A stretch of 64,000 bases of DNA from Collinsella tanakaei. GTDB taxonomy: Bacteria > Actinomycetota > Coriobacteriia > Coriobacteriales > Coriobacteriaceae. Below the pieces are notes generated by a model. The model was not told the DNA's origin and ran no database searches. It saw only the letters and a list, made by a program, of their open reading frames with translations. The DNA is taken from NCBI RefSeq assembly GCF_016900375.1, contig NZ_JACJKB010000004.1, positions 1 through 64,000 on the forward strand, in the 5' to 3' direction. This document shows positions 1-64,000 of this stretch, one piece after another; position 1 is the first letter of the stretch, and the number at the start of each line of letters is the position of its first letter. The translations under genes and the position numbers were made by a program.

Positions 1-49
1 CTCCCAACCAAGTCCTCCCGCCCCGCAGCCCCCTGAACGAAACCGCCAG

Positions 50-153
50 GGCAATCCGACCCCCTCGGAAAGGGGCGTCCCCCTGTGCGAATCCCGCAGG
101 CAAAGCCGAGGACCGCACAGGGGGACGCCCCTTTCCGAGGGGGTCGGATTGCC
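50..153. repeat. perfect 40-bp inverted repeat
   Basis: Arms at 50-89 and 114-153 are exact reverse complements over 40 bases, with a 24-base spacer. The arms contain C-runs and G-runs, so the transcript would form a very stable hairpin. It lies 25 bases beyond the stop of the DUF47 gene and could end that operon, but there is no U-run, and 40 perfect pairs is far longer than an ordinary terminator. A small mobile or dispersed palindromic element is the alternative. No second copy was seen in this window. Confidence 0.9.
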
Positions 154-178
154 CCCACGCGCTTGTGTTCAGCTGCGC

Positions 179-802
179 TTAGCTGTTTTTCATGACGATG
201 CTATCGACCGTGTCGGCCACGTGCTCGACGGAATCGACGCAGTACTCCAGGAAGGTGTAAACCTCATGCCAGGTGAAGACGAGCATGGGATCGGTGCCAG
301 AGGTGTGCAGCTCGCGCATGGCCGCGATGTAGACCGAATCGGCCTCCTCCTCGATGGAGTTGATATTCACCACGTTGCTGCGCAGAGTCTTGGAACGCTT
401 GAACTGCGGCAGCTCGGCCAGCAGCGTGCCCATCTCGCCGCAGGCGCGCTCGATCATCTCGACGAGCTTCAGCGCATCGGGGCGCATCTCGCGGATGTTG
501 TTGAAGTAGAGGCGCAGCAGCACGCCCTCGATACGGTCGACGACGGTGTCGAGGCAATCGGAAAGCAAGGCGATGTCCTCGCGCTCGATGGGCGTCACGA
601 ACGCGGTCACGAGCGCGTCGAGCACCTCGTGCTTGTGTTTATCGGCAGCCTGCTCGATCGCGTGCATCTGGTCCATCGCGTCGCCGATCTTGTCAGGATC
701 GTAGGCGCGCATGGTGTCGGCCAGCAGACGGGCAGCCTTGCTGGACAGCTCGCCGCATGCGCTGAACGAATCGAAATAGAAAGCGTCGTTTTTCCTGGCC
801 AC
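179..802 (-). CDS. DUF47 (PhoU-like) partner of PiT phosphate transporter
   Basis: A 207-residue, all-helical DUF47 family protein, the PhoU-like partner usually encoded beside PiT transporters and thought to modulate phosphate uptake. I start it at a GTG (800-802) because GGAGGG sits about 8 bases upstream; the frame stays open further upstream but without a ribosome site. The first residues read ARKNDAFYFDSF, typical of the family, and the rest is charged amphipathic helices. It follows the PiT gene by 87 bases on the same strand, so the two are probably cotranscribed from the promoter near 2105. The inverted repeat at 50-153 lies just past its stop. Family assignment is firm; the regulatory role is inferred from known DUF47-PiT pairs. 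Confidence 0.88.
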   Translation of the reverse strand: MARKNDAFYFDSFSACGELSSKAARLLADTMRAYDPDKIGDAMDQMHAIEQAADKHKHEVLDALVTAFVTPIEREDIALLSDCLDTVVDRIEGVLLRLYFNNIREMRPDALKLVEMIERACGEMGTLLAELPQFKRSKTLRSNVVNINSIEEEADSVYIAAMRELHTSGTDPMLVFTWHEVYTFLEYCVDSVEHVADTVDSIVMKNS

Positions 803-889
803 TGGATGATCCCTCCATACATTTGGTTGGTGGCGGTACAAAAAACGGCGCCGCGGCTGGAGCCGCAGCACCGAGAAGGCGCGTTCGCG

Positions 890-1942
890 CTAGAAGAGCA
901 TCATGAAGATCTTGGCCATCACGAAGCTGATGGCACCGCATCCCGGGAAGGTGAACACCCAGGTGAGCATCATGTCCTTCACCACGGAGAAGTTGATGGC
1001 GGAGATGCGCTTGACGGCGCCGACGCCCATGATGGCGCTCGTCTTGGTGTGCGTCGTGGACACGGGGATGCCGAAGACGGTCGAGAGCAGGATGCAGAAG
1101 GCACCGGCGAGGTCGGCGGAGAAGCCTTGGTACTTCTCGAGCTTCACCATATCCATGCCGACGGACTTGATGATCTTCTCGCCGCCCACGCTCGTGCCGA
1201 CGCCCATGACCACCGAGCACAGCAGCATGAGCCACACCGGGATGACCGCACCCGAGACATCGGGCTGGCCGTTGCAGAAGGCTACGCCGAGCAGCAGCAC
1301 GCCGATGAACTTCTGGCCATCCTGCGCGCCGTGCATGAAGCTCATCGCAGCAGCGGCGAAGATCTGCGCATACTTGAAGACACCGTTGGCTTTTCGTCGG
1401 TCTACGCTGGCACATAGTATCGAGAGCCCCTTGCAGATCGCCCAGCCGATGGCAAAGCCGAGGGCAAGGCTCAGCACGAGGCCGTAGAGCACCTTGATCC
1501 ACTCCTCGCCGTTGACGCCGTCAAGGCCATTCTGGATGGCGAGCGCAGCGCCGGTAAGGCCGGCGATCAGGCTATGGCTCTCGCTGGTGGGGATACCGAA
1601 TATCGAGGCGCCCACGCTGTACACCACGATGGAGAACAGCGCCGCGCACAGGGCGATGAGCGCCTCGTGGGTATCGCCGCCGAAATCGACCATGTTCGAG
1701 ATGGTCGAGGCAACCGATGCGTTGAGCTGGGTCATGATGAGGACGCCGAGGAAGTTGAAGATAGCGCTCATGATGATGGCGGGACGCACGTTCATGCAGC
1801 GCGTTGAGATGCAGGTCGCGATCGCGTTCGGCGCGTCGGTCCAGCCGTTGACGAAAATGACACCAAGGGTGAGCAGGACCGAGATCGCCATGATCGGGTT
1901 AGTCGTGACCTGCTCGAGAAATTGCATTAGGGAGACTTCCAA
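890..1942 (-). CDS. pit: PiT family inorganic phosphate transporter
   Basis: Integral membrane symporter for inorganic phosphate (about 350 residues) of the PiT family. Family signatures are visible in both halves: NGWTDAPNAIATCISTR near the N-terminus and GIPVSTTHTKTSAIMGVG near residue 290, plus SESHSLIAGLTGAA in the middle; hydrophobic segments fill most of the rest. Start choice: an in-frame GTG at 1949-1951 overlaps the GGAGGAG ribosome site, so the TTG at 1940-1942, 9 bases past it, is more likely; an ATG eight codons after the GTG is a third option. First gene of an operon with the DUF47 gene. Three CTTACA repeats upstream suggest control by a PhoP/PhoB-type regulator, so this may be a phosphate-starvation gene rather than the constitutive PitA type. 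Confidence 0.93.
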   Translation of the reverse strand: MEVSLMQFLEQVTTNPIMAISVLLTLGVIFVNGWTDAPNAIATCISTRCMNVRPAIIMSAIFNFLGVLIMTQLNASVASTISNMVDFGGDTHEALIALCAALFSIVVYSVGASIFGIPTSESHSLIAGLTGAALAIQNGLDGVNGEEWIKVLYGLVLSLALGFAIGWAICKGLSILCASVDRRKANGVFKYAQIFAAAAMSFMHGAQDGQKFIGVLLLGVAFCNGQPDVSGAVIPVWLMLLCSVVMGVGTSVGGEKIIKSVGMDMVKLEKYQGFSADLAGAFCILLSTVFGIPVSTTHTKTSAIMGVGAVKRISAINFSVVKDMMLTWVFTFPGCGAISFVMAKIFMMLF

Positions 1943-2104
1943 GACGCCCACTCCTCCGTCGTGACGTGTGCGAACCTCAAGTCACGCGCCGCGGGATGGT
2001 ACGGGAAAGGCGGCGCGCCGAGGGCGCAACGTGTGGCGGGCGTCGATTGTCGAACAGCCCGAAAACCTGCGCGTATGCGCGTGTCAAGGGTATCACTTTA
2101 CCGA

Positions 2105-2163
2105 ATCTTAGCCAACATGTTACATTGCATTCAGTTTGTAAGGGTTCTGTAAGCCCGTGTAAG
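2105..2163 (-). promoter_or_regulatory. candidate PHO box and promoter of pit-DUF47
   Basis: Reading the minus strand, CTTACA occurs three times (2158-2163, 2148-2153, 2137-2142) with centres 10 and 11 bases apart. That is the direct-repeat layout of PhoB/PhoP operators, although the repeat sequence itself is not a textbook PHO box. The block ends 4 bases before a weak -35 (TGAATG, 2128-2133), which is 17 bases from a -10 TAAGAT (2105-2110). An activator site abutting a weak -35 is the usual arrangement for Pho-activated promoters. Confidence 0.6.
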
Positions 2164-2287
2164 ACCCGGCTTACCAATTCTAGCCAAAGCGGACCGTTGC
2201 GCATCGAAAATCACCGACGTCCTTGAAGACTGCATGCGCAGATTCCACGGCACCTCAAACCCGCGCATCGAGCGCATCTGCTCATGC

Positions 2288-2293
2288 TACAAT
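2288..2293 (+). promoter_or_regulatory. -10 element of the rnpB promoter
   Basis: TACAAT lies 8 bases before the first base of the RNase P RNA. I see no good -35 match at the expected distance. Confidence 0.55.
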
Positions 2294-2301
2294 TCCACAC
2301 T

Positions 2302-2660
2302 GCGAAGCGGGCCAGGCGATCGCGCGACCGGGATTCGTCCCGGCGTGAGGAAAGTCCGGGCTCCACAGGGCAGGATGCTGGCTAACGGCCAGGCGGGGCG
2401 ACCCGACGGAAAGTGCCGCAGAAAAGAAGACTCCCACCTGCGCGCAAGCGTAAAGGGAAAAGCTGAAACGGTGGTGTAAGAGACCACCAGCGTCGCGGCA
2501 ACGCGGCGGCTTGGTAAACCCCATCCGGAGCAAGCGCGAATAGGAGCGCCATGGGCCGGCCCGGTCCGCGCTCGGGTAGCGTGCGAAGAGCCGCGCGGCA
2601 ACGCGTGCGCCAAGATAAATGATCGCTCACGACAGAACCCGGCTTATCGGTCCGCTTCGC
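2302..2660 (+). ncRNA. rnpB: RNase P RNA (bacterial type A)
   Basis: The catalytic RNA of ribonuclease P, which removes 5' leaders from tRNA precursors. The conserved 5' core is plain (GAGGAAAGTCCGGGCTCC near 2349, then the ACAGGGCAGGATGCTGGCTA region), as is the 3' core (AGATAAATGATCGCTCACGA then ACAGAACCCGGCTTAT). The ends were set by the P1 helix: GCGAAGCGG at 2302-2310 pairs with CCGCTTCGC at 2652-2660. The length of about 359 bases is normal for type A. It is followed by a terminator and converges on divIVA. Confidence 0.96.
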
Positions 2661-2674
2661 ATTCTCCGAGCACA

Positions 2675-2730
2675 AAGGGGCGGGTCGCCATCGGCTGCAG
2701 TCAGCTGACGGCGACCCGCCCCTTCTTGTT
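2675..2730 (+). terminator. rho-independent terminator of rnpB
   Basis: A perfect 15-bp stem (2675-2689 with 2710-2724) is followed by CTTGTTT. It sits 14 bases past the RNase P RNA. Confidence 0.8.
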
Positions 2731-2737
2731 TCACAGC

Positions 2738-2772
2738 AAAACGCGCCGGTACCGCAGGCGGTACCGGCGCGT
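2738..2772 (-). terminator. terminator of the divIVA transcript
   Basis: A perfect 15-bp stem (2741-2755 with 2758-2772), two-base loop, read on the minus strand and followed by TTTTGCTG. It lies 27 bases past the divIVA stop. Confidence 0.8.
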
Positions 2773-2798
2773 TGTTCAGACACTTGAAGCGTTGGCGC

Positions 2799-3455
2799 TT
2801 AGTCCAGGTCGTCCATGCCGAAGTCGTCGACCGGGGCGATGAAGGGGTCGGCGGCCGGGGTCGGAGCGGCGGCGGGAGCCGGGGTCACGTCGGCAGCCAC
2901 CGGAGCGGCAGCGGAGCCGCTAGGGGTGGAGCTCAGCAGGTCGTTGGGGAACGAGTTCTGAGCGTCGTCCATGAAGTGCTGGATGAGCTTGATGTACTCG
3001 CTCTTGAACTCCTCGCGGGAGGCCTTCAGACGGTCGATCTCCTCGATCTCGGTCTGCTTCTCGGCCAGCGCCTGGCGGATGACCTCGCGCGCCTTGTTAT
3101 CGGCCTCGTTGCGGATGCGCTCGGCGTTCTCGCGGGCCTCGGCGATGATGTTGTCGGCCGTCTGCTGGGCGGCAATGAGGGCAGCGGAGATCTGACGCTC
3201 GCTGGCGCTGTACTCGGGCTGCGGAGCGGGCGCGGGCGCCGGAGCCGGCTCGGGCTGAGCCGCAAGGGCGGCCTGGGCGTCGGCCAGCTGCTGCTCGGTC
3301 GCGGTCAGGCGGTTCTTCAGATCGACGATCTTGTTGAGCATGGCGTCAACCTCGGCGGAAACCTGCTCGAGGAAGACATCGACCTCGCCGGGATCGTAGC
3401 CGCGCTTGGCCTCGGAGAAGGTCTGGGCCTGGATGTCAGCAGGTGTGATAGCCAT
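2799..3455 (-). CDS. divIVA: DivIVA cell-pole/septum protein
   Basis: Coiled-coil scaffold that binds curved membrane at poles and septa and, in Actinobacteria, directs polar growth. The 218-residue protein opens with MAITPADIQAQTF and the DivIVA N-domain signature (RGYDPGEVDVFLEQVS), then a coiled coil, an Ala/Pro/Glu linker, a second coiled coil rich in Glu/Arg/Ala (about 110-180) and an Ala/Pro-rich acidic tail ending FGMDDLD. I use the ATG at 3453-3455, preceded by AGGAG at 7 bases; the open frame extends 21 codons further without a ribosome site. Last gene of the yggS-sepF-yggT-divIVA run, a conserved order in Gram-positive bacteria, and followed by a terminator. Confidence 0.94.
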   Translation of the reverse strand: MAITPADIQAQTFSEAKRGYDPGEVDVFLEQVSAEVDAMLNKIVDLKNRLTATEQQLADAQAALAAQPEPAPAPAPAPQPEYSASERQISAALIAAQQTADNIIAEARENAERIRNEADNKAREVIRQALAEKQTEIEEIDRLKASREEFKSEYIKLIQHFMDDAQNSFPNDLLSSTPSGSAAAPVAADVTPAPAAAPTPAADPFIAPVDDFGMDDLD

Positions 3456-3519
3456 GTGGGTACTCCTTTTCATCACTTCGGCGCTCCCCCGCTGCCTTGC
3501 GGGGTCGCCTCGTGCCATC

Positions 3520-3750
3520 TTACAGCAAAATGTTAATCAGTAGACGCTCCCCGAGGCTCAACGCAAGAAGCGCAACAACGGGCGAGAAGTCGATTCCTCC
3601 CATCGGGGGAATGATGCGTCGGAAAAGATTGAGGTACGGACCGCAAATGCTGTCGAGCACGGCTGCGAAGTCGTACAGGATGCCACCCTGGCGCATGGGG
3701 AACCACGTCAGCAGGCAGTAGATGACAATCAACAGCTCGTAGAAGCCCAC
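3520..3750 (-). CDS. yggT: YggT family membrane protein
   Basis: Small protein of the YggT/YlmG family with two membrane segments separated by the family signature FRRIIPPMGGIDFSPVVALL. YlmG-type proteins sit next to sepF in most Gram-positives and are linked to division, though their biochemical role is unknown. The GTG at 3748-3750 is the first conventional start, but the frame is open upstream to the end of sepF. The best-placed ribosome site (GGAG, just after the sepF stop) favours an ATT at 3781-3783 or 3787-3789, which would add 11 or 13 residues (YTIAQAITTLV) and complete the first membrane helix. The real gene is therefore probably a little longer than given here, with a rare start codon. 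Confidence 0.85.
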   Translation of the reverse strand: MGFYELLIVIYCLLTWFPMRQGGILYDFAAVLDSICGPYLNLFRRIIPPMGGIDFSPVVALLALSLGERLLINILL

Positions 3751-3801
3751 CAGCGTCGTGATGGCCTGTGCAATCGTGTAAATGGGAATCGAACTCCTCG
3801 G

Positions 3802-4527
3802 TTACTTGATATAGCCGTCGGCGCGAAGCTTGGCGACATCGGAATCCTTGACCTCGCAGCCCTGCGGCAGCACGATGAACACGCGGTCGCCGAGCTCGCG
3901 CACGGTGGCACCCAGGCCGCAGGCGAAGCCGTAGCTGAAGTCGAGCACGCGCTTCGCGACCTCGGTGCGCACGCCCACGAACACGAGGACGACGGGCTGA
4001 CGGGTGCGGACGCGGCGGACGACCGTCTCGACGTCGTCGTAGCTCTCGGGACGCAGGACGTACGCGGGAAGCTGCGCCGTGCCGTTCACCACGGAGTTGA
4101 TGTGCGCCGCGGTGGCAGACGTGGTGGACGGCGCCGCATGGGCGGGAGAGACGCGGCGCGCCTCGGCATAGCTCGACGGCGTGTCGTAGGCACCGGGACG
4201 GTACGCGGCGGCGGCATCGGCGCTGCGGGCCGGCGGATTGAAGGTCGTAGCATGGCGCTCGGCATCGCCCACGGGCTGGCCGCTGCGGGTGTAGACGGCA
4301 ACGGACTCGGCCTCGCCGCGATGCGTCTGGCCGAGCACACCGTGGCTCGTCTCCTGCGGCTCGTAGCCGTAGTCGGCCGAATCGTAGGCCGCGTCGTCGT
4401 AGGCGGCGTCATCCTCGTCGTAATAGCCGTCGCCGTAGCCCTCCTCGTCCCCGTAGGAACCGGCTCCATAGCCCAGCTGGCCCGTATGCGCGGCTATCTT
4501 GTTCTTGATGTCGTCTAGGAAGCTCAC
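3802..4527 (-). CDS. sepF: SepF cell-division protein
   Basis: Membrane-binding partner of FtsZ that tethers the Z-ring to the membrane; in Actinobacteria it replaces FtsA, which is absent here. The 241 residues begin MSFLDDIKNKIAAHTG, an amphipathic helix of the kind that binds membrane. A long Gly/Tyr/Asp-rich, low-complexity linker follows (about 18-80), then a Pro/Ala linker, and the SepF core starts near residue 150 (VLRPESYDDVETVVRRVR...VVLVFVGV...RVLDFSYGFACGLG...VFIVLPQGCEV). The GTG start has AGGAG 6-7 bases upstream. The tyrosine/aspartate-rich linker is longer than in Bacillus SepF. Confidence 0.95.
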   Translation of the reverse strand: MSFLDDIKNKIAAHTGQLGYGAGSYGDEEGYGDGYYDEDDAAYDDAAYDSADYGYEPQETSHGVLGQTHRGEAESVAVYTRSGQPVGDAERHATTFNPPARSADAAAAYRPGAYDTPSSYAEARRVSPAHAAPSTTSATAAHINSVVNGTAQLPAYVLRPESYDDVETVVRRVRTRQPVVLVFVGVRTEVAKRVLDFSYGFACGLGATVRELGDRVFIVLPQGCEVKDSDVAKLRADGYIK

Positions 4528-4598
4528 GATGGCTCCTCTCTGCCCGTGGTGCGTCTTTCGTCTGGATGGTGCAGGTCGAGCATATGCTCAGACACTGT

Positions 4599-5339
4599 TT
4601 ATTGTAGAGCAAACGAGGGGTCGAACACCACCCTGCCCAAGCGAACGATGGTCGAACCCTCCTCGCATGCGATCTCGAAATCCTCGCTCATGCCGCACGA
4701 GAGCTCAGGAAGCTCGGCCCCTTCGCGCTCCTCGAGTTCATCGCGCAGTTCACGCAGGCCGCAGAAGGTGCGACGCGCAGCGTCCTTATCCCCGCGGGGC
4801 GCCATGGTCATGAGGCCCTCGATGTGAATACCGGAAAGCTCCATGAGACGCGGCATGCAGGCGCGCACCTCTTCGGGGGAAAAGCCCGACTTGGAGGCCT
4901 CGCCGCTCACGTTAACCTCGAGCAGCACGCGCGCGGGGCCGTCGAGCTCACCGGCGCCGATGCGCCGCTCGGCGCGGGCGGACACCGCCTGCGCCAGGTG
5001 CTCGGACCCGATAGAATGGATGAGGGCAGCACGACCGAGCACGGCGTTCACCTTGTTGGTCTGCAGGTTGCCGATCATATCGAAGCGCACAGCGGGCACA
5101 TCCGGCAGGGCTGCCAGCCCCCCGAGCTTGCGAACGAGCTCTTGCGGGCGGTTCTCGCCGAACACGCGGTAACCGGCTGCGATAGCGGCGCAGACCTCCT
5201 CGATACCCACGGTCTTAGAGACCGCGATGAGCGTCACGTCCCCACGGGAACGTCCCGCCCGCGCGAGCGCCTCGTCCATGCGGGCGAGAATGGCCTCGCG
5301 GCGGCGAGCGACAAGATCAGCGTAGCTTTCCATATCCAT
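4599..5339 (-). CDS. yggS: PLP-binding homeostasis protein, YggS family
   Basis: A 246-residue alanine-racemase-fold protein of the YggS/YlmE/PROSC family. It binds pyridoxal phosphate and keeps free PLP in balance, with no known catalytic turnover. The PLP lysine lies in TLIAVSKTV (about residue 42); FGENRPQEL, FDMIGNLQTNKV, IHSIGS and the SCGMSEDFEIAC phosphate-binding loop near the C-terminus are all present. Two possible ATGs (codons 1 and 3) follow AGAGG; the second has better spacing. It opens the yggS-sepF-yggT-divIVA run, separated from phoU upstream by a terminator. Confidence 0.94.
   Translation of the reverse strand: MDMESYADLVARRREAILARMDEALARAGRSRGDVTLIAVSKTVGIEEVCAAIAAGYRVFGENRPQELVRKLGGLAALPDVPAVRFDMIGNLQTNKVNAVLGRAALIHSIGSEHLAQAVSARAERRIGAGELDGPARVLLEVNVSGEASKSGFSPEEVRACMPRLMELSGIHIEGLMTMAPRGDKDAARRTFCGLRELRDELEEREGAELPELSCGMSEDFEIACEEGSTIVRLGRVVFDPSFALQ
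4601..4606 (-). promoter_or_regulatory. candidate -10 of an internal sepF promoter
   Basis: TACAAT on the minus strand overlaps the end of yggS, 74 bases before the sepF start. The -35 is weak (GGTGTT at 17 bases). It would give sepF-yggT-divIVA a supply independent of yggS. Confidence 0.35.
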
Positions 5340-5382
5340 CGGTCCTCTTATGCGTAGAGCGGTACGCCTTCATGGTAACGCG

Positions 5383-5416
5383 AAAGCGCGGCCCCGCCGC
5401 TGCGGGACCGCGCTTT
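5383..5416 (-). terminator. terminator between phoU and yggS
   Basis: Arms 5383-5397 and 5402-5416 form a 15-bp stem with one mismatch. On the minus strand it follows phoU by about 60 bases and precedes yggS by 44. It is followed by CGCGTTACC rather than a U-run, so it may be a weak stop. Confidence 0.55.
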
Positions 5417-5478
5417 GCGCTCGTCTATTCACAAATTCACGGACGGCTGGAGCCCGCCCGAGTCATGCCGAGAATTCC

Positions 5479-6336
5479 TTAGGCCTCGATCTCATCAATC
5501 TCGTCGTCGCCCTGCTTGGCGCGCTCGATCAGCGCCTTGAGCGCATCGCTGATCTCGTCGGCGGGCAGCGCGGAGACATAGCGGGCGTCGCTCACCGGCT
5601 GCAGGATGACGCCCTCGCCGGACGGCACGCGCATGGCCTCGAGCTCGTCGTCGTCGATCTCGGCGATGTCGGCGATGGAGAGGCGCTGGCCGGTCAGCAG
5701 GAACGAAAGCGAGCTCGTGGCATCGATGGAGATGGACGCGATGCGATCCAGGTAGCGCGAGACCATGATGGCGCGGCGCAGGTCGTCATAGGAGCTGTCG
5801 TCGGAAAGCTCGACGCTTGCCATGCGGTTGTACGCACGGAAGAACTCCTCGTACAGCTCGTGCACGCTGTCGTCCTGCACGAGCAGGTCGCGCATGACGG
5901 TCAGGTCGTTGCACACGAGCACCGAGATGCAGGTGCCCACGATGCGGTAGACGTAGGCGGCCTCCTGCTCGATGATCTCGACGAGCTCGGCGGGCAGCTC
6001 GATATCGGAGTTGACCTTGTGCTTGGCGGCACGGGCGATGCGGCGGACCTTGTCGCACATGCGTTGTAGGTTGAACTCGATGTTGATGACGGTCTGCAGC
6101 AGGCGGAAGTCGGAGGCCACCGGGCTCTGCGTGGCGATGAGGTTGTAGCAGACGGCCTCGAGGTTCGCGCAGCGGGCATCGATCTGCAGGGTCTTGCTCT
6201 GCGCCTTGGCGGCGAGCTTCTTGTCGTCGGTCACGAACGCGCGCACGGCGTCGTGCAGCGTGAGGTCGACCGCCTCGTAGATCGACAGCATCTCATGGCG
6301 CGCCTCGACAAGCTGGCGCGAGAACATCTTGCGCAT
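5479..6336 (-). CDS. phoU: PhoU domain protein, phosphate signalling
   Basis: Predicted cytoplasmic PhoU, which couples phosphate transport to the PhoR sensor kinase and keeps the Pho response off when phosphate is ample. Two PhoU repeats of three helices each are recognisable (about residues 8-95 and 110-200), including FRLLQTVINIEFNLQRMCD in the first and the degenerate metal-binding helix DLTVMRDLLVQDDSVHELYEE in the second. At 285 residues it is about 65 longer than usual; the tail (about 220-285) is acidic. No pstSCAB or phoR lies nearby. It interrupts the usual pgeF-yggS neighbourhood. A possible PHO-like region (TTACA, TGACA, CTACA, then CTGAATG) lies between 6430 and 6470. Confidence 0.9.
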   Translation of the reverse strand: MRKMFSRQLVEARHEMLSIYEAVDLTLHDAVRAFVTDDKKLAAKAQSKTLQIDARCANLEAVCYNLIATQSPVASDFRLLQTVINIEFNLQRMCDKVRRIARAAKHKVNSDIELPAELVEIIEQEAAYVYRIVGTCISVLVCNDLTVMRDLLVQDDSVHELYEEFFRAYNRMASVELSDDSSYDDLRRAIMVSRYLDRIASISIDATSSLSFLLTGQRLSIADIAEIDDDELEAMRVPSGEGVILQPVSDARYVSALPADEISDALKALIERAKQGDDEIDEIEA

Positions 6337-6582
6337 TACGTATCTCCAATCAGTCGGTGGGGCGCCGGGTTCCTTTGCGCATACCGGTCGGATGCCGCCT
6401 TTGCGCGCGGCAGCATACCCCCGTACAACCTCATTCAGTGTAGCGACGCTATGTCAGGCGCTTGTAAAGGCTGCGCAGGAATCTGATTACATGGGTGGCG
6501 CCGCGCGACCGCACCGCCGACCTGCAAGGACACCGGTATACGGAGGCCTTCCGGCAGCGCCTCGGCAAGACGGCAGGCCCCG

Positions 6583-6777
6583 TGGCAACTTTTGCAGGTT
6601 AAGCATTTTTCAGGAGCCGATCGGAACCGGTTTTGGGACATCTGGGCGGCTGGCCAACTCCACAAGGTAACCGTTTTAAGCGTTTTGGCAGCATTGTCGC
6701 CCTCCTGAAGCATCCATTCGGGCGAAACCCATTCCAGAAAGTGGGTTCGAAAAATGCTCAAGTTACCATTTCTGCCA
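6583..6777. repeat. dispersed inverted-repeat element, copy A
   Basis: Longest (195 bp) and most diverged of four related elements. Left end TGGCAACTTTTGCAGGTTAA then GCATTTTTC; right end, read inward on the other strand, is TGGCAGAAATGGTAACTTGA then GCATTTTTCG. It lies 103 bases past the pgeF stop and upstream of phoU. The rest of the 6337-6880 gap holds only the pgeF terminator and the possible phoU promoter region. Confidence 0.8.
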
Positions 6778-6808
6778 GGACGGTGCCGACAAGGCGTGGG
6801 ATGACATG

Positions 6809-6842
6809 AAAAACGGGGCCCCGTACGCCACCGGGACCCGTA
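6809..6842 (-). terminator. terminator of pgeF
   Basis: Minus-strand hairpin: ACGGGTCCCG pairs with CGGGGCCCCGT (one bulge), followed by TTTTT. It lies 39 bases past the pgeF stop, between that gene and repeat copy A. Confidence 0.65.
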
Positions 6843-6880
6843 CAACCCCATCAGGGGCAGCGATTGTCGATCGGAAAACC

Positions 6881-7663
6881 CTACGCCATCACGGCCACGG
6901 CGGCATGGCGTCCGCAGGTGCCGTTCTCGGCACGATACGAGAAGAAGCGGCCGTTGTCGCGCATGGTCGAAAGCTGCGTATCGACGATGCGGTCCTTGAG
7001 CACACCGGCGTCCTCGAGCGACGAGCGTATGGCGCGCGACAGATCGAGCAGACGGCCGGCAGACGCATCGATGCCCGGGAAGCGCTCGGCGAAGCGCTCC
7101 ATAAGCTCGCAGGACACCTCATACTCGTCGCCCAGGATATGGGGGCCGATATAGGCGTCGATCTCGGAAGCATCGATACCCATCTCGCGCGCCAGAATTC
7201 GCGCCGCCTTGCCGGCGATGCCCGCGTAGGTGCCTTTCCAGCCGGAATGGATCACCGCGAAGCCGCCCTCGCCCACGAGCACCACCGGGACGCAGTCGGC
7301 GTAACAGAGCATCACGGGGACGTCGCGTGCCGTGCAGACGATGGCGTCGGCGCCGCGGGCGATCTCGTCGCGCACGCGCGCAAGCTCGTCGGCATCGCCC
7401 GTCGAGACCACGGTCACCTCATCGCCATGGACCTGGTTGGGCATGAGCAAACGATCGGCCAGCCTTTCGGCATCCAGCGCCGCAAGCACACGGCGACGGT
7501 TCTCCGCGACCGCATCGGGATCGTCGCCCACATGGGTGCCCAAGTTGAGCGACGCGTACGGCTCGCGCGAAACGCCGCCGGTGCGCTCCGTGAAACCGAA
7601 TCGGATGGAGCCGCGCGCCCCCTCGACCAAGGTCACCGTCCCATGAGTCACACGCTCGAGCAT
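6881..7663 (-). CDS. pgeF: PgeF/YlmD family multicopper-oxidase-fold enzyme
   Basis: A 260-residue member of the laccase-domain (DUF152, YfiH) family. In E. coli the homologue PgeF removes mis-incorporated L-serine from peptidoglycan precursors; other members have purine nucleoside phosphorylase activity. The metal/catalytic triad is present: His in NQVHGDEV, Cys in LCYADCVPV and His in VIHSGWKGT, followed by the family motif IGPHILGDEYEV. The ATG has GGAGG 6 bases upstream. Position directly after ftsZ is the conserved ftsZ-ylmD order. A strong terminator separates it from ftsZ, so it needs its own promoter, which I could not identify with confidence. Confidence 0.93.
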   Translation of the reverse strand: MLERVTHGTVTLVEGARGSIRFGFTERTGGVSREPYASLNLGTHVGDDPDAVAENRRRVLAALDAERLADRLLMPNQVHGDEVTVVSTGDADELARVRDEIARGADAIVCTARDVPVMLCYADCVPVVLVGEGGFAVIHSGWKGTYAGIAGKAARILAREMGIDASEIDAYIGPHILGDEYEVSCELMERFAERFPGIDASAGRLLDLSRAIRSSLEDAGVLKDRIVDTQLSTMRDNGRFFSYRAENGTCGRHAAVAVMA

Positions 7664-7770
7664 GAAGCCTCCTATCGCCTGCTCCCGAGGGAGCGTTCAT
7701 TCATCCTGTTCTGAGTACTTACCCGCAAGACCCACCCGCGTAACCGCGACCGCAGCCCACGAACATCCCG

Positions 7771-7805
7771 AAACAAAAAAACGGCCCGAGGGAAACCCCG
7801 GGCCG
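7771..7805 (-). terminator. terminator of ftsZ
   Basis: On the minus strand a GC-rich stem (7796-7805 with 7782-7792, 4-base loop) is followed by seven T's and more. It lies 25 bases past the ftsZ stop. Confidence 0.9.
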
Positions 7806-7829
7806 CATCTCATCCGTGCGAATCAGCGC

Positions 7830-8969
7830 TTAGAAGTTACCGCGCTTGAGGAAGTCGGGCAGCTCAAACTGATCGTTGCCGAAGTTCGGGAGCTCGGTGC
7901 CGCCGATGTTGCGGGTCGGGGCGCTCTGGGCAGCCGACGGAGCGGTGCGCTGCGGCTCAGGAGCGCGCGAGCTCGCCTGGGACTGACCGAAGAGCTGGTC
8001 CTGACGGTTGACGTTGGAGTCGGAGAAGCCGGTCGCGATGACGGTGATGCGCACCTGGTCGCCCAGAGACTCGTCGACGACGGTACCGAAAATGATGTTG
8101 GCCTCGGGATCGACGGCGTTCGCGACGAGGTCGGCGGCGTCGTTGATCTCCTGGATGCCGAGGTCCTTGGAGCCAGCGATGGAGAGCAGGACGCGGGTGG
8201 CGCCATCGATGGAGCTCTCGAGCAGCGGGCTGGAGATGGCCTGCTGGGCGGCGTCGACCGCGCGGGTGTCGCCGGAGGCGGTGCCGATGCCCATCATGGC
8301 CGTACCGGCCTGCTTCATGATGGTCTTCACGTCAGCGAAGTCCAGGTTGATGATGCCGGGAACGGTGATGAGGTCCGTGATGCCCTGGGTGCCCTGCGAC
8401 AGCACGGCATCGGCCATGGCGAAGGCCTCGAGCATCGTGGTCTTCTTCTCGGCAATGTCGAGCAGCTTGTCGTTGGGGATGACGATCATGGTGTCGACGC
8501 ACTCGGAAAGGGTCTGGATGCCCTCCTCGGCGCTGGCCTTGCGCTTGCGGCCCTCGAAGGTGAAGGGCTTGGTGACGACGGCGACGGTGAGCGCGCCCAC
8601 GTCGTTCATGGCGATGTCGGCAACGATGGGAGCCGCACCGGTGCCGGTGCCGCCGCCCTCGCCCGCGGTGATGAAGACCATGTCGGCGCCGGCAAGCGCC
8701 TCGGCGATGTCGTCGCGGGACTCATCGGCTGCCTTGCGGCCGACCTCGGGGTTGGCGCCGGCGCCCAGGCCGCGCGTGAGGTCGGTACCGATATGCACCT
8801 TGATATCTGCATCGGAGATGGCGAGAGCCTGGGCATCGGTGTTGATGGCCACGAACTCGACGCCGCGGATGCCCTCCTCGATCATGCGGTTGACGGCGTT
8901 CGTACCGCCGCCGCCAACGCCGACAACCTTGATGACGGCAAGGTAGTTGTTGATCTCGTTCTCGTGCAT
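7830..8969 (-). CDS. ftsZ: FtsZ, tubulin-like division GTPase
   Basis: Polymerising GTPase that forms the cytokinetic ring. The 379 residues show the GTP-binding core ([19 protein letters not shown]; the tubulin signature [10 protein letters not shown] near residue 110; the T7 loop [11 protein letters not shown] with its catalytic acid near 210). The C-terminal linker is short (about 315-360) and ends in the conserved peptide [11 protein letters not shown], which binds SepF and FtsW in actinobacteria. It sits 212 bases from ftsQ with its own upstream element (9013-9130) and its own terminator, so it can be expressed independently of the rest of dcw. The start is ATG after GGAGG. Confidence 0.98.
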
Positions 8970-9012
8970 GTTACGGTCCTCCGAACATCAGGTGTAAGCG
9001 CTTGGCGGTCTT

Positions 9013-9130
9013 TCGACTATAACCCTCAAGTACAGATTAAATGTCGAGGTAAACCGCTATATCCTTGCACAATAGCGAGGTCAAAGTCAACTTTGGCACG
9101 CAAGCTTTATGAAATTCGCAGGTAGACCCC
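9013..9130 (-). promoter_or_regulatory. ftsZ upstream element shared with mraZ
   Basis: Two blocks, read on the minus strand: TCTACCTGCG then, about 90 bases later, ATCTgtACTTGAGGGTTATAGT (TATAGT is a good -10, about 45 bases before the ftsZ ATG). Both blocks recur in the same order and orientation upstream of mraZ (24003-24084). A conserved AGCGGTT lies between them in both cases. Confidence 0.55.
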
Positions 9131-9181
9131 TCAACCGTTCGCCGTAGGCGAGCGGAATGACCGGGTGGGGTCAACGGATTA

Positions 9182-10702
9182 TCACACCGGGGCGCTGCGG
9201 AATGAGTAGGCGTCCGCCACGCGCACGTTGATATAGGTGACCCCCTGCTCCTGCTCAAGAAGCTTGCGGATGACCTGCTCTTTCTGTTGGATATCTTCCG
9301 GCTTTCCGAGCGATACCTCCACGCCGGAGTCCAGGTTCGCCGAGATCGCCTCGATCGAGGGAATCGAGATGTCCTTGATCTGGGCCCTGAACTCAGGGCT
9401 GAAGCCAGTCGCGTACGCAAGGCCCGCAAGGACCACCTCGTTGGTGACCTCCTTGCCGCTCGAGGGGTCGGCATCGGTGCCGACATCGGTGAGCAGCACG
9501 GCGTTCGCCTCGCGCGCGAGCTCCATCGCCGCGTCGACGCCGGTCAGCTGCTCGCCGCCCTGCGCCCCCGCGTCGGTGCCCTCGTCGACGGTCTCATCGG
9601 TCTCGGCCCCCTCGTCGACGGCCTCGCCCTCCCCCGTCTCGGCCGATCCGTCATCGCCGGAACCCTCGGCAGGCGCATCTTCCGCAGGCGCGGGCTGCGT
9701 CGTCACCGCGAGCGATATCGGCGCGATCCAGGTGTTCTCGTCGCTGATGGCCCAGGCGACGCCGTCAGACACGATATAGGCGATGGCGGCGACCGTCTTC
9801 TCCTGCGGCGTGATCACGAGCGTGTGCGGGAACTGCCGCTCAACGCGCACGTCGTCGACCCAGGGGTTCTCCTTGAGGTTCTCGACCGCATCGTCCTCGT
9901 CGAGATTGAACAGGGTGGAGCCGACGGGAACGCTCACGAGCTTAGCCGCCGTCTGCTGGGGAACGTGCTCGGAGCCGTTGACCACAACACTTGTCACCTC
10001 GAAGAAGCCGGAGTTGACCACGACGGCCGCACCGAGACCGATCACCACGACGGCCGCGAGCACGACCGCCACGGCAATATGCAGAAACGAGACGGAGGTG
10101 CCAAGCCCCGCGCGCGGGCGCTCGGGGCGTGCGGCATCGTCTTTGCCGAGCTTCAGGCCGAGGACGCTGGGCACCTTCGGCATGGGGAAGGAGCGGCTGG
10201 CGCTTTTCGCCTGGCGCTTGGCCGCCGTCTGGATGGATGCCGTCGCTCGGCGCTTCGCCGGCTTGGCGGGCTTTGCCTGCTTGGCCGCCGCGCTGCGCTT
10301 TTGCGGCGCCGCCTTGGCGAGGGCCTTGGTCTGCGCCTTCACGGTCGGCTTCGCCGTGGCCTTCAGCGTCGGCTTCGCCACCGTTTTCGAAGCCGCCTTG
10401 GGCGCGGTCTTCGCCGATGCGGGGCGGCGCGTGGGCGTGGGCGCGGCGGACACCTGGCGGCGTCTGGGCGTCGCGACCTTCTTGCGCACGGATTTAGAGG
10501 ACGATACGAGCTCCGAGGCGGCCTTCTTCGTGGGCGCCACGTACGTGCGGGCGGGAGCGACCTTTTTCGGTTTCGGGCTTGCCGCGACAGGACGGCTCTT
10601 CGCGGTGGAAGTGCGTGCGGAAGCGGCGCCGGTCGAGCGGCGGAAGGTGGGCTTCTGCTTAGAAGCCGAGGAATTTGACTTCCGGCTTGAGCTCGACGCC
10701 AT
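9182..10702 (-). CDS. ftsQ: FtsQ division protein with long basic tail and acidic insert
   Basis: Bitopic divisome protein that links FtsL/FtsB to the septal synthase. The 506 residues are about twice the usual length. Residues 1-200 form a cytoplasmic tail made mostly of Lys, Ala, Ser, Thr, Pro and Arg with repeated KxxAKPT-like units, resembling histone H1 tails. One membrane helix follows (about 203-229), then the POTRA domain (about 232-300, FFEVTSVVVNGSEHVP) and the beta domain. The beta domain is split by a low-complexity Glu/Asp/Gly/Ala insert (about 337-386) with no positive charge, and resumes to the C-terminus (EQGVTYINVRVADAYSFR). It overlaps the end of murB by 44 bases, so the two are translationally linked. 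Confidence 0.9.
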   Translation of the reverse strand: MASSSSRKSNSSASKQKPTFRRSTGAASARTSTAKSRPVAASPKPKKVAPARTYVAPTKKAASELVSSSKSVRKKVATPRRRQVSAAPTPTRRPASAKTAPKAASKTVAKPTLKATAKPTVKAQTKALAKAAPQKRSAAAKQAKPAKPAKRRATASIQTAAKRQAKSASRSFPMPKVPSVLGLKLGKDDAARPERPRAGLGTSVSFLHIAVAVVLAAVVVIGLGAAVVVNSGFFEVTSVVVNGSEHVPQQTAAKLVSVPVGSTLFNLDEDDAVENLKENPWVDDVRVERQFPHTLVITPQEKTVAAIAYIVSDGVAWAISDENTWIAPISLAVTTQPAPAEDAPAEGSGDDGSAETGEGEAVDEGAETDETVDEGTDAGAQGGEQLTGVDAAMELAREANAVLLTDVGTDADPSSGKEVTNEVVLAGLAYATGFSPEFRAQIKDISIPSIEAISANLDSGVEVSLGKPEDIQQKEQVIRKLLEQEQGVTYINVRVADAYSFRSAPV

Positions 10703-11570
10703 ACGTTTCCTTTACCTTCTCGTACACGTGCTGGATGACCGCGACCACATCGCTCGCGGTTGCCGTCCCGTTGTTCACAATAAAGTTAGCGTGAAGATCG
10801 GAGACCTCGGCCCCGCCGACCGAAAAACCCTTCAATCCGCATTCCTCGACCATAGCTCCCACACTTCTTCCCGCCGGGTTGCGGAAGACCGATCCGCAGG
10901 AAGCGGAGCCGATGGGCTGCGTCTTGCGGCGGCGCTGAAGGGAGCGCTCCATCTTGGAGCGGATATCGGCCTTCTCGCCGGGATGCAGCTTGAGCGTGAC
11001 CTCGAGGATGATCTCGTCGCGCGGGATGCCCGTCTCGCGATAGCCCCAGAAGACGTCATCGTGCGCGTAATGGCACAGGCCGACGCCCGGGCGGTAGGTC
11101 ACGACGTCCTGCACGAGCGATCCGATCCACTCGTCGCGCGTGCCCGCGTTCATCGACACGGCGCCGCCGACCGTGCCCGGGATGCCCACAGCGAACTCCA
11201 GGCCGGCGAGGCTGCGCGACAGCGCGTCGTTCACGAGGCGCGCGAGCATGGCGCCCGCCCCGACCGTGAGGGTCACGCCGTCCTCGGCAAGCACCGAGCG
11301 CTGGAACTCGCGCCCCAGCGTGATGACGGCGCCGTCGTACCCGGAGTCCGCAACGAGCAGGTTCGACCCCTTGCCGATGATGACCCAGGGAACCTGCTCG
11401 CGCGCGAGCACCTCGACAGCGCGGCGCAGCGCATGGTAGCTATGGCAGGTGATGAACAGCGAGGCGCGGCCACCGATGCGGTAGCTCGTGTGGCGCGCGA
11501 GCCGCTCGTCCTCTATGACGTCGGTATCGATTGCCCCCGAAAGGGAAAGGACCGCGTTGAACAGCCCCAT
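10659..11570 (-). CDS. murB: UDP-N-acetylenolpyruvoylglucosamine reductase
   Basis: Cytoplasmic FAD enzyme that reduces the enolpyruvyl group to make UDP-MurNAc, the second committed step of peptidoglycan synthesis. In 303 residues it shows HTSYRIGGRA (FAD site), IIGKGSNLLVADSGYDG, GLEFAVGIPGTVGGAVSMNAG, the catalytic serine in CGSVFRNPAG and the C-terminal glutamate in ELKPEVKFLG. It is the type IIb form, lacking the extra loop of E. coli MurB. It starts 3 bases after the murC stop and overlaps ftsQ, so murC-murB-ftsQ form one tight unit. Confidence 0.97.
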   Translation of the reverse strand: MGLFNAVLSLSGAIDTDVIEDERLARHTSYRIGGRASLFITCHSYHALRRAVEVLAREQVPWVIIGKGSNLLVADSGYDGAVITLGREFQRSVLAEDGVTLTVGAGAMLARLVNDALSRSLAGLEFAVGIPGTVGGAVSMNAGTRDEWIGSLVQDVVTYRPGVGLCHYAHDDVFWGYRETGIPRDEIILEVTLKLHPGEKADIRSKMERSLQRRRKTQPIGSASCGSVFRNPAGRSVGAMVEECGLKGFSVGGAEVSDLHANFIVNNGTATASDVVAVIQHVYEKVKETYGVELKPEVKFLGF

Positions 11571-11573
11571 CTG

Positions 11574-13001
11574 CTATCGGGCACCCTTCTGCTGGTCGGC
11601 AACGTGCTCCAGGTACTCGGGACCGACCTGGGTGATGTCGCCGGCGCCCATGGTGATGAGCAGATCGCCGGAAGCTGCCTCGGCGTCGAGCGTCTCCATA
11701 AGGGAGGCGCGGTCGGAGGCGTAGAAGACGCGCTTGCCCGGATGGCGCTCGGCAACGAGGTCGGCGAGCATCTTGCTCGTGACGCCCGGGATGGGCATCT
11801 CGCCGGCAGAGAACACATCGATGAGCACGAGGACATCGGCCTGGGCGAAGGCGTCGGCGAAATCGTCGGCGAGCGCCTGCAGGCGGCTGTAGCGGTGCGG
11901 CTGGAACACGACAACGACCTTGTTGAAATCAAGGCTCTTCGCGGCGGCAAGCGTCGCGGAGATCTCGGTGGGATGGTGGCCGTAGTCGTCGACGATCGTG
12001 ACGCCGCGCGTGTCGCCGATATGCGTGAAGCGACGGCGAACGCCCTCGAACGTGGAGAGCGCACGGGCGGCGGCATCGGTATCTTGGCCGAGCGCCCAGG
12101 CGACCGTGAGGGCGGCGCTGGCGTTCAGCATGTTGTGGCGACCGGGGTTGCTCTTGATGGTCACGTCGTGCACGGAGCCGTCGGGAAGCTTCACCGTGAA
12201 GTTCGTCGCCAGCGCATGGCCGCCGGCAACCGGCGTGCACACGACGTCGTTTTCGGCATCAAAGCCGTAGGTCACGACACGCAGGCCCGTCGAGCGCGCG
12301 AGCTCGACGAGGCGCGCCGTCTCGCCGCAGACGATGATGGTGCCCTCCTCGCCCACGAGGCTCATGAACTTGACGAAGGTCTGCTCGATCTCCTCGAGAC
12401 CCGAATAGTGGTCGAGGTGATCGGCCTCGACGTTCGTCACCACGACGATGTTGGGATCGAGATAGAGGAAGGAGCGGTCGGACTCGTCGGCCTCGGAGAC
12501 GAAGTACTCGCTGCCGCCGTTGCGCCCGTTGGTGTCGTAGCCCTCGACGATGCCGCCGATCAGGAAGCTCGGGTCGAGGCCCATGCGGTCGAGCATCGTG
12601 GCGCACATGGACGAGGTGGTCGTCTTTCCGTGCGTGCCGGCGATGCCCACGGTCACATGACCGCTCGAGAGCACCGAGAGCATGCGGGCGCGCGGCCACA
12701 CGGGAATGCCCAGCTCGCGCGCGCGAACGACCTCGGGATTCGTATCGGGGATGGCGGTGGACACCACGACGACATCGGGGTTGAGCTCGTCGACGGTCTT
12801 CGCCTCGTGGCCCACGCGCACGTCGATGCCGGCTCGGATGAGCTGGCGGATGTAGCGCGAGGTCTTGAGGTCGGAGCCGGTGATGTCGTAGCCGCGCTCG
12901 TGCATGATGAGCGCGATCGCGCTCATGCCGGCGCCGCCGATACCGATGAAGTGGGCGCTCTTGAACGCAGGCGCCTCGGGTGCGGTGGAAATCTGGGCCA
13001 T
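11574..13001 (-). CDS. murC: UDP-N-acetylmuramate--L-alanine ligase
   Basis: ATP-dependent Mur ligase that adds L-Ala to UDP-MurNAc. The 475 residues contain the N-terminal Rossmann domain (HFIGIGGAGMSAIA), the P-loop GIAGTHGKTTTSSM (about residue 118), the Mg/carbamylation region SEADESDRSFLYL, NVEADHLDHY, and the C-terminal ligase domain with DYGHHPTEI and FQPHRYSR. It is the first gene after a terminator, so it probably starts the murC-murB-ftsQ transcript; a possible promoter is at 13028-13057. Confidence 0.97.
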   Translation of the reverse strand: MAQISTAPEAPAFKSAHFIGIGGAGMSAIALIMHERGYDITGSDLKTSRYIRQLIRAGIDVRVGHEAKTVDELNPDVVVVSTAIPDTNPEVVRARELGIPVWPRARMLSVLSSGHVTVGIAGTHGKTTTSSMCATMLDRMGLDPSFLIGGIVEGYDTNGRNGGSEYFVSEADESDRSFLYLDPNIVVVTNVEADHLDHYSGLEEIEQTFVKFMSLVGEEGTIIVCGETARLVELARSTGLRVVTYGFDAENDVVCTPVAGGHALATNFTVKLPDGSVHDVTIKSNPGRHNMLNASAALTVAWALGQDTDAAARALSTFEGVRRRFTHIGDTRGVTIVDDYGHHPTEISATLAAAKSLDFNKVVVVFQPHRYSRLQALADDFADAFAQADVLVLIDVFSAGEMPIPGVTSKMLADLVAERHPGKRVFYASDRASLMETLDAEAASGDLLITMGAGDITQVGPEYLEHVADQQKGAR

Positions 13002-13027
13002 GTCAGCTTCTCTCTTGAGATGGCAAC

Positions 13028-13057
13028 GTTATGCAGCAGCCCTTAACTCTAGCGCAA
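13028..13057 (-). promoter_or_regulatory. candidate murC promoter
   Basis: TTGCGC (13052-13057), 18 bases, CATAAC (13028-13033) on the minus strand, 27 bases before the murC ATG. Each hexamer has four consensus bases. The call is supported by the terminator upstream. Confidence 0.4.
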
Positions 13058-13194
13058 ACGCCCACCGTGCGTCGAGGGGACAACCGGCGGATGACGCGTT
13101 CGTGTGAAAACTGCGCAATAGCCGGCACATTGGCATGGCGATGTGCGAGCGACGATCCCCCCCTGCCCAGACAACAGGAACCGAACCCTGCAGC

Positions 13195-13236
13195 TATATA
13201 CGAAAGGGCCCCAAGGCATCGCGCCTTGGGGCCCTT
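13195..13236 (-). terminator. terminator between murG and murC
   Basis: A perfect 14-bp stem (13204-13217 with 13223-13236), 5-base loop, 18 bases past the murG stop. It is followed on the minus strand by TCGTATATAG, a modest U-rich tail. It divides dcw into two transcripts. Confidence 0.7.
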
Positions 13237-13253
13237 CGGCAACGTTTGGAAAC

Positions 13254-14381
13254 CTAGCGCTTGAGCGACTCGATCGCGTCGGCAAGACGGGCGGCAGCCT
13301 GGTCCTGGGCAAGATCGCGCGCGGCGGCGCGCATGGCGGCACGGCGCTCGGGCGAGGCGATCAGACCGCAAACCTCATCTGCGAAGGCGTCGCCATCGAT
13401 ATCCGCATCGGCGAACATCACCGCCGCGCCGGCATCCACGAGGAAGCGGGCGTTGGTGGTCTGATGGTCCGCCGTCGCGAGCGGATACGGCACGAGCACG
13501 GAGGGCGCGGCGAGCGCAGCGATCTCCGCGACCGACGATGCGCCGGAGCGAGACAGCACGAGGTCGGCGGCGGCGAGCATATCGCCCATGCCGTCGATAT
13601 AGGCCTGCACCCGATAGCGCTTCTGCTCCGGCTCCGTGAGCGCAAGCTGGTCGCGCGTCCACTCGAAGTCGTCGGCGCCCGTCGAGTGCACGACGTGCAC
13701 GCCCTCCATGCCGAGCAGACGATCCTTGAGCTCGACCATGCGCTGGTTCAGGTGGTGCGCACCGAGCGAGCCGCCGAACACGAGCAGGAGCGTCGCATCC
13801 TCGGGCACGCCGAGGGCCTTTCGCCCGCGGGCGCGGTCGCCGGCGAGCACCGAGCGGCGCACGGGGTTGCCGGTCATCTCGATCCTTGTGGATGAGCCGG
13901 CACGCTGCTCGAAGGTCGCGCGGACGCTCGGCTGGGCGATGGCTATCAGCGAGGCGGAACGGGCCGTCTGCTTGTTAGCGAGGCCCGGCACGGAGTTCTG
14001 CTCGTGCAGCACCACGGGAACGCCCAGGCGCGCGGCGGCGCGCATGAGGGGAAGCTCGACATAGGCGCCGAAACCCACGGCGACATCGGGCATGAGGTCG
14101 GCATCGGCGCGGAAGGCGCGGGCGAGCCTGCGCTCCTCGTGCACCAGGTGCGCAAGGGCGGTCGCGAGCGTCCAGGGGCGCGCGCGGTCGAAACCCGTCA
14201 CGTTCACGGGAAAGAAATCGAAACCCGCCTGCGGCACGAGCTTGCCCTCGAGGCGTCGCGTCTCGCCGAAGAAACGCACCTTGTGCCCGCGGGCATCGAG
14301 CTCCTCGGCAAGCGCGAGGGCAGGGTTCACGTGTCCGGCCGTACCGCCGGCGGCGATGGCAACGGAGAGCTTATCGGTCAT
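13254..14381 (-). CDS. murG: MurG, lipid II-forming GlcNAc transferase
   Basis: Membrane-associated glycosyltransferase (GT-B fold, GT28) that adds GlcNAc to lipid I, giving lipid II. About 375 residues: VAIAAGGTAGHVNPALALAE (N-terminal G loop), VGFGAYVELPLMRAA, HEQNSVPGLANK, the second G loop LLVFGGSLGAHHLN, and SRSGASSVAEIAAL with ...PYPLATADHQTTNARFL for UDP-GlcNAc binding. The ATG at 14379-14381 was chosen because of the AAGGGAT site and because the sequence begins there; the open frame runs 90 codons further only because it overlaps ftsW. The start overlaps the ftsW stop by 11 bases, indicating coupled translation. Confidence 0.96.
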   Translation of the reverse strand: MTDKLSVAIAAGGTAGHVNPALALAEELDARGHKVRFFGETRRLEGKLVPQAGFDFFPVNVTGFDRARPWTLATALAHLVHEERRLARAFRADADLMPDVAVGFGAYVELPLMRAAARLGVPVVLHEQNSVPGLANKQTARSASLIAIAQPSVRATFEQRAGSSTRIEMTGNPVRRSVLAGDRARGRKALGVPEDATLLLVFGGSLGAHHLNQRMVELKDRLLGMEGVHVVHSTGADDFEWTRDQLALTEPEQKRYRVQAYIDGMGDMLAAADLVLSRSGASSVAEIAALAAPSVLVPYPLATADHQTTNARFLVDAGAAVMFADADIDGDAFADEVCGLIASPERRAAMRAAARDLAQDQAAARLADAIESLKR

Positions 14382-15933
14382 AGCGATCCCTTCTCGAAGA
14401 TCCCCTTCTTCCGCCCCGCGGCGAGCCGTCGCGCTCGCGCAGGCGGTCGGCGGCCCCGCCATGCAGGTCGACACGGTCGTACGGGCCGCTCTCGGGCGAA
14501 CGGCGCGTACGGGCGCCCCGCTGGGCGCCGCCCTGCGAGGACGAGGAGCGCCATCCGTCCACCACCGAGAAGCCGGATCGGCGCTCGGAGGCGGCCTGGC
14601 GGACCTGCGGCTCCCCCGCCGTCGATCGACCCAGGTGACTCGACACCTCATCAGTATCGTCCATCACGGCGAAGTCGGCGCGACGGCTGCGGTAGACGGT
14701 CTCGGTGCCGCTCTCGAACGACACGCGGACCACGAGACCCGCCAGGATGAGCGAGGCGATGAGCGACGAGCCGCCGTAGCTGATGAAGGGCATGGTCTTG
14801 CCCGTCATGGGGATGACGTTCAGGATGCCGAGGGCGTTGATGAGGAACTGCACCATGATGATCACGGCGCAGCCCTCCGCGATGAGCCGGTCGCGCAGAC
14901 AGCGCGCCTGCTTGGCGATGGAGAACGCCGCCCACGTCATGGCGACGAACACGAGCACGAAGATGACCGAGCCCACGAAGCCGAGCTCCTCGCCGATGAT
15001 GGCGAAGATGTAGTCGTTATGGGACTCGGGCAGATAGTCGTACTTCATCGTGGAGTTGCCGATGCCCCGGCCGAACAGCCCGCCCGAGGCGAAGGCCATG
15101 ATGGCGAGCGTCGCCTGGTAGCCGGTGTCGAAGGGGTCGGCCCAGGGATCGCTCATGGCAAGCAGGCGCTCCATACGGTAGGGCGCAACGACGATCGCCG
15201 CTGCGACGAGCAGCACGGCGAGCAGCACGGCGCCGAACACGATGCGATACGAGATGCCCGCGAAAAACGCCATGGCGAACACCGTGACGGCAATGATCAG
15301 GGTCGTGCCCATATCGGGCTGGATGAAGATCAAAAACAGCGGCGCCACCACCGCGATGGCGAGCCTGAGCAGGAACTGCGAGGTGCTGATGCTCTCGCGC
15401 TCGTAGTAATCGCTCATGATATTGGCCGCGAGCACGATGATGACGGGCTTCATGAACTCCGAGGGCTGCAGCGTGAAGGGGCCGATGGCGATCCAGCGCA
15501 CGGCGCCGCCGCCGGCAAGGCCCATGACCTTCACCGCGACCAGCACGAGGATCATGATCGCCCAGACGGGCCAGATGAGGTTGTCCAAGATCCACGACCA
15601 CGAGAGCATCTTGCTCGTCATGACCGCGATGAGCCCGAGGCCGATGACGGCGAAGATCGCCTGGCGGAAGAGGTAGTACGTCGCGTCGCCCTCCTCCTTG
15701 AGCGCAACCACCGACGAGGCCGAGTACACCATCACGAGGCCGAAGACGACGAGCGCAGCGAGGCAGGCGATAAAGACGATGCGCGGGCGCATGATGCGCG
15801 CGGGCACGCCCGCTATGAGCTTCTCGGCGGCACCGGCGGAGCTGCGCGCCCGCTCGCGTGCGGGGCGCGTCCTGCGGGCGGGTGTCCGTCCGTGTCCCTC
15901 GGCACCGGTTCGGTCCATATGACTCCCTTGCAT
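14371..15933 (-). CDS. ftsW: FtsW, septal peptidoglycan polymerase (SEDS)
   Basis: Multi-pass SEDS glycosyltransferase that polymerises lipid II at the septum together with the class B PBP encoded upstream. The 520 residues comprise a basic cytoplasmic head (1-50), about ten membrane helices (VFIACLAALVVFGLVMVYSA is the first), the SEDS signatures LQPSEFMKPVIIV and MTGKTMPFISYGGSS, and an unusually long Arg/Ser/Gly-rich cytoplasmic tail of nearly 100 residues (about 424-520). The tail probably carries protein contacts, as seen for mycobacterial FtsW with FtsZ (comparison only). It lies 3 bases after murD. Codon 1 or codon 6 may be the start. Confidence 0.95.
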   Translation of the reverse strand: MQGSHMDRTGAEGHGRTPARRTRPARERARSSAGAAEKLIAGVPARIMRPRIVFIACLAALVVFGLVMVYSASSVVALKEEGDATYYLFRQAIFAVIGLGLIAVMTSKMLSWSWILDNLIWPVWAIMILVLVAVKVMGLAGGGAVRWIAIGPFTLQPSEFMKPVIIVLAANIMSDYYERESISTSQFLLRLAIAVVAPLFLIFIQPDMGTTLIIAVTVFAMAFFAGISYRIVFGAVLLAVLLVAAAIVVAPYRMERLLAMSDPWADPFDTGYQATLAIMAFASGGLFGRGIGNSTMKYDYLPESHNDYIFAIIGEELGFVGSVIFVLVFVAMTWAAFSIAKQARCLRDRLIAEGCAVIIMVQFLINALGILNVIPMTGKTMPFISYGGSSLIASLILAGLVVRVSFESGTETVYRSRRADFAVMDDTDEVSSHLGRSTAGEPQVRQAASERRSGFSVVDGWRSSSSQGGAQRGARTRRSPESGPYDRVDLHGGAADRLRERDGSPRGGRRGSSRRDRYDR

Positions 15934-15936
15934 CGC

Positions 15937-17337
15937 TTAGGCGCGTCCGTCCGCGCGCAGCTGCTCTACGTACTCCTTGAAGCGGCGTCCGCGCTCCTCG
16001 AAACCCGAGAACTCATCGAACGACGAGCATGCGGGCGACAGCAGCACCACGTCGCCGCGGTTCGCGAGCGACCGGGCGACATCGACGGCGTCGCACAGGT
16101 CATCCGCCTCGGCGATATCCACGCGCTCGCTGCCGTCGGCCTCCTCGATGGCATGGCGGAAGCGCTCGCGCGCCTCGCCGAAGCACACCGCCGCGCGCAC
16201 GTGCTCGCACACGAAGGCGGCGAACTCCTCGAGCGGCGTGCCCTTGTCGTGGCCGCCCAGCAGCACGATCACGTCGTCGTCCGGAAAGGCGGTGAGGGCC
16301 TTCTCGACGGCATCGGTGTTCGTCGCCTTGGAATCGTTGAAGAAGCGCACGCCGTCGATCTCGCCGCAGGGCTCGACGCGATGCTCGAGCGGCCTGAAGC
16401 TCAGAAGACCGGAGCGGACCGCCTCGACGGGTGCCCCGCAGAACAGCGCGGCGGCGGAGGCGGCGAGCGCGTTCGTCACGTTGTGGTTGCCGGCGATCGC
16501 AAGGTCGCCTGCGTCCACGAGCGCGCACTCGGTGCCGGCAAGGCGCACCGTGAGCACGCCCTCGCGCACGAAGGCGGCGTCCGGGGTGCCCGCATCGGCA
16601 ATGCCCAGCGACAGCACGCGACGGCCGGGAACGAAGATACGGTCGGCAAACGCCATGACGCCCTCGTCCTCGACGTCGACAATCGCCAGGTCGCCCTCGT
16701 CCATGTTCGCGAACAGGCGGATCTTGGCGAGCGCGTAGTTCTCGTGCGTGCGGTGCCAGGCGAGATGGTCGGGCGTGATGTTCAGCAGCACCGCTACGCG
16801 CGGGTGAAGCTCTGAGGTCGTGGCGATCTGGTAGCTCGAGAGCTCGGCAACCAGCCAGGCGTCCTCGCCGTGCGCATCGACGGCGTCGATCGTCGGCGTG
16901 CCGATGTTTCCCACCGCGGCGTTCTCGATGCCCGCGGCATCGAGCAGATGGTGCGTGAGCGTCGTGGTGGTCGTCTTGCCGTTCGTGCCCGTGATGGCGC
17001 ACCACGACGAGCGCGACAGGCGCCAGGCGAACTCGGGCTCGCCCATGACCTCGCCCGCATGGGCGCGCGCCGCGGCAAAGAAGTCCGAGAACTCGGAGAT
17101 GCCGGGACTCGCCACGCAGATGTCGTAGTCACCCCCGACGGCCTCCGTGCCGTACACGAACCGGGCGCCGCGGGCCTCGAGGGCACGCGTGCGCTCCGTC
17201 GCCTCGGAGGTGGCGCCGCCGTACACGGTCACGGAGCTCACGTGCTCAGGACCGTGCGCGAGCGCCCACTCGACCACGTCGAGTCCGGTCGATCCCTGCC
17301 CGAGCACGAGCAGCGAGAACGTTTTCGGAAGAGGCAT
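15937..17337 (-). CDS. murD: UDP-N-acetylmuramoyl-L-alanine--D-glutamate ligase
   Basis: Mur ligase that adds D-Glu to UDP-MurNAc-L-Ala in the cytoplasm. 466 residues with the N-terminal UDP-binding domain (LVLGQGSTGLDVVEWAL), P-loop AITGTNGKTTTTTLTHHLL, NITPDHLAWH, and the C-terminal domain FRPLEHRVEPCGEIDGVRFF with NDSKATNTDAVEKAL and LLSPACSSFDEFSGFEERG, all diagnostic of MurD. It is placed between mraY and ftsW as in most dcw clusters, with a 9-base gap from mraY and 3 from ftsW. Confidence 0.97.
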   Translation of the reverse strand: MPLPKTFSLLVLGQGSTGLDVVEWALAHGPEHVSSVTVYGGATSEATERTRALEARGARFVYGTEAVGGDYDICVASPGISEFSDFFAAARAHAGEVMGEPEFAWRLSRSSWCAITGTNGKTTTTTLTHHLLDAAGIENAAVGNIGTPTIDAVDAHGEDAWLVAELSSYQIATTSELHPRVAVLLNITPDHLAWHRTHENYALAKIRLFANMDEGDLAIVDVEDEGVMAFADRIFVPGRRVLSLGIADAGTPDAAFVREGVLTVRLAGTECALVDAGDLAIAGNHNVTNALAASAAALFCGAPVEAVRSGLLSFRPLEHRVEPCGEIDGVRFFNDSKATNTDAVEKALTAFPDDDVIVLLGGHDKGTPLEEFAAFVCEHVRAAVCFGEARERFRHAIEEADGSERVDIAEADDLCDAVDVARSLANRGDVVLLSPACSSFDEFSGFEERGRRFKEYVEQLRADGRA

Positions 17338-17346
17338 GGAGTATCA

Positions 17347-18378
<1,032 letters not shown>

Positions 18379-18381
18379 CTG

Positions 18382-19821
18382 CTAGCACACCTCTTCCACG
18401 AAGCGGTCGAGACCCACGAAACGAGAGCCCTTGACGAGCACCAGGTCGTCAGCGGACAGCGCGTGCGACAGGCGCGCGATGGCGGTGTCGGTGTCGGGCA
18501 CGAGGCGCACGGCGTCGTCGGGCATGCCCATGAGGCGCGCAGCCTCGGCCATGTGGCGGGCGTTCTCGCCGCCCACGCACACGAGCACGTCGGGCTTCTT
18601 GGCCGCAGCGTAGGCGCCGGTAAGCTCGTGCAGGCGCGGGCCCTCGTCGTCGCCCAGCTCGCCCATCTCGCCGAGCACGGCGATGCGATCGCCCTCGCAG
18701 GGCAGCTTGGCAAGCAGGTCGAGGGCGGCTGCCATCGACTCGGGGGCGGCGTTGTAGGAGTCGTCGATGATGCGCGCACCGCAGGTCGCACGGCGCACAT
18801 CGGCGCGACGGCCGGTGATCTCGAGCTTGCCGAAGACCTCATCGATCACGTACTGCGCGATGCCCAGGCGATGCGCGAGCGCCGCGGCGTACAGCGCGTT
18901 CACCACGGACTGGGCGCCGGTGATCGCCAGGCGGGTCTTGAACTGGGCGCCGTCCTCGAACGTGATGTCGAAGACAGGGCAGCCGTCCTCCCCCACCTCG
19001 ATGTTGCGGGCGCTCACGTCGTCGTCATCGGTCGTGCCGCAGAGGATGACCTCGATGCCGGCGGGCTTGGCGAAGTTCTCGATGATGAAGGGCGTGAAGT
19101 CGTCCTCGCCGTTGAGAACGAGCGCGGAGTGGTGCCCCTCGAAGTTCTCGGATGTGGGCGGCATGCCCGCCATGATCTCGGCCTTGGCGCGCGCGATGTT
19201 CTCGCGGCTACCCAGAAGGCCGATATGCGAGGTGCCGATCTTGGTGATGACCGCATAGGTGGGCTGCGCGCAGCGCGACAGGCGCTCGATCTGGCCGAAG
19301 CCGTCCATGCCCATCTCGAGCACCATGATCTCGGTGTCGCGCGGGGCCGACAGGATGGTCAGCGGCATGCCGATGAGGTTGTTGTAGTTGCCCTGCGTCA
19401 CATGCACGCGGTAGCGGGTCGAAAGCAGCGCGGCGAGCGTGTCCTTCGTGGTGGTCTTGCCGATGGAGCCCGTGACGCCGATGACGGTGCAGCGCATGCG
19501 GGCGCGGTAGCCCTGGGCCAGAAGCAGGAGGAACTCCGTGGGGTCCTCGCAGGTGAACACCGCGCACTCATGGTCGTCGGCGATGCGGATCAGCTCGCGG
19601 CTGGGATCACGCGTGAGCACCACGCAGGCGGCGCCGGCCTCGATGGCCGCGCGGGCGTAGTCGTTGCCGTCGACGCGCTCCCCCGGGAACGCCACGAACA
19701 GGGAGTCTTCCTGCACGGCGCGGGAGTCGATGACGACCCCTTTGCACACGCGGTCGGCGTTACCCGTCCAGGGGCGGGCGCCGGTAACCCCCTCAAGGTA
19801 CTTGACTGCGATCTCTATCAT
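18382..19821 (-). CDS. murF: UDP-MurNAc-tripeptide--D-Ala-D-Ala ligase
   Basis: Last Mur ligase; it adds D-Ala-D-Ala to complete the pentapeptide precursor. 479 residues: N-terminal domain VVIDSRAVQEDSLFVAF, P-loop VIGVTGSIGKTTTKDTLAALL, the NNLIGMPLTIL motif specific to MurF, EMGMDGFGQIERL, and DDSYNAAPESMAAALDLLA in the C-terminal domain. It is followed by mraY at 3 bases and preceded by ftsI with a 112-base gap that holds no gene. No murE is found between ftsI and murF, where it usually lies, so murE must be elsewhere. Confidence 0.96.
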   Translation of the reverse strand: MIEIAVKYLEGVTGARPWTGNADRVCKGVVIDSRAVQEDSLFVAFPGERVDGNDYARAAIEAGAACVVLTRDPSRELIRIADDHECAVFTCEDPTEFLLLLAQGYRARMRCTVIGVTGSIGKTTTKDTLAALLSTRYRVHVTQGNYNNLIGMPLTILSAPRDTEIMVLEMGMDGFGQIERLSRCAQPTYAVITKIGTSHIGLLGSRENIARAKAEIMAGMPPTSENFEGHHSALVLNGEDDFTPFIIENFAKPAGIEVILCGTTDDDDVSARNIEVGEDGCPVFDITFEDGAQFKTRLAITGAQSVVNALYAAALAHRLGIAQYVIDEVFGKLEITGRRADVRRATCGARIIDDSYNAAPESMAAALDLLAKLPCEGDRIAVLGEMGELGDDEGPRLHELTGAYAAAKKPDVLVCVGGENARHMAEAARLMGMPDDAVRLVPDTDTAIARLSHALSADDLVLVKGSRFVGLDRFVEEVC

Positions 19822-19933
19822 GTATCGCTCCTTAACGAGCCGGATTATGCCGACCGTTTATTTTAGCGCGGTTTCCCCACCCGTTCGTGCAGGCCCTGTG
19901 AACATGCCCGACGCCCGCGAAGGCACCCGCGCC

Positions 19934-21742
19934 CTACTCCTCCGTCGAGCGCGTGGGCTTCACGCCGAGCGTCTTCAGGCAGGTCTCCATGATCTGCGCG
20001 AAGGGCGGCGCCGCCGCGACGGAGGTGTAGCCGGTGCCGTCGAGCGTCACGTAGACCTGGACCTGCGGGTCCTTCGTGGGGGCGAAGCCCATGAACGACG
20101 CCATGTAGCTGCCCTCCATGTAGCCGCCGCTCTCGCTTGCGCGCTGCGCCGTTCCCGTCTTGCCCGACACCTCGTAGCCCGGCACCTGGCCGAGCTCGCC
20201 GGTGCCCTCGTCGACGACGGTGAGCATCATGTCGGCGACCTTCGCGGCAGCCTCTTCCGAGATGGCGCGCTGCTCGGTGTCGGACCAATCGATCTCCTCG
20301 CCGTGCTTGGCCATGAGGAAGTGCGGCGTCGTCATGACGCCCTTGTTCGAGATCGCCGAGATGGCGCGGGTGATCTCGATGGGCGGGGCCGACACCGACT
20401 GGCCGAACGACATGGCGGCCACGCTCGCGCCGTCGTACTCGTCGCGCGGGCGCACGATACCCGTGTTCTCGCCCGGGAAGTCCACGCCCGAGGCGTGCCC
20501 GATGCCGTAGCGGTCGAGGTACTCGGCGAACGAGTCGGCGCCGATCTTCTCGCCCACGAGGATCATGCCGGTGTTCGACGAGCGGCGCATGATCTCGCGC
20601 ACGGTCATGACCATCTGGTAGTCGCGCTGGTCGACGTCGGTGACCTCGTCGCTTCCCGCGAGCACGACCGGCGGCACGTTGAACGTCGTGTCGGTGTCCA
20701 CGAGGCCGAGGTCGATCGCCGCGCCGCAGACGAGCGCCTTGAAGACGCTGCCGGGCTCGTAGGCGTCGGTCACCACACGCAGGTTCATGTCCTCCGTGCG
20801 CGCGTTGGAAAGATCGGCCTGGTCGTAGGTGGGATACGAGCAGGCGGCGAGGATTTCACCCGAGCGCGGGTCGGTCACGATGACCGATCCGTAGTGGGCG
20901 CCGCTATCGGCCACCGCGTCCGCGAGGGCGTCCTCCGCGGCGCGCTGGATGTTGACGTCGAGCGTGAGCACGAGGTCGTCGCCGTCTCGCGGGTCCTGGC
21001 GCTCGTACGCGCCGCCGGCGATATAGGTGCCGTCTGCCGCGCGCTCGCGCTTGATCCAGCCGTTCTCGCCCTGCAGGTCATCGTTGTACTGCAGCTCGAG
21101 GCCGGAGATGCCGTTGTTGTCGATATCCACAACGCCGATGACCTGCGACGCGAGGTTGCCGTAGGGGTAGACGCGGCGCGTGGTCTGCTCGGTCTCGATG
21201 CCCGCGAGGCCCTCCTCGAGCAGCGCCTCGGTCACGTCGCTATCCACCTTGCGCGCCACGTAGGTCCAGGTCGACTCCTCGTCGACCATGTCCTGAGCCT
21301 CGGCGCGGTCGACGCCCAGGTGCTTGACCAGAGCGTTCACGACCTTCTTCTTGTTCTTCTTGGTGATGAGCGTCGTGTTCAACGCGATGTTGAAGCACTC
21401 CTCGCTCGCCGCGATCACGTTGCCGTTGCGGTCGTACATCGTGCCGCGCTTGGCGTAAAGCGTCGGGTTGGAGGTGATACGATCCTCCAGACGCTCCTCG
21501 TTGATGCCGTGGTAGAAGATCTGGTGGCCGGCCAGGCCCCAGACGCAGCCCGCAGCGCCGAGGCCAAGCACCAGCTTTACGAGGCCACGGCGCGAAACGG
21601 GCTCATGAGCCATATCGGCGTGGAGCAGATCGGTTTTGGGACGACGGCCGCGACCGGAGCCGCGCGGGGCGTCGGCGTCGTAGGCGGCGTGGCGGCGTCG
21701 CTCGGGATCGCCGGAACGGTTGCTATAGCGGTCGTAGGGCAT
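19934..21742 (-). CDS. ftsI: FtsI/PBP3-type septal transpeptidase
   Basis: Class B penicillin-binding protein that crosslinks septal peptidoglycan with FtsW. 602 residues: a basic cytoplasmic head of about 50 residues, one membrane helix (about 53-77; the stretch SRRGLVKLVLGLGAAG before it looks like a twin-arginine motif), a pedestal domain, and the transpeptidase domain with the active-site serine in EPGSVFKAL, the SxN motif in RRSSNTG, and the KTGTAQ motif near residue 520. The C-terminus is short, with no PASTA domains. It is read from the same strand as ftsL, 14 bases away. Confidence 0.95.
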   Translation of the reverse strand: MPYDRYSNRSGDPERRRHAAYDADAPRGSGRGRRPKTDLLHADMAHEPVSRRGLVKLVLGLGAAGCVWGLAGHQIFYHGINEERLEDRITSNPTLYAKRGTMYDRNGNVIAASEECFNIALNTTLITKKNKKKVVNALVKHLGVDRAEAQDMVDEESTWTYVARKVDSDVTEALLEEGLAGIETEQTTRRVYPYGNLASQVIGVVDIDNNGISGLELQYNDDLQGENGWIKRERAADGTYIAGGAYERQDPRDGDDLVLTLDVNIQRAAEDALADAVADSGAHYGSVIVTDPRSGEILAACSYPTYDQADLSNARTEDMNLRVVTDAYEPGSVFKALVCGAAIDLGLVDTDTTFNVPPVVLAGSDEVTDVDQRDYQMVMTVREIMRRSSNTGMILVGEKIGADSFAEYLDRYGIGHASGVDFPGENTGIVRPRDEYDGASVAAMSFGQSVSAPPIEITRAISAISNKGVMTTPHFLMAKHGEEIDWSDTEQRAISEEAAAKVADMMLTVVDEGTGELGQVPGYEVSGKTGTAQRASESGGYMEGSYMASFMGFAPTKDPQVQVYVTLDGTGYTSVAAAPPFAQIMETCLKTLGVKPTRSTEE

Positions 21743-21756
21743 GTGCGATAGGTATC

Positions 21757-22236
21757 CTACTCAGATTGCGCATCGGTCGGGGCATCGGCATCGGCCGCGG
21801 GAGAGGAGGAAGCCGAGAGGTCGACCGTCACGGAGCGGTCCGCCTCGACCATGCCGAGGGTGCCGGCCGCGAGATCGCGAACGCGCGAGGGCGAGCTGTA
21901 CACGGAGTGCATGACCTCGAGACTGGAGCTCTGGTCGCGACCCTCGTCGAGCGTCTCGGTGAGGGTGGCGTTCGCGTTCATGATCTGCGCGGTGGCGCCG
22001 GCGATGGCGACGCGTGCGAAGCCCACGATGCAGAAGAGCATCACGAGCGCGCAGAAGACCTTCATGACGGTCATGAAGGCAGGGCTCACGCCCTGGTCAG
22101 CCTGCCTGCCCTCACCGGATACGACATGGAGCTGCGGGCGCTCAAGCGGGCGCGGCGCGGCCTGGCCGTATCCGGCGGGGACTGCGGCGGACTGCATATC
22201 ATAGGCGACTGCTGCGTTTGAATGACGATAACCCAT
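21757..22236 (-). CDS. ftsL: FtsL-like septum protein
   Basis: Small bitopic protein placed where ftsL lies in dcw clusters, between rsmH and ftsI. 159 residues: a cytoplasmic head of about 52 residues, one membrane helix (about 55-80, FMTVMKVFCALVMLFCIVGF), a periplasmic coiled-coil-like stretch (GATAQIMNANATLTETLDEG), the segment PSRVRDLAAGTLGMVEAD (the typical FtsL 'AxxLGM' ending), and an acidic Ala/Asp tail. FtsL/DivIC proteins diverge quickly, so the call rests on topology, position and the LGM motif. The ribosome site is weak. Confidence 0.82.
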   Translation of the reverse strand: MGYRHSNAAVAYDMQSAAVPAGYGQAAPRPLERPQLHVVSGEGRQADQGVSPAFMTVMKVFCALVMLFCIVGFARVAIAGATAQIMNANATLTETLDEGRDQSSSLEVMHSVYSSPSRVRDLAAGTLGMVEADRSVTVDLSASSSPAADADAPTDAQSE

Positions 22237-22335
22237 GATATGAGACCCGTCCCCTCGTGTGTATGAGTAGTGCGTTTAAAGTTCGTTTAGGCGGCGTTTC
22301 GGGACGACAGGTCAAAATCAGCGCGACGTTGCGGC

Positions 22336-23316
22336 TCAGAGCCGTTCGGCCACGCGGATCTTGGCAGATCGGGCCCGGGGGTTGCGTTGCACCTCATCGG
22401 CGCGCGCGACCAGCGGTTTTCGAGTGAGAACCTTGAGATGCGGCACGTGCCCGCACACGCACACCGGGATATCCGGCGGGCATATGCAGCCCTGGCTCTG
22501 CTCGTGGAAGATGTGCTTCACGATGCGATCCTCGAGCGAGTGGTACGAGATGACGCAGATGCGCCCTCCCGGATTCACCCAGCGAACCGCCGCCTCAAGG
22601 CCCCGCTCCAGCACATCGAGCTCGTGGTTGACCTCGATGCGGATGGCTTGGAAGCTCTTGCGGGCGGGATGCCCTCCATGGCGGCGCGCCGCGGCGGGTA
22701 TGCCCGCTTTGACCGCCTCCACCAGGTCACCCGTCGTGCGGAGCGGCTCCGTCGCGCGGCGGCGCACGATCTGGCGTGCGATCTGCGCGGCATAGCGCTC
22801 CTCCCCGTACACGCGTAGAATCCGGGCGAGGTCAGCTTCGTTATAGGTGTTTACGACCTCTGCTGCGTTTAGGGTGTTGTTACCCGGATCCATCCGCATA
22901 TCAAGCGGGGCGTCCTCGTGGTACGAGAAGCCCCTTCCAGGGATATCGAGCTGCGGGCTCGAGACGCCCAGGTCGAACAGGAAGCCATCCACCCCGGGAA
23001 CCTGCGCCGAGCACAAAAGCTCGTCGAGGTCTCCGAAGTTGCCCTTGAGGAGCTTGCGCGGCGTGCCGGGCGCTTCCGCGTCCAGGCGCCTGCCGGCAGC
23101 CTCGAGGGCCATGTCATCCTGGTCGATGCCGATCAGAAGGCCCGTCTTCCCCACCGCCGCGGCCATCTTCACGGAATGGCCGGCGCCGCCGAGGGTGCAA
23201 TCGCACACAACGGAACCCTCGCTCAGATCGAGCTGCTCGAGCACTTCTGCGAGCATGACAGGTTCATGCCGAAACTCGGTTTTCAACGTTCCCGCGGCCG
23301 TCTGCGTATCCACCAT
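22336..23316 (-). CDS. rsmH: 16S rRNA (cytosine-1402-N4)-methyltransferase
   Basis: SAM-dependent methyltransferase (MraW) that modifies C1402 in the ribosomal P site. Signatures: HEPVMLAEVL, the SAM loop VVCDCTLGGAGHSVKMA, GIDQDDMAL, DGFLFDLGVSSPQLD, RGFSYHEDAPLDMRMD, and the C-terminal ISYHSLEDRIVKHIF. I use the ATG at 23314-23316 because AGGGG is 5 bases upstream; a GTG two codons earlier is also in frame. Two cysteine-rich turns (CICPPDIPVCVC) in the C-terminal third are common in actinobacterial RsmH. It follows mraZ closely. Confidence 0.96.
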   Translation of the reverse strand: MVDTQTAAGTLKTEFRHEPVMLAEVLEQLDLSEGSVVCDCTLGGAGHSVKMAAAVGKTGLLIGIDQDDMALEAAGRRLDAEAPGTPRKLLKGNFGDLDELLCSAQVPGVDGFLFDLGVSSPQLDIPGRGFSYHEDAPLDMRMDPGNNTLNAAEVVNTYNEADLARILRVYGEERYAAQIARQIVRRRATEPLRTTGDLVEAVKAGIPAAARRHGGHPARKSFQAIRIEVNHELDVLERGLEAAVRWVNPGGRICVISYHSLEDRIVKHIFHEQSQGCICPPDIPVCVCGHVPHLKVLTRKPLVARADEVQRNPRARSAKIRVAERL

Positions 23317-23325
23317 GAGCACCCC

Positions 23326-23760
23326 TTAGCTGAAGAACAGATCCATGAGCTCTGCCTCGGTCTCCGCCTGCGTCTGGTTCCAGGTCTCGCGATCCCAGAT
23401 CTCCAGATGGTCGGTGTTACCGATCACCGTCACCTCGCGGTCGAGATGCTTCTTGGAGCGATAGCTCTCGGGCAAGGCGATGCGGTTGGCGGAGTCGATC
23501 TCCGCCGGCGTGGCCATCGAGTTGAGCACGCGCATGAGCTTCTGATCGTCCAGGTTGCGGCGATCGAAGCCACGCTCCTGCTTCTCGAACAGGCTCATGA
23601 CCCATGCCTCGTAGCGGTCCTCAGGGAACACGTACACGGCCTCGACATCGGGGGCTGGCAGGATGCGCACGCGGCTCGGGAGGTCGTCGCGGAGGGCAGC
23701 GGGCAGGGATAGACGGCCTTTTGCATCGAGATTGCGCTCGAACGATCCGGTCAGTATCAC
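23326..23760 (-). CDS. mraZ: MraZ, transcriptional regulator of the dcw cluster
   Basis: Ring-forming DNA-binding protein of the AbrB-like swapped-hairpin fold; in E. coli it represses its own dcw promoter by binding TGGGN repeats. 144 residues with two MraZ repeats: GSFERNLDAKGRLSLPAALR at the N-terminus and ATPAEIDSANRIALPESYR near residue 85. The GTG start has AGGAGG 9 bases upstream. It is the first gene of the mraZ-rsmH-ftsL-ftsI-murF-mraY-murD-ftsW-murG transcript. Four TGGG repeats lie directly upstream of its promoter, consistent with autoregulation. Confidence 0.95.
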   Translation of the reverse strand: MILTGSFERNLDAKGRLSLPAALRDDLPSRVRILPAPDVEAVYVFPEDRYEAWVMSLFEKQERGFDRRNLDDQKLMRVLNSMATPAEIDSANRIALPESYRSKKHLDREVTVIGNTDHLEIWDRETWNQTQAETEAELMDLFFS

Positions 23761-23831
23761 TGCTGCGCCCCTCCTCTCGGCTACTCGGTGGGCTTTGTGC
23801 GCGGGGAGCCACCCCGCTTGTCGACGGCTCT

Positions 23832-23903
23832 ATCTTAATGGCCTGAAGCCCCCTCTCGCAACATTTTTTCCCACTTTCTCCCCCACCGGTTCCCACCGAC
23901 CCA
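23832..23903 (-). promoter_or_regulatory. mraZ promoter with TGGG operator repeats
   Basis: On the minus strand: four TGGG units (ending at 23903, 23895, 23885, 23873; spacing 8, 10 and 12), then -35 TTGCGA (23856-23861), 18 bases, -10 TAAGAT (23832-23837). MraZ in other bacteria binds TGGGN direct repeats, so this is the expected autoregulatory operator. Confidence 0.7.
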
Positions 23904-23934
23904 CCGACGTACCTGACCGCCCGACAAACGCACT

Positions 23935-23968
23935 GCCGCCCAAACACAAGATGTTGTGTTTGGGCGGC
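23935..23968. repeat. perfect 15-bp hairpin upstream of mraZ
   Basis: Arms 23935-23949 and 23954-23968 are exact complements around a GATG loop. There is no U-run on either side. It lies between the shared element at 24003 and the mraZ promoter. A transcript starting at the distal element would contain it, so it may be an attenuator-like structure in a long mraZ leader. Confidence 0.7.
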
Positions 23969-24002
23969 GGGAATTCACCACCTATCGTTGTCGATGGGGC
24001 GA

Positions 24003-24084
24003 ACTATAACCTTCAAGTTGAGATTGAACCGTTTTTTGATGGACCGAACCGCTTTGTGTCGGATTAAAGAATGCGCAGGTAGAT
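24003..24084 (-). promoter_or_regulatory. distal mraZ element shared with ftsZ
   Basis: Minus-strand TCTACCTGCG (24075-24084), AGCGGTT, then ATCTcaACTTGAAGGTTATAGT (24003-24024). The same blocks in the same order lie upstream of ftsZ. If TATAGT is a -10, the mraZ leader from here would be about 230 bases long. Confidence 0.5.
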
Positions 24085-24088
24085 GCGG

Positions 24089-24266
24089 TGGGAGAAAATG
24101 GGAGACCACTGAGCTGGGCATCTGTTGCACCGCGAGCGAATACGATGGCGGCGCGATATCTATATATGGGGTCAAAACGCCTCGGATTGCGCTCTGACCA
24201 CTTCAATCTACGGTCACTGCAGCGCGGTGGGGCGCGGTGGGAGACGCGCACAACGGTGCGGTGGGG
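24089..24266 (+). promoter_or_regulatory. two clusters of TGGGN repeats
   Basis: TGGGA starts at 24089 and 24099 (10-base period) with TGGGC at 24115; TGGGG starts at 24228, TGGGA at 24238 (10-base period) and TGGGG at 24262. The unit and the period match MraZ boxes of E. coli, but they face away from mraZ and lie 330-500 bases from its start. The two clusters fill most of the gap between the shared element and the tandem repeat; chance in G-rich DNA remains possible. Confidence 0.3.
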
Positions 24267-24270
24267 AGCG

Positions 24271-24374
24271 TGACAGTTAGGACGGGTCCCAGTGTCATGC
24301 TCCTCCCCCTACGCGCGGTACATGACAGCTAGGACGGGTCCCAGTGTCACGTTTCTCCCCTTACGCGCGGGGAT
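24271..24374. repeat. 52-bp tandem duplication at the 3' end of xerD
   Basis: Two near-identical 52-base units start at 24271 and 24323. Each holds an imperfect hairpin (TGACACTGGGACCCGTCC...TGTCA on the minus strand). The second unit contains the xerD stop and its last codons (CGCGCGTAA), and the first repeats them as CGCGCGTAG. So the end of the gene plus its downstream hairpin has been duplicated. Confidence 0.85.
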
Positions 24375-25272
24375 GCGCCGCGAGATAGACCTCGCGCAGC
24401 TGGGTGCGGTCGATATGCGTGTAGATCTGCGTGGTGGCGATGCTCGCATGGCCCAAGATCTCCTGCAGCACGCGCAGGTCGGCCCCGCCGGCGAGCATGT
24501 GCGTGGCAAAAGAGTGGCGCAGCGTGTGGGGATGCAGGCCCTCGATGCCCACCGTCCTGCCGTAGCGCTCGACGATCGCATGGAGCGACTGGCGGCTGAT
24601 CCGCGTGCCGTGGGCGTTCAGGAACACCGCCGGCGACATGCCGGAGCGCGCGTGCGACGCCAGGCCCATGCGGGCGCCCTCCAGATACGACGCGAGCGCA
24701 TCGAGCGCCGTCCCCATGATGGGGACGAGCCGCTCCTTGGACCCCTTGCCGAACACCCGCAGGTAGCCGTCGTCGAGATAGAGGTCGCCCGTGTCGAGGC
24801 CCGTAAGCTCGCTCGCGCGCAGGCCGCAGCCGTACAGGACCTCGAGCATGGCGCGATCGCGCGCGCCGGCGTCCGTCGGCGGGAACGGCTGGTCGAGCAG
24901 AGCTCCCACCTGGTCGATGGACAGGCAGTCGGGCAGGCGCTCCTCCTGGCGGCTGAAACGCACCGATGCGGTCGGATGCTCCTCGCTCACGCCCTCGCGC
25001 ACCAAGAAGCGGTGGAGGCCCTTCACGGCCGAAAGCGAGCGGTTGATCGACGACGACGCATAGCCCTCCTCGCGCCGGGCGGCGATGAAGTCCTCCACGT
25101 CGGCGCGCGTCACGCCATCGAGGTCCTCCACGCCGCACCCGGAGAGAAACGCCCGGTAGGCGGAAAGGTCGCGGCGGTAGGCCTCGAGCGTGTTGCGGGA
25201 GTAGCCCCGCTCGACCGCAAGGTAGCTCATATACTCTTCGCACGCGCGCTCGAGCGCCGTCATCGCCGCCAT
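24361..25272 (-). CDS. xerD: XerC/XerD family tyrosine recombinase
   Basis: Site-specific recombinase of the Xer type; chromosomal Xer proteins resolve chromosome dimers at dif near the terminus. 303 residues: SAM-like core-binding domain (about 5-95, YLAVERGYSRNTLEAYRRDL) and catalytic domain (about 115-300). Catalytic residues: Arg in CGLRASEL, Lys in FGKGSKERLVP, HTLRHSFATHML (His and Arg), His in GHASIATTQIYTH and the nucleophilic Tyr in that same segment. XerD rather than XerC is a guess from the sequence; no dif site was seen. It follows pyrG by 4 bases. Confidence 0.9.
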   Translation of the reverse strand: MAAMTALERACEEYMSYLAVERGYSRNTLEAYRRDLSAYRAFLSGCGVEDLDGVTRADVEDFIAARREEGYASSSINRSLSAVKGLHRFLVREGVSEEHPTASVRFSRQEERLPDCLSIDQVGALLDQPFPPTDAGARDRAMLEVLYGCGLRASELTGLDTGDLYLDDGYLRVFGKGSKERLVPIMGTALDALASYLEGARMGLASHARSGMSPAVFLNAHGTRISRQSLHAIVERYGRTVGIEGLHPHTLRHSFATHMLAGGADLRVLQEILGHASIATTQIYTHIDRTQLREVYLAAHPRA

Positions 25273-25276
25273 GGCA

Positions 25277-27455
<2,179 letters not shown>

Positions 27456-28391
27456 TTGGCGGCAGAAACACCGAGTTCAGTTATGTATGCCGATTTTCGA
27501 GGCTTCGGGGGTATCGCCCATCGCGATGCCGCCCTGGTTCTGCTCGACGGCAAGATTTCCATCGGCGGGAAAACCATCGAGGAGCGCATCGGCGACCGCA
27601 CGTTTCTGTCGCGCGAGGTCGTCCATGCCCGCCCCTCCTCCATCCCCTCCAAGCTCTTCTCCGACTTCACCGTCAGCGCCAAGACGATGGCCGCCCGCCT
27701 CATCGCGGCACGCGGCGGCAGGCAGGCGGGCTGCTCTGAGGTGATCGCGCACTATCGCGGCACCGCCGCCACCATCATGCGCGATGCGCTCGACGCCTGC
27801 GGCATCGACCCCATGCCCTACGGCAACGCGGTGCGCAAGGTGATGTCGCTCCACCTTGAGCGCGAATCCGACCGTGCGCTCCTTCTCGTCATGCTCTTCC
27901 TCGTGACCGGCTGCCTTGCCGATCCCGCCCGGGCCATCGAGACCGTCGGGGCCTTCGCCGAAAGCGAGCTGTCCGCTTCGCTCGATACCCTGGTTGCCGA
28001 CGAGGCCGCGCACGGCGCGCCCGCCGGCCGCCCCGCCGAGCACCGCCTCGGCCTGGTGCGCATCGTCGACGGCGCGTTCCGACCGCCTATCCGCGAGCTG
28101 TCGTGCAAACCCGAGGGCACCGTTATCGGTTGCCTGCCCGATGGGGCCGACTGCATCGCCGACGTCGACGCCGATGTGTCCCGCCGGCATGCGCGCGTCT
28201 GGCGAGAGGGCGACCGCTGGTTCGTGCGCGACCTCGCCTCGACCAACGGGACGTGCGTCATCTCGGGAGCCGATAGGACGTCTCGCCACGTGGATGGCGA
28301 CGAGCACGCAGAGCCCTTCGAGATCCGCAACAGCGACATCCTCTGCCTCGGCGCCACCACGCGCTTCCTCGTCATGCGTCTGAGCGGCTGA
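27456..28391 (+). CDS. FHA-domain protein
   Basis: 311 residues starting at a TTG with AGGGGG 7 bases upstream. The C-terminal part (about 215-305) is a forkhead-associated domain: the glycine-turn GTVIGCLPDGADC, the phosphothreonine-binding SRRHARV (Ser, Arg and His), and LASTNGTCVI. FHA domains bind phosphothreonine, so this protein is a likely reader of Ser/Thr kinase output. The N-terminal 200 residues are predicted soluble and helical, and I do not recognise them; HRDAALVLLDGKISIGGKTI may be a beta unit. The next gene, 93 bases on, encodes a Ser/Thr kinase-like protein, so the two probably work together. Confidence 0.8.
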   Translation: MAAETPSSVMYADFRGFGGIAHRDAALVLLDGKISIGGKTIEERIGDRTFLSREVVHARPSSIPSKLFSDFTVSAKTMAARLIAARGGRQAGCSEVIAHYRGTAATIMRDALDACGIDPMPYGNAVRKVMSLHLERESDRALLLVMLFLVTGCLADPARAIETVGAFAESELSASLDTLVADEAAHGAPAGRPAEHRLGLVRIVDGAFRPPIRELSCKPEGTVIGCLPDGADCIADVDADVSRRHARVWREGDRWFVRDLASTNGTCVISGADRTSRHVDGDEHAEPFEIRNSDILCLGATTRFLVMRLSG

Positions 28392-28484
28392 TCTGCTGCC
28401 CTGTTGCGCAACAGAGTGACACCCTCCGCACCGTACAATCGGCCCAACGACCTGTGGACCCCACCCGAAAAGGCAGACACGACC

Positions 28485-30545
28485 ATGGCACAGCATTCCA
28501 TCCGGCCCCAGCAGCTCATCGAGTTCTCGACGTTCGACACCGCTTTCGCCGTGGCCCCGAGCGACGAGGACCAGACGCGCCGCCGCTATATGACGCTGCT
28601 GGTCGATGGGCAGGTCGCTCCGCGCCGCGGCGCCTCGAGCACCGTCTACCGCGTGAGCAACACCGAGTGCGCCGCGTTCGCCCTGAAAGTGCTCAAGACC
28701 GACGACCTCGAGACCGAGGAGCGCGAGCGCGTGCTGCCCGTGCGCACCCGCACGTTTCTGGAGGAATACCGTGCGCAGACCGTCGTGTCGCATCTCGCGG
28801 GCTTCCCCAAGCTCTACGGCTACGGCATGATCGACGACGTCCCCGCCATCCTCATGGAGTGGATCGAGGGCTTCACCCTGAACGAGGCGACCCCGCAGCT
28901 CCCCGCCGACATCTACGGGCGCATCGACGCGCGCGCCATCGCGGGCATCGGGCGCGCCGTGCTCACGCCCCTCATCGCGGCACGCACGCTCGACGAGCGC
29001 TTCATCCACCGCGACCTCTCGCCCAAAAACATCATGCTGCGCTGCGACCGCACCCCGCTCGAGGAGCAGGTGGCCACGAACCGCTTCGACATCTGCCTCG
29101 TCGACATGGGCAGCGCCACCGCCGTGGCGGCGGACTCCTCCCTCACCATGCTGACCAACATCTGGCGCGCGGGCACCCCCGACTACGCCCCGCCCGAGAT
29201 GCTCACGAGCGACGAGCCGGCGCTGGTGGAGCTGCGCTCGTCGTCGGCCATCGACGTCTACGCCCTGTGCGGCATCCTGTACGAGCTCTACGCCCAGACG
29301 ACCCCCTACGGGCGCGGCATGTCGCTGGCCGCCTCCCCCTACCGCGTGAAGATGGACAACGACCCCCTGCCGCTCGCGCCGCGCAGCGACGCCGACCGCG
29401 GCCTGACCGACGCGATCATGGCGGGCCTCGCCCGCGAGCAGCAGGAGCGCATCTCGGCGGAGGAGCTCGACGCGCGCCTCGCCTCCTGGCTCGACGGGAG
29501 CGCCCCCGTATCCGACGGGAACGAAGACGGCCCTGTGGGCGCCGACAGGTCGCAGGCACCCGCGGCTGCCGTCGCGGGCGACAGGGCGGCGCGCGCCGCC
29601 GCGGATGCGGAGCCCGAGCCCGCGGCGGAACCGCCGGCGCGGCCCGTGCCCTCCATCTCGCGGCGCAGCTTCATCGCGGGCGCCCTGTGCGGCGCGGGGC
29701 TTCTCGGCGCGGGTGCCGCCGCCGTGTACACGAAGGGCTTCGGGCTTCTCGCCCCGCGCACGCTGAACAGCTACACCTGGCGCGAGCTCGCCGACATCTC
29801 GGCCGAGATCTCGGCGGCCGAGACCCCCACCGACGCCATCGCCATCGCGAACGGCTACGGCCTCGTGGGAGCTGACGGCACCATCGACGGCAGCATGTGC
29901 AAGGACCTCCAGTTCGACGGCATCCCCCACCACGTGCAGCTCGTGGGCATCAACCACGACGAGCTCGCCGACGGCTCCGGATACGCCGGCCTCACGTTCA
30001 TGTTCACCGAGATCGTGAGCACCAAACCCATGAGCGACAAGGCCTATGCCGACGGCGGATGGGAGGCGAGCGACATGCGCGCCTACCTCAACAGCAACTT
30101 CATCGAGAAGCTCCCCGCCGACCTCGCCGAGCTCATCGTGCCGGTCACGAAGTACACGAACAACACGGGCGGCACCGAGGACCCCTCCGCCGTCACCCCC
30201 ACCGAGGAGCGGGTGTGGCTGTTCAGCTACTGCGAGCTCGCCGGCGAGCGGGCGCGCCTGACCTTCAACGAGGGCTACCGGTTCCTGGCCGACATCCTGA
30301 ACGCCGAGGGAAGCCAGTACGACTACTTCGAGCAGCTCGGCGTCATGCCGCAGTCCGCCGCCGAACCCCTCGTGAGGAACAACGAGGACGAGCCCGACTA
30401 CTGGTGGCTACGCAGCGCGAGCCCCGATGTCTCGCTGGCAGACGGCATCGTGACGTTCAACCGCGTGGGCCCGAACGGCGACCCCTTCCACTTCGCCACC
30501 GCCTGCACCGACACCTCCGGCATCCTGCCCGGGTTCTGCATCTAG
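28485..30545 (+). CDS. membrane-anchored Ser/Thr protein kinase with DUF6273-like sensor
   Basis: 686 residues from the ATG at 28485, about 45 bases past a TACAAT at 28434-28439; in-frame codons upstream lack family sequence. Kinase domain (about 45-335): Gly-rich loop RRGASSTVYRV, ATP lysine in AFALKVL (68), HRDLSPKNIML (about 175-185), DMG in place of DFG (207-209), APPE. A Pro/Ala/Glu linker precedes one helix (about 394-416) with a twin-arginine-like start (SRRSFIAGALC). The outer part (about 425-686) resembles the DUF6273 family (WEASDMRAYLNS, WWLRSASP), common on gut actinobacterial surfaces; this is my best match, not certain. The layout (kinase inside, sensor outside) parallels PknB, but the sensor differs. 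Followed by a terminator. Confidence 0.8.
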   Translation: MAQHSIRPQQLIEFSTFDTAFAVAPSDEDQTRRRYMTLLVDGQVAPRRGASSTVYRVSNTECAAFALKVLKTDDLETEERERVLPVRTRTFLEEYRAQTVVSHLAGFPKLYGYGMIDDVPAILMEWIEGFTLNEATPQLPADIYGRIDARAIAGIGRAVLTPLIAARTLDERFIHRDLSPKNIMLRCDRTPLEEQVATNRFDICLVDMGSATAVAADSSLTMLTNIWRAGTPDYAPPEMLTSDEPALVELRSSSAIDVYALCGILYELYAQTTPYGRGMSLAASPYRVKMDNDPLPLAPRSDADRGLTDAIMAGLAREQQERISAEELDARLASWLDGSAPVSDGNEDGPVGADRSQAPAAAVAGDRAARAAADAEPEPAAEPPARPVPSISRRSFIAGALCGAGLLGAGAAAVYTKGFGLLAPRTLNSYTWRELADISAEISAAETPTDAIAIANGYGLVGADGTIDGSMCKDLQFDGIPHHVQLVGINHDELADGSGYAGLTFMFTEIVSTKPMSDKAYADGGWEASDMRAYLNSNFIEKLPADLAELIVPVTKYTNNTGGTEDPSAVTPTEERVWLFSYCELAGERARLTFNEGYRFLADILNAEGSQYDYFEQLGVMPQSAAEPLVRNNEDEPDYWWLRSASPDVSLADGIVTFNRVGPNGDPFHFATACTDTSGILPGFCI

Positions 30546-30564
30546 CGGCGGGAGTTCGAAAGCA

Positions 30565-30610
30565 AGGGCCGGCGCCCAGAGATCATCTCTCTGGGCGCCG
30601 GCCCTGTTCT
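30565..30610 (+). terminator. terminator of the kinase gene
   Basis: A perfect 18-bp stem (30565-30582 with 30588-30605), 5-base loop, then GTTCTTC. It lies 20 bases past the kinase stop. Confidence 0.8.
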
Positions 30611-30620
30611 TCAGCGCTTG

Positions 30621-30658
30621 ACGAAGGGAGAGACGACTCGCGCCGTCTCTCCCTTCGT
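30621..30658 (-). terminator. terminator of the SLH adhesin gene
   Basis: A perfect 15-bp stem (30621-30635 with 30644-30658), 21 bases past the adhesin stop on the minus strand. The U-run is poor, so it may work in both directions only weakly. It faces the kinase terminator between convergent genes. Confidence 0.6.
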
Positions 30659-30678
30659 AAACGAAAGGGGCTTAGTCG

Positions 30679-33600
30679 TTACTCGGCATCCTCTGCCTGG
30701 CGATACATTACCGCAGCCATCTGGGCTCGGGTGAGGTCGCCCAGCGGATCGAGCTTGCCGGTGTCGGAGTAGCCCTGAAGCAGGCCCGTGGACACCGCCC
30801 AGTCGACCGCAGAATCGGCCCAGTCGGACGTATCGGAAGCATCGGGGAACTCGGGCGCGTCGCCCTCTGCCGCCGGCTCGCCCGCGGTGCGCCAGAACAC
30901 CACTGCCAGCTGCTCGCGGGTAAGGATGTCATCTGGGCCGAAGGCGGCACAGTCGGAGTAGCCCGTCATGATTCCCTCAGCCTTGGCCCATGCAATCGCG
31001 TCGGCATACCAAGCGGTAGAGTCGACATCGGTGTAAGCAGCGATAGCAGCAAGGTCGGCGTCAGAGACCTCGGGGCAGCCCGCGGCCTTGTAGAGCGTGG
31101 AGGCAAGCTGTGCGCGAGTGAGCGCGTCGTCGGGACCGAACTTGCCGGCGCCCTCATAGCCGGTCATGATGCCGTTCTCAACAGCCCAGTCGACGACGTC
31201 GTGATACCACGCACCGACCTTAACGTCGGAGAGACTGTGGCTCGGGCAGGCTTCGCCGCCGTCGCACACGAACTCAGCCTCGACGGTCACGGGACCGTCC
31301 GGCATCTCGAAGGTCCAAGTGCCATCCTTCTCGCCCGGCTTGACCTCGATGGCCTTACCGTCCTCATCGGTAACCGAGACGGACCAAGCGAGCTTGCCCT
31401 CGTCTGCCGTCGCCGTCACGGTAACGGTGTCGCCCTTCTCAGCACGCTCGGGATCAACCTTGATCTTGCCGCCGTCGACCTCGGTGATGGTGACTTCGGA
31501 TCCCTCGGGTTCGGGTTTGGGAGTAGGCGGCACGTAGTTCTTCGTCCACTGCGCGGTAAGGGCAACGTCGGCGGTAACCGTGTAAGCTGCGCCGGCATCG
31601 TACACAGTGCCGTCAGGGGCTTTCCAGCCGTTGAAGGTATAGCCGGGGCGCGTAGGAGCGGGGAGCTTAAGCGTCGATTTGCTGTCGAGGTTCAGCTCGT
31701 GCTTTTTGCTGTCATAGGCGTAGTCGAGCGTTACCTTAACCTGAGTGGTTTCCCCGGCGTCCTCTGCGCTCAGGTCCTTTACGACATCGCCAGGCTTTGC
31801 GGCTGCGAGAGCCTGCTCAACCGTTTCGTAGTAGCTGTACATACCATCAGAGCTATGCAGCTCAGCATTCAAGCTGTCAACAACATAGTTCTTAACAGAC
31901 GAACTAAACGAGCCGCCAGAAATGAACCCTGCGCCATTCTTTACATCGTCCTCATACGTCCCACTATAAGCAGCGTTCGTGCCACCGTTTATGGCGACGA
32001 ACTCTCCCCCCTTGATTGCCAAGTTAATCACATCAAGCTTAGGATTGTTTTCGGGCGTACTCTCATAAAACGCCGTGTAGCCAGAAACGTTTCCGCCCGT
32101 AATGGTCACATCGAGCGGCAACTTGGTCGTATGCTGGGCAACAGCAAGACCAGCACCTGAAGTGGTGCTGCCATTTCCGTTAGGCAAAACTTGCGTAGGA
32201 ATACTGGTGCCCACAATGGAACCAGCAGACATGGTCAGCTTTCCGGCACGGATTTCCATGCCGGTGCTGCCAGACACGCTTGCGCCATTGATAATCCACT
32301 CACCGTAACCTGCGGCATAAATGCCGTTGCCAACAGAGGTAATCGTGGCAGTTTCTCCAAGCGTGAACTTGGGAACGTAGCCCTCCGTTGGCTTAATAGT
32401 TCCCTGAAGATAGATTCCGTGACCACCGGCACCTGAAGTGTCCTCCACGGAATTGATATGGCCATTGAGTGTCACCACAACGCCGTAGGCAACTTTGTCC
32501 TCGTTGTAGTCAACAAAAATCCCGCTCCAGCCTTCAAGCGTTACATTCTTGCCGATTGTGACAACGCTGTAGTCTGCAACATTCGTTTTGGCGCCCTCAA
32601 TCATAATGGGACCGTAGTAGGGATGTCCCTCCGCAACGGTTCCATCACCTTTGATTTCAAGCTTTCCGTGCTTTACATAGAAATAGGAATCGTAGTCGAA
32701 CGTGACGTCATGACCTGCAAGATCAACTTCGATCGACTTGCCATTGTCAATTGTTATGCGAGAGACGCACGTCGCATCAGCTAGAAGAGTTACGGTATCT
32801 CCGTTGCTCGCCTCAGCAACTGCCTTCTCGAGAGTTGCGTAGCTCTGGTTTCCGACAGAAGCTATAGCTTCCGGCGCTTTGGAAATTGTCCATTCACCAG
32901 TCTCATTCTTAACTGCAGTAACGGATTCAGCAAGCCAATCCTTTTGAGGTTGCTCTTCAAAAGTGCCGCCTGAAACCACAATTGTTGGCTCAGCATTCGA
33001 GCTGGACGCGATAGTCTTCTTGGTCTGATCGCTCAGCACGATGGACTTAAAGCTGCCGTTGCCGAGCACGTTAATCTCTGCGTTTTCCAGACTATTCGTG
33101 TCGTAAACAATCGATCCTTGAATGTCTCCATAGAAGTCACCGTCGAACGACACAGATACATTGGGATAGGCCGACGCCCATCCATGGCAAACATCAAAAG
33201 CGATAGCGTTAGGCTCTGACATCACGATGTTCGTGTTGCCTTTGAATACCGCTTCTCCGTTATTGAAGCTCAAAGCATAATCTTGTCCACCAACTTGATG
33301 CGTTGCGTCGAACGTCATGTTCTCAAACGTCACATCGCAGTAAGAGTTGATGATGCGCTTGATATTATCAGCATTAGGAGCAATGTTTATCGTACCGTTT
33401 TTAAAAACTATGTTAGAGTCTTTAAGTAGCTGAAAGCCCTGCGTTTCCGTTCCTGCCGAGCCAGCACCCGGCCCCGAAAGCGTGTATGTATGGCCTCCGA
33501 AATCAATCACGAAGTTTTTACCACTTGGGACTGAAATGCCTTCGGCATTAGGAACGTCAGCAGTGAGCTCAATCGTTTCGTGATCCTTAACATCTTTAAT

Positions 33601-33801
33601 GGCTTCTTTCAATGTCGCATAGGTCTTTTCGCCTATTTTCGCGACATTTGTAGCCTCGGGTGTCTGCCCGGCAGTGGCCTCGGCTGGCGTCTCCACCGGC
33701 TCTGCCAAAGCAACAGCGGGTGCAACGCCGAGCGTTAGAGCCAGGCCGAGACCGGCGGTCACGGCCAAGCGGGACGCTCCGCCCAACTCGAATCTACTCA
33801 T
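30679..33801 (-). CDS. secreted SLH-anchored adhesin with beta-helix repeats
   Basis: 1040 residues. Signal peptide: charged start, hydrophobic core (RLAVTAGLGLALTLGVAPAV), likely cleavage after ALA at 33. Residues about 55-700 are Gly/Asn/Thr/Ser-rich, with two clear YATLxxAV...TVTLLAD-type units (near 58 and 325), predicting a right-handed beta-helix (pectin-lyase-like) surface domain. An InlB-type repeat follows near 720-775 (LPAPTRPGYTFNGWKAPDGT), then a Bacterial-Ig-like stretch, and three SLH repeats (about 865-1035; SDVKVGAWYHDVVDWAVENG) that bind secondary cell-wall polymers. The part coding for the beta-helix is clearly richer in A+T than the rest of the window, suggesting transfer. 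Its own promoter is at 33862-33890. Confidence 0.85.
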   Translation of the reverse strand: MSRFELGGASRLAVTAGLGLALTLGVAPAVALAEPVETPAEATAGQTPEATNVAKIGEKTYATLKEAIKDVKDHETIELTADVPNAEGISVPSGKNFVIDFGGHTYTLSGPGAGSAGTETQGFQLLKDSNIVFKNGTINIAPNADNIKRIINSYCDVTFENMTFDATHQVGGQDYALSFNNGEAVFKGNTNIVMSEPNAIAFDVCHGWASAYPNVSVSFDGDFYGDIQGSIVYDTNSLENAEINVLGNGSFKSIVLSDQTKKTIASSSNAEPTIVVSGGTFEEQPQKDWLAESVTAVKNETGEWTISKAPEAIASVGNQSYATLEKAVAEASNGDTVTLLADATCVSRITIDNGKSIEVDLAGHDVTFDYDSYFYVKHGKLEIKGDGTVAEGHPYYGPIMIEGAKTNVADYSVVTIGKNVTLEGWSGIFVDYNEDKVAYGVVVTLNGHINSVEDTSGAGGHGIYLQGTIKPTEGYVPKFTLGETATITSVGNGIYAAGYGEWIINGASVSGSTGMEIRAGKLTMSAGSIVGTSIPTQVLPNGNGSTTSGAGLAVAQHTTKLPLDVTITGGNVSGYTAFYESTPENNPKLDVINLAIKGGEFVAINGGTNAAYSGTYEDDVKNGAGFISGGSFSSSVKNYVVDSLNAELHSSDGMYSYYETVEQALAAAKPGDVVKDLSAEDAGETTQVKVTLDYAYDSKKHELNLDSKSTLKLPAPTRPGYTFNGWKAPDGTVYDAGAAYTVTADVALTAQWTKNYVPPTPKPEPEGSEVTITEVDGGKIKVDPERAEKGDTVTVTATADEGKLAWSVSVTDEDGKAIEVKPGEKDGTWTFEMPDGPVTVEAEFVCDGGEACPSHSLSDVKVGAWYHDVVDWAVENGIMTGYEGAGKFGPDDALTRAQLASTLYKAAGCPEVSDADLAAIAAYTDVDSTAWYADAIAWAKAEGIMTGYSDCAAFGPDDILTREQLAVVFWRTAGEPAAEGDAPEFPDASDTSDWADSAVDWAVSTGLLQGYSDTGKLDPLGDLTRAQMAAVMYRQAEDAE

Positions 33802-33809
33802 ATTCTGTT

Positions 33810-33890
33810 CAACTCCTTATATCCGACCCGGAGTCGATGCCTTTTGACATCGTAATATCGAATTATAAGGAGTTGCTCCCTCCTCGTCAA
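33810..33890 (-). promoter_or_regulatory. promoter of the SLH adhesin with overlapping dyad
   Basis: TTGACG (33885-33890), 17 bases, TATAAT (33862-33867): a near-consensus promoter on the minus strand. The 12-base sequence CAACTCCTTATA (33810-33821) and its inverse (33865-33876) form a dyad that covers the -10 and the ribosome site AAGGAG, so it could be an operator, or tie transcription to translation. Confidence 0.75.
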
Positions 33891-34428
33891 TGATTTATGA
33901 GTTTTTACTGTGTTTAGATTGCGTTAAGCGGATTCTGTGGTATACATTATTTCTTTACAGACGACGTCGCAAAACCTTGCCGGTTGGGCGTTCCCGGCAA
34001 CCCATCAAACGCAACAAGCCACACTCGGTGTTGTCACTGGGCCGATCTGATGCCACTTTGGTGTTTCCGCAGATCATCAGGCATACCACGCTGCTTCTGT
34101 CACCAATTCAATCAGATTACAACTCGATAGCACGGCCGGCCGATGTTCGCTTTGACAAACCCCTCTGAACATTCGCGAAATCGTTCAGCGGGATGTGTGC
34201 CTAGTATTCAGGAGTTCTCCCGTTTACAGCAACGCCGCAGGTAGGCTGCTTAACGAAAGTCAGCCTTATAAAGGCTCTTAGCGTGCCAAACTGCCCATTT
34301 TGTGTCATCGGCCTCTCCCCCGCCCCTCCCGGATGCTGAATTTGAATTTGAAATACATGGTGCTGGCTGGCCTATCTCCCAACTATGGGTATGAAATGGA
34401 ATAACTGTCCCATGAAGGAGAATTCTCT
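33891..34428. other. AT-richer gap upstream of the toxin-antitoxin remnant
   Basis: About 540 bases, less GC-rich than the rest. A minus-strand fragment near 34020-34080 reads as a short peptide (GCRERPTGKVLRRRL at its end) that could be a decayed gene tail, but it has no start signal. I see no RNA gene. Confidence 0.4.
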
Positions 34429-34443
34429 ATAACCATACTTCCG

Positions 34444-34731
34444 ATGAAAGAACTGAAGGACACCGCCGGCATCACCCGGCGGTGCGAGGAAGAAAACGAG
34501 CCCATCCACATCACCAAGAACGGCTATGACTGCTTGGTGGTGATGACTTCCAAGACGTTCGAGAAGTACGACCGCGCCCTGAAGCAGGCGGCGCAGCGCG
34601 AACTAGACAGGCAACGTTACTTCGATGAGCCTGTTTCTGATATAGAGGCCGGTTTTGAAGACATCGCTGCGGGACGAACCGCCGATGCATTCGAATCCCT
34701 TGCGGCGCTGAGGGAAAAGCACGGCCTATAG
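34444..34731 (+). CDS. Phd/YefM family antitoxin (start codon uncertain)
   Basis: 95 residues. The N-terminal half is the Phd/YefM DNA-binding fold: MKELKDTAGITRRCEEENEP then IHITKNGYDCLVVM. This class neutralises RelE/ParE or Doc toxins and represses its own operon. AAGGAG lies 23 bases before the ATG, too far; it is 8 bases before an in-frame ATA (34429-34431) that would restore the residues TILP found before this ATG in relatives. So the gene may have lost its original ATG by a G-to-A change, or be translated poorly. The matching toxin downstream is truncated. Confidence 0.75.
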   Translation: MKELKDTAGITRRCEEENEPIHITKNGYDCLVVMTSKTFEKYDRALKQAAQRELDRQRYFDEPVSDIEAGFEDIAAGRTADAFESLAALREKHGL

Positions 34732-34843
34732 CATCCATCACACCGCGCGGTTCAACAAGCAGCTCGAAGGCACGGTCGAATACCTGTTGCATACCCTCTG
34801 CAGCCCTCAGGCGGCAAAATCGCTTCTCAACGAATACGAATGA
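34712..34843 (+). pseudogene. truncated RelE/ParE-type toxin remnant
   Basis: Overlapping the end of the antitoxin gene in another frame, codons for AYSIHHTARFNKQLEGTVEY then LLHTLCSPQAAKSLLNEYE are readable, ending at TGA 34841-34843. This is the N-terminal helix pair of a RelE/ParE toxin (about 40 of about 100 residues). The frame has no ATG/GTG/TTG start, an in-frame TGA just upstream, and no downstream continuation. The toxin half is therefore dead. Confidence 0.6.
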
Positions 34844-34867
34844 GCGCTCCATATTCGGAATACGCAC

Positions 34868-34900
34868 GCGGCCTCCCGTCCTGCTTGGACGGGAGGCCGC
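34868..34900 (-). terminator. terminator of the SLH cysteine protease gene
   Basis: A perfect 14-bp stem (34868-34881 with 34887-34900), 5-base loop. On the minus strand it follows the protease stop by about 67 bases. No U-run is seen. Confidence 0.5.
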
Positions 34901-34967
34901 CGAACTCATAGGGCGCCGTCGTCTCGCGGGGCGACAGACGCCCCCGTACCGACAGGAGCGCTCGTGA

Positions 34968-37490
34968 TTATCCCTCGGCCAGCGCGCCGGCATCGACGGC
35001 GTTCAGCATCATGGCCGCCATCTCGGCACGCGTGATGTCGCGTACGGCATCGAGCGTGCGCGTGCCGTCCTCGCCCTCGACGCCGTTGATCACGCCGGCC
35101 TCGACCGCCCAGGCGACGGCCGGGCGCGCCCAATCGGACACGCCGTCGCCGTCCACATAGCCATCGAGCACCGAGGTGTCCTGTTCGGAGAGGTCGGCTC
35201 CGGCCGCGTTGGCGATGATGCAGGCGAACTGCTCGCGCGTGAGCGGATCGCCCACGCCGAACTTGTCGGAGCCGTCGTACCCGTTGATGAGCTCGCTCGC
35301 AACGACCCAGTTGACCGCGTTGGAGTACCACTCGTCCTGGACGACATCGGAGCGGTCGACAGCCGGCGCGTCCGTGGCGCCCTCGCCCAGCGCGTTCCAC
35401 ATGACCATGGCGGCCTGCTCGCGCAAGAGCTTGTGCTCGGGGCCGAACGTGCCGTCGCCGTAGCCGCCCATGAAGCCGAGCCCGGTCACGCGGATGACTT
35501 CGTCGTGGTACCAAGCGTCTGCCGGCACGTCGGTATACGGCTCATCGACCGGCACGGCGTACGCCTTGATGGAGGGGTTGTCGATATCGATGACGCCGCC
35601 CAGCGCCCCCGACGTCTCCTCGGCCGCGTCGGACCAGTCCACCCAATCACCCTTGGCCATCATGAAGCTCTCGCCGTCGTTCACGACGCCCTTGAAATAT
35701 CCCGGCACCTGCAGCTGGATGGCATCGTGGGTCGCCGTGGCGAGCCACTCTTCCTTCGTGGCGAGGTAGGCGTCGACCTCCTCGTCAGAAGCGTCAGGAT
35801 GCTCCGCGCGGTACTCCGTCACCAGCTGATTGACGAGCTGGCTCCTCAGGGCATGCGTGGACTCCTCCTGCTGCTCCAGCTGGCTGATGGCCAGGTCCCG
35901 GTAGGCGTCGTTGAATGCGGCCTGCGCGAGGATGTAATAGCCGTCGGGGCCCTGCATGGTCACGACCACCGAGAAGCGCTCGCCCTCATCGAAGTGCAGC
36001 TTGGCTCGGTCGGCTTCGGGAATCGTGGCCAGATGGTATCCACCGAACTCATAGGTCTCCTCGAGCGTCAGCGCCAGTTCGCCATCGGTGGGGTCGGCGG
36101 CATCGTCGGCAAGGCGGTACACCTCGTAGGTCACCTTGGTCTGCGGCGTGGAGGTCTCGCACGAAAGGCTCGTCAGGTCCTGCGGCTCGGCGGCGGTGAA
36201 CACGTTTGCCGCGCTCGCCTTGTCGTCATAGGGCAGGGCGTTCGCCTGCTCCGTCGGCAGGTAATCGTACTGGTTGACGATATACTGACCGTTTTGGTCC
36301 GTCTCGCGCCCGGTCAAGTCGAAGTCGAAGGCCTCGACCGTCACGATGGACTGGTCGTAATACGACAGGTAGAAATAGCCGTTGTCACCCCATGCGAACT
36401 TGTTGGGGAACTCCCCGTCCGCAGAGCCCCAGCTGTTCTTGACGATCCATGCGCCATCGGCGGGAGGCTGGTGCCCCGCGTTGAAGTTCTCCTTGGAATA
36501 GGAGTCATCCCAGCCCACGATGGTCACCATGTGGTTAAGCGAAGCCGGCTCATAGGTGTAATGCGCCCAGGTATCGGTGTTGATGTAGGTGTTCTCCGAT
36601 GCCTGGCCGGGCATGGACTGATCGCCATGGAAGCTGACGGCCAGGGCGCGCCCCGCGAGAATCTGCTCCTTCATCGCGGTCGTGGCCAGCTCGTTGTACG
36701 TATACGTATAGGAGGTGCCATCGCTGCTCAGCGTCGCGGGCGAGGGCAGGATGAACGACTCCTCGAGCGCGGCGACGGATGTGCCCCTCAGGCTCTCGGC
36801 AAGCGACCAGGTGCCCTGATCGGACCAGAACACGCCGCTCGGGTCCACAATCCCCTCGTCGTTTTGGTACGGCGCGTCCGATTCGAGCACCGGACCGATG
36901 CCGCTCGAGAACAGAGACGTCGCATACGTCGAGTATCCGCTCCTGTTGTATGTGGCGTTTTCCAGCGGGTACCCCAAGAGGTCCTCCGCCAGGGTGGGGT
37001 CATAGAGCGCGTCCGCCTCGGTCAGCGCGTTGTAGCCGCCCTCGCCGCCCTGGTTGTCGTAGTTGTCGTCGCCCACGGGAATATGGTTGGACGTGAAGTA
37101 GGCCAGATGGCGCTCGGAGAGGTCAAACCCGGTATCGGCGTACGTCTGGCCGGCCTCGGACAGGATGCTCGTCTCGGATGCCGCGATCGCCCCGAAGCCC
37201 CAGCACGTCCCCCAGGGATTCTGGAACTTGACGGGCGTCACCACGCCGAGGTCGCGCAGGTCGTACCTGGAGGGCAGAGCGTCTTTGGCCGTCTGCAGGC
37301 GGATGGTATCGGCGTTCGCGCTGAAGCTGTAGGCCTCGTTCGTCCTTGCCGCAAGCTCGCGGTCCACGTCGAGCCCCAGCGCGGGCTGGGCCGTCACGCC
37401 GAGCGCCGCCGTGGCGACGCCCAGCGCAAGCGCACCACGCAGGATCACAGAACGGGTATGTTCCTTCCAATAGCTGACCGGATGCATCAT
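34968..37490 (-). CDS. secreted papain-like cysteine protease with SLH repeats
   Basis: About 841 residues from the ATG pair at 37485-37490 (AAGGA 8-9 bases upstream). Signal peptide (about 1-40: VILRGALALGVATAALGV then AQPALG). C1 peptidase domain (about 70-400): active-site Gln and Cys in VKFQNPWGTCWGFGA (Cys about 96), His in NHMVTIVGWDDSY, Asn in WIVKNSWGSADGEFPNKF. A central beta-rich region follows (about 400-640; it includes a loop of unknown function rich in Gln/Glu), then three SLH repeats to the C-terminus (DVPADAWYHDEVIRVTGLGF, QDEWYSNAVNWVVASELING, VSDWARPAVAWAVEAGVING). It is predicted to be held on the wall and cut surface or host proteins. Confidence 0.88.
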   Translation of the reverse strand: MMHPVSYWKEHTRSVILRGALALGVATAALGVTAQPALGLDVDRELAARTNEAYSFSANADTIRLQTAKDALPSRYDLRDLGVVTPVKFQNPWGTCWGFGAIAASETSILSEAGQTYADTGFDLSERHLAYFTSNHIPVGDDNYDNQGGEGGYNALTEADALYDPTLAEDLLGYPLENATYNRSGYSTYATSLFSSGIGPVLESDAPYQNDEGIVDPSGVFWSDQGTWSLAESLRGTSVAALEESFILPSPATLSSDGTSYTYTYNELATTAMKEQILAGRALAVSFHGDQSMPGQASENTYINTDTWAHYTYEPASLNHMVTIVGWDDSYSKENFNAGHQPPADGAWIVKNSWGSADGEFPNKFAWGDNGYFYLSYYDQSIVTVEAFDFDLTGRETDQNGQYIVNQYDYLPTEQANALPYDDKASAANVFTAAEPQDLTSLSCETSTPQTKVTYEVYRLADDAADPTDGELALTLEETYEFGGYHLATIPEADRAKLHFDEGERFSVVVTMQGPDGYYILAQAAFNDAYRDLAISQLEQQEESTHALRSQLVNQLVTEYRAEHPDASDEEVDAYLATKEEWLATATHDAIQLQVPGYFKGVVNDGESFMMAKGDWVDWSDAAEETSGALGGVIDIDNPSIKAYAVPVDEPYTDVPADAWYHDEVIRVTGLGFMGGYGDGTFGPEHKLLREQAAMVMWNALGEGATDAPAVDRSDVVQDEWYSNAVNWVVASELINGYDGSDKFGVGDPLTREQFACIIANAAGADLSEQDTSVLDGYVDGDGVSDWARPAVAWAVEAGVINGVEGEDGTRTLDAVRDITRAEMAAMMLNAVDAGALAEG

Positions 37491-37681
37491 GCTGGCAATC
37501 CTTCCTCTCAACCAAGCAGCAGCCCAGATGGAAACACGATCTTCCCATCTTAGCAAACGGTTGTCATCGGAATGAAAAGCGAGCCTGTCGGTCGCATATC
37601 CGCTCCGAACGGCGCGTCGGACACGGCGATGCGGCAGCGCGACCAAGGATGGGTTGAAACGAACCCGTCCCCAAACATCCC

Positions 37682-37717
37682 AAAAAAACGCTCCGGCACG
37701 CAAGCGCGCCGGAGCGT
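37682..37717 (-). terminator. terminator of the DUF1846 gene
   Basis: A perfect 10-bp GC-rich stem (37688-37697 with 37708-37717) followed on the minus strand by seven T's. It lies 26 bases past the stop. Confidence 0.9.
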
Positions 37718-37742
37718 CATGTCACCATAGAACAGAGCGCCC

Positions 37743-39224
37743 TTAGCGGTGATACATCCCGGCGCGCTCGTATTTGGGCTCGCAGCACACGTTGATGCCG
37801 AGCTTGCGGTAGAGCTCCTCGTCGGTGGCGGAGATGATCACCGAGAAGAACGCGTCGCAGCCGCGCAGCTTCTTCAGCCCCTCGAGCACGCGCGCGGCCA
37901 CCTCGCTCGTAGCCGAGGTGATGGACAGCGCGATGAGCGTCTCGTCGGAATGCAGACGCGGGTTCACGCTGCCCAGACGGCGGGTCTTGAGGCGCTGGAT
38001 GGGCTCGATGGCGTCATCGGAGATGACCTCGAGCTCCATGTCCACGCCCGTCACGGCCTTGAGGGCGTTCATGAGCAGCGAGCTGGCCGCGCCCAGGCGC
38101 GCGGAAGTCTTGCCCGTCACGACGGAGCCGTCGGGCATCACCATGGCGCCCGCAGGGGAGCCGGTGGTCTGCTCCTTCAGCAACGCAGCGGAGCGGGCGG
38201 GCGAGAAGTCCTTGTCCACCCCCGCCTTCTTCATGATGCTCTTCAGGCGCGCGACCTGCTCGGCGCCGGCGCCGGTGCGCTTAACCTGCTCGGCAGCCGT
38301 GAAGTAGCGGCGAACGATCTCCATCTTGGCCGCCTCGCGGCAGGCCTCGTCGTCCACGATGGCATAGCCCGCCATATTGACGCCCATATCCGTGGGGCTC
38401 TGGTAGGGGCTCTCGCCCATGATCTTCTCCATGAGCGACTTGACCACAGGGAACGCCTCGACGTCACGGTTGTAGTTGACGGTCGTCTTGCCGTAGGCCT
38501 CCAGGTGGAAGGGGTCGATGATGTTGGAGTCGTCCAGATCGACCGTGGCGGCCTCGTAGGCGATGTTCACCGGATGCGAAAGCGGGAGGTTCCAGATGGG
38601 GAACGTCTCGAACTTGGCGTAGCCGGCGTCGACGCCGCGCTTGTGCTCGTGATAGAGCTGCGACAGGCAGGTGGCGAGCTTGCCCGAACCGGGGCCGGGG
38701 GCGGTCACGACCACCAGCGGACGGGAAGTCTCGATGTAGTCGTTCTTGCCATAACCCTCATCGGACACCACGAGGTCGATGTCGTGCGGATAGCCCTCGA
38801 TAGGATAGTGCAGGTAGCACGTGATGCCCAGCGACTCGAGGCGGCGGCGGAACGCATCGGCTGCGCCCTGGCCCGCGTACTGGGTGAGCACCACGGAGCT
38901 CACGAGGAACCCGTAGCTGCGGAAGATATCGGTCAGGCGTAGCACGTCCTCGTCGTAGGTGATGCCGAGGTCGCTGCGGGCACGGTTTTTCTCGATGTCG
39001 CCCGCATTGATGGCGATAACGATCTCGACGTCGTCGGAGAGGCTCTTCAGCATGCGGAACTTGCTGTCGGGCTCGAAGCCGGGAAGCACGCGGCTCGCAT
39101 GGTAGTCGTCGAACAGCTTGCCGCCGAACTCGAGGTAGAGCTTGCCGCCGAACTGGGCGATGCGCTCCTTGATGTGCTCGGCTTGCAGGCTGATGTACTT
39201 ATCGTTATCGAATCCCTTGCGCAT
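37743..39224 (-). CDS. DUF1846 (UPF0371) family protein
   Basis: 493 residues, the normal length for this family. It starts MRKGFDNDKYISLQAEHIKE after GGAGGAG at about 9 bases; the open frame upstream (over 100 codons) has no ribosome site and is rejected. Family features: FGGKLYLEFGGKLFDDYHAS, the P-loop-like VVVTAPGPGSGKLATCLSQL, and the C-terminal VISDDAIEPIQRLKTRRLGS. The crystal structure of a streptococcal member is known and the fold resembles nucleotide-binding enzymes; the substrate is not known. It is a single-gene transcript with a strong terminator. Confidence 0.92.
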   Translation of the reverse strand: MRKGFDNDKYISLQAEHIKERIAQFGGKLYLEFGGKLFDDYHASRVLPGFEPDSKFRMLKSLSDDVEIVIAINAGDIEKNRARSDLGITYDEDVLRLTDIFRSYGFLVSSVVLTQYAGQGAADAFRRRLESLGITCYLHYPIEGYPHDIDLVVSDEGYGKNDYIETSRPLVVVTAPGPGSGKLATCLSQLYHEHKRGVDAGYAKFETFPIWNLPLSHPVNIAYEAATVDLDDSNIIDPFHLEAYGKTTVNYNRDVEAFPVVKSLMEKIMGESPYQSPTDMGVNMAGYAIVDDEACREAAKMEIVRRYFTAAEQVKRTGAGAEQVARLKSIMKKAGVDKDFSPARSAALLKEQTTGSPAGAMVMPDGSVVTGKTSARLGAASSLLMNALKAVTGVDMELEVISDDAIEPIQRLKTRRLGSVNPRLHSDETLIALSITSATSEVAARVLEGLKKLRGCDAFFSVIISATDEELYRKLGINVCCEPKYERAGMYHR

Positions 39225-39692
39225 GGGGCAAAGCTCCTCCCGTGCGGCTCGCGGCCGCAGATCGCCTATCGACCCGACAAGTATAGTCGAGCGCCGCGCC
39301 GCGGGCGGGACGAAGCAGATGGCGCCCATAGGTTTTCCGGCATATCGGCGGAAGACGGCGCCGGGCGCCGGGCGGGTACCCTCCTCACGCCATGGGGCAT
39401 GGGTCGTGCCGCTGAACATGCGCGCTCGCCATGAGGTGCAGGTGGCCTCAAGCCGACAATCAAGGGGACCTTGGCAGAAATTGCAGCCTGAGCATTTTAG
39501 AGACCCCCTGTTCTCCGGCTCAGGGCGCTCTGCGACCACCAAAAGAGGGCATTCCGCGCCCTCTGAGGGCGCATTGCCAGCTCAACAGGGGGTCCATCAA
39601 GTGCTCAGGCTGCAATTTCTGCCACAGCGCGCCTCTACAGCTCCGCAATGCCGCAGAAAGCGCCCGCTCCGGCGTGGTTAGTCCGCTCTCCC
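39225..39692. other. intergenic region holding repeat copy B
   Basis: About 470 bases between the DUF1846 gene and the aminotransferase gene, both on the minus strand. Copy B of the inverted-repeat family fills 39472-39624. The stretch 39225-39471 has no recognisable gene; it should hold the DUF1846 promoter, which I could not pick out. Confidence 0.5.
39472..39624. repeat. dispersed inverted-repeat element, copy B
   Basis: 153 bp. Outer arms (TGGCAGAAATTGCAGCCTGA then GCA) match exactly over 23 bases at both ends; an inner match, GACCCCCTGTT with AACAGGGGGTC, extends them. It lies 68 bases past the aminotransferase stop. Compared with copies C and D, C:G pairs replace T:A pairs in both arms at the same places. 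Confidence 0.92.
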
Positions 39693-40817
39693 CTATCGAT
39701 CGAACTCGTGCAGCGCCTCGCCAAGCAACCTCAGACCCTCACGCAGCACCTCTGGCTGAGCGCAGTAGCCGAGGCGCGCGCCGCAGGGCAGCCCGAAGCG
39801 GCTGCCGGGCACCAGCAGCACACCGCGCTCGTCAAGAAGACGCAGGCAGAAGGCCTCGTCATCCTCGGGGATATCGAAGCGCACATACGACGTCGACACG
39901 CCTCGCGGTTCCACCCAGCTGGCACGCGGCTGATCGGCAATCCATGCGCGAACGATCTCGCGGTTGCCGGTCACGATAGCGCGGTTGCGCGCGAGCACCT
40001 GCTCTCGGTGCGACAGCACATAGGTGGCGAGCAGGTCGTTTATCACGCCTCCCGAGATCATCGTGTAGTCGCGATAGGTTCGGATGGCATCCGACACCTT
40101 CGCATCGGCGATAACCCAACCGATGCGCGCCGCAGGCAGCGAGTAGGTCTTGGACACCGAGTTCGTCACGATCGCACGGTCGTATACATCGACCATCGAG
40201 GTGAAGGAAACTCCGTCCTCGAGCGGCAGGTAGACTTCATCGCTCAACACGTAGGCGCCGACGGATGCCGCGATCTCGGCGATCCGGCGAAGCATCTGCT
40301 CGTCGAGCACGGTGCCCGTGGGGTTCGCGGCGTTGTTGATGCAGATGATCCGCGTGTCGGGCCTCACCATACGCTCCAGCTCGGTGATATCGGGCATCCA
40401 CCCCAGCTCCTCGCGCAGCTCCCAGTGCTCCACTCGGGCCCCGAGCGTGCGCGGAATCTCGTAGAGCGGCGCATACGTGGGCCACTCGGCGATCACGTGG
40501 TCGCCCGGGCGCACGACGGCCATGAGCGCGTTGAGGTTCGCGCCCGTGCAGCCGTTGGTCTGAAGGATGCGACCCGGATCGATCTCGGTCGCGTAAAGCT
40601 TCTGCACCTCGGATTTGAAGGCGGGCGACCCCTCGATCCAGCCGTAGTTCATCTTCTCGGAGGCAAGCTGCTCGCGCAGCGTCGTGCCGCACTTACCGTC
40701 GAGGCCGAGCAGCTCGTCCATGGTCAGGGAGGCGATCGTCGACTGCGCGATATCCCAGATCGCATCGCGCTCGTGGACATTCAGCCACTCCTCGACTCCG
40801 ATGGTTGCGATGTCCAT
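39693..40817 (-). CDS. class I/II PLP-dependent aminotransferase
   Basis: 374 residues, fold type I. The N-terminal arm (EEWLNVHERDAIWDIAQ) is followed by the large PLP domain: TNGCTGANLNALMAV, NNAANPTGTVLDEQML (Asn and Pro holding the cofactor), LSDEVYLPLEDG (Asp to the pyridine nitrogen), and the Schiff-base lysine in VTNSVSKTYSLPAARIGW. The C-terminal arginine binding the substrate carboxylate is in CGARLGYCAQ. Substrate not identifiable. Its position next to the arginine operon hints at an amino acid in that pathway, and capreomycidine-synthase-like enzymes have a similar start, but this is weak. It is apparently monocistronic. Confidence 0.85.
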   Translation of the reverse strand: MDIATIGVEEWLNVHERDAIWDIAQSTIASLTMDELLGLDGKCGTTLREQLASEKMNYGWIEGSPAFKSEVQKLYATEIDPGRILQTNGCTGANLNALMAVVRPGDHVIAEWPTYAPLYEIPRTLGARVEHWELREELGWMPDITELERMVRPDTRIICINNAANPTGTVLDEQMLRRIAEIAASVGAYVLSDEVYLPLEDGVSFTSMVDVYDRAIVTNSVSKTYSLPAARIGWVIADAKVSDAIRTYRDYTMISGGVINDLLATYVLSHREQVLARNRAIVTGNREIVRAWIADQPRASWVEPRGVSTSYVRFDIPEDDEAFCLRLLDERGVLLVPGSRFGLPCGARLGYCAQPEVLREGLRLLGEALHEFDR

Positions 40818-40893
40818 GTCGCCCGTCCTCTCTACGTGCTCGCAAACGCATCCAGCGCCAGCGTATCACCACTGCGGGTTACCCGCCTCCGAC

Positions 40894-40965
40894 CAAAACG
40901 GCCTTTTGGTACCAGATAGTCGGCATCGCTCCCCGCACGGGGCCCAAAACGGCCGCCTGGTACCA
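40894..40965. repeat. two copies of a CAAAACGGCC-N3-TGGTACCA motif
   Basis: Copies at 40894-40914 and 40945-40965, 51 bases apart, with only the three middle bases and flanks different. CAAAACGGCC also occurs at 43915-43924 between arcA and arcB, without TGGTACCA. The palindrome TGGTACCA suggests a protein-binding site. It lies between the aminotransferase gene and the end of the arginine operon. Confidence 0.55.
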
Positions 40966-41028
40966 AACGGCCAGTGCTACGGACACAGCGAAAACCGGCA
41001 TCCGCAGCACCACAGACCGAAACGAAAG

Positions 41029-41060
41029 CGCCCCCCTCCGCGCACGGAACGGAAGGGGGC
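41029..41060 (-). terminator. terminator of the arginine operon
   Basis: A GC-rich stem (41029-41040 with 41050-41060) past the antiporter stop on the minus strand, followed by GCTTTCG. A short second hairpin lies at 41079-41097. The U-run is poor. Confidence 0.5.
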
Positions 41061-41133
41061 AGAAAGGTAGGGTCCTCACCGGCTCGATCGAAGCCGGCTA
41101 GACGTCTGTTGAGGCGCCAAGGATCCTTGAGGT

Positions 41134-42720
41134 CTACAGGATGACCAGCGCGATCGTCACGATGACCGCAGACACGACCGAGAGCACCACGATGAGCTTC
41201 ATGGCGAACTTGAGCCAGGTGGTCCACTCGATACGTGCCAGGGCCAGGCCGCCCATGATGGCGCCGGAGGTCGGGGTGAACAGGTTCACGACACCGATGG
41301 CGCTCGAGAAGATCATGACCATAACCTCAGGCGAGAAGCCGAGCTGTGCGGCCAGCGGGCCCATGATCGGCATGGACACGGTGGCCATACCGGAGGTCGA
41401 CGGGATGAGGAAGGACAGGCCGAAGTAGAGCAGCCAGGCAAGCGGCGCGAACAGGACGCCGGACACGCCGGCCAGGGCGTTGGCGGCCGCGTTCAGCACG
41501 TACTGGTCGAGGCCGGTGGAGGCCATGAGGACGGAGATGCCACGGGAGAGCGCGATGATCAGCACGACGCTCATCATGTCGGCGGCGCCGGCGATGAACG
41601 TGTTGACGATCTGCTTCTCGGACAGGCCGCCCACGATGCCGATGATGATGGCCATCACGAAGAACCACGTGGAGGCCTCATCGAAGTACCACTGACCGAT
41701 GGGCAGGCCGGTGATGAAGGCGGACCAACCTTGAGCGGTCTGGACCTCGCCCTCGGCGACGCCCTCGACGGAACCCTCGACGGTGGTCGCGGTGCCGTTG
41801 GCGTCATCGTATGCGGCAACGAGATCGTCGGTGGTAACAGGGGTCTCGACGACCTCATACTGGGCGCCCGCGTCGAAGAAGTTGGCAACGCCCTCGTTGA
41901 GGTCGGCGATGGGAATGAAGCCGGCGATCATGACGACGAACGTGAAGGCGAAGATACCCAGGCAGGCCTTCTGACGGCCGGTGAGGGTAACCTCCTTGGC
42001 GGCCTCGGCGGCAGCTGCGCCGTGGGCCTCCTCGGCGTTCTTGAGCTCCTGCATCGACAGGATGGTCGAGCCCTTGTCGGCCTTTACCTTCTTGGCGTAG
42101 CCCATCACGAAGACGATGGAGATCGCGGTCGTGACGATCCACAGCACGGCGCCCAGGCCGATGATGATCGTCTGGTTGACCTCGATGCCCACGCCGCGCA
42201 GGGAGTCGACGGCGGCGCCGACGGCAAACGGGTTGACCGTGGAGCCGAGGCAGCCGCAGCCAGCGCCCAGAAGGACGGTGGCGGCGCCGACCATCGGGTC
42301 GAAGCCGGCGGCCATCATGGTGGCGGCGAGCAGCGCATAGAACGGGACGGTCTCCTCGCACATGCCGTACGTGGTTCCGCCGAGGGAGAAGATGATCATC
42401 AGGACGGGGATGATCATGAGCTCGTTGCCCTTGAGCTTTTGGACGAGCGCGGCGATGCCGTTATCCAGCGCGCCGGTCTCGGTCATCATGCCGAGGAAGC
42501 CGCCCAGGATCATAACGAACAGGCAGACGGGCAAAGCGTCGGCGAAGCCCTTGACGGGAGCGGTGAAGAAGTCGCTCGCGTTCGCAGGGGTCACCTGGTC
42601 GGGAGCCATGTTGCCCACGATGACCGTGATGATGGCAACGATAGCCAGCAATAGCAGAAGAATGGTAAATGACGAGAGCATACCGCGCTTTTTCTTGGTG
42701 GTCTCAGCCATTGTGCTCAT
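41134..42720 (-). CDS. YfcC family antiporter of the arginine deiminase operon
   Basis: 528 residues, about twelve membrane helices, of the YfcC/ArsB-NhaD-like (DcuC-related) family that includes arginine/ornithine antiporters in Gram-positive arc operons. Signatures: MMTETGALDNGIAALVQKLKG, SLGGTTYGMCEETVPFYALL (a family hallmark), GAGCGCLGSTVNPFAVG, and PTSGAIMGGLALARIEWTTW near the C-terminus. The cytosolic loop near residues 230-260 is Ala/Glu-rich; a longer acidic loop (about 285-330) is probably outside. As last gene of arcA-arcB-antiporter it should exchange arginine for ornithine. There is no carbamate kinase gene next to it. Confidence 0.85.
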   Translation of the reverse strand: MSTMAETTKKKRGMLSSFTILLLLLAIVAIITVIVGNMAPDQVTPANASDFFTAPVKGFADALPVCLFVMILGGFLGMMTETGALDNGIAALVQKLKGNELMIIPVLMIIFSLGGTTYGMCEETVPFYALLAATMMAAGFDPMVGAATVLLGAGCGCLGSTVNPFAVGAAVDSLRGVGIEVNQTIIIGLGAVLWIVTTAISIVFVMGYAKKVKADKGSTILSMQELKNAEEAHGAAAAEAAKEVTLTGRQKACLGIFAFTFVVMIAGFIPIADLNEGVANFFDAGAQYEVVETPVTTDDLVAAYDDANGTATTVEGSVEGVAEGEVQTAQGWSAFITGLPIGQWYFDEASTWFFVMAIIIGIVGGLSEKQIVNTFIAGAADMMSVVLIIALSRGISVLMASTGLDQYVLNAAANALAGVSGVLFAPLAWLLYFGLSFLIPSTSGMATVSMPIMGPLAAQLGFSPEVMVMIFSSAIGVVNLFTPTSGAIMGGLALARIEWTTWLKFAMKLIVVLSVVSAVIVTIALVIL

Positions 42721-42877
42721 CCCCCTTTCATAAACGAAGATTCAGCTCCGCAAATCCGCCCGCCGTGCCGTGCTCTGTTTTCGGACGGGGATGCGGATGG
42801 CAGCCGAACAGCCCCGGCGAAGCCGGGCGCCACGTGCGCGGCGCCCGCTTCGCTGGGCAGCAAATCGAAGGGAGTCG

Positions 42878-43873
42878 CTACTTCAGGGTCGCGTACATCA
42901 CGGCCTTGATGGTGTGCATGCGGTTCTCGGCCTCGTCGAAGACCTTGGACTGCGGGCTCTCGAAGACCTCGTCCTCGACCTCCATCTCGGTGACACCGAA
43001 CTTAGCGGCGATCTCGGCGCCGGTGGTGGTGTTGGTGTCGTGGAAGCTGGGCAGGCAGTGCAGGAAGATGGCGGACGGATCGGCCATCGCCATGAGCTCC
43101 TTGGTGACGCGGTAGGGCTCGAGCTGCTTGATGCGCTCGGTCCAGACCTCATCGGGCTCGCCCATGGAGACCCACACGTCGGTGTAGATGACGTGGGCAC
43201 CGGTGCAGGCGGCCTTGGCGTCGGTCGTGAGGGTGATGGTGCAGCCGTTCGCCTCGGCGATGGGCTTGCAGGCCTCGATGACGTCATCGGCGGGCATGCA
43301 CTCCTCGGGGCCGCAGGCCACGAAGTTCATGCCGAGCTTGGCGCAGACGACCATGAGGGAGCGGGCCACGTTGTTCTTGGCGTCGCCCATGAAGACGAGG
43401 GTCTTGCCCTTGATATCGTAGTTGAAGTTCTCCTGGACGGTCAGGATGTCGGCGAGCATCTGGGTGGGATGCCACATGTCGGTCAGGCCGTTCCACACGG
43501 GCACGCCGGACTTGGCGGCGAGCTCCTCGACGTCGGACTGGGCGAAGCCGCGGAACTCGATGCCGTCATACATGCGGCCGAGCACGCGGGCGGTGTCCTC
43601 GATGGACTCCTTCTTGCCCATCTGGGAGCTGCCCGGATCGAGGTAGGTCACGCCCATGCCGAGGTCCATGGCGCCGACCTCGAAGGCGCAGCGGGTGCGC
43701 GTGGAGGTCTTCTGGAACAGCAGGACGATGTTCTTGCCCTCGAGGTACCTGTGAGGGGTGCCGGTGCGCTTCAGGTCCTTGAAGTTCTTGGAGAGCTTGA
43801 GCATGTACTCGATCTCCTCGGTGGTGAAATCGAGCAGACGCAGGAAGCTACGGCCGGAGAGGTTAACGCCCAT
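42878..43873 (-). CDS. arcB: catabolic ornithine carbamoyltransferase
   Basis: 331 residues. Splits citrulline with phosphate to ornithine and carbamoyl phosphate in the arginine deiminase pathway. Signatures: [16 protein letters not shown] (STRTR carbamoyl-phosphate loop), [43 protein letters not shown], and [17 protein letters not shown]; the C-terminal region with [16 protein letters not shown] is typical. The length and [16 protein letters not shown] insertion fit catabolic OTCs. Upstream neighbour arcA (105 bases, hairpin between them) and downstream transporter confirm the catabolic role. Confidence 0.95.
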
Positions 43874-43937
43874 TGATTGGTTCCTTTCGGTAGAAAAGCT
43901 TTCGATACCGAGACCAAAACGGCCTCAGCGGACAAGT

Positions 43938-43970
43938 ATGACGGCGCGTCGATTTCGGACGCGCCGTCAT
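43938..43970 (-). terminator. hairpin between arcA and arcB
   Basis: A perfect 13-bp stem (43938-43950 with 43958-43970) lies 8 bases past the arcA stop. There is no U-run on the minus strand, so it looks like a partial stop or RNA-processing/stability site that would set arcA above arcB, as seen in other arc operons. Confidence 0.55.
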
Positions 43971-43978
43971 CGCAAGAT

Positions 43979-45220
43979 TTAAAGATCCTCGCGCCAGAAC
44001 GGCATGCTCATGCAGCGCGGGCCGCCACGGCCACGGGAGAGCTCAGCCGAGGGCACGACGAGCAGCTCCAAGCCTTCCTTGTACAGAACGTCGTTGGTGA
44101 CGTTGTTGCGCTGGTAGACGCAGATCTTGCCCGGGGCGACGGCCAAGGTGTTGGAGCCGTCGTTCCACTGCTCGCGGGCAGCCGCGATCGGGTCGCCGCC
44201 GCCGCACGGGATGAGCTTGACGGCGTCGATGCCCAGGGCGCTGGCGAGCACGTGCTCGAGCGTGTCGGTCGTCTCGGTGATGTTGACCTCACCGGAATTC
44301 TTGCCCGGGGTGAGCTTGTAGACCTTCAGCGTGCCCATGATGGCGGGATGGATGGTGAACTTGTCGACATCGATCTGGGTGAACACGGTGTCGAGGTGCA
44401 TGAAGGCACGGGACACGGGGATGTCGAACGCCAGGATGGTGTCGATCTTGGAATCGGAGTTCCAGAACATGTTCTGGGCCATCACGTCGATGGCGGCAGC
44501 CTGGGTGCGCTGCGAGATGCCCACGGCGATGGTGTGCTCGTTGATGTTCAGGACGTCGCCGCCCTCGGTGTGGAAGGTGCTGTCGCGACGGTAGTACAGC
44601 GACACGTCCTTGTAGTCGGGGTGATACTTGAAGATGTACTTGCCGTAGATGGTTTCGCGGTTACGCGTGACGGAGTACATGCGGTTCAGGTTCACGCCCG
44701 TGCCGACGACCGCGAACGGGTCGCGGGTGAAGTACAGGTTGGGCATCGGGTCGACGAGCAGGTCGCTCTCGGACTCGGTGTTTACCAGAGAGTCGAGGGT
44801 AACGGAGCTCACGAGAGGAAGCTCGACCTCGGCCTTGGTGATTCCGGCCATCGTCTTCTTGACGAACTCGAGATTGTCGGTGATGGAGTTCAGCTTCTCG
44901 CGGATGGCGGGCGGGGCGATCCTGCCCTTGATGCCGGCCTCGGCGAGCCACTGATCGAGGAACTCCTCGCGGGCCTCCGGCACGGCGTCGAACGCCTCGG
45001 CTACGAGCTTCTCGAGATACAGGACCTCGACGCCCTGCTCACGCAGGATCTCGGCGAAGCGATCGTGCTCCTGCTGAGCCACCTCGAGGAAGGGAACGTC
45101 GTCGAACAGAAGACGCTCGAGCTCGTCAGGCGGCAGATTGAGGAGCTCCTCGCCCGGGCGATGCAGGCAAACCTTCTTCAGCTGCCCAATCTCGCTCGTG
45201 ACATGCAGTCCTTTCGTCAT
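43979..45220 (-). CDS. arcA: arginine deiminase
   Basis: 413 residues. Hydrolyses arginine to citrulline and ammonia; first step of anaerobic arginine fermentation, which yields ATP and alkali. Guanidino-modifying fold signatures: LHRPGEELLNLPPDEL, LPNLYFTRDPFAVVGTG, EGGDVLNINEHTIAVGISQRT, HLDTVFTQID, and the catalytic cysteine near the C-terminus in RGRGGPRCMSMPF. Asp/His of the triad lie in FTRDP and HLDT. It opens the operon; 585 bases separate it from the divergent ppk. The GTG/ATG region near 45220 has AGGAGG upstream. Confidence 0.97.
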   Translation of the reverse strand: MTKGLHVTSEIGQLKKVCLHRPGEELLNLPPDELERLLFDDVPFLEVAQQEHDRFAEILREQGVEVLYLEKLVAEAFDAVPEAREEFLDQWLAEAGIKGRIAPPAIREKLNSITDNLEFVKKTMAGITKAEVELPLVSSVTLDSLVNTESESDLLVDPMPNLYFTRDPFAVVGTGVNLNRMYSVTRNRETIYGKYIFKYHPDYKDVSLYYRRDSTFHTEGGDVLNINEHTIAVGISQRTQAAAIDVMAQNMFWNSDSKIDTILAFDIPVSRAFMHLDTVFTQIDVDKFTIHPAIMGTLKVYKLTPGKNSGEVNITETTDTLEHVLASALGIDAVKLIPCGGGDPIAAAREQWNDGSNTLAVAPGKICVYQRNNVTNDVLYKEGLELLVVPSAELSRGRGGPRCMSMPFWREDL

Positions 45221-45805
45221 AGCCTCCTACCTTTCTATCGGGGGCCGAACCGGCCCGCCTTTTCTCGGCGCCTCTCGTGCCTTGGCGCCGACCACTGACA
45301 GTCATGTTTTTATCCAATTTCCGACAGACGTTGCACGGCTCCCCCGAGCGGTATCAAAGGGGGCGTAGACGGTATATTTCCAACATATCTGCATGATGTA
45401 CTGTCACGGGATAAAGCAGATTGACACACTGAATGGCCTGTTGACCGTGGTAGTAACCTCTGTAAACTTCCATTCCGGTTACTCTTAGAACTGCATATTT
45501 TCAAGTGAGTTTCGTATATTCCTTAGTAGATTCGCAGGCGATTCCCACAGCCTTGCAACATTCACTAAGTCCAAAGAAATATTCAGGATTATTCTCTGCC
45601 CGACCGTTTACGGACGTTTTGGTACCGCTTGCCCGCGCGAAACGGCGGCGCGGTACTCACGGGACCGCCCACATACCGCCAAACGGGCCATGTAAGCATA
45701 CGGCCAAGCTTTTTCGAATCCGGCCCCGGCGGGGTTCGATTAAGCATATATTGGTGTTTGCGCATGCGTGTCGCGTGCGACCCCGAGAACCCCGAAGGAT
45801 GGAAC
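45221..45805. other. regulatory gap between arcA and ppk
   Basis: 585 bases between divergent genes; AT-richer than the flanks. It must hold the arc promoter. Two AT-rich ArgR-like stretches are possible (45495-45525, 45575-45595) but do not meet the consensus well. A TTGACA at 45421 on the plus strand has no matching -10. TATATT near 45748 could be the ppk -10. No RNA gene was recognised. Confidence 0.4.
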
Positions 45806-48307
45806 ATGGCAGTCAAGGATAAAGACCGCAAGAAGAACGACAAGCGCAGGGACGGCGACGCCACCGCGCCCGTCAAGGCCGATCGCCACGACTACAGCTA
45901 CACGCAGAACCGCGAGCTGTCGTGGCTGCGCTTCGACGACCGCGTGCTCGCCGAGGCCTACGACACGACCGTCCCGCTGTTCGAGCGGCTCAAGTTCGTC
46001 TCGATCTTCGAGAGCAACCTCGACGAGTTCTTCATGATCCGTATCGGCGGCCTCTCGGACCTGGCGACCCTCAAGCACCAGCCGCGCGACAACAAGAGCA
46101 ACCTCACGCCGGCCGAGCAGATCGACCGCGTCTTCGATGCTCTGCCGCCCCTGTACGCGCGCCAGGAGGCCATGTTCCACGAGCTCGAGGACGAGCTCGC
46201 CAAGCGCGGCATGATCCGCCTGGAGCCCGACACCCTCGTAGGCGACGAGCGCACCTTCGTGGAGGGCTTCTTCAAGTCCTACATCTCCCCCATCATCTCG
46301 CCGCTCGTCATCGACCCGCGCCACCCCTTCCCCAACCTGCGCAACGGCGGGCTGTACCTCGTGTGCGGCCTCGAGGTCTCCGCGGAATCCGATGAGTCCG
46401 GCCTGCTCGGCCTCATCGAGATCCCGCCGTCGCTGCCGCGTGTGATCGAGATTCCCAGCACCGCCGGCGAGTACCACTACATCCTCGTCGAGGACATCAT
46501 CATGGCCTGCGTCGACCGCTGCTTCGGAACGTACGTGCCCCAGGATCGCGCCATCATCCGCGTCATCCGCAACGCCGATATCGACCCCGACGGCGAGGGC
46601 GTCGAGGAGGACGAGGACTACCGCCAGCACATGAAGCGCATCCTCAAGAAGCGCCTGCGCCTGCAGCCCGTCTACCTCTACGTGCGCGGCCAGCTCCAGC
46701 GCACGACCATCAAGCCCATCCGCCGCGCCCTCGAGCTGTCGGGCCGCTCCATGGCCGTGACCGACATCCCCCTCGACCTGGGTTACGTCTACTCGCTCGA
46801 GTCGCATATCCCCGAGGCCGCCAAGAAGGAGCTTCTGTTCGACCCCTTCCAGCCGCAGGCCAACCCGACATTCGACCTCTCCCGCCCCATGCGCGAACAG
46901 GTCATCGAGGGCGATAAGCTGCTGTTCTACCCCTACGAGGCCATGACCCCGTTTTTGAACCTCGTGCACGAGGCGGCCTTCGACGACAGCTGCATCTCGA
47001 TTCGCATCACGCTCTACCGCGTGGCCAAGCAGTCGCGCCTGTGCGAGTCGCTGATCTCCGCCGCCGAGAACGGCAAGGAGGTCACGGTGCTCATGGAGCT
47101 CCGCGCGCGCTTCGACGAGGAGAACAACATCGAGTGGGCCGAGCGTCTGGAGGAGGCCGGCTGCACGGTCATCTACGGCTCCGAGGGCTTCAAGTGCCAC
47201 TCCAAGATCTGCCAGCTCACCTACCGCGAGGGCATGGCGGTCACGCGCCTGACGCTGCTCGGCACCGGCAACTTCAACGAGAAGACCGCCAAGCTGTACT
47301 CGGACTTCATGCTCATGACGGCGCATCCGGGCATCGGCGAGGACGCCAACTCGTTCTTCCGCAACCTGTCGCTCGGCAACCTGCGCGGCGACTACCGCTA
47401 CCTCGGCGTGGCGCCCGCCGGCCTGAAGCCGCTCATCATGACGGGCCTCAACCGCGAGATCGACCGCGCCCAGGCGGGCCTGCCCGCTCGCGTCTTCCTG
47501 AAGATGAACTCGCTTACCGACCGCGAGGTCATCGACAAGATCTCCGAGGCGAGCTGCGCCGGCGTTCAGGTCGAGATGATCATCCGCGGCATCTCCTGCC
47601 TGCTTCCGGGCATCCCCGGCAAGACCGAGAACGTGCACATCCGCTCCATCGTGGGCCGCTTCCTCGAGCACGCGCGCGTCTACGCCTTCGGCGAGGATGC
47701 CGACACCGTGTACCTCTCGTCCGCCGACATGATGACGCGCAACACCGAGCACCGCGTGGAGATCGCCTTCCCCGTACTCGACGCCGACATCCGCGCCCAG
47801 GTCATCGAGTACATGGACATCCAGCTCAAGGACAACGTGAAGGCGCGCGAGCTCACGAGCAAGGGCACGTGGGCGCCCGTCGAGGTGTCCGAGGGCACCG
47901 AGCCGTTCATCGCGCAGGAGCACCTCATGGAGTTCGCGACCAAGCGCGCGAGCTCGGCGGAGAAGGCGGAGTCCAAGCGCGCCGTCGCCCGCCCGTCGGT
48001 ACCCATGGGAACGCCGCCCGCGACCGCTGTCGAGGCTGACGACGAGAACGTGCTCGAGCCGCATGCCGCGCCCGCTGCCGCCGAGGAGCCCGCGGCGCCT
48101 GCGGCGCCGGCTGAAGCCAAGCCCGAGCCCCAGCCGACCGCCGTGAAGGCCACACTCATCGAGCCCGAGCAGCCCGCAGCCGCCCCGAGCAGCCAGAATG
48201 CCGTCACCGTGCGCAAGCGCGGCCGCGTCGGCACCGGTTTCGCCCTCGTGGGCCTCGGACTGAAGACGCTCCTGTTCGGCTCCAAGGACACCAAGAAGCG
48301 CAGGTAG
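45806..48307 (+). CDS. ppk1: polyphosphate kinase 1
   Basis: 833 residues. Reversibly polymerises the ATP gamma-phosphate into inorganic polyphosphate; membrane-associated. The ATG at 45806 has AAGGATGG upstream; about 60 in-frame codons before it look non-coding. Domains: N-terminal (YTQNRELSWLRFDDRVLAEA, FESNLDEFFMIR), head, and two phospholipase-D-like catalytic halves (C1 MELRARFDEENNIEWAERLE with the autophosphorylated histidine in SEGFKCHSKICQL; C2 VGRFLEHARVYAFG and TVYLSSADMMTRNTEHRVE). The last 130 residues are an Ala/Pro/Glu-rich tail ending in a hydrophobic/basic stretch (TGFALVGLGLKTLLFGSKD), an unusual extension that might touch membrane. Confidence 0.96.
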   Translation: MAVKDKDRKKNDKRRDGDATAPVKADRHDYSYTQNRELSWLRFDDRVLAEAYDTTVPLFERLKFVSIFESNLDEFFMIRIGGLSDLATLKHQPRDNKSNLTPAEQIDRVFDALPPLYARQEAMFHELEDELAKRGMIRLEPDTLVGDERTFVEGFFKSYISPIISPLVIDPRHPFPNLRNGGLYLVCGLEVSAESDESGLLGLIEIPPSLPRVIEIPSTAGEYHYILVEDIIMACVDRCFGTYVPQDRAIIRVIRNADIDPDGEGVEEDEDYRQHMKRILKKRLRLQPVYLYVRGQLQRTTIKPIRRALELSGRSMAVTDIPLDLGYVYSLESHIPEAAKKELLFDPFQPQANPTFDLSRPMREQVIEGDKLLFYPYEAMTPFLNLVHEAAFDDSCISIRITLYRVAKQSRLCESLISAAENGKEVTVLMELRARFDEENNIEWAERLEEAGCTVIYGSEGFKCHSKICQLTYREGMAVTRLTLLGTGNFNEKTAKLYSDFMLMTAHPGIGEDANSFFRNLSLGNLRGDYRYLGVAPAGLKPLIMTGLNREIDRAQAGLPARVFLKMNSLTDREVIDKISEASCAGVQVEMIIRGISCLLPGIPGKTENVHIRSIVGRFLEHARVYAFGEDADTVYLSSADMMTRNTEHRVEIAFPVLDADIRAQVIEYMDIQLKDNVKARELTSKGTWAPVEVSEGTEPFIAQEHLMEFATKRASSAEKAESKRAVARPSVPMGTPPATAVEADDENVLEPHAAPAAAEEPAAPAAPAEAKPEPQPTAVKATLIEPEQPAAAPSSQNAVTVRKRGRVGTGFALVGLGLKTLLFGSKDTKKRR

Positions 48308-48342
48308 GAGCGCATCGACATCTCACCTATAAGCCTGCCCGG

Positions 48343-48380
48343 AAGGGCTGCGATCCCGGTCGCAGCCCTTCTTGCTTTTG
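48343..48380 (+). terminator. terminator of ppk1
   Basis: A perfect 11-bp stem (48343-48353 with 48360-48370) followed by CTTGCTTTT, 36 bases past the ppk1 stop. Confidence 0.85.
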
Positions 48381-48493
48381 GCGGCAAACGCGCGTTACGC
48401 CCTTGCACACTTGGTGCACGTCCCGATTGCGCAGGCGCCGACGGCCTGCAAGACGCTACACTTGTGGGCTGAAAAGCCAGCGGAAAGGACACC

Positions 48494-49807
48494 ATGAAGC
48501 TCACGATCGACAGCATGACCTACGGACCGGACGGATTCGCACGCACCGACGACGGCAAGGCCGTCTTCGTTTCCGGAGGCGTCACGGGCGACACGGTCGA
48601 GGCCGACATCGTAAGCACGGGCGCCTCCTTCGACCGCGCCGTCGTGCGCGAGGTCGTCGAGCCCTCCCCCGACCGCGTCCAGCCGCCCTGCCCCTTCGTG
48701 GGCATCTGCGGCGGATGCCCCTGGGGCTCACTTGCCCAAGCGGCGCAGCATGCCGCCAAGGAGGAGAACCTTCGCTCGACCCTCAAGCGCATCGGCCGCT
48801 TTGACGACGATGCCATCGCCGCCATCGTGCGCCCCATCCGATACGCCAAGGACGCCTGGGGCTACCGCAACAAGATCGAGCTCGCGCCCGTGCTCGACGG
48901 CGGCAAGTTCCGCCTCGGCATGCACGGCACCGACCCCGATACCATCGTGCGCGTGGATGCCTGCCCGCTGTTCGAGAAGAAGTACCCCAAGGCCGTGAAG
49001 TCCGTCGTGGGCGCTCTGTCGTACCTGGGCAACTCCCGCGACCTCGAACTCGAGCGCGTGGGCATCCGCGCGAGCCGCCGCACCAAGGCGCTCGAGGTGG
49101 CCCTCTGGACCCCCACCGGCGGCTTCCCCCGCGCGCAGGTGGCCCGCGTGCTCACCGACGCCGTCAAGCCCACGAGCGTGGTGCGCGTCATGTCGAAGGG
49201 CGACCGCCGCGCCCGCCGCGTGGCGGGCGTCGAGGCGCTCGCCGGCGAGGGCTCGTGGACCGAGCAGATCGCAGGCGAGCTCATGCGCCTGTCGGCGCCC
49301 TCGTTCTTCCAGGTGAACACCGCTGCCGCCGAAATCCTCATCGAGCTTGTGCTCGATGCCCTCAAGCCCGCCGAGGACGAGGTCGGCATCGACCTGTATT
49401 CCGGCGCCGGCACCTTCACCCTGCCGCTCGCCCGCCGCATGGACTTCGTCTACGCCGTGGAGGCGTACGGACCGGCCGTCCGCGACCTGCGCCGCAACCT
49501 CGAGAGCGCGAACATCACCAACGTCGACGCCATCGGCGGCGACGCCGTGCGCGAGTTCCCCGACGACGATGCCGATGTGCTCGTGGTCGACCCGCCGCGC
49601 GCGGGCCTCGACGAGCAGGCTATCGGGCTCATCGCCGGCACCTCCGCCCGCGATGTCGCCTACGTGTCGTGCGACCCGGCGACCCTCGCCCGCGACCTGC
49701 GCCGCTTTACCGACGAGGGCACGTTCCGCGTCGTGTCGGCCACCCCGGTCGACCTCTTCCCCCAGACGTTCCACTGCGAGACCGTCGCGCACCTCACCCG
49801 CGCCTAG
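48494..49807 (+). CDS. RlmD/TrmA family RNA (uracil-5-)-methyltransferase
   Basis: 437 residues. SAM-dependent m5U methyltransferase. An N-terminal TRAM domain (about 1-60) is followed by a Cys cluster (PCPFVGICGGCPW) that holds a [4Fe-4S] centre, typical of 23S rRNA enzymes RlmD/RlmCD. The catalytic part has FFQVNTAAAEILIELV, the SAM motif DLYSGAGTFTLPLARR, the VDPPRAGLDEQAI motif and the nucleophilic cysteine in YVSCDPATLARDL with a general-base Glu near the C-terminus (FHCETVAHL). Starts at ATG after GGAAAGGA. Whether it modifies U747, U1939 or both cannot be told from the sequence. Confidence 0.92.
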   Translation: MKLTIDSMTYGPDGFARTDDGKAVFVSGGVTGDTVEADIVSTGASFDRAVVREVVEPSPDRVQPPCPFVGICGGCPWGSLAQAAQHAAKEENLRSTLKRIGRFDDDAIAAIVRPIRYAKDAWGYRNKIELAPVLDGGKFRLGMHGTDPDTIVRVDACPLFEKKYPKAVKSVVGALSYLGNSRDLELERVGIRASRRTKALEVALWTPTGGFPRAQVARVLTDAVKPTSVVRVMSKGDRRARRVAGVEALAGEGSWTEQIAGELMRLSAPSFFQVNTAAAEILIELVLDALKPAEDEVGIDLYSGAGTFTLPLARRMDFVYAVEAYGPAVRDLRRNLESANITNVDAIGGDAVREFPDDDADVLVVDPPRAGLDEQAIGLIAGTSARDVAYVSCDPATLARDLRRFTDEGTFRVVSATPVDLFPQTFHCETVAHLTRA

Positions 49808-49910
49808 CCCGCGCTGCCGGCCGCTGAAGCCGATATCCAACCCCGACGGCATGCGCGCGGGCGGCCCGGGGTATAACAGCGAAAACGCCCCCTCAACGAA
49901 AGGATCCGCC

Positions 49911-50456
49911 ATGTCCGCCGTAGCCGTGCTTGCCGCCGATGGATTCGAGACCATCGAGTGCCTGACCATCGTCGATGTCCTGCGCAGGGGCGGCGTGCGC
50001 GTGTCGCTCGTGTCCGTGATGTCCACCCGTGACGTCGTGAGCGCCCAGCAGATCGCCGTCACGTGCGACTGCACCCTCGACGAGATCGATATGGATGACT
50101 TCGATTACGTCGTGCTCCCGGGAGGCATGCCCGGCACGAAGCACCTGCGCGCCGATGAGCGCGTCTGCGACATCGTGCGCGATTTCGCCGCCACCAAGCA
50201 TGTCGCCGCCATCTGCGCCGCCCCGTCCATCTTAGGCGAGCTCGGCGTGCTCGAGGGCCATCGCGCCACCTGCTTCCCGGGCTTCGAGGACACCTTCCCC
50301 GCAGGCGTGTTCGCCGGCCCCAAGTCCGTCGTGGTCGACGGCAACATCATCACCGCCTCGGCCATGGGCCAAGCGCTTCCGTTCGCGCTCGCCGTCCTGG
50401 GCGACATCGCCGGCGACGTCGCGGTCGAGAAGGTCCGTGAGGGAATCCAGCTGTAG
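49911..50456 (+). CDS. DJ-1/PfpI family protein
   Basis: 181 residues, a single DJ-1 domain of the ThiJ/YajL subgroup (predicted glyoxalase/deglycase or chaperone). Features: VLAADGFETIECL with the conserved Glu that orients the cysteine, DYVVLPGGMPGTKHLRAD, and the nucleophile elbow AAICAAPSILGEL with the reactive Cys; GNIITASAMGQALPFALAV closes the fold. An AAAGGA site precedes the ATG, and TATAAC 40 bases upstream may be a -10. It shares the strand with maf 10 bases on, suggesting a short operon. Confidence 0.92.
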   Translation: MSAVAVLAADGFETIECLTIVDVLRRGGVRVSLVSVMSTRDVVSAQQIAVTCDCTLDEIDMDDFDYVVLPGGMPGTKHLRADERVCDIVRDFAATKHVAAICAAPSILGELGVLEGHRATCFPGFEDTFPAGVFAGPKSVVVDGNIITASAMGQALPFALAVLGDIAGDVAVEKVREGIQL

Positions 50457-50466
50457 GGGCAGGCGC

Positions 50467-51057
50467 ATGATCTTAGCATCGCAATCTCCCCGCCGCATCG
50501 AGCTCATGCGCGAGGCGGGCTACGACTTCCGCGTGATTCCCGCTGACATCGACGAGACGCCCCAGGTGCACGAGGGGCCCTTGGAGCTTGTCGCGCGCCT
50601 CTCGCTCGACAAGGCGGCGTTTTCCGCCTCCACATCCGCCTACCCCGGCGAGCTCGTCGTGGCGGCCGACACCATCGTTGCCATCGACGGCGAGGTGCTC
50701 GGCAAGCCCGAAGACGAGGCCGATGCTCGCCGCATGCTGCGCGAGCTCTCTGGCAGGACGCACCAGGTCGCAACCGGCGTCGCCCTTATCGTCGCGCACG
50801 CCAAAAGAGTCGAACCCGTATCGTTGGTCGAGGTAACCGACGTTACGTTCTTCGACCTTACCGACGACGAGATCGATGGCTACGTGAAGGGCGGCGAGCC
50901 GATGGACAAGGCGGGCGCCTACGGAATCCAGGGCGTGGGCGGCCGCATGCTCGTGAAGAAGATCGATGGCGACTTCTACAACGTCGTGGGCCTTCCCATC
51001 GCCCGCACGGTGCGCGCCATCGCACGGCTCGAGACGCAGGCGGGCATCATCTGCTAG
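50467..51057 (+). CDS. maf: Maf-like nucleotide pyrophosphatase
   Basis: 196 residues from the ATG at 50467 (MILASQSPRRIELMREAGYD). Maf proteins hydrolyse dTTP, UTP or modified nucleotides to monophosphates and can inhibit septation. Motifs: ASQSPRR (substrate loop), ELVVAADTIVAIDG (catalytic Asp), LGKPEDEADARRMLREL, GEPMDKAGAYGIQGVGG and NVVGLP. A Ser/Arg/Lys pattern like that in dTTP/UTP-specific YhdE is present, so that specificity is likely. It is 10 bases after the DJ-1 gene. Confidence 0.95.
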   Translation: MILASQSPRRIELMREAGYDFRVIPADIDETPQVHEGPLELVARLSLDKAAFSASTSAYPGELVVAADTIVAIDGEVLGKPEDEADARRMLRELSGRTHQVATGVALIVAHAKRVEPVSLVEVTDVTFFDLTDDEIDGYVKGGEPMDKAGAYGIQGVGGRMLVKKIDGDFYNVVGLPIARTVRAIARLETQAGIIC

Positions 51058-51137
51058 CAGCACCGCGGCGCCTGTATCCGAGGTCAGGCGCATACCGAAC
51101 CCATAACCCGCGCGGCAAGCGAAAGGAGCTCTTGCAC

Positions 51138-52133
51138 ATGGAGCTGACATCCATTCCTTTGAGTGAGCTGACCGACTTCCATATCGGCCACTGGACCGAC
51201 CGCACGGCGGGAACCGGCTGCACCGTCATCGTGGCGCCCCAGGGCGCAGCTGCCGGCGTCGATGTCCGCGGCGGCGCGCCCGCCTCGCGCGAGACCGACC
51301 TGCTGCGCCCCGAGAACACCGTGGACGCCATCCACGCCGTCTGCCTCTCGGGCGGCTCGGCCTTCGGCCTCGAGGCGGCATCGGGCGTGGCGCGTGAGCT
51401 CGAGGGTCGCGGCATCGGCCTCGATGTGGGACCGACGGTCGTGCCCATCGTGTGCTCGAGCTGCCTGTTCGACCTCGCCTTCGGCGATGCCCACGTGCGC
51501 CCCGGTGTAGAAGCGGGCATATTCGCCACCTGCGCGGCCCTCGACGGGGGTGCCGACGCGCTCGAGCAGGGCACGGTGGGCGCTGGAACCGGCGCCACGG
51601 TGGGCAAGCTGAACGGTCCCGGCTGCGCCATGAAGGGCGGCCTGGGCGCCCAGGCGCTCCAGCTCGGCAGCATCAAGGTGGGAGCCTTGAGCGCTGTCAA
51701 CGCCTGCGGCAACGTGGTCGACCCCGCAACCGGGCGCACGATCGCCGGCATGCGCGCCGCGGCCGATTCCGACGAGATCGTCAGCATGGAGGAGGCCATG
51801 ATCGCCGCGGCCGACCAGATGGCGATGCCGCTCGACCGCACGAACACGACCATCTCGTGCATCGTCACCAACGCGCGGCTCACGAAGGCGCAGTGCACGA
51901 AGGTCGCCCAGATCGCAGCCGACGCCTATGCCCATACCATCCGTCCGACCCACACCACCAACGACGGCGACACGATCTACGTCATGGCGTCGGGAACGGC
52001 CGATATGCAGGACTGCCCGCTCGACCTTCTGGGCCTTCTTGCCACTCGCGCGCTCGAGGCGGCCATCTGCGAGGGATGTCGTACCGCAGACGGAATACTT
52101 GGAACGCCTTCATGCAAAGATCTTGCGCGGTAG
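51138..52133 (+). CDS. P1 family N-terminal-nucleophile hydrolase (DmpA/BapA-like)
   Basis: 331 residues from the ATG at 51138 (AAAGGAG 9 bases upstream; a TTG two codons earlier is less likely). DmpA family proteins are made as one chain that cuts itself before a Ser/Thr nucleophile and act as aminopeptidases on D-, beta- or amide substrates. Visible family blocks: CLSGGSAFGLEAASGVAREL, GTVGAGTGATVGKLNG, MKGGLG, AVNACGNVVDP and the predicted cleavage/nucleophile segment MPLDRTNTTISCIVTNARL. No signal peptide, so cytoplasmic. Substrate unknown. A strong terminator follows. Confidence 0.9.
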   Translation: MELTSIPLSELTDFHIGHWTDRTAGTGCTVIVAPQGAAAGVDVRGGAPASRETDLLRPENTVDAIHAVCLSGGSAFGLEAASGVARELEGRGIGLDVGPTVVPIVCSSCLFDLAFGDAHVRPGVEAGIFATCAALDGGADALEQGTVGAGTGATVGKLNGPGCAMKGGLGAQALQLGSIKVGALSAVNACGNVVDPATGRTIAGMRAAADSDEIVSMEEAMIAAADQMAMPLDRTNTTISCIVTNARLTKAQCTKVAQIAADAYAHTIRPTHTTNDGDTIYVMASGTADMQDCPLDLLGLLATRALEAAICEGCRTADGILGTPSCKDLAR

Positions 52134-52159
52134 CGTAGGATTAACGGTTGTACGCAGGG

Positions 52160-52197
52160 CCCACCGGTTTCGCGATATGCGTGCCGGTGGGTTTTCT
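52160..52197 (+). terminator. terminator after the P1 peptidase gene
   Basis: An 8-bp stem (CCCACCGG at 52160-52167 with 52184-52191) followed by TTTTCT, 26 bases past the stop. Confidence 0.75.
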
Positions 52198-52226
52198 ATT
52201 CATTCTGCACACCGCAAGGAGCTCCC

Positions 52227-53690
52227 ATGGATCCCGTTCCGACCACGTCTGAGACCCCTTCGGCACCCGCCAAGCGCGGCATCGGCCTGTTCGGCCTCAT
52301 CGCGCTCGTCATCAGCTCATCGATCGGCTCGGGCGTCTTTGCGCTCTCGACCGACATCTCGGCTGCCGCGGCGCCCGGCCCCGCGCTCATCGCCTGGGTC
52401 ATCAGCGGCATCGGCTTCATGGCGCTCGCCACCTCATTCGGCAGGCTCTCGATCCTGCGCCCCAACCTCAACGGCATCGTCGCCTACGCCAAGGAGGGCT
52501 TCGGGCCGTTCACGGGCTTCGTGTCGGGCTGGGGCTACTGGCTGTCCATCTGGATCGGCAACGTGGCCTTCGGCGTCATGCTCGCCACCGCTATCGGATA
52601 CTTCTTCCCGCCCTTCTCCGACGGCCTCACGATCGGCGCCGTCGCGTTCATCTCGGTGCTCAACTGGATCATCGTCTTCGTTGTCAACCGCGGCGTCGAG
52701 GAGGCATCCGTCCTGAACGCCATCGTCATGACGTGCAAGCTCGTGCCGATCTTCGTGTTCATCGTCACGATGATCCTCGTGTTCGACTTCGGCGTATTCA
52801 CCGCCGACTTCTGGGGCAACCTCGCCAACAACCTCGGGAGTGAGAGCGCCCCGGGCAGCGTGGGCACGCAGATCGTCAACTGCTTCATGGTCATGATGTG
52901 GGTGTTCGTCGGCATGGAGGGCGCGAGCGTCCTCGGCCACCGCGCGCGCAACAAGCGCGACGTCAGCCGCGCGACGATGCTCGGCTGCACCGCGCTCGTC
53001 GTAATCTACGTCGCGGCGTCGGTCCTCCCCTACGGCTACCTCACGCGCGAGGAGCTCATGGCGCTCGGCTCGCCGTCCATGCCCTATATCTTCCAGCATG
53101 TCGTCGGCCCTTGGGGCGGCGCGTTCATCTCCGGCGGTCTCATCATCTCGATCTTCGGCGCTTGGCTGTCCTACACCATCCTCGCGTCGGAGGCCATGAA
53201 CGAGATGGCGCAGATGGAGCTGCTGCCGCGCCTGTTCGCGAAGCTCAACAGGCACGGCGCCCCGACCGCATGTCTCATCACCACAGGCGCCATGATCCAA
53301 GTCCTCTCGATCGTCATGCTGTTCTCCGAGGCCGCCTACCAGTTCGCCTACTCCCTGTGCACAGCGTCGATCGTCATCTCGTGGGGCCTGGCCTCCGCTT
53401 ACATGGCGCGCTATGCGTGGTCGCACCGAGCAGAGGGCATGGTGAAGGACTTCGTGCTCGGCGCCTTCGCCACCATCTTCCTCGCCGCTGCCATCACGCT
53501 GTCGGGCCTCCATCAGCTCATGCTCTGCTGCATCGCGTACGTACCGGGCATCCTGTTCTACGTCAACGCGCGACGCGAGTACGGCGCGACGACCATCATC
53601 ACCGGCCGCGAGAAGATCATCGCCGCCGTCATCGTCGTGGCTGCTGTGGCCGCCATCGCCATGCTCGCCACCGGGGCCATCACCATCTAG
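52227..53690 (+). CDS. APC family basic amino acid antiporter (arginine/ornithine type)
   Basis: 487 residues, about twelve to thirteen membrane helices. The APC superfamily start is visible (GIGLFGLIALVISSSIGSGVFAL, the substrate-carboxylate loop), then the family blocks GFMALATSFGRLSILRPNLN, IVAYAKEGFGPFTGFVSGWG, FVGMEGASVLGHRARNKRDV, and the late ASEAMNEMAQMELLPRLFAKLN helix. The segment order and length match the APA subgroup that holds arginine/ornithine and lysine/cadaverine antiporters. It is 7 kb from arcA on the other strand, so it could be a second route for arginine or serve another amino acid. It is preceded by a terminator, so it has its own promoter. Confidence 0.85.
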   Translation: MDPVPTTSETPSAPAKRGIGLFGLIALVISSSIGSGVFALSTDISAAAAPGPALIAWVISGIGFMALATSFGRLSILRPNLNGIVAYAKEGFGPFTGFVSGWGYWLSIWIGNVAFGVMLATAIGYFFPPFSDGLTIGAVAFISVLNWIIVFVVNRGVEEASVLNAIVMTCKLVPIFVFIVTMILVFDFGVFTADFWGNLANNLGSESAPGSVGTQIVNCFMVMMWVFVGMEGASVLGHRARNKRDVSRATMLGCTALVVIYVAASVLPYGYLTREELMALGSPSMPYIFQHVVGPWGGAFISGGLIISIFGAWLSYTILASEAMNEMAQMELLPRLFAKLNRHGAPTACLITTGAMIQVLSIVMLFSEAAYQFAYSLCTASIVISWGLASAYMARYAWSHRAEGMVKDFVLGAFATIFLAAAITLSGLHQLMLCCIAYVPGILFYVNARREYGATTIITGREKIIAAVIVVAAVAAIAMLATGAITI

Positions 53691-53784
53691 CGTGCAGCCA
53701 CCCGCTGCTCGGATGGCAGCGCATCGCGCATGTGGCATTTGGGTATTACCCAGGTAAGCAACCGCAATGCGTCGAGGAGGCATG

Positions 53785-55170
53785 ATGAAGCTGCGTCGCC
53801 CCTTCCCCTTTATCCTGCTGATCGCCATCCTGCTCATCCTGCTTGTCGGCGGCCTGCTGTCCATCAAAGACCGCGTGCTCGTCCGCCGCACGGAATCCGA
53901 CGCTGCCGATCTCGCTGCAACCGAGCTCACGGATACGGTGTCCGCCCCTGCCCAGCAGGCTGACGAGTCCCATGACGCCGAGGGCGCACGGGCGCTCGCG
54001 GAGCTCGCCCTCTCGCTGCTGCAAAACGATGCGTCCGTCGACAAGGGGGCAAACGCCCTCGTGTCCCCGCTGTCCATCGCAAGCGCGCTCGGCCTTGCCG
54101 CAAACGGCGCCGAGGGTGAAACGTTGCAGCAGATGGAAACGGTACTTGGCATGGACGTCGGCTCGCTCAATGCGTACCTCAACACGCAGCGAACCCGCAC
54201 CGGATCCGATGCGCACGACGGCAAGGGCAATCCCGCCGTCACGCTCTCCAACTCCATCTGGATTCGCGATACGCCTGAGTTCGAGGCGAGCGAGGCGTTC
54301 CTGCAGGACGCCGTCAGCTGGTACGGCGCATCGGTCTTCAGCGCGCCCTTCGACGATTCCACCGTGCGCGACATCAACGCCTGGGTGCGCGCAGGCACGG
54401 ACGGCATGATCGACGGCATCCTGGACGAGAGCTCCCCGATATCCGAGGAGGCGATCATGTTCCTGGTGAACGCGCTCGCCTTCGAGGCCGCCTGGGAGGA
54501 CCCCATCGACGACGGCTTCGTCGAGACGGCCTCCTTCACCTGCGAGGACGGATCCGAGCAGGACGTCGAGCTCATGTACAGCTTCGAGAATCGCTATTTC
54601 GAGATGGACCTCGCAAGCGGAGCGGTTGCCGAAAGCGAGGAGGAATCCGCCGCCATAGCCGATGGAGAGCGCCTTGTGGGCTTCGCCAAGCCCTATCAGG
54701 GTGGCACCTACGCCTTCGTCGCCCTTCTGCCGCCCGAAGGCACGACGGTCTCCGAGACGGTTGCCCAGCTTTCGGGCGATACGCTCGGCGCGCTGCTCGA
54801 AAGCAGCTGGTACGCCCCGGTCGAGGCGTACCTGCCTGCCTTCGCCTACGACTATAGCACCCAGTTGGACGATACCCTGAAGGCACTCGGCATGGTCGAC
54901 GCCTTCAACCCGAATGCCGCGGACTTCTCTGGCATGGGAGCCGGCCTGCCGCTCAACATCTCTCGCGTCCTCCACAAGACGCATATCGAGGTCGACCAGG
55001 AAGGCACCAGCGCCGCCGCGGCGACGATCGTGGAGCTGGAAGCGGGATCATCCGCGCCCGGTGAAGAGATCCCGCCCAAGGTGGTGCGCCTCGACCGCCC
55101 CTTCATCTACCTGATCGTCGACACCCGCACGAATACCCCGCTGTTCGTCGGCGCCCTCATGCAGCCCTGA
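53785..55170 (+). CDS. membrane-anchored serpin protease inhibitor
   Basis: Serine/cysteine protease inhibitor fold, rare in bacteria but known from gut actinobacteria. About 461 residues from the ATG at 53785 (GGAGG at 4 bases; ATGs at 53782 and 53767 are alternatives). One N-terminal helix (PFPFILLIAILLILLVGGLL), no lipobox, so probably a signal anchor; serpin domain about 70-461 with NALVSPLSIASALGLAANGA, the breach/shutter motif NALAFEAAWEDPI (usual NAVYFKGxW), the hinge EGTSAAAATIVE, and C-terminal RPFIYLIVDTRTNTPLFVG. The hinge with small residues (TSAAAAT) indicates an inhibitory serpin. P1 is in the segment ELEAGSSAPG and cannot be fixed. It may protect the cell from host or self proteases. 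Confidence 0.93.
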   Translation: MKLRRPFPFILLIAILLILLVGGLLSIKDRVLVRRTESDAADLAATELTDTVSAPAQQADESHDAEGARALAELALSLLQNDASVDKGANALVSPLSIASALGLAANGAEGETLQQMETVLGMDVGSLNAYLNTQRTRTGSDAHDGKGNPAVTLSNSIWIRDTPEFEASEAFLQDAVSWYGASVFSAPFDDSTVRDINAWVRAGTDGMIDGILDESSPISEEAIMFLVNALAFEAAWEDPIDDGFVETASFTCEDGSEQDVELMYSFENRYFEMDLASGAVAESEEESAAIADGERLVGFAKPYQGGTYAFVALLPPEGTTVSETVAQLSGDTLGALLESSWYAPVEAYLPAFAYDYSTQLDDTLKALGMVDAFNPNAADFSGMGAGLPLNISRVLHKTHIEVDQEGTSAAAATIVELEAGSSAPGEEIPPKVVRLDRPFIYLIVDTRTNTPLFVGALMQP

Positions 55171-55223
55171 CGCACCATACGGGGCGTCCGATAATGGCGA
55201 TGCCGCCCTTCGGCGGAGGCCGC

Positions 55224-55376
55224 TGGTCAGAATTGCAGCTTGAGCATTTTAGGAACCCCCTGTCGGAGCCTCTTCGGAGCTCGAGAGAGGTCGATTTCCC
55301 GTAATCGAGCGCCAAATTGGGCACCCTGCCACCCTAAAAGCGCCCCGCGGCAATGCTCAAGTTACATTTTCTGCCA
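55224..55376. repeat. dispersed inverted-repeat element, copy C
   Basis: 153 bp. Left arm TGGTCAGAATTGCAGCTTGA then GCATTTTAGGAACCCCCTG; right arm reads inward on the other strand as TGGCAGAAAATGTAACTTGA then GCATT. It lies between convergent genes, 53 bases past the serpin stop and 64 past the transglutaminase stop. Its interior resembles that of copy D (CTCGA...GTCGATTT), so C and D are the closest pair. Confidence 0.9.
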
Positions 55377-55440
55377 GGCGCCGCCGCAGACCCGCGCGAA
55401 GAACCCGGCAACCTGCCGCAACGGGGCAACAGGGGGCCTT

Positions 55441-56238
55441 CTACCGATCGGCCTCGACGACCGAAGCGGAAACCCACTGGGTCTGCTCCACCCTGCCGCC
55501 CGAGAAGACGCCTATGTCCAGCATGCAGTCGCGGTAATCGCGGCCGTGCGCGATGGAGATGTAGTCATCGCCCACAAGCCTGTCGTGCGTGGGGTCGAGC
55601 CCGATCCAACGGCCCTCCTGGTAGACCTCGACCCACGCATGCGTCGCGCCCTCGCCGCCCAGCATGCCGGCGATATAGCGCGCCTCCAGGCCGATATGGC
55701 GGCAGATCGCGAGCATGACGTGAGCGTAGTCTTGGCAGACACCCGCACCCAGACCGAGCGCCTCCTCCGCCGTCGTTCGCACCGTCGTCGCACCCGGAGT
55801 GTAGACAAACGACCGGTACACCTCGTGCATGACGACGTGTGCGCGGTCGAGGGGGCATGCATCCTCCAGCTCCTCGAGCTGCGGGGCGATACGCGCCGCG
55901 AGCGCATCGAGATGCGGTCCCCATCCGGTGAGCTGCGATTCAAATCGGTAGAGCGGCTTTTCGGGCTCCGATTTCGTGTGCTCATTGTCCACAAACGCCG
56001 TACCCGTCACCCGATAGCGAAACTCATCATGCGCCTCGGGGATGAACCCCGTGACGACAAGCGAATCGAAGGAGTCGACGAGCGTCTCCAGCGGCACATC
56101 CGGCTCCAGATGCAAATCCACGTCCACGACCTGCTGCCGCGGACCGGTAACGGGGATGCAGCGCAGCTGGAACCGATGGGAGGTCACCGGCTCGCTGAAC
56201 GTAAGCTTCATCTCGTAATCGAATCGTAGTTTCTTCAC
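55441..56238 (-). CDS. transglutaminase-like cysteine peptidase
   Basis: 265 residues. N-terminal beta-rich domain (about 1-110; the bacterial transglutaminase N-domain), then the transglutaminase core with the triad: Cys in GAGVCQDYAHV (about residue 168), His in GATHAWVEVY, Asp in GLDPTHDRL. Such proteins act as peptidases or peptide ligases. It starts at GTG after GGAG, with 63 bases from the ATP-grasp/alpha-E gene upstream on the same strand. In many bacteria transglutaminase, alpha-E and ATP-grasp genes travel together, which supports a joint function. No signal peptide. Confidence 0.9.
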   Translation of the reverse strand: MKKLRFDYEMKLTFSEPVTSHRFQLRCIPVTGPRQQVVDVDLHLEPDVPLETLVDSFDSLVVTGFIPEAHDEFRYRVTGTAFVDNEHTKSEPEKPLYRFESQLTGWGPHLDALAARIAPQLEELEDACPLDRAHVVMHEVYRSFVYTPGATTVRTTAEEALGLGAGVCQDYAHVMLAICRHIGLEARYIAGMLGGEGATHAWVEVYQEGRWIGLDPTHDRLVGDDYISIAHGRDYRDCMLDIGVFSGGRVEQTQWVSASVVEADR

Positions 56239-56301
56239 TCCGGCTCCCTTGCCAACCTGATAAGCCGCACCTCAGACTCGGCTCGACACACCCTCGCGAT
56301 C

Positions 56302-58491
56302 TTACGAAAAGACAGGTTCCCGCTCGAGCTTGCCCGCGTCGAGGTGACCGTCCCACGCCATGCCCTCGGCAAGATCGCCACGGCGCCCCCAAACCGATGC
56401 GAGACGGTCGGCGACCTCGATGTACCCACGGACCATCAACGTCGGAACGATCTCGTCCAAGCCGTCGGCATAGCACTGGGGCAGCGGACGGTCGCCCAAC
56501 TGAAGCACGTAGCCACACAGTTTCCTCATCGGCGCGAGCATCATGTCCGTCGACAGGTTGAAACGGCTGTACAGATCCAGGCGCTCAAGGTACTTGCCGA
56601 TAAACACGAGCGCCTTGAACGACGGGTCGGCCGCGGAGTTCTCGACCCCGCCCCAGAACGCATGGAGGTTATCGGCGACGTCGCGCTGGCTGAACAGGCT
56701 CTCCTCATCCGACGGGCAAGCCGCGGCATCATCGATCTTCGCCAGTGCGAGCTCGATGTATTGCAGCAGGCGCGTGCTCAGCTCCGGCCGCAGGATAACC
56801 GCATTGTTGAACGCCGCCGCCATGGCGCTCCTCACGGAATCGGGGTTGTCCTGATCGTAGAGAAACGCATGGATGAACGCGTCGAAGTCATCGAAATCCT
56901 CGGGCAGATCGAGCGCGCGGGCAAAGGGGCGGAACGCCTCGACATCCGAATCGGCAACACGATCGTAGAACGGGAAGAAGACGTTGAGCGTCGTGTACAC
57001 GCGCTCGGTATAGCGGCCGAGCCAGAAGAGGTTGTCCGCCTTGCTGGCGGTCACCAGGGCGATCGTCCGATGGCGCGCATGGTCGAGCGCGCTGCGAACC
57101 CGCTCGCGAACCCCGTTCTCCGACGACGCCGCATCCTCCGAGGCGAGCACCCAGGTGTCTTTGAACCCGCCGCCCTGCGAGGAGTTGACGATCATCTCCC
57201 CAGGGACAGACGAGTACCTGGTCAGGCCTGAATACCATACGTGCGTATGCTTGCCGGTCAGCACGAAGGCGCGCAGGTCGCACTTGCGCGGCACGCGCTC
57301 GCCTGTCTTCTGGTCGATCACGTCGAGATCGCGGAAGTTGATGACCTCCTGGGCGATGAAGCGGCGCGGCTCCGCCTCGATGCGGCTGGCAAGGTCGACG
57401 AGCTGATCCTTGGTGAGGGAGGCGCCGAAGACCACGCCGTAGCCGCCCGCCTCGGCGACATCCTTGATGACAAGCTCGTCCAGGCGCGACAGCACCAGCT
57501 TGCGGTCCTCATCGAACTGGGGAAGATAGGTGGGGGCGTTTTGCAGAATCGGCTCCTCGTCCAGGTAATAGCGGATCATGCGGGGCACGAAGTAGTACAT
57601 CGCCTTGTCGTCCGCCACGCCGTTGCCCGGCGCGTTCACGATGGCGACGTTGCCCGCACGATATGCCGCAAGCAGGCCGGGCACGCCGATGACCGAGTCC
57701 GGATTGAAGGCAAAGGGGTCGAGGTACTCGTCGGACAGGCGCCGGTACACTACGCCGACCCGATGCCGCTCGCCCGCATAGTCGCGCAGGTAGAGCTTAT
57801 TGCCCACGACCTCGAGATCCTCGGGGAAGGCAAGCTCGGCACCGGTCATCTCCGCCAGATACGCATGCTCGAAGAAGGCCGAGTTGTAGCGCCCGGGCGA
57901 GAGGACCACCGCGATACCGCCGCAGGACACGAAATCCATCGAGCGGCGCAGGAGGCGCGGGTAGTCGCGGTTGTCGCGCAGGGGAACCCGGCGAAACTGC
58001 CTCGGGCAGATCCGGCGTTCGATCTCGCGCACGAACAGCGGGTAGCTCGCTCCGGATGGAATGCGCAGGTTGTCCTCGAGCACCCACCAGGTGCCATCGT
58101 CACCCTGGACAAGGTCCTCGCCCGCGATGTGCGCGTAGACCCCACCGGGCGGCGTGACGCCGTTCACCTGCGGAAGATAGGCTGGCGAGGTGTAGATGTA
58201 CTCCTCCGGCACGATACCGTCGCGCACGATGCGCTTATCCCCATAGACGTCGAGCAGAAACGCGTTCAGAGCGCGCACGCGCTGCTTCAGCCCCGCCTCG
58301 AGCCGATCGTACTCCTTTGCGGGAATGATGCGCGGCACAGAATCGTATGGGAAGAGCTGGTCGTGATAGATGCCCTGCTTGTAGATACCGAAGCGCACGC
58401 CGTTGCGCGCAAGCTCGCGGTTGATGGATGATCGATGCGATGCCAAGCTGGTGGCAAGCTCGCGGGCAGCGGTTTCGATTCCCATAGCCAT
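56302..58491 (-). CDS. fused circularly permuted ATP-grasp and alpha-E protein
   Basis: 729 residues combining two proteins that are usually separate. Residues about 1-470 are a circularly permuted ATP-grasp (DUF404/DUF407): GVRFGIYKQGIYHDQLFPYD, VLEDNLRIPSGASYPLF, VLSPGRYNSAFFEHAYLA, PGNGVADDKAMYYFVP, VIKDVAEAGGYGVVFG (the ATP lysine), RKCDLRAFVL, and NSSQGGGFKDTWVL. Residues about 480-720 are alpha-E (DUF403), all-helical: ASKADNLFWLGRYTERVYTTLNVFFPFYDRV near its start, and FIGKYLERLDLYSRFNLSTDMM. These families are predicted to ligate peptides; products are not known. It is upstream of the transglutaminase gene. Codon 3 (ATG) may be the true start because AAGG is 8 bases before it. Confidence 0.9.
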   Translation of the reverse strand: MAMGIETAARELATSLASHRSSINRELARNGVRFGIYKQGIYHDQLFPYDSVPRIIPAKEYDRLEAGLKQRVRALNAFLLDVYGDKRIVRDGIVPEEYIYTSPAYLPQVNGVTPPGGVYAHIAGEDLVQGDDGTWWVLEDNLRIPSGASYPLFVREIERRICPRQFRRVPLRDNRDYPRLLRRSMDFVSCGGIAVVLSPGRYNSAFFEHAYLAEMTGAELAFPEDLEVVGNKLYLRDYAGERHRVGVVYRRLSDEYLDPFAFNPDSVIGVPGLLAAYRAGNVAIVNAPGNGVADDKAMYYFVPRMIRYYLDEEPILQNAPTYLPQFDEDRKLVLSRLDELVIKDVAEAGGYGVVFGASLTKDQLVDLASRIEAEPRRFIAQEVINFRDLDVIDQKTGERVPRKCDLRAFVLTGKHTHVWYSGLTRYSSVPGEMIVNSSQGGGFKDTWVLASEDAASSENGVRERVRSALDHARHRTIALVTASKADNLFWLGRYTERVYTTLNVFFPFYDRVADSDVEAFRPFARALDLPEDFDDFDAFIHAFLYDQDNPDSVRSAMAAAFNNAVILRPELSTRLLQYIELALAKIDDAAACPSDEESLFSQRDVADNLHAFWGGVENSAADPSFKALVFIGKYLERLDLYSRFNLSTDMMLAPMRKLCGYVLQLGDRPLPQCYADGLDEIVPTLMVRGYIEVADRLASVWGRRGDLAEGMAWDGHLDAGKLEREPVFS

Positions 58492-58698
58492 AGCCTTCCG
58501 ATACGGGGTCGGTCACGATGGCCACACGATATCGGTGCTGTGTTTCCGGCTTGCGTCGAGGGGGTATCCGAAATCGAAAAAGAACGTTGCCTGCTGAATA
58601 CAAGATTTCGCAATCGCCTCGAAATCGCGGCTGAACCGTAGGTGCACAACGCGCTCGCAGCGACAAAGGACCCGCGGCTGACCCTCAGCGAGACCCGC

Positions 58699-58850
58699 TG
58701 GCTAAAACTGCAACTTGAGCATTTTAGAGACCCCCTGCAGACGCCTTCCGGGACTCGAATCGGATCGATTTTCCGCTCTCTACTGCCCTATTCGGCGTCC
58801 AAGCGTCTTTATAGCTCCCCACAGGAATGCTCAAGTTACATTTTCTGCCA
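58699..58850. repeat. dispersed inverted-repeat element, copy D
   Basis: 152 bp. Left arm TGGCTAAAACTGCAACTTGA then GCATTTTAGAGACCCCCTG; right arm, read inward, TGGCAGAAAATGTAACTTGA then GCATT. AACTTGAGCATT pairs perfectly between the arms. It is 101 bases past the glycosyltransferase stop and 207 bases upstream of the ATP-grasp start, so C and D bracket that gene pair. Confidence 0.9.
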
Positions 58851-58918
58851 GGTGCCGCCGTGAACCCGCGTGGAAAGCCCATCCCCTTGTCGCAGCGGAG
58901 CGAAAAGCGGCGCAAAGC

Positions 58919-58948
58919 AAATCCGGCGCCCGCAAGGACGCCGGATTT
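58919..58948 (-). terminator. terminator of the glycosyltransferase gene
   Basis: A perfect 10-bp stem (58919-58928 with 58939-58948), directly past the stop and followed on the minus strand by GCTTTGCG. Confidence 0.7.
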
Positions 58949-58951
58949 CGT

Positions 58952-59998
58952 CTAGTTGAACTTGAAGATCTTGCTCGCCAGATGGTACAAGCCGATCGTG
59001 GTCTTCTCGCCCGCGCGGCTGGGCAGGTTCGTGCCCACGCCCATGAGGCCGTAGCGCGCGTGGCGGTACATGCGCTCATCGTAGGCCTTGAGGTCGTGCC
59101 ACAGGTCGCGCAGCCATGTCTTGGCCTCCGGGTTGTCCGAGAGCTTGGAGAACACCGAGCAGATGGACATCATCATCGTGAAGTAGTGCATCATGTACGA
59201 GCGCAGGCGCGGGGGCTCCACCTCGTCGTAGAGGTGATACGCGTTCATCATGATGCGCGTGATGCGGAACTGCTGGTCCAGGCGCTTGACCATCGTGGCC
59301 TCGTTCACGCTCTGGCCCTCGCGGCCGATAAAGTAGCGATAAAGGTCGATATCGGCGTAGTAGAGCGTCTTGCAGCGCGGCAGCGGCACGTAAGCGTAGA
59401 TATTGTCCACGTAGAACGTGTGCGCCGGCAGCGGCAGGTCGGCCTCGCGCAGCACATCTGTGCGGTAGCACAGGCTGTGCATCAGCAGGTTCTGGTCGGG
59501 ACGGAAACGCCCGACCTCGTTCCAGGTGAAGATCTTCTTGCGCGGAAGAGCCGTGCGGTAGCCGATCGTCTGGTGCGTGCCCTCGTGGACCTTCTCGTAC
59601 ACGTAGTTCGAGATGAACAGGTCCACGCGGGTGCCGCGCTCCTCGAAGCCGCGCAGGATCGTCAGCATCGTAGAGAGCGCCGAGGCGTCGAGCCAGTCGT
59701 CGGAGTCCACGACCTTGTAGTAGGTACCGGTGGCCTCGCGCAGGCCGGAGAGGACGGCGATGCCGTGACCGCCGTTCTCCTGGTGCACCGCGCGAATGAT
59801 GCCCGGATAGCGGGCCTCCCACTCGTCGGCCTTGGCGGGCGTCTCGTCGACGCTGCCGTCGTCCACGATGATGATCTCGATGTCCGAGGCGTAGCTCGAG
59901 CCCTCGAGAATCGACGTGATGCAGCGGTCCATATCGGCAGCCGCGTTGTACGACGGGATGCCGAACGTAACTACCTTGTGCGTAGCGGAACTAGGCAT
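58952..59998 (-). CDS. family 2 glycosyltransferase
   Basis: 348 residues from the ATG at 59996-59998, which overlaps the glf stop (ATGCCTAG) and so is probably translationally coupled; an earlier in-frame ATG at 60014-60016 is possible. GT-A fold: VTFGIPSYNAAADMDRCITS, the nucleotide-binding VDDGSVDETPAKADEW, ENGGHGIAVLSGLREATGTY and the metal-binding DSDDWLD. The C-terminal part (about 200-348) is helical without clear membrane segments. Sugar unknown; because glf precedes it, a galactofuranosyl transferase for a surface glycan is a fair guess. A terminator follows at once. Confidence 0.85.
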   Translation of the reverse strand: MPSSATHKVVTFGIPSYNAAADMDRCITSILEGSSYASDIEIIIVDDGSVDETPAKADEWEARYPGIIRAVHQENGGHGIAVLSGLREATGTYYKVVDSDDWLDASALSTMLTILRGFEERGTRVDLFISNYVYEKVHEGTHQTIGYRTALPRKKIFTWNEVGRFRPDQNLLMHSLCYRTDVLREADLPLPAHTFYVDNIYAYVPLPRCKTLYYADIDLYRYFIGREGQSVNEATMVKRLDQQFRITRIMMNAYHLYDEVEPPRLRSYMMHYFTMMMSICSVFSKLSDNPEAKTWLRDLWHDLKAYDERMYRHARYGLMGVGTNLPSRAGEKTTIGLYHLASKIFKFN

Positions 59999-61193
59999 GG
60001 CAGGCGATGATCTCATCCGACAGCGTGAGGGCGGAATCCGTCACGGCGTCCATGTCGTAGTAGCGGTACTCGGCCAGACGGCCCACCGGGTGGAAGTTGG
60101 TGAGGTTGACCACGCGGTCGAGGTAGCGCTCGTACAGGGCGCGGTTCTCGGGGTCGAGGATCGCATAGTACGGCGTCTGGCCGCTGCCGGGCTCGTAGGC
60201 GTGGCTGTACTCCTTCATGATGGTGGTCTTGCCGGGCACCACCTGACCGGTCATGTTCTTGAACTCAGTGATGCGCGTGAAGTCCTCGCTCACCGTGTAG
60301 TTCACGGTGCCGACCGGCTGGTACTGGTCGACGTCGAGGGTCTCGAACTTCATGTCGAGGGTGCGGTACGGAAGCGCGCCCAGATCGAGGCCGAACAGCT
60401 CATCGAGCGGGCCGGTGTAGACGATCTCGCCGCCGTACACCTTGCCGCACACGCTGACGCTCGTCTCGCCGATCTCGAAGATGTCGCGGGCGTCCACGTT
60501 CACGAACACGTCGATCAGGTCGTGATCGAGCATGTTCTCGAACAGGTGCGTATAGCCCTGGGCGGGCATGCCCTGGAAGGGGGCCTGCGGGAAGTAACGG
60601 TCGTCATCGCCGATGAACACGGGCACGCGGCCGGTGACCGAGGGATCGATCTGATCGGGGGTCTGGCCCCACTGCTTCATCGTGTAGTGGAGGAAGACGT
60701 TCTCGTACACGTAGTCGGCGATCTCGACGAGCTCGGGGTCGTTCTTGGAGCGCAGCTCCATGATAGGGACCTTCTTGTCCTCACCGAAGGTGTCGACGAG
60801 CTTGCGGTACAGCTGCTCGCCGCGCTCCTCGCCGAAGGCGAGCTTCATGCTCTGGTGGTTGAACGGAACGGGCATGAGCGTGCCGTGGATGTTGGCAAGC
60901 ACCTTGTGCTGGTAGTCCGTCCACTCCGTGAAGCGCGAGAGGAAGTTATGGACGCGCTCGTTGAAGGTGTGGTAGATGTGCGGTCCATACAGGTGAATGA
61001 GAATGCCGGCCTCATCCAGGCAATCGTAGGCGTTACCGGCGATGTGATTCCTGCGCTCGAGCACGGCGACACGGAACCCCGAGGTCTCCGCAAGGCGACG
61101 GGCGCACACGGCGCCAGCGTAGCCCGCGCCGACAACGATCATGTCGTACGCATCGGGATTGAAGTCTTGCGGAAGTCCAGACGTGACCTGCAT
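59991..61193 (-). CDS. glf: UDP-galactopyranose mutase
   Basis: 400 residues from the ATG preceded by AAGGAG at 5-6 bases; the 28 in-frame codons upstream are not coding. The FAD flavoenzyme converts UDP-galactopyranose to UDP-galactofuranose. N-terminal dinucleotide fold MIVVGAGYAGAVCARRLAE, RRNHIAGNAYDCLDEAGI, YGPHIYHTFNERVHNFL, the KQWGQTPDQIDPSVTGRVPV substrate segment, and C-terminal HPVGRLAEYRYYDMD. Galactofuranose occurs in bacterial surface polymers but not in mammals. It forms an operon with the glycosyltransferase. A -10 (TATAAT, 61264-61269) lies upstream. Confidence 0.95.
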   Translation of the reverse strand: MQVTSGLPQDFNPDAYDMIVVGAGYAGAVCARRLAETSGFRVAVLERRNHIAGNAYDCLDEAGILIHLYGPHIYHTFNERVHNFLSRFTEWTDYQHKVLANIHGTLMPVPFNHQSMKLAFGEERGEQLYRKLVDTFGEDKKVPIMELRSKNDPELVEIADYVYENVFLHYTMKQWGQTPDQIDPSVTGRVPVFIGDDDRYFPQAPFQGMPAQGYTHLFENMLDHDLIDVFVNVDARDIFEIGETSVSVCGKVYGGEIVYTGPLDELFGLDLGALPYRTLDMKFETLDVDQYQPVGTVNYTVSEDFTRITEFKNMTGQVVPGKTTIMKEYSHAYEPGSGQTPYYAILDPENRALYERYLDRVVNLTNFHPVGRLAEYRYYDMDAVTDSALTLSDEIIACHA

Positions 61194-61263
61194 CACAGCT
61201 CCTTGTACTATTCCCAATAACAAAAAACACCAGCGGCGCACGCGCACGCAAAATGTTTTCAGG

Positions 61264-61287
61264 ATTATAGCGCTCAAATCCTATAAT
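61264..61287. promoter_or_regulatory. divergent glf/pta -10 elements
   Basis: TATAAT on the minus strand at 61264-61269 (for glf, 71 bases from the ATG) and TATAAT on the plus strand at 61282-61287 (for pta). They are close enough that the two polymerases would compete. The -35 regions are weak on both sides. Confidence 0.6.
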
Positions 61288-61351
61288 TAAGCTTGCCACA
61301 CAAGGAAAGCTCAACACCCGTGCTGTGCTGGGCCAAGATGCAAGGAGAATC

Positions 61352-62338
61352 ATGAGCGATTTCCTGAACCGTATGAAGGCGGCCGCCAAGGCCGACCTCA
61401 AGACCATCGTGCTGCCTGAGGGCGAGGATCCCCGCACCATCGAGGCTGCCAAGAAGATCGTCGAGGAGGGCCTCGCCAACCTCGTCATCCTGGGCAAGCC
61501 CGAGGAGATCGACATCGAGGGCGTCACCGTCATCGACCCGACGAGCCCCGATGCCCCCAAGCACGAGGAGTACGCGCAGAAGTTCGCCGAGCTCCGCGCC
61601 AAGAAGGGCGTGACCATCGAGCAGGCCCGCGCCCAGGTCATGGACGCCACCTACTACGGCACCATGATGGTCAAGATGGGCGACGCCGACGGCCTCGTCT
61701 CCGGCGCCTGCCACTCCACCGCCAACACCCTGCGCCCGGCGCTCCAGATCCTGAAGACCGCCCCCGGCACCAAGCTCGTGTCCGCCTTCATGGTCATGTG
61801 CACCCAGACGCCCGAGTTCGGCGCCGACGGCACCCTCGTGTTCGCCGACTGCGGCCTGAACATCGACCCGACCTCCGACGAGCTGTCCGAGATCGCCATC
61901 GCCTCGGCCAACTCCTTCAAGACCTTCATGGGCGATGTCGAGCCCAAGGTCGCCATGCTCTCCTACTCCACCATGGGCTCCGCCGGCGGCGACACCGCCA
62001 AGAAGGTCCAGGAGGCCACCGCGTTCGCCAAGGAGAAGGCGCCTGAGCTCGCCGTCGACGGCGATCTGCAGCTCGATGCCGCCATCGTGCCGAGCGTCGC
62101 TTCGCTGAAGGCCCCCGAGTCCAAGGTCGCCGGCCACGCCAACGTGCTCGTGTTCCCGAACCTCGAGTGCGGCAACATCGGCTACAAGCTGGTCCAGCGC
62201 TTCGGCCGCGCCGAGGCCTACGGCCCCATCCTGCAGGGCATCGCCAAGCCGGTGAACGACCTGTCCCGCGGCTGCTCCGCCGACGACATCGTGGGTGTCG
62301 TGGCCATCACCGCCGTCCAGGCGCAGATGGCCGAGTAG
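61352..62338 (+). CDS. pta: phosphate acetyltransferase
   Basis: 328 residues from the ATG after AAGGAG. Converts acetyl-CoA and phosphate to acetyl phosphate, which acetate kinase uses to make ATP in fermentation. Short Pta type without the P-loop regulatory domain of E. coli. Motifs: TIVLPEGEDPRTIEAAKKI, YGTMMVKMGDADGLVSGACHSTANTLRPALQ, DCGLNIDPTSDELSEIA, LSYSTMGSAGG, DAAIVPSVASLKAPES, VFPNLECGNIGYKLVQRF, GPILQGIAKPVNDLSRGC. No ackA follows in this window. Strong codon bias is consistent with high expression. Confidence 0.97.
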   Translation: MSDFLNRMKAAAKADLKTIVLPEGEDPRTIEAAKKIVEEGLANLVILGKPEEIDIEGVTVIDPTSPDAPKHEEYAQKFAELRAKKGVTIEQARAQVMDATYYGTMMVKMGDADGLVSGACHSTANTLRPALQILKTAPGTKLVSAFMVMCTQTPEFGADGTLVFADCGLNIDPTSDELSEIAIASANSFKTFMGDVEPKVAMLSYSTMGSAGGDTAKKVQEATAFAKEKAPELAVDGDLQLDAAIVPSVASLKAPESKVAGHANVLVFPNLECGNIGYKLVQRFGRAEAYGPILQGIAKPVNDLSRGCSADDIVGVVAITAVQAQMAE

Positions 62339-62361
62339 CCTCCGCGCTCCGCTGACCTGAC

Positions 62362-62448
62362 CGGAAGCCCCCGGAACGGATCCACGCGCGCGTCCTCGCC
62401 CTACGGGCTGCGGGATTGCGCGCTTAGGATTCCGTTCCGGGGGCTTCC
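62362..62448 (+). terminator. long hairpin after pta
   Basis: Perfect 18-bp arms (62362-62379 with 62431-62448) closing an 87-base structure with an inner GC-rich stem, followed by TGCGTTTACT. It lies 23 bases past pta. It is larger than usual for a terminator, but placed like one. Confidence 0.65.
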
Positions 62449-62564
62449 TGCGTTTACTCGGTTGGAGCGCGGGGGCTGCTCGGCCAGCTGCGAGGGTGCG
62501 GCGATGGCGCAGCGAGCTTGCTGGGAGCTTGGTTGAGGCGGTGACAGGCTGACGCAGGGCTCGG

Positions 62565-62595
62565 TGACAAGTTGGGGCCGGGTACAACCTTGTCA
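62565..62595 (-). terminator. hairpin at the malQ stop codon
   Basis: TGACAAGTTG (62565-62574) pairs with 62585-62595 with one bulge, overlapping the malQ stop. No U-run, so a weak call. Confidence 0.35.
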
Positions 62596-64000
62596 GGGCG
62601 ATGGCGGCAGGCGGTGGTAGAGCTCGAGGTTGTGGCGAATGCGCGATGCGAGCTCGTCGCTGTCGAAGCCGGGCTGGGCGCGCCAGACCCAGTTTCCGCC
62701 CAGCGTCGATGGGATGTTGATGCGCGCCTCGCAGCCGAGTTCCAGCAGGTCCTGCATCTGCACCACAGCGAGATCTGCTGGGCTGGCCCAGATGGCTCGC
62801 ATGAAGCCCCAGCCCTCGCCTTCGACGGGGTCGAGGTGCAGGTACTCGCGGGCGGTCGCCACGTCATCGGGAAGCGCGGTCTCGAGCCAACCGAGAGCGG
62901 TATCGTTGTCGTGGGTACCCACGTAGGCCACGCAGTTCGTCGGATACGAGAACGGTAGGTACGCCGCTCCGCCGCCGTCGCGCGAGTCGAAGGCGAACTC
63001 CAGAATCTTCATGCCCGGAAATCCCGTGTCGGCAAGCAGCTGGCGAACGGAGTCGGTCAGGTATCCCAGGTCCTCGGCCACGATATCGCAGGTGCCGAGG
63101 GCCTCTTTCATCATGCGGAAGAACTCGATGCCCGGACCTGGACGCCACCGGCCTCCCGCGGCGGTCTCGGACCCCGCTGGGATGGCGAAATACGAGTCGA
63201 AGCCCCGGAAGTGGTCGATGCGCACGATATCGTAGAGCTTGAACTGGGCGCGCACGCGCTCGAACCACCAGCGGTAGCCCTCTGCGCGCATGCGCTCCCA
63301 ATCGAACAGCGGGTTGCCCCACACCTGGCCGATGGCGGAAAACGCATCGGGCGGAACGCCGGCGATCTCGCGGGGCCGCAGGTTCCCGTCGAGCTCGAAC
63401 TGCTCGGGATGCGACCATACGTCAGCACTGTCACCGGCTACGTAAAACGGAAGATCGCCCATGATCCGCACGCCTGCGGTGCACGCGTATGCATGCAGGC
63501 GGTCCCATTGGCGGAAGAACAGGTACTGGACGGCCTTCCAGAACAGGACATCCTCCGCGTGCGCCGCCCGTGCCTCGGCGAGCGCGTCGGGCATGCGCAG
63601 GCGTAACCCGTCTTCCCACCTATCCCACGGCGCGCCGCCGTGCGCGTCCTTCAGCGCCATGAACAGCGCGTAATCGTCGAGCCACGCCCGCTCTTGGCTA
63701 CAGAACGCGTCGAATTCGCCGCGCTCCCCCGCCAGAAGGCACCTTACCGCCAGCCGGAGCACGCAGAAGCGTTCGCGGTAGAGCGCCCCGTAATCCACGC
63801 GCTGCGGATCTCCGCCCCACGGTCTGTTTGCGTACTCGTCGGACGCGAGCAGGCCCTCTTCTGCCAGGTCGTCCAAATCGATCAGATAGGGGTTGCCCGC
63901 GAACGTCGAGAAGCTCTGATACGGAGAATCGCCGAAACTCGTCGGCACGACCGGCAGCACCTGCCAGACTGAAACGCCCGCCGCGGCGAGAAAGTCCACG
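62593..64000 (-). CDS. malQ: 4-alpha-glucanotransferase (partial, N-terminus beyond window)
   Basis: Amylomaltase of GH77: moves alpha-1,4-glucan chains between maltodextrins. At least 469 residues are inside the window and the frame is open at the right edge; the true start, about 25-35 residues earlier, is outside. Motifs: VWQVLPVVPTSFGDSPYQS, the nucleophile aspartate in VRIDHFRGFDSYF, acid/base glutamate in DIVAEDLGYLTDS, and the aspartate in YVGTHDNDTALGWL. Also GDLPFYVAGDSADVWSHPEQF and VWGNPLFDWERM. Length fits prokaryotic MalQ of about 500. Probably used with glycogen or starch. Confidence 0.95.
   Translation of the reverse strand, partial: VDFLAAAGVSVWQVLPVVPTSFGDSPYQSFSTFAGNPYLIDLDDLAEEGLLASDEYANRPWGGDPQRVDYGALYRERFCVLRLAVRCLLAGERGEFDAFCSQERAWLDDYALFMALKDAHGGAPWDRWEDGLRLRMPDALAEARAAHAEDVLFWKAVQYLFFRQWDRLHAYACTAGVRIMGDLPFYVAGDSADVWSHPEQFELDGNLRPREIAGVPPDAFSAIGQVWGNPLFDWERMRAEGYRWWFERVRAQFKLYDIVRIDHFRGFDSYFAIPAGSETAAGGRWRPGPGIEFFRMMKEALGTCDIVAEDLGYLTDSVRQLLADTGFPGMKILEFAFDSRDGGGAAYLPFSYPTNCVAYVGTHDNDTALGWLETALPDDVATAREYLHLDPVEGEGWGFMRAIWASPADLAVVQMQDLLELGCEARINIPSTLGGNWVWRAQPGFDSDELASRIRHNLELYHRLPPSP

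Follow-up and report, generated by a model that had tools for sequence, protein, structure and literature searches.

Our data suggest that a two-gene amidoligase operon of Collinsella tanakaei was gained laterally in a gene-turnover hot spot, and that a 236-bp unit around a native repeat element was doubled at the operon edges on entry, an account to which we give an even chance of being correct. We read the bracket formed by the repeat copies C and D as the footprint of a duplication, rather than as a cassette moving by itself; the repeats mark the insertion, and their role as carriers is putative. The repeat family is the more novel part, and in our opinion the repeats matter more than the gene pair. 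Positions (Table 1) refer to the window, the whole stretch of 64,000 nucleotides that was analysed.

Table 1. Features of the operon, its neighbours and the bracketing repeats.
Feature	Position	Strand	Evidence
Serpin, left neighbour	53767-55170	+	PF00079 E 7.8e-75; adjoins GT2 in G029, G014, G035, G041
Unit C, 236-bp direct-repeat unit enclosing inverted-repeat element C	55202-55437		near-gapless alignment to 58677-58911
Left arm, element C	55223/55224-55248	+	arm pattern, 1 mismatch
Right arm, element C	55352-55376/55377	-	arm pattern, 0 mismatches; arm spacing 113
Transglutaminase-like protein, 265 aa	55441-56238	-	PF01841 E 2e-19, PF08379 E 2.3e-10
Fused circularly permuted ATP-grasp/alpha-E protein, 729 aa	56302-58491	-	PF04174 E 2.8e-141, PF14403 E 5.7e-139, PF04168 E 9.2e-18
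Unit D, direct-repeat counterpart of unit C	58677-58911		alignment to unit C
Left arm, element D	58698/58699-58723	+	arm pattern, 0 mismatches
Right arm, element D	58826-58850/58851	-	arm pattern, 0 mismatches; arm spacing 112
Family 2 glycosyltransferase (GT2), right neighbour	58952-60016	-	present in 43/43 genomes of the genus

The gene pair and its origin

The transglutaminase gene and the fused ATP-grasp/alpha-E gene form one two-gene operon. The shorter product matches 3isr (E 1.7e-12) and the longer one 3n6x (E 2.5e-118). A single open reading frame carries both the ATP-grasp and the alpha-E domain, and all three domains, with scores above the gathering cut-offs, are found in neighbouring genes, which bears out the earlier assignment of the pair to the circularly permuted ATP-grasp/alpha-E/transglutaminase group. 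The pair is a new member of this known, still uncharacterised amidoligase group. The catalytic residues of transglutaminases are Cys-His-Asp, and the transglutaminase frame contains the strings GVCQDYAH, THAWVEV and DPTHD as putative matches to this triad. Most likely, the operon encodes an amide ligase together with a transglutaminase-like module: the ATP-grasp enzyme would convert a carboxylate via an acyl phosphate to an amide, and the cysteine enzyme would cleave or transfer such an amide bond.

An ATP-grasp homologue (E <= 0.001) is absent anywhere in 40 of the 42 congeners, and the remaining two have it in a split version at another location. In the tree, G063, O. profusa (G276), two Bifidobacterium and Pseudoscardovia join the C. 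tanakaei protein in a clade with 100/100 support, from which G014/G036 are separate. Since the tree groups the pair with other genera (another genus of the family, Olsenella, Bifidobacterium and Pseudoscardovia), it looks acquired laterally, with a phylogeny foreign to the genus. Thirty-four rows were kept in this tree; G213 (partial), L225, L227, L027 (same contig as G276), L031 and L032 were left out, as were, except as named, the eight homologue matches of the class search without a locus. The amidoligase group with this pair appears to travel between gut Actinobacteria. Codon usage, suggested as a check against the neighbours, turned out only mildly atypical (low values of 0.18 and 0.31 for the pair) and was rejected as proof of foreignness: the values overlap those of malQ (0.26), Maf (0.35) and the serpin (0.36), neighbours that were themselves included in the reference.

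The site in related genomes

Copy C sits between the stops of the convergent transglutaminase and serpin genes, and copy D in the gap between GT2 and the ATP-grasp gene, some 100 bp beyond the stop of the former and some 207 bp ahead of the start of the latter. At the serpin-GT2 site, the pair was found in none of the 10 congeners read; presence at the same site in all relatives with the repeats absent or elsewhere, which the preliminary description had named as the finding that would refute its reading, was not what we saw. The expectation of the same description, a cleanly empty site that retains a single repeat, was likewise seen in 0/10 congeners. The gap between the ends of the serpin and GT2 matches measures 82 bp in G029, 147 bp in G014, 422 bp in G035 and 391 bp in G041. 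At the same site, G039 has HydF and two radical-SAM genes, with no spaced inverted repeat at the edges of this insert; inverted repeats of other sequence are found there in G035, G041, G040 and G013, and G038 has a multi-arm array. We propose that the site is a hot spot of gene turnover between the transporter/serpin and the conserved glycosyltransferase. The intergenic sequence is too diverged across species to show junctions or target duplications.

The repeat family

In its own genome, a draft assembly of 87 contigs, the repeat family was found in 16 copies, each with two inverted 25-bp arms. The arm search gave 15 matches and a looser pattern 30, with none in the reversed control or the control of the looser search. 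As a pattern naming the invariant letters was used to detect 30 of the 32 arms, the invariance of these arm positions is partly circular. Arm spacings in the 16 copies are 112-113, 122-124, 144, 154-155 and 165, with a best period of 10.5 bp, and interiors are little conserved in the copies compared (the 7 of 16 with equal spacings of 113 and 123). Judged from sequence, the paired arms fit sites for a DNA-looping protein. Ten of 13 copies are clear of called genes; the crude gene caller extends an open reading frame into B, e and C6, with B and e lying outside the stretches that are collinear in relatives.

Within-copy and between-copy arm mismatches averaged 6.4 vs 6.9 in 13 copies (3293/20000 permutations) and 4.9 vs 5.8 in all 16 (672/20000 permutations), a weak tendency; in 5/16 copies the arms have 0-2 mismatches to each other. 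An RNA element appears improbable, as no Rfam match at gathering level covers the elements and within-copy arm matching is weak. RNase P is the sole gathering-level Rfam match in the window; another match, below the threshold (E 0.11), lies between the ATP-grasp start and D. An integron attC candidate, judged by core motifs, was dropped. Among the literature titles listed, 15 of 349 and 10 of 170 matches, there was no account of such repeats in Collinsella or Coriobacteria.

The arm occurs in 0/42 congeners at <=3 mismatches and in none of 64 other genomes of the family; G063 and G276, the nearest sampled relatives of the pair, are also devoid of the repeat. No match was obtained in phages and plasmids (blastn with D) or, with an exact 23-nt pattern, in viral contigs. 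Elements A and e have no counterpart at the corresponding positions in G029, G041 and G040, and B has none at those in G041 and G040. Congeners carry analogous paired-arm families with different arm sequences; 7/47 arms of the G014 family had no partner at 3 mismatches, and one G013 pattern lacked the length to be informative (523 matches vs 283 shuffled).

The bracket of copies C and D

That the pair is flanked by one copy on each side could be confirmed (C, 55223-55377; D, 58698-58851), and so could the statement that these are the most alike of the family: their interior score of 25 is the best, the next being 19, in 78 pairs of 13 copies, the three copies found later being left out. The 26-nt right arm is identical in C (55352-55377) and D (58826-58851). 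The alignment of units C and D covers 236 columns at about 70% identity, with a single 1-nt gap, and the likeness extends 58 nt past the inverted repeat. The right flanks resemble each other (0/2000 shuffles as good). The left flanks are weakly alike without gaps (15/25, binomial 0.0008 at an assumed match rate of 0.28), and their local alignment is not above shuffles (1872/2000 as good). Because the resemblance extends past the inverted repeat, the sequences indicate that C and D share a history. Their distance of 0.40 is about that between C. tanakaei and G029 at fourfold sites of PPK, GT2 and UGM (0.36-0.47); as this distance varies by gene (PTA 0.15, serpin 1.08), the dating of the C-D split is loose.

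How the operon may have arrived

In the account that we favour, the lineage of this species would have gained the operon after parting from its nearest sampled congeners. C and D would be members of a family of short intergenic elements that is native to this species and specific for it, each element consisting of two inverted, putatively protein-binding arms held in helical phase. The 236-bp unit would have been doubled at both operon edges at entry, most simply by recombination at the element, and the bracket would be an old footprint of the insertion, by now too diverged for good recombination.

It is possible, if rather doubtful, that the arrivals were independent, i.e., that ordinary recombination in the hot spot brought in the operon and that the new gaps received the two elements separately, earlier or later. 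The other cargo that the site takes in relatives (the G039 genes, the inverted repeats of other sequence and the G038 array) fits such a history, as does, post hoc, the excess of copies on contig 24, which holds 6/16 of them in 8% of the genome (binomial 0.001). Native genes are also enclosed by copies D and e (66.8 kb), over a stretch of 8 kb that is collinear in G029, and two of 16 randomly placed copies came within 3.5 kb in 29% of simulations. However, among the 13 copies compared no pair is closer than C and D, and these two have a common flank outside the arms, which independent arrivals would not give unless the mobile unit were larger than the arms; an extra length of 308-384 bp at A, B and e allows for this.

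We regard it as unlikely that two MITE-like elements moved the operon as a unit, with a transposase acting in trans. The preliminary description had suggested a passively mobile cassette, and of this the addition of the pair in this lineage, the foreign phylogeny and the shared history of C and D hold, whereas the repeat left behind was not found and the arm is missing from all congeners. A composite would explain why direct repeats flank the addition and why elements are present or absent between species; helical phasing could reflect a need of short transposons for synapsis (PMC3464196), and PMC10969869 gives precedents in MITE-ended integrons and MITE-mobilised resistance genes. Against it, no arms lie at transposon or IS distance in the C. 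tanakaei genome, where 28 of 30 arms form pairs spanning <=205 bp and the other two pair with weaker arms. An autonomous parent element was rejected on these grounds, and none was seen among the arms listed in stretches of G040, G013, G041 and G014. No target duplication is seen by eye, filled and empty sites being too diverged, C and D differ by about 30%, and phages, plasmids and viral contigs gave no match. Terminal inverted repeats, shortness and dispersed intergenic copies (16) are MITE traits; ends shared with an autonomous element were found neither in the draft genome nor in 64 other family genomes, and near-identical recent copies are absent among the 13 copies compared, C-D with about 70% identity being the closest of the 78 pairs.

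Vertical inheritance of an ancestral pair, lost in other species, is very improbable: homologues do occur across the order (38/396 class genomes at E <= 1e-100, own genome included, most of them matching in the ATP-grasp part only), but the foreign, well-supported clade, the fused architecture and the 40 congeners lacking ATP-grasp stand against it.

Comparison with known systems

The amidoligase group with ATP-grasp, alpha-E and transglutaminase goes back to Iyer et al. (2009), as cited in PMC6376114, where the trio is said to occur with Anbu and circular permutation is unstated; PMC3597751 also places CP_ATPgrasp_1, Alpha-E and Bact_transglu_N together. As in this group, adjacent genes of the operon encode a circularly permuted ATP-grasp, an alpha-E and a transglutaminase domain; in contrast to the split version of two congeners, ATP-grasp and alpha-E are one protein. 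No Anbu gene is among the annotated neighbours of the pair.

Like bacterial MITEs, as portrayed in PMC10969869, the elements are short and intergenic, have inverted terminal arms and are present or absent between related genomes, and two copies enclose foreign genes as in the MITE-bracketed cassettes of that source, which covers integrons flanked by MITEs on both sides and resistance genes mobilised by MITEs. Unlike in MITEs, interiors show little conservation among the copies compared, arm spacing changes in helical steps, no parent IS was found, no target duplication was seen, and the bracket copies are about 30% diverged.

The looping repressors LacI and AraC, which PMC3464196 also cites, bind two operators about 100-200 bp apart, and their activity depends on helical phase. 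Two helically phased arms at about this distance are found here as well; in contrast to those operators, the arms are inverted and species-specific and have no fixed place relative to gene orientation. The 10.5-bp steps in arm spacing, combined with a little-conserved interior, may be a sign of DNA looping that can be read from sequence only. If true, this sign would help to identify proteins binding to such elements and to examine whether genes are moved by them.

The internal eliminated sequences of Paramecium have sizes that step by one helical turn, which PMC3464196 explains by looping between bound ends. The elements described here resemble them in being short and in their helical-turn steps, and differ in being bacterial, with 16 copies, 25-bp arms and no known excision. 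Tentatively, and with less than even confidence, we suggest that the genus has species-specific families of paired arms (inverted sites of ~17-28 bp at fixed or helically stepped distance, with a freely changing interior) as a bacterial counterpart of these sequences, bridged by a co-evolving protein that bends the DNA (transposase, recombinase or looping regulator), and that C and D would be a composite that escorted the operon into the chromosome.

Results

The preliminary description of the two genes bracketed by repeat copies C and D was accurate: one encodes a transglutaminase-like protein and the other a fusion of a circularly permuted ATP-grasp with an alpha-E domain (see table). The genes are separated by 63 bp, and we infer that they form one operon. 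Solved structures of relatives exist for the ATP-grasp part (3n6x) and the transglutaminase part (3isr). For the ATP-grasp protein of Anbu operons, phosphate release has been reported, and the same paper describes the proposed roles as unconfirmed (PMC6376114).

Features of the Collinsella tanakaei window and of compared genomes (G-numbers)
Feature	Position	Strand	Remarks
Inverted repeat of other sequence	49-154		arms at least 23 bp; gap 60 bp, the finder's floor
Second addition	27040-37749		about 10.7 kb; FHA protein, protein kinase with DUF6273, two S-layer-homology surface proteins, one with papain-like domain
Serpin gene	53767-55170	+	left neighbor
Copy C	55223-55377		between transglutaminase stop and convergent serpin stop
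Transglutaminase-like gene	55441-56238	-	265 aa; PF01841, PF08379
Fused ATP-grasp/alpha-E gene	56302-58491	-	729 aa; upstream of transglutaminase gene
Copy D	58698-58851		about 207 bp before ATP-grasp start; about 100 bp past conserved glycosyltransferase gene end
Family 2 glycosyltransferase gene	58952-60016	-	right neighbor
Inverted repeat	62322-62492		after phosphotransacetylase gene; counterpart in G029, contig C9, 49292-49457
HydF and two radical-SAM genes	G039, L096, 1341-5337		between transporter and glycosyltransferase; same site as serpin and pair
Perfect inverted duplication, IS-like	G014, contig C8, 75131-75780		at least 295 bp; gap 60 bp, the finder's floor
Motif arrays	G040, contig C8, about 54.4 kb (L125) and 87.1 kb (L127)		short motif like TGTCAGTACAGAGTT, in either orientation at intervals of about 20 bp; distinct repeat type

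The glycosyltransferase is present in all 43 genomes of the genus sample, C. tanakaei included, and the ATP-grasp protein, with which the search for the pair was made, in C. tanakaei and two congeners (G014 and G036). The site was read in ten congeners (G029, G014, G035, G041, G040, G039, G036, G038, G021, and G013); none of them carries the pair there, and in four the serpin adjoins the glycosyltransferase, the two matches ending 82 to 422 bp from each other. The G014 and G036 homologues sit elsewhere in the genome and are split, ATP-grasp and alpha-E occupying separate frames; judged by eye, genes nearby resemble a cation-efflux protein and an amylase-type enzyme. Both homologues also fall into another clade of the ATP-grasp tree (34 rows) than the C. 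tanakaei protein, whose clade (100/100) contains G063 from another genus of the family, G276, Bifidobacterium psychraerophilum, B. aquikefiri, and Pseudoscardovia radai, all with matches spanning both domains.

The serpin, found in just 6 of 42 congeners, diverges much faster than its neighbors, with 66% protein identity to G029 and a fourfold-site distance of 1.08, as against 0.36-0.47 for three neighboring genes; the fifth gene measured, encoding phosphotransacetylase (PTA), gave 0.15. The second addition is absent from G029, G041, and G040, where about 100-140 bp are found instead, and no repeat copy lies at its edges.

In the C. tanakaei genome, 30 arms matched the pattern at up to three mismatches (reversed control, 0), and the arms make up 16 copies; in 14 of these both arms are among the 30, and the other two have one weaker arm. 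In every copy a pair of inverted arms follows the form TGGCARAAAWTGYARCTTGAGCATT, with positions 1, 14, 18, 20, 21, and 25 identical in 32 of 32 arms, partly since the search pattern names them. Nine comparisons among the interiors of seven equal-spacing copies gave identities of 24 to 44%, whichever orientation was used; C and D are the exception. The arms within one copy match each other weakly. The spacings, three of them computed from arm coordinates, are 112, 113 (four copies), 122 (three), 123 (three), 124, 144, 154, 155, and 165 bp, and among the periods scanned from 9 to 13 bp, 10.50 bp was the strongest (16 copies, R 0.937). Random sets were equal or better in 47 of 50000 cases when each of the five size classes counted as one draw, in 52 of 20000 with classes at least 8 bp apart, and in 2 of 20000 with whole-number draws for 13 copies, figures that are only indicative, as the classes were set by eye. 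Copies A, B, and e are missing at the matching sites of relatives, and the C. tanakaei sequence is longer there by 308 to 384 bp. As this exceeds the arm span, and as the flanks of C and D suggest the same, the unit that was inserted may extend beyond the inverted repeat. Near four of the elements (L012, L013, L014, and L022) there is a motif like TTTTGTACC, or its complement, possibly a second repeat.

Spaced inverted repeats exceeded shuffled sequence in every stretch tried (e.g., 69 vs. 18 in 400 kb of G040; 35 vs. 1 in 160 kb of G014), and some lie within coding sequence. The paired-arm architecture recurs with different arms in four congeners: six pairs in the main G040 family, all at spacing 106 and with 12 of 13 arm matches paired, three in G013 at 108, three in G041 at 110, and 20 in the whole G014 genome, of which 19 have spacings of 181-183 and the last, with 162, is shorter by about two turns. 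Two-member families with a step of 11 occur in G014 (132 and 143) and G040 (211 and 200). In most congener families the spacing is constant, a sign of fixed length and not of phasing, and the evidence for stepping comes from the C. tanakaei family and single members elsewhere. The G040 interiors have recognizable stretches in common, with identities of 26 to 62%, so they are either under some constraint or younger. The inverted repeat behind the phosphotransacetylase gene, with its G029 counterpart, contrasts with the species-specific elements.

Discussion

The bracketing of the pair had suggested a passively mobile cassette, and this reading has partial support: no two of the 13 copies compared are closer than C and D (236 alignment columns, one gap, about 70% identical), and their right flanks are alike over 58 nt beyond the arms (0 of 2000 shuffles as good), whereas local alignment of the left flanks was no better than shuffles. 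Their distance of 0.40 is similar to the fourfold-site distance between C. tanakaei and G029 in three of five genes. However, the expected empty site with one repeat left behind was seen in no relative, because, at up to three mismatches, none of the 42 congeners has the arm, nor does any of the 64 other genomes of the family (the 42 included); among 396 genomes of the class, it occurs only in C. tanakaei and, as a single match with two mismatches, in G263. G063 and G276 have relatives of the pair and lack the repeat. Furthermore, random placement of 16 copies put two within 3.5 kb in 29% of cases, and D and e likewise bracket 8 kb of genes that are collinear in G029. The site itself is a hot spot: G039 carries HydF and radical-SAM genes there, with no spaced inverted repeat bordering them, and in G035, G041, G040, G013, and G038 inverted repeats that differ in sequence occupy the site. 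The C/D bracket is therefore probably the footprint of a duplication, and movement of the pair by the repeats is unproven.

As the arms are conserved, the interiors little conserved, and the match between the arms of a copy weak, recognition of the arms by a protein is favored over an RNA hairpin; such a protein may move DNA or regulate it. Helical steps mark the IESs of Paramecium and occur also in short transposons and operator pairs (PMC3464196).
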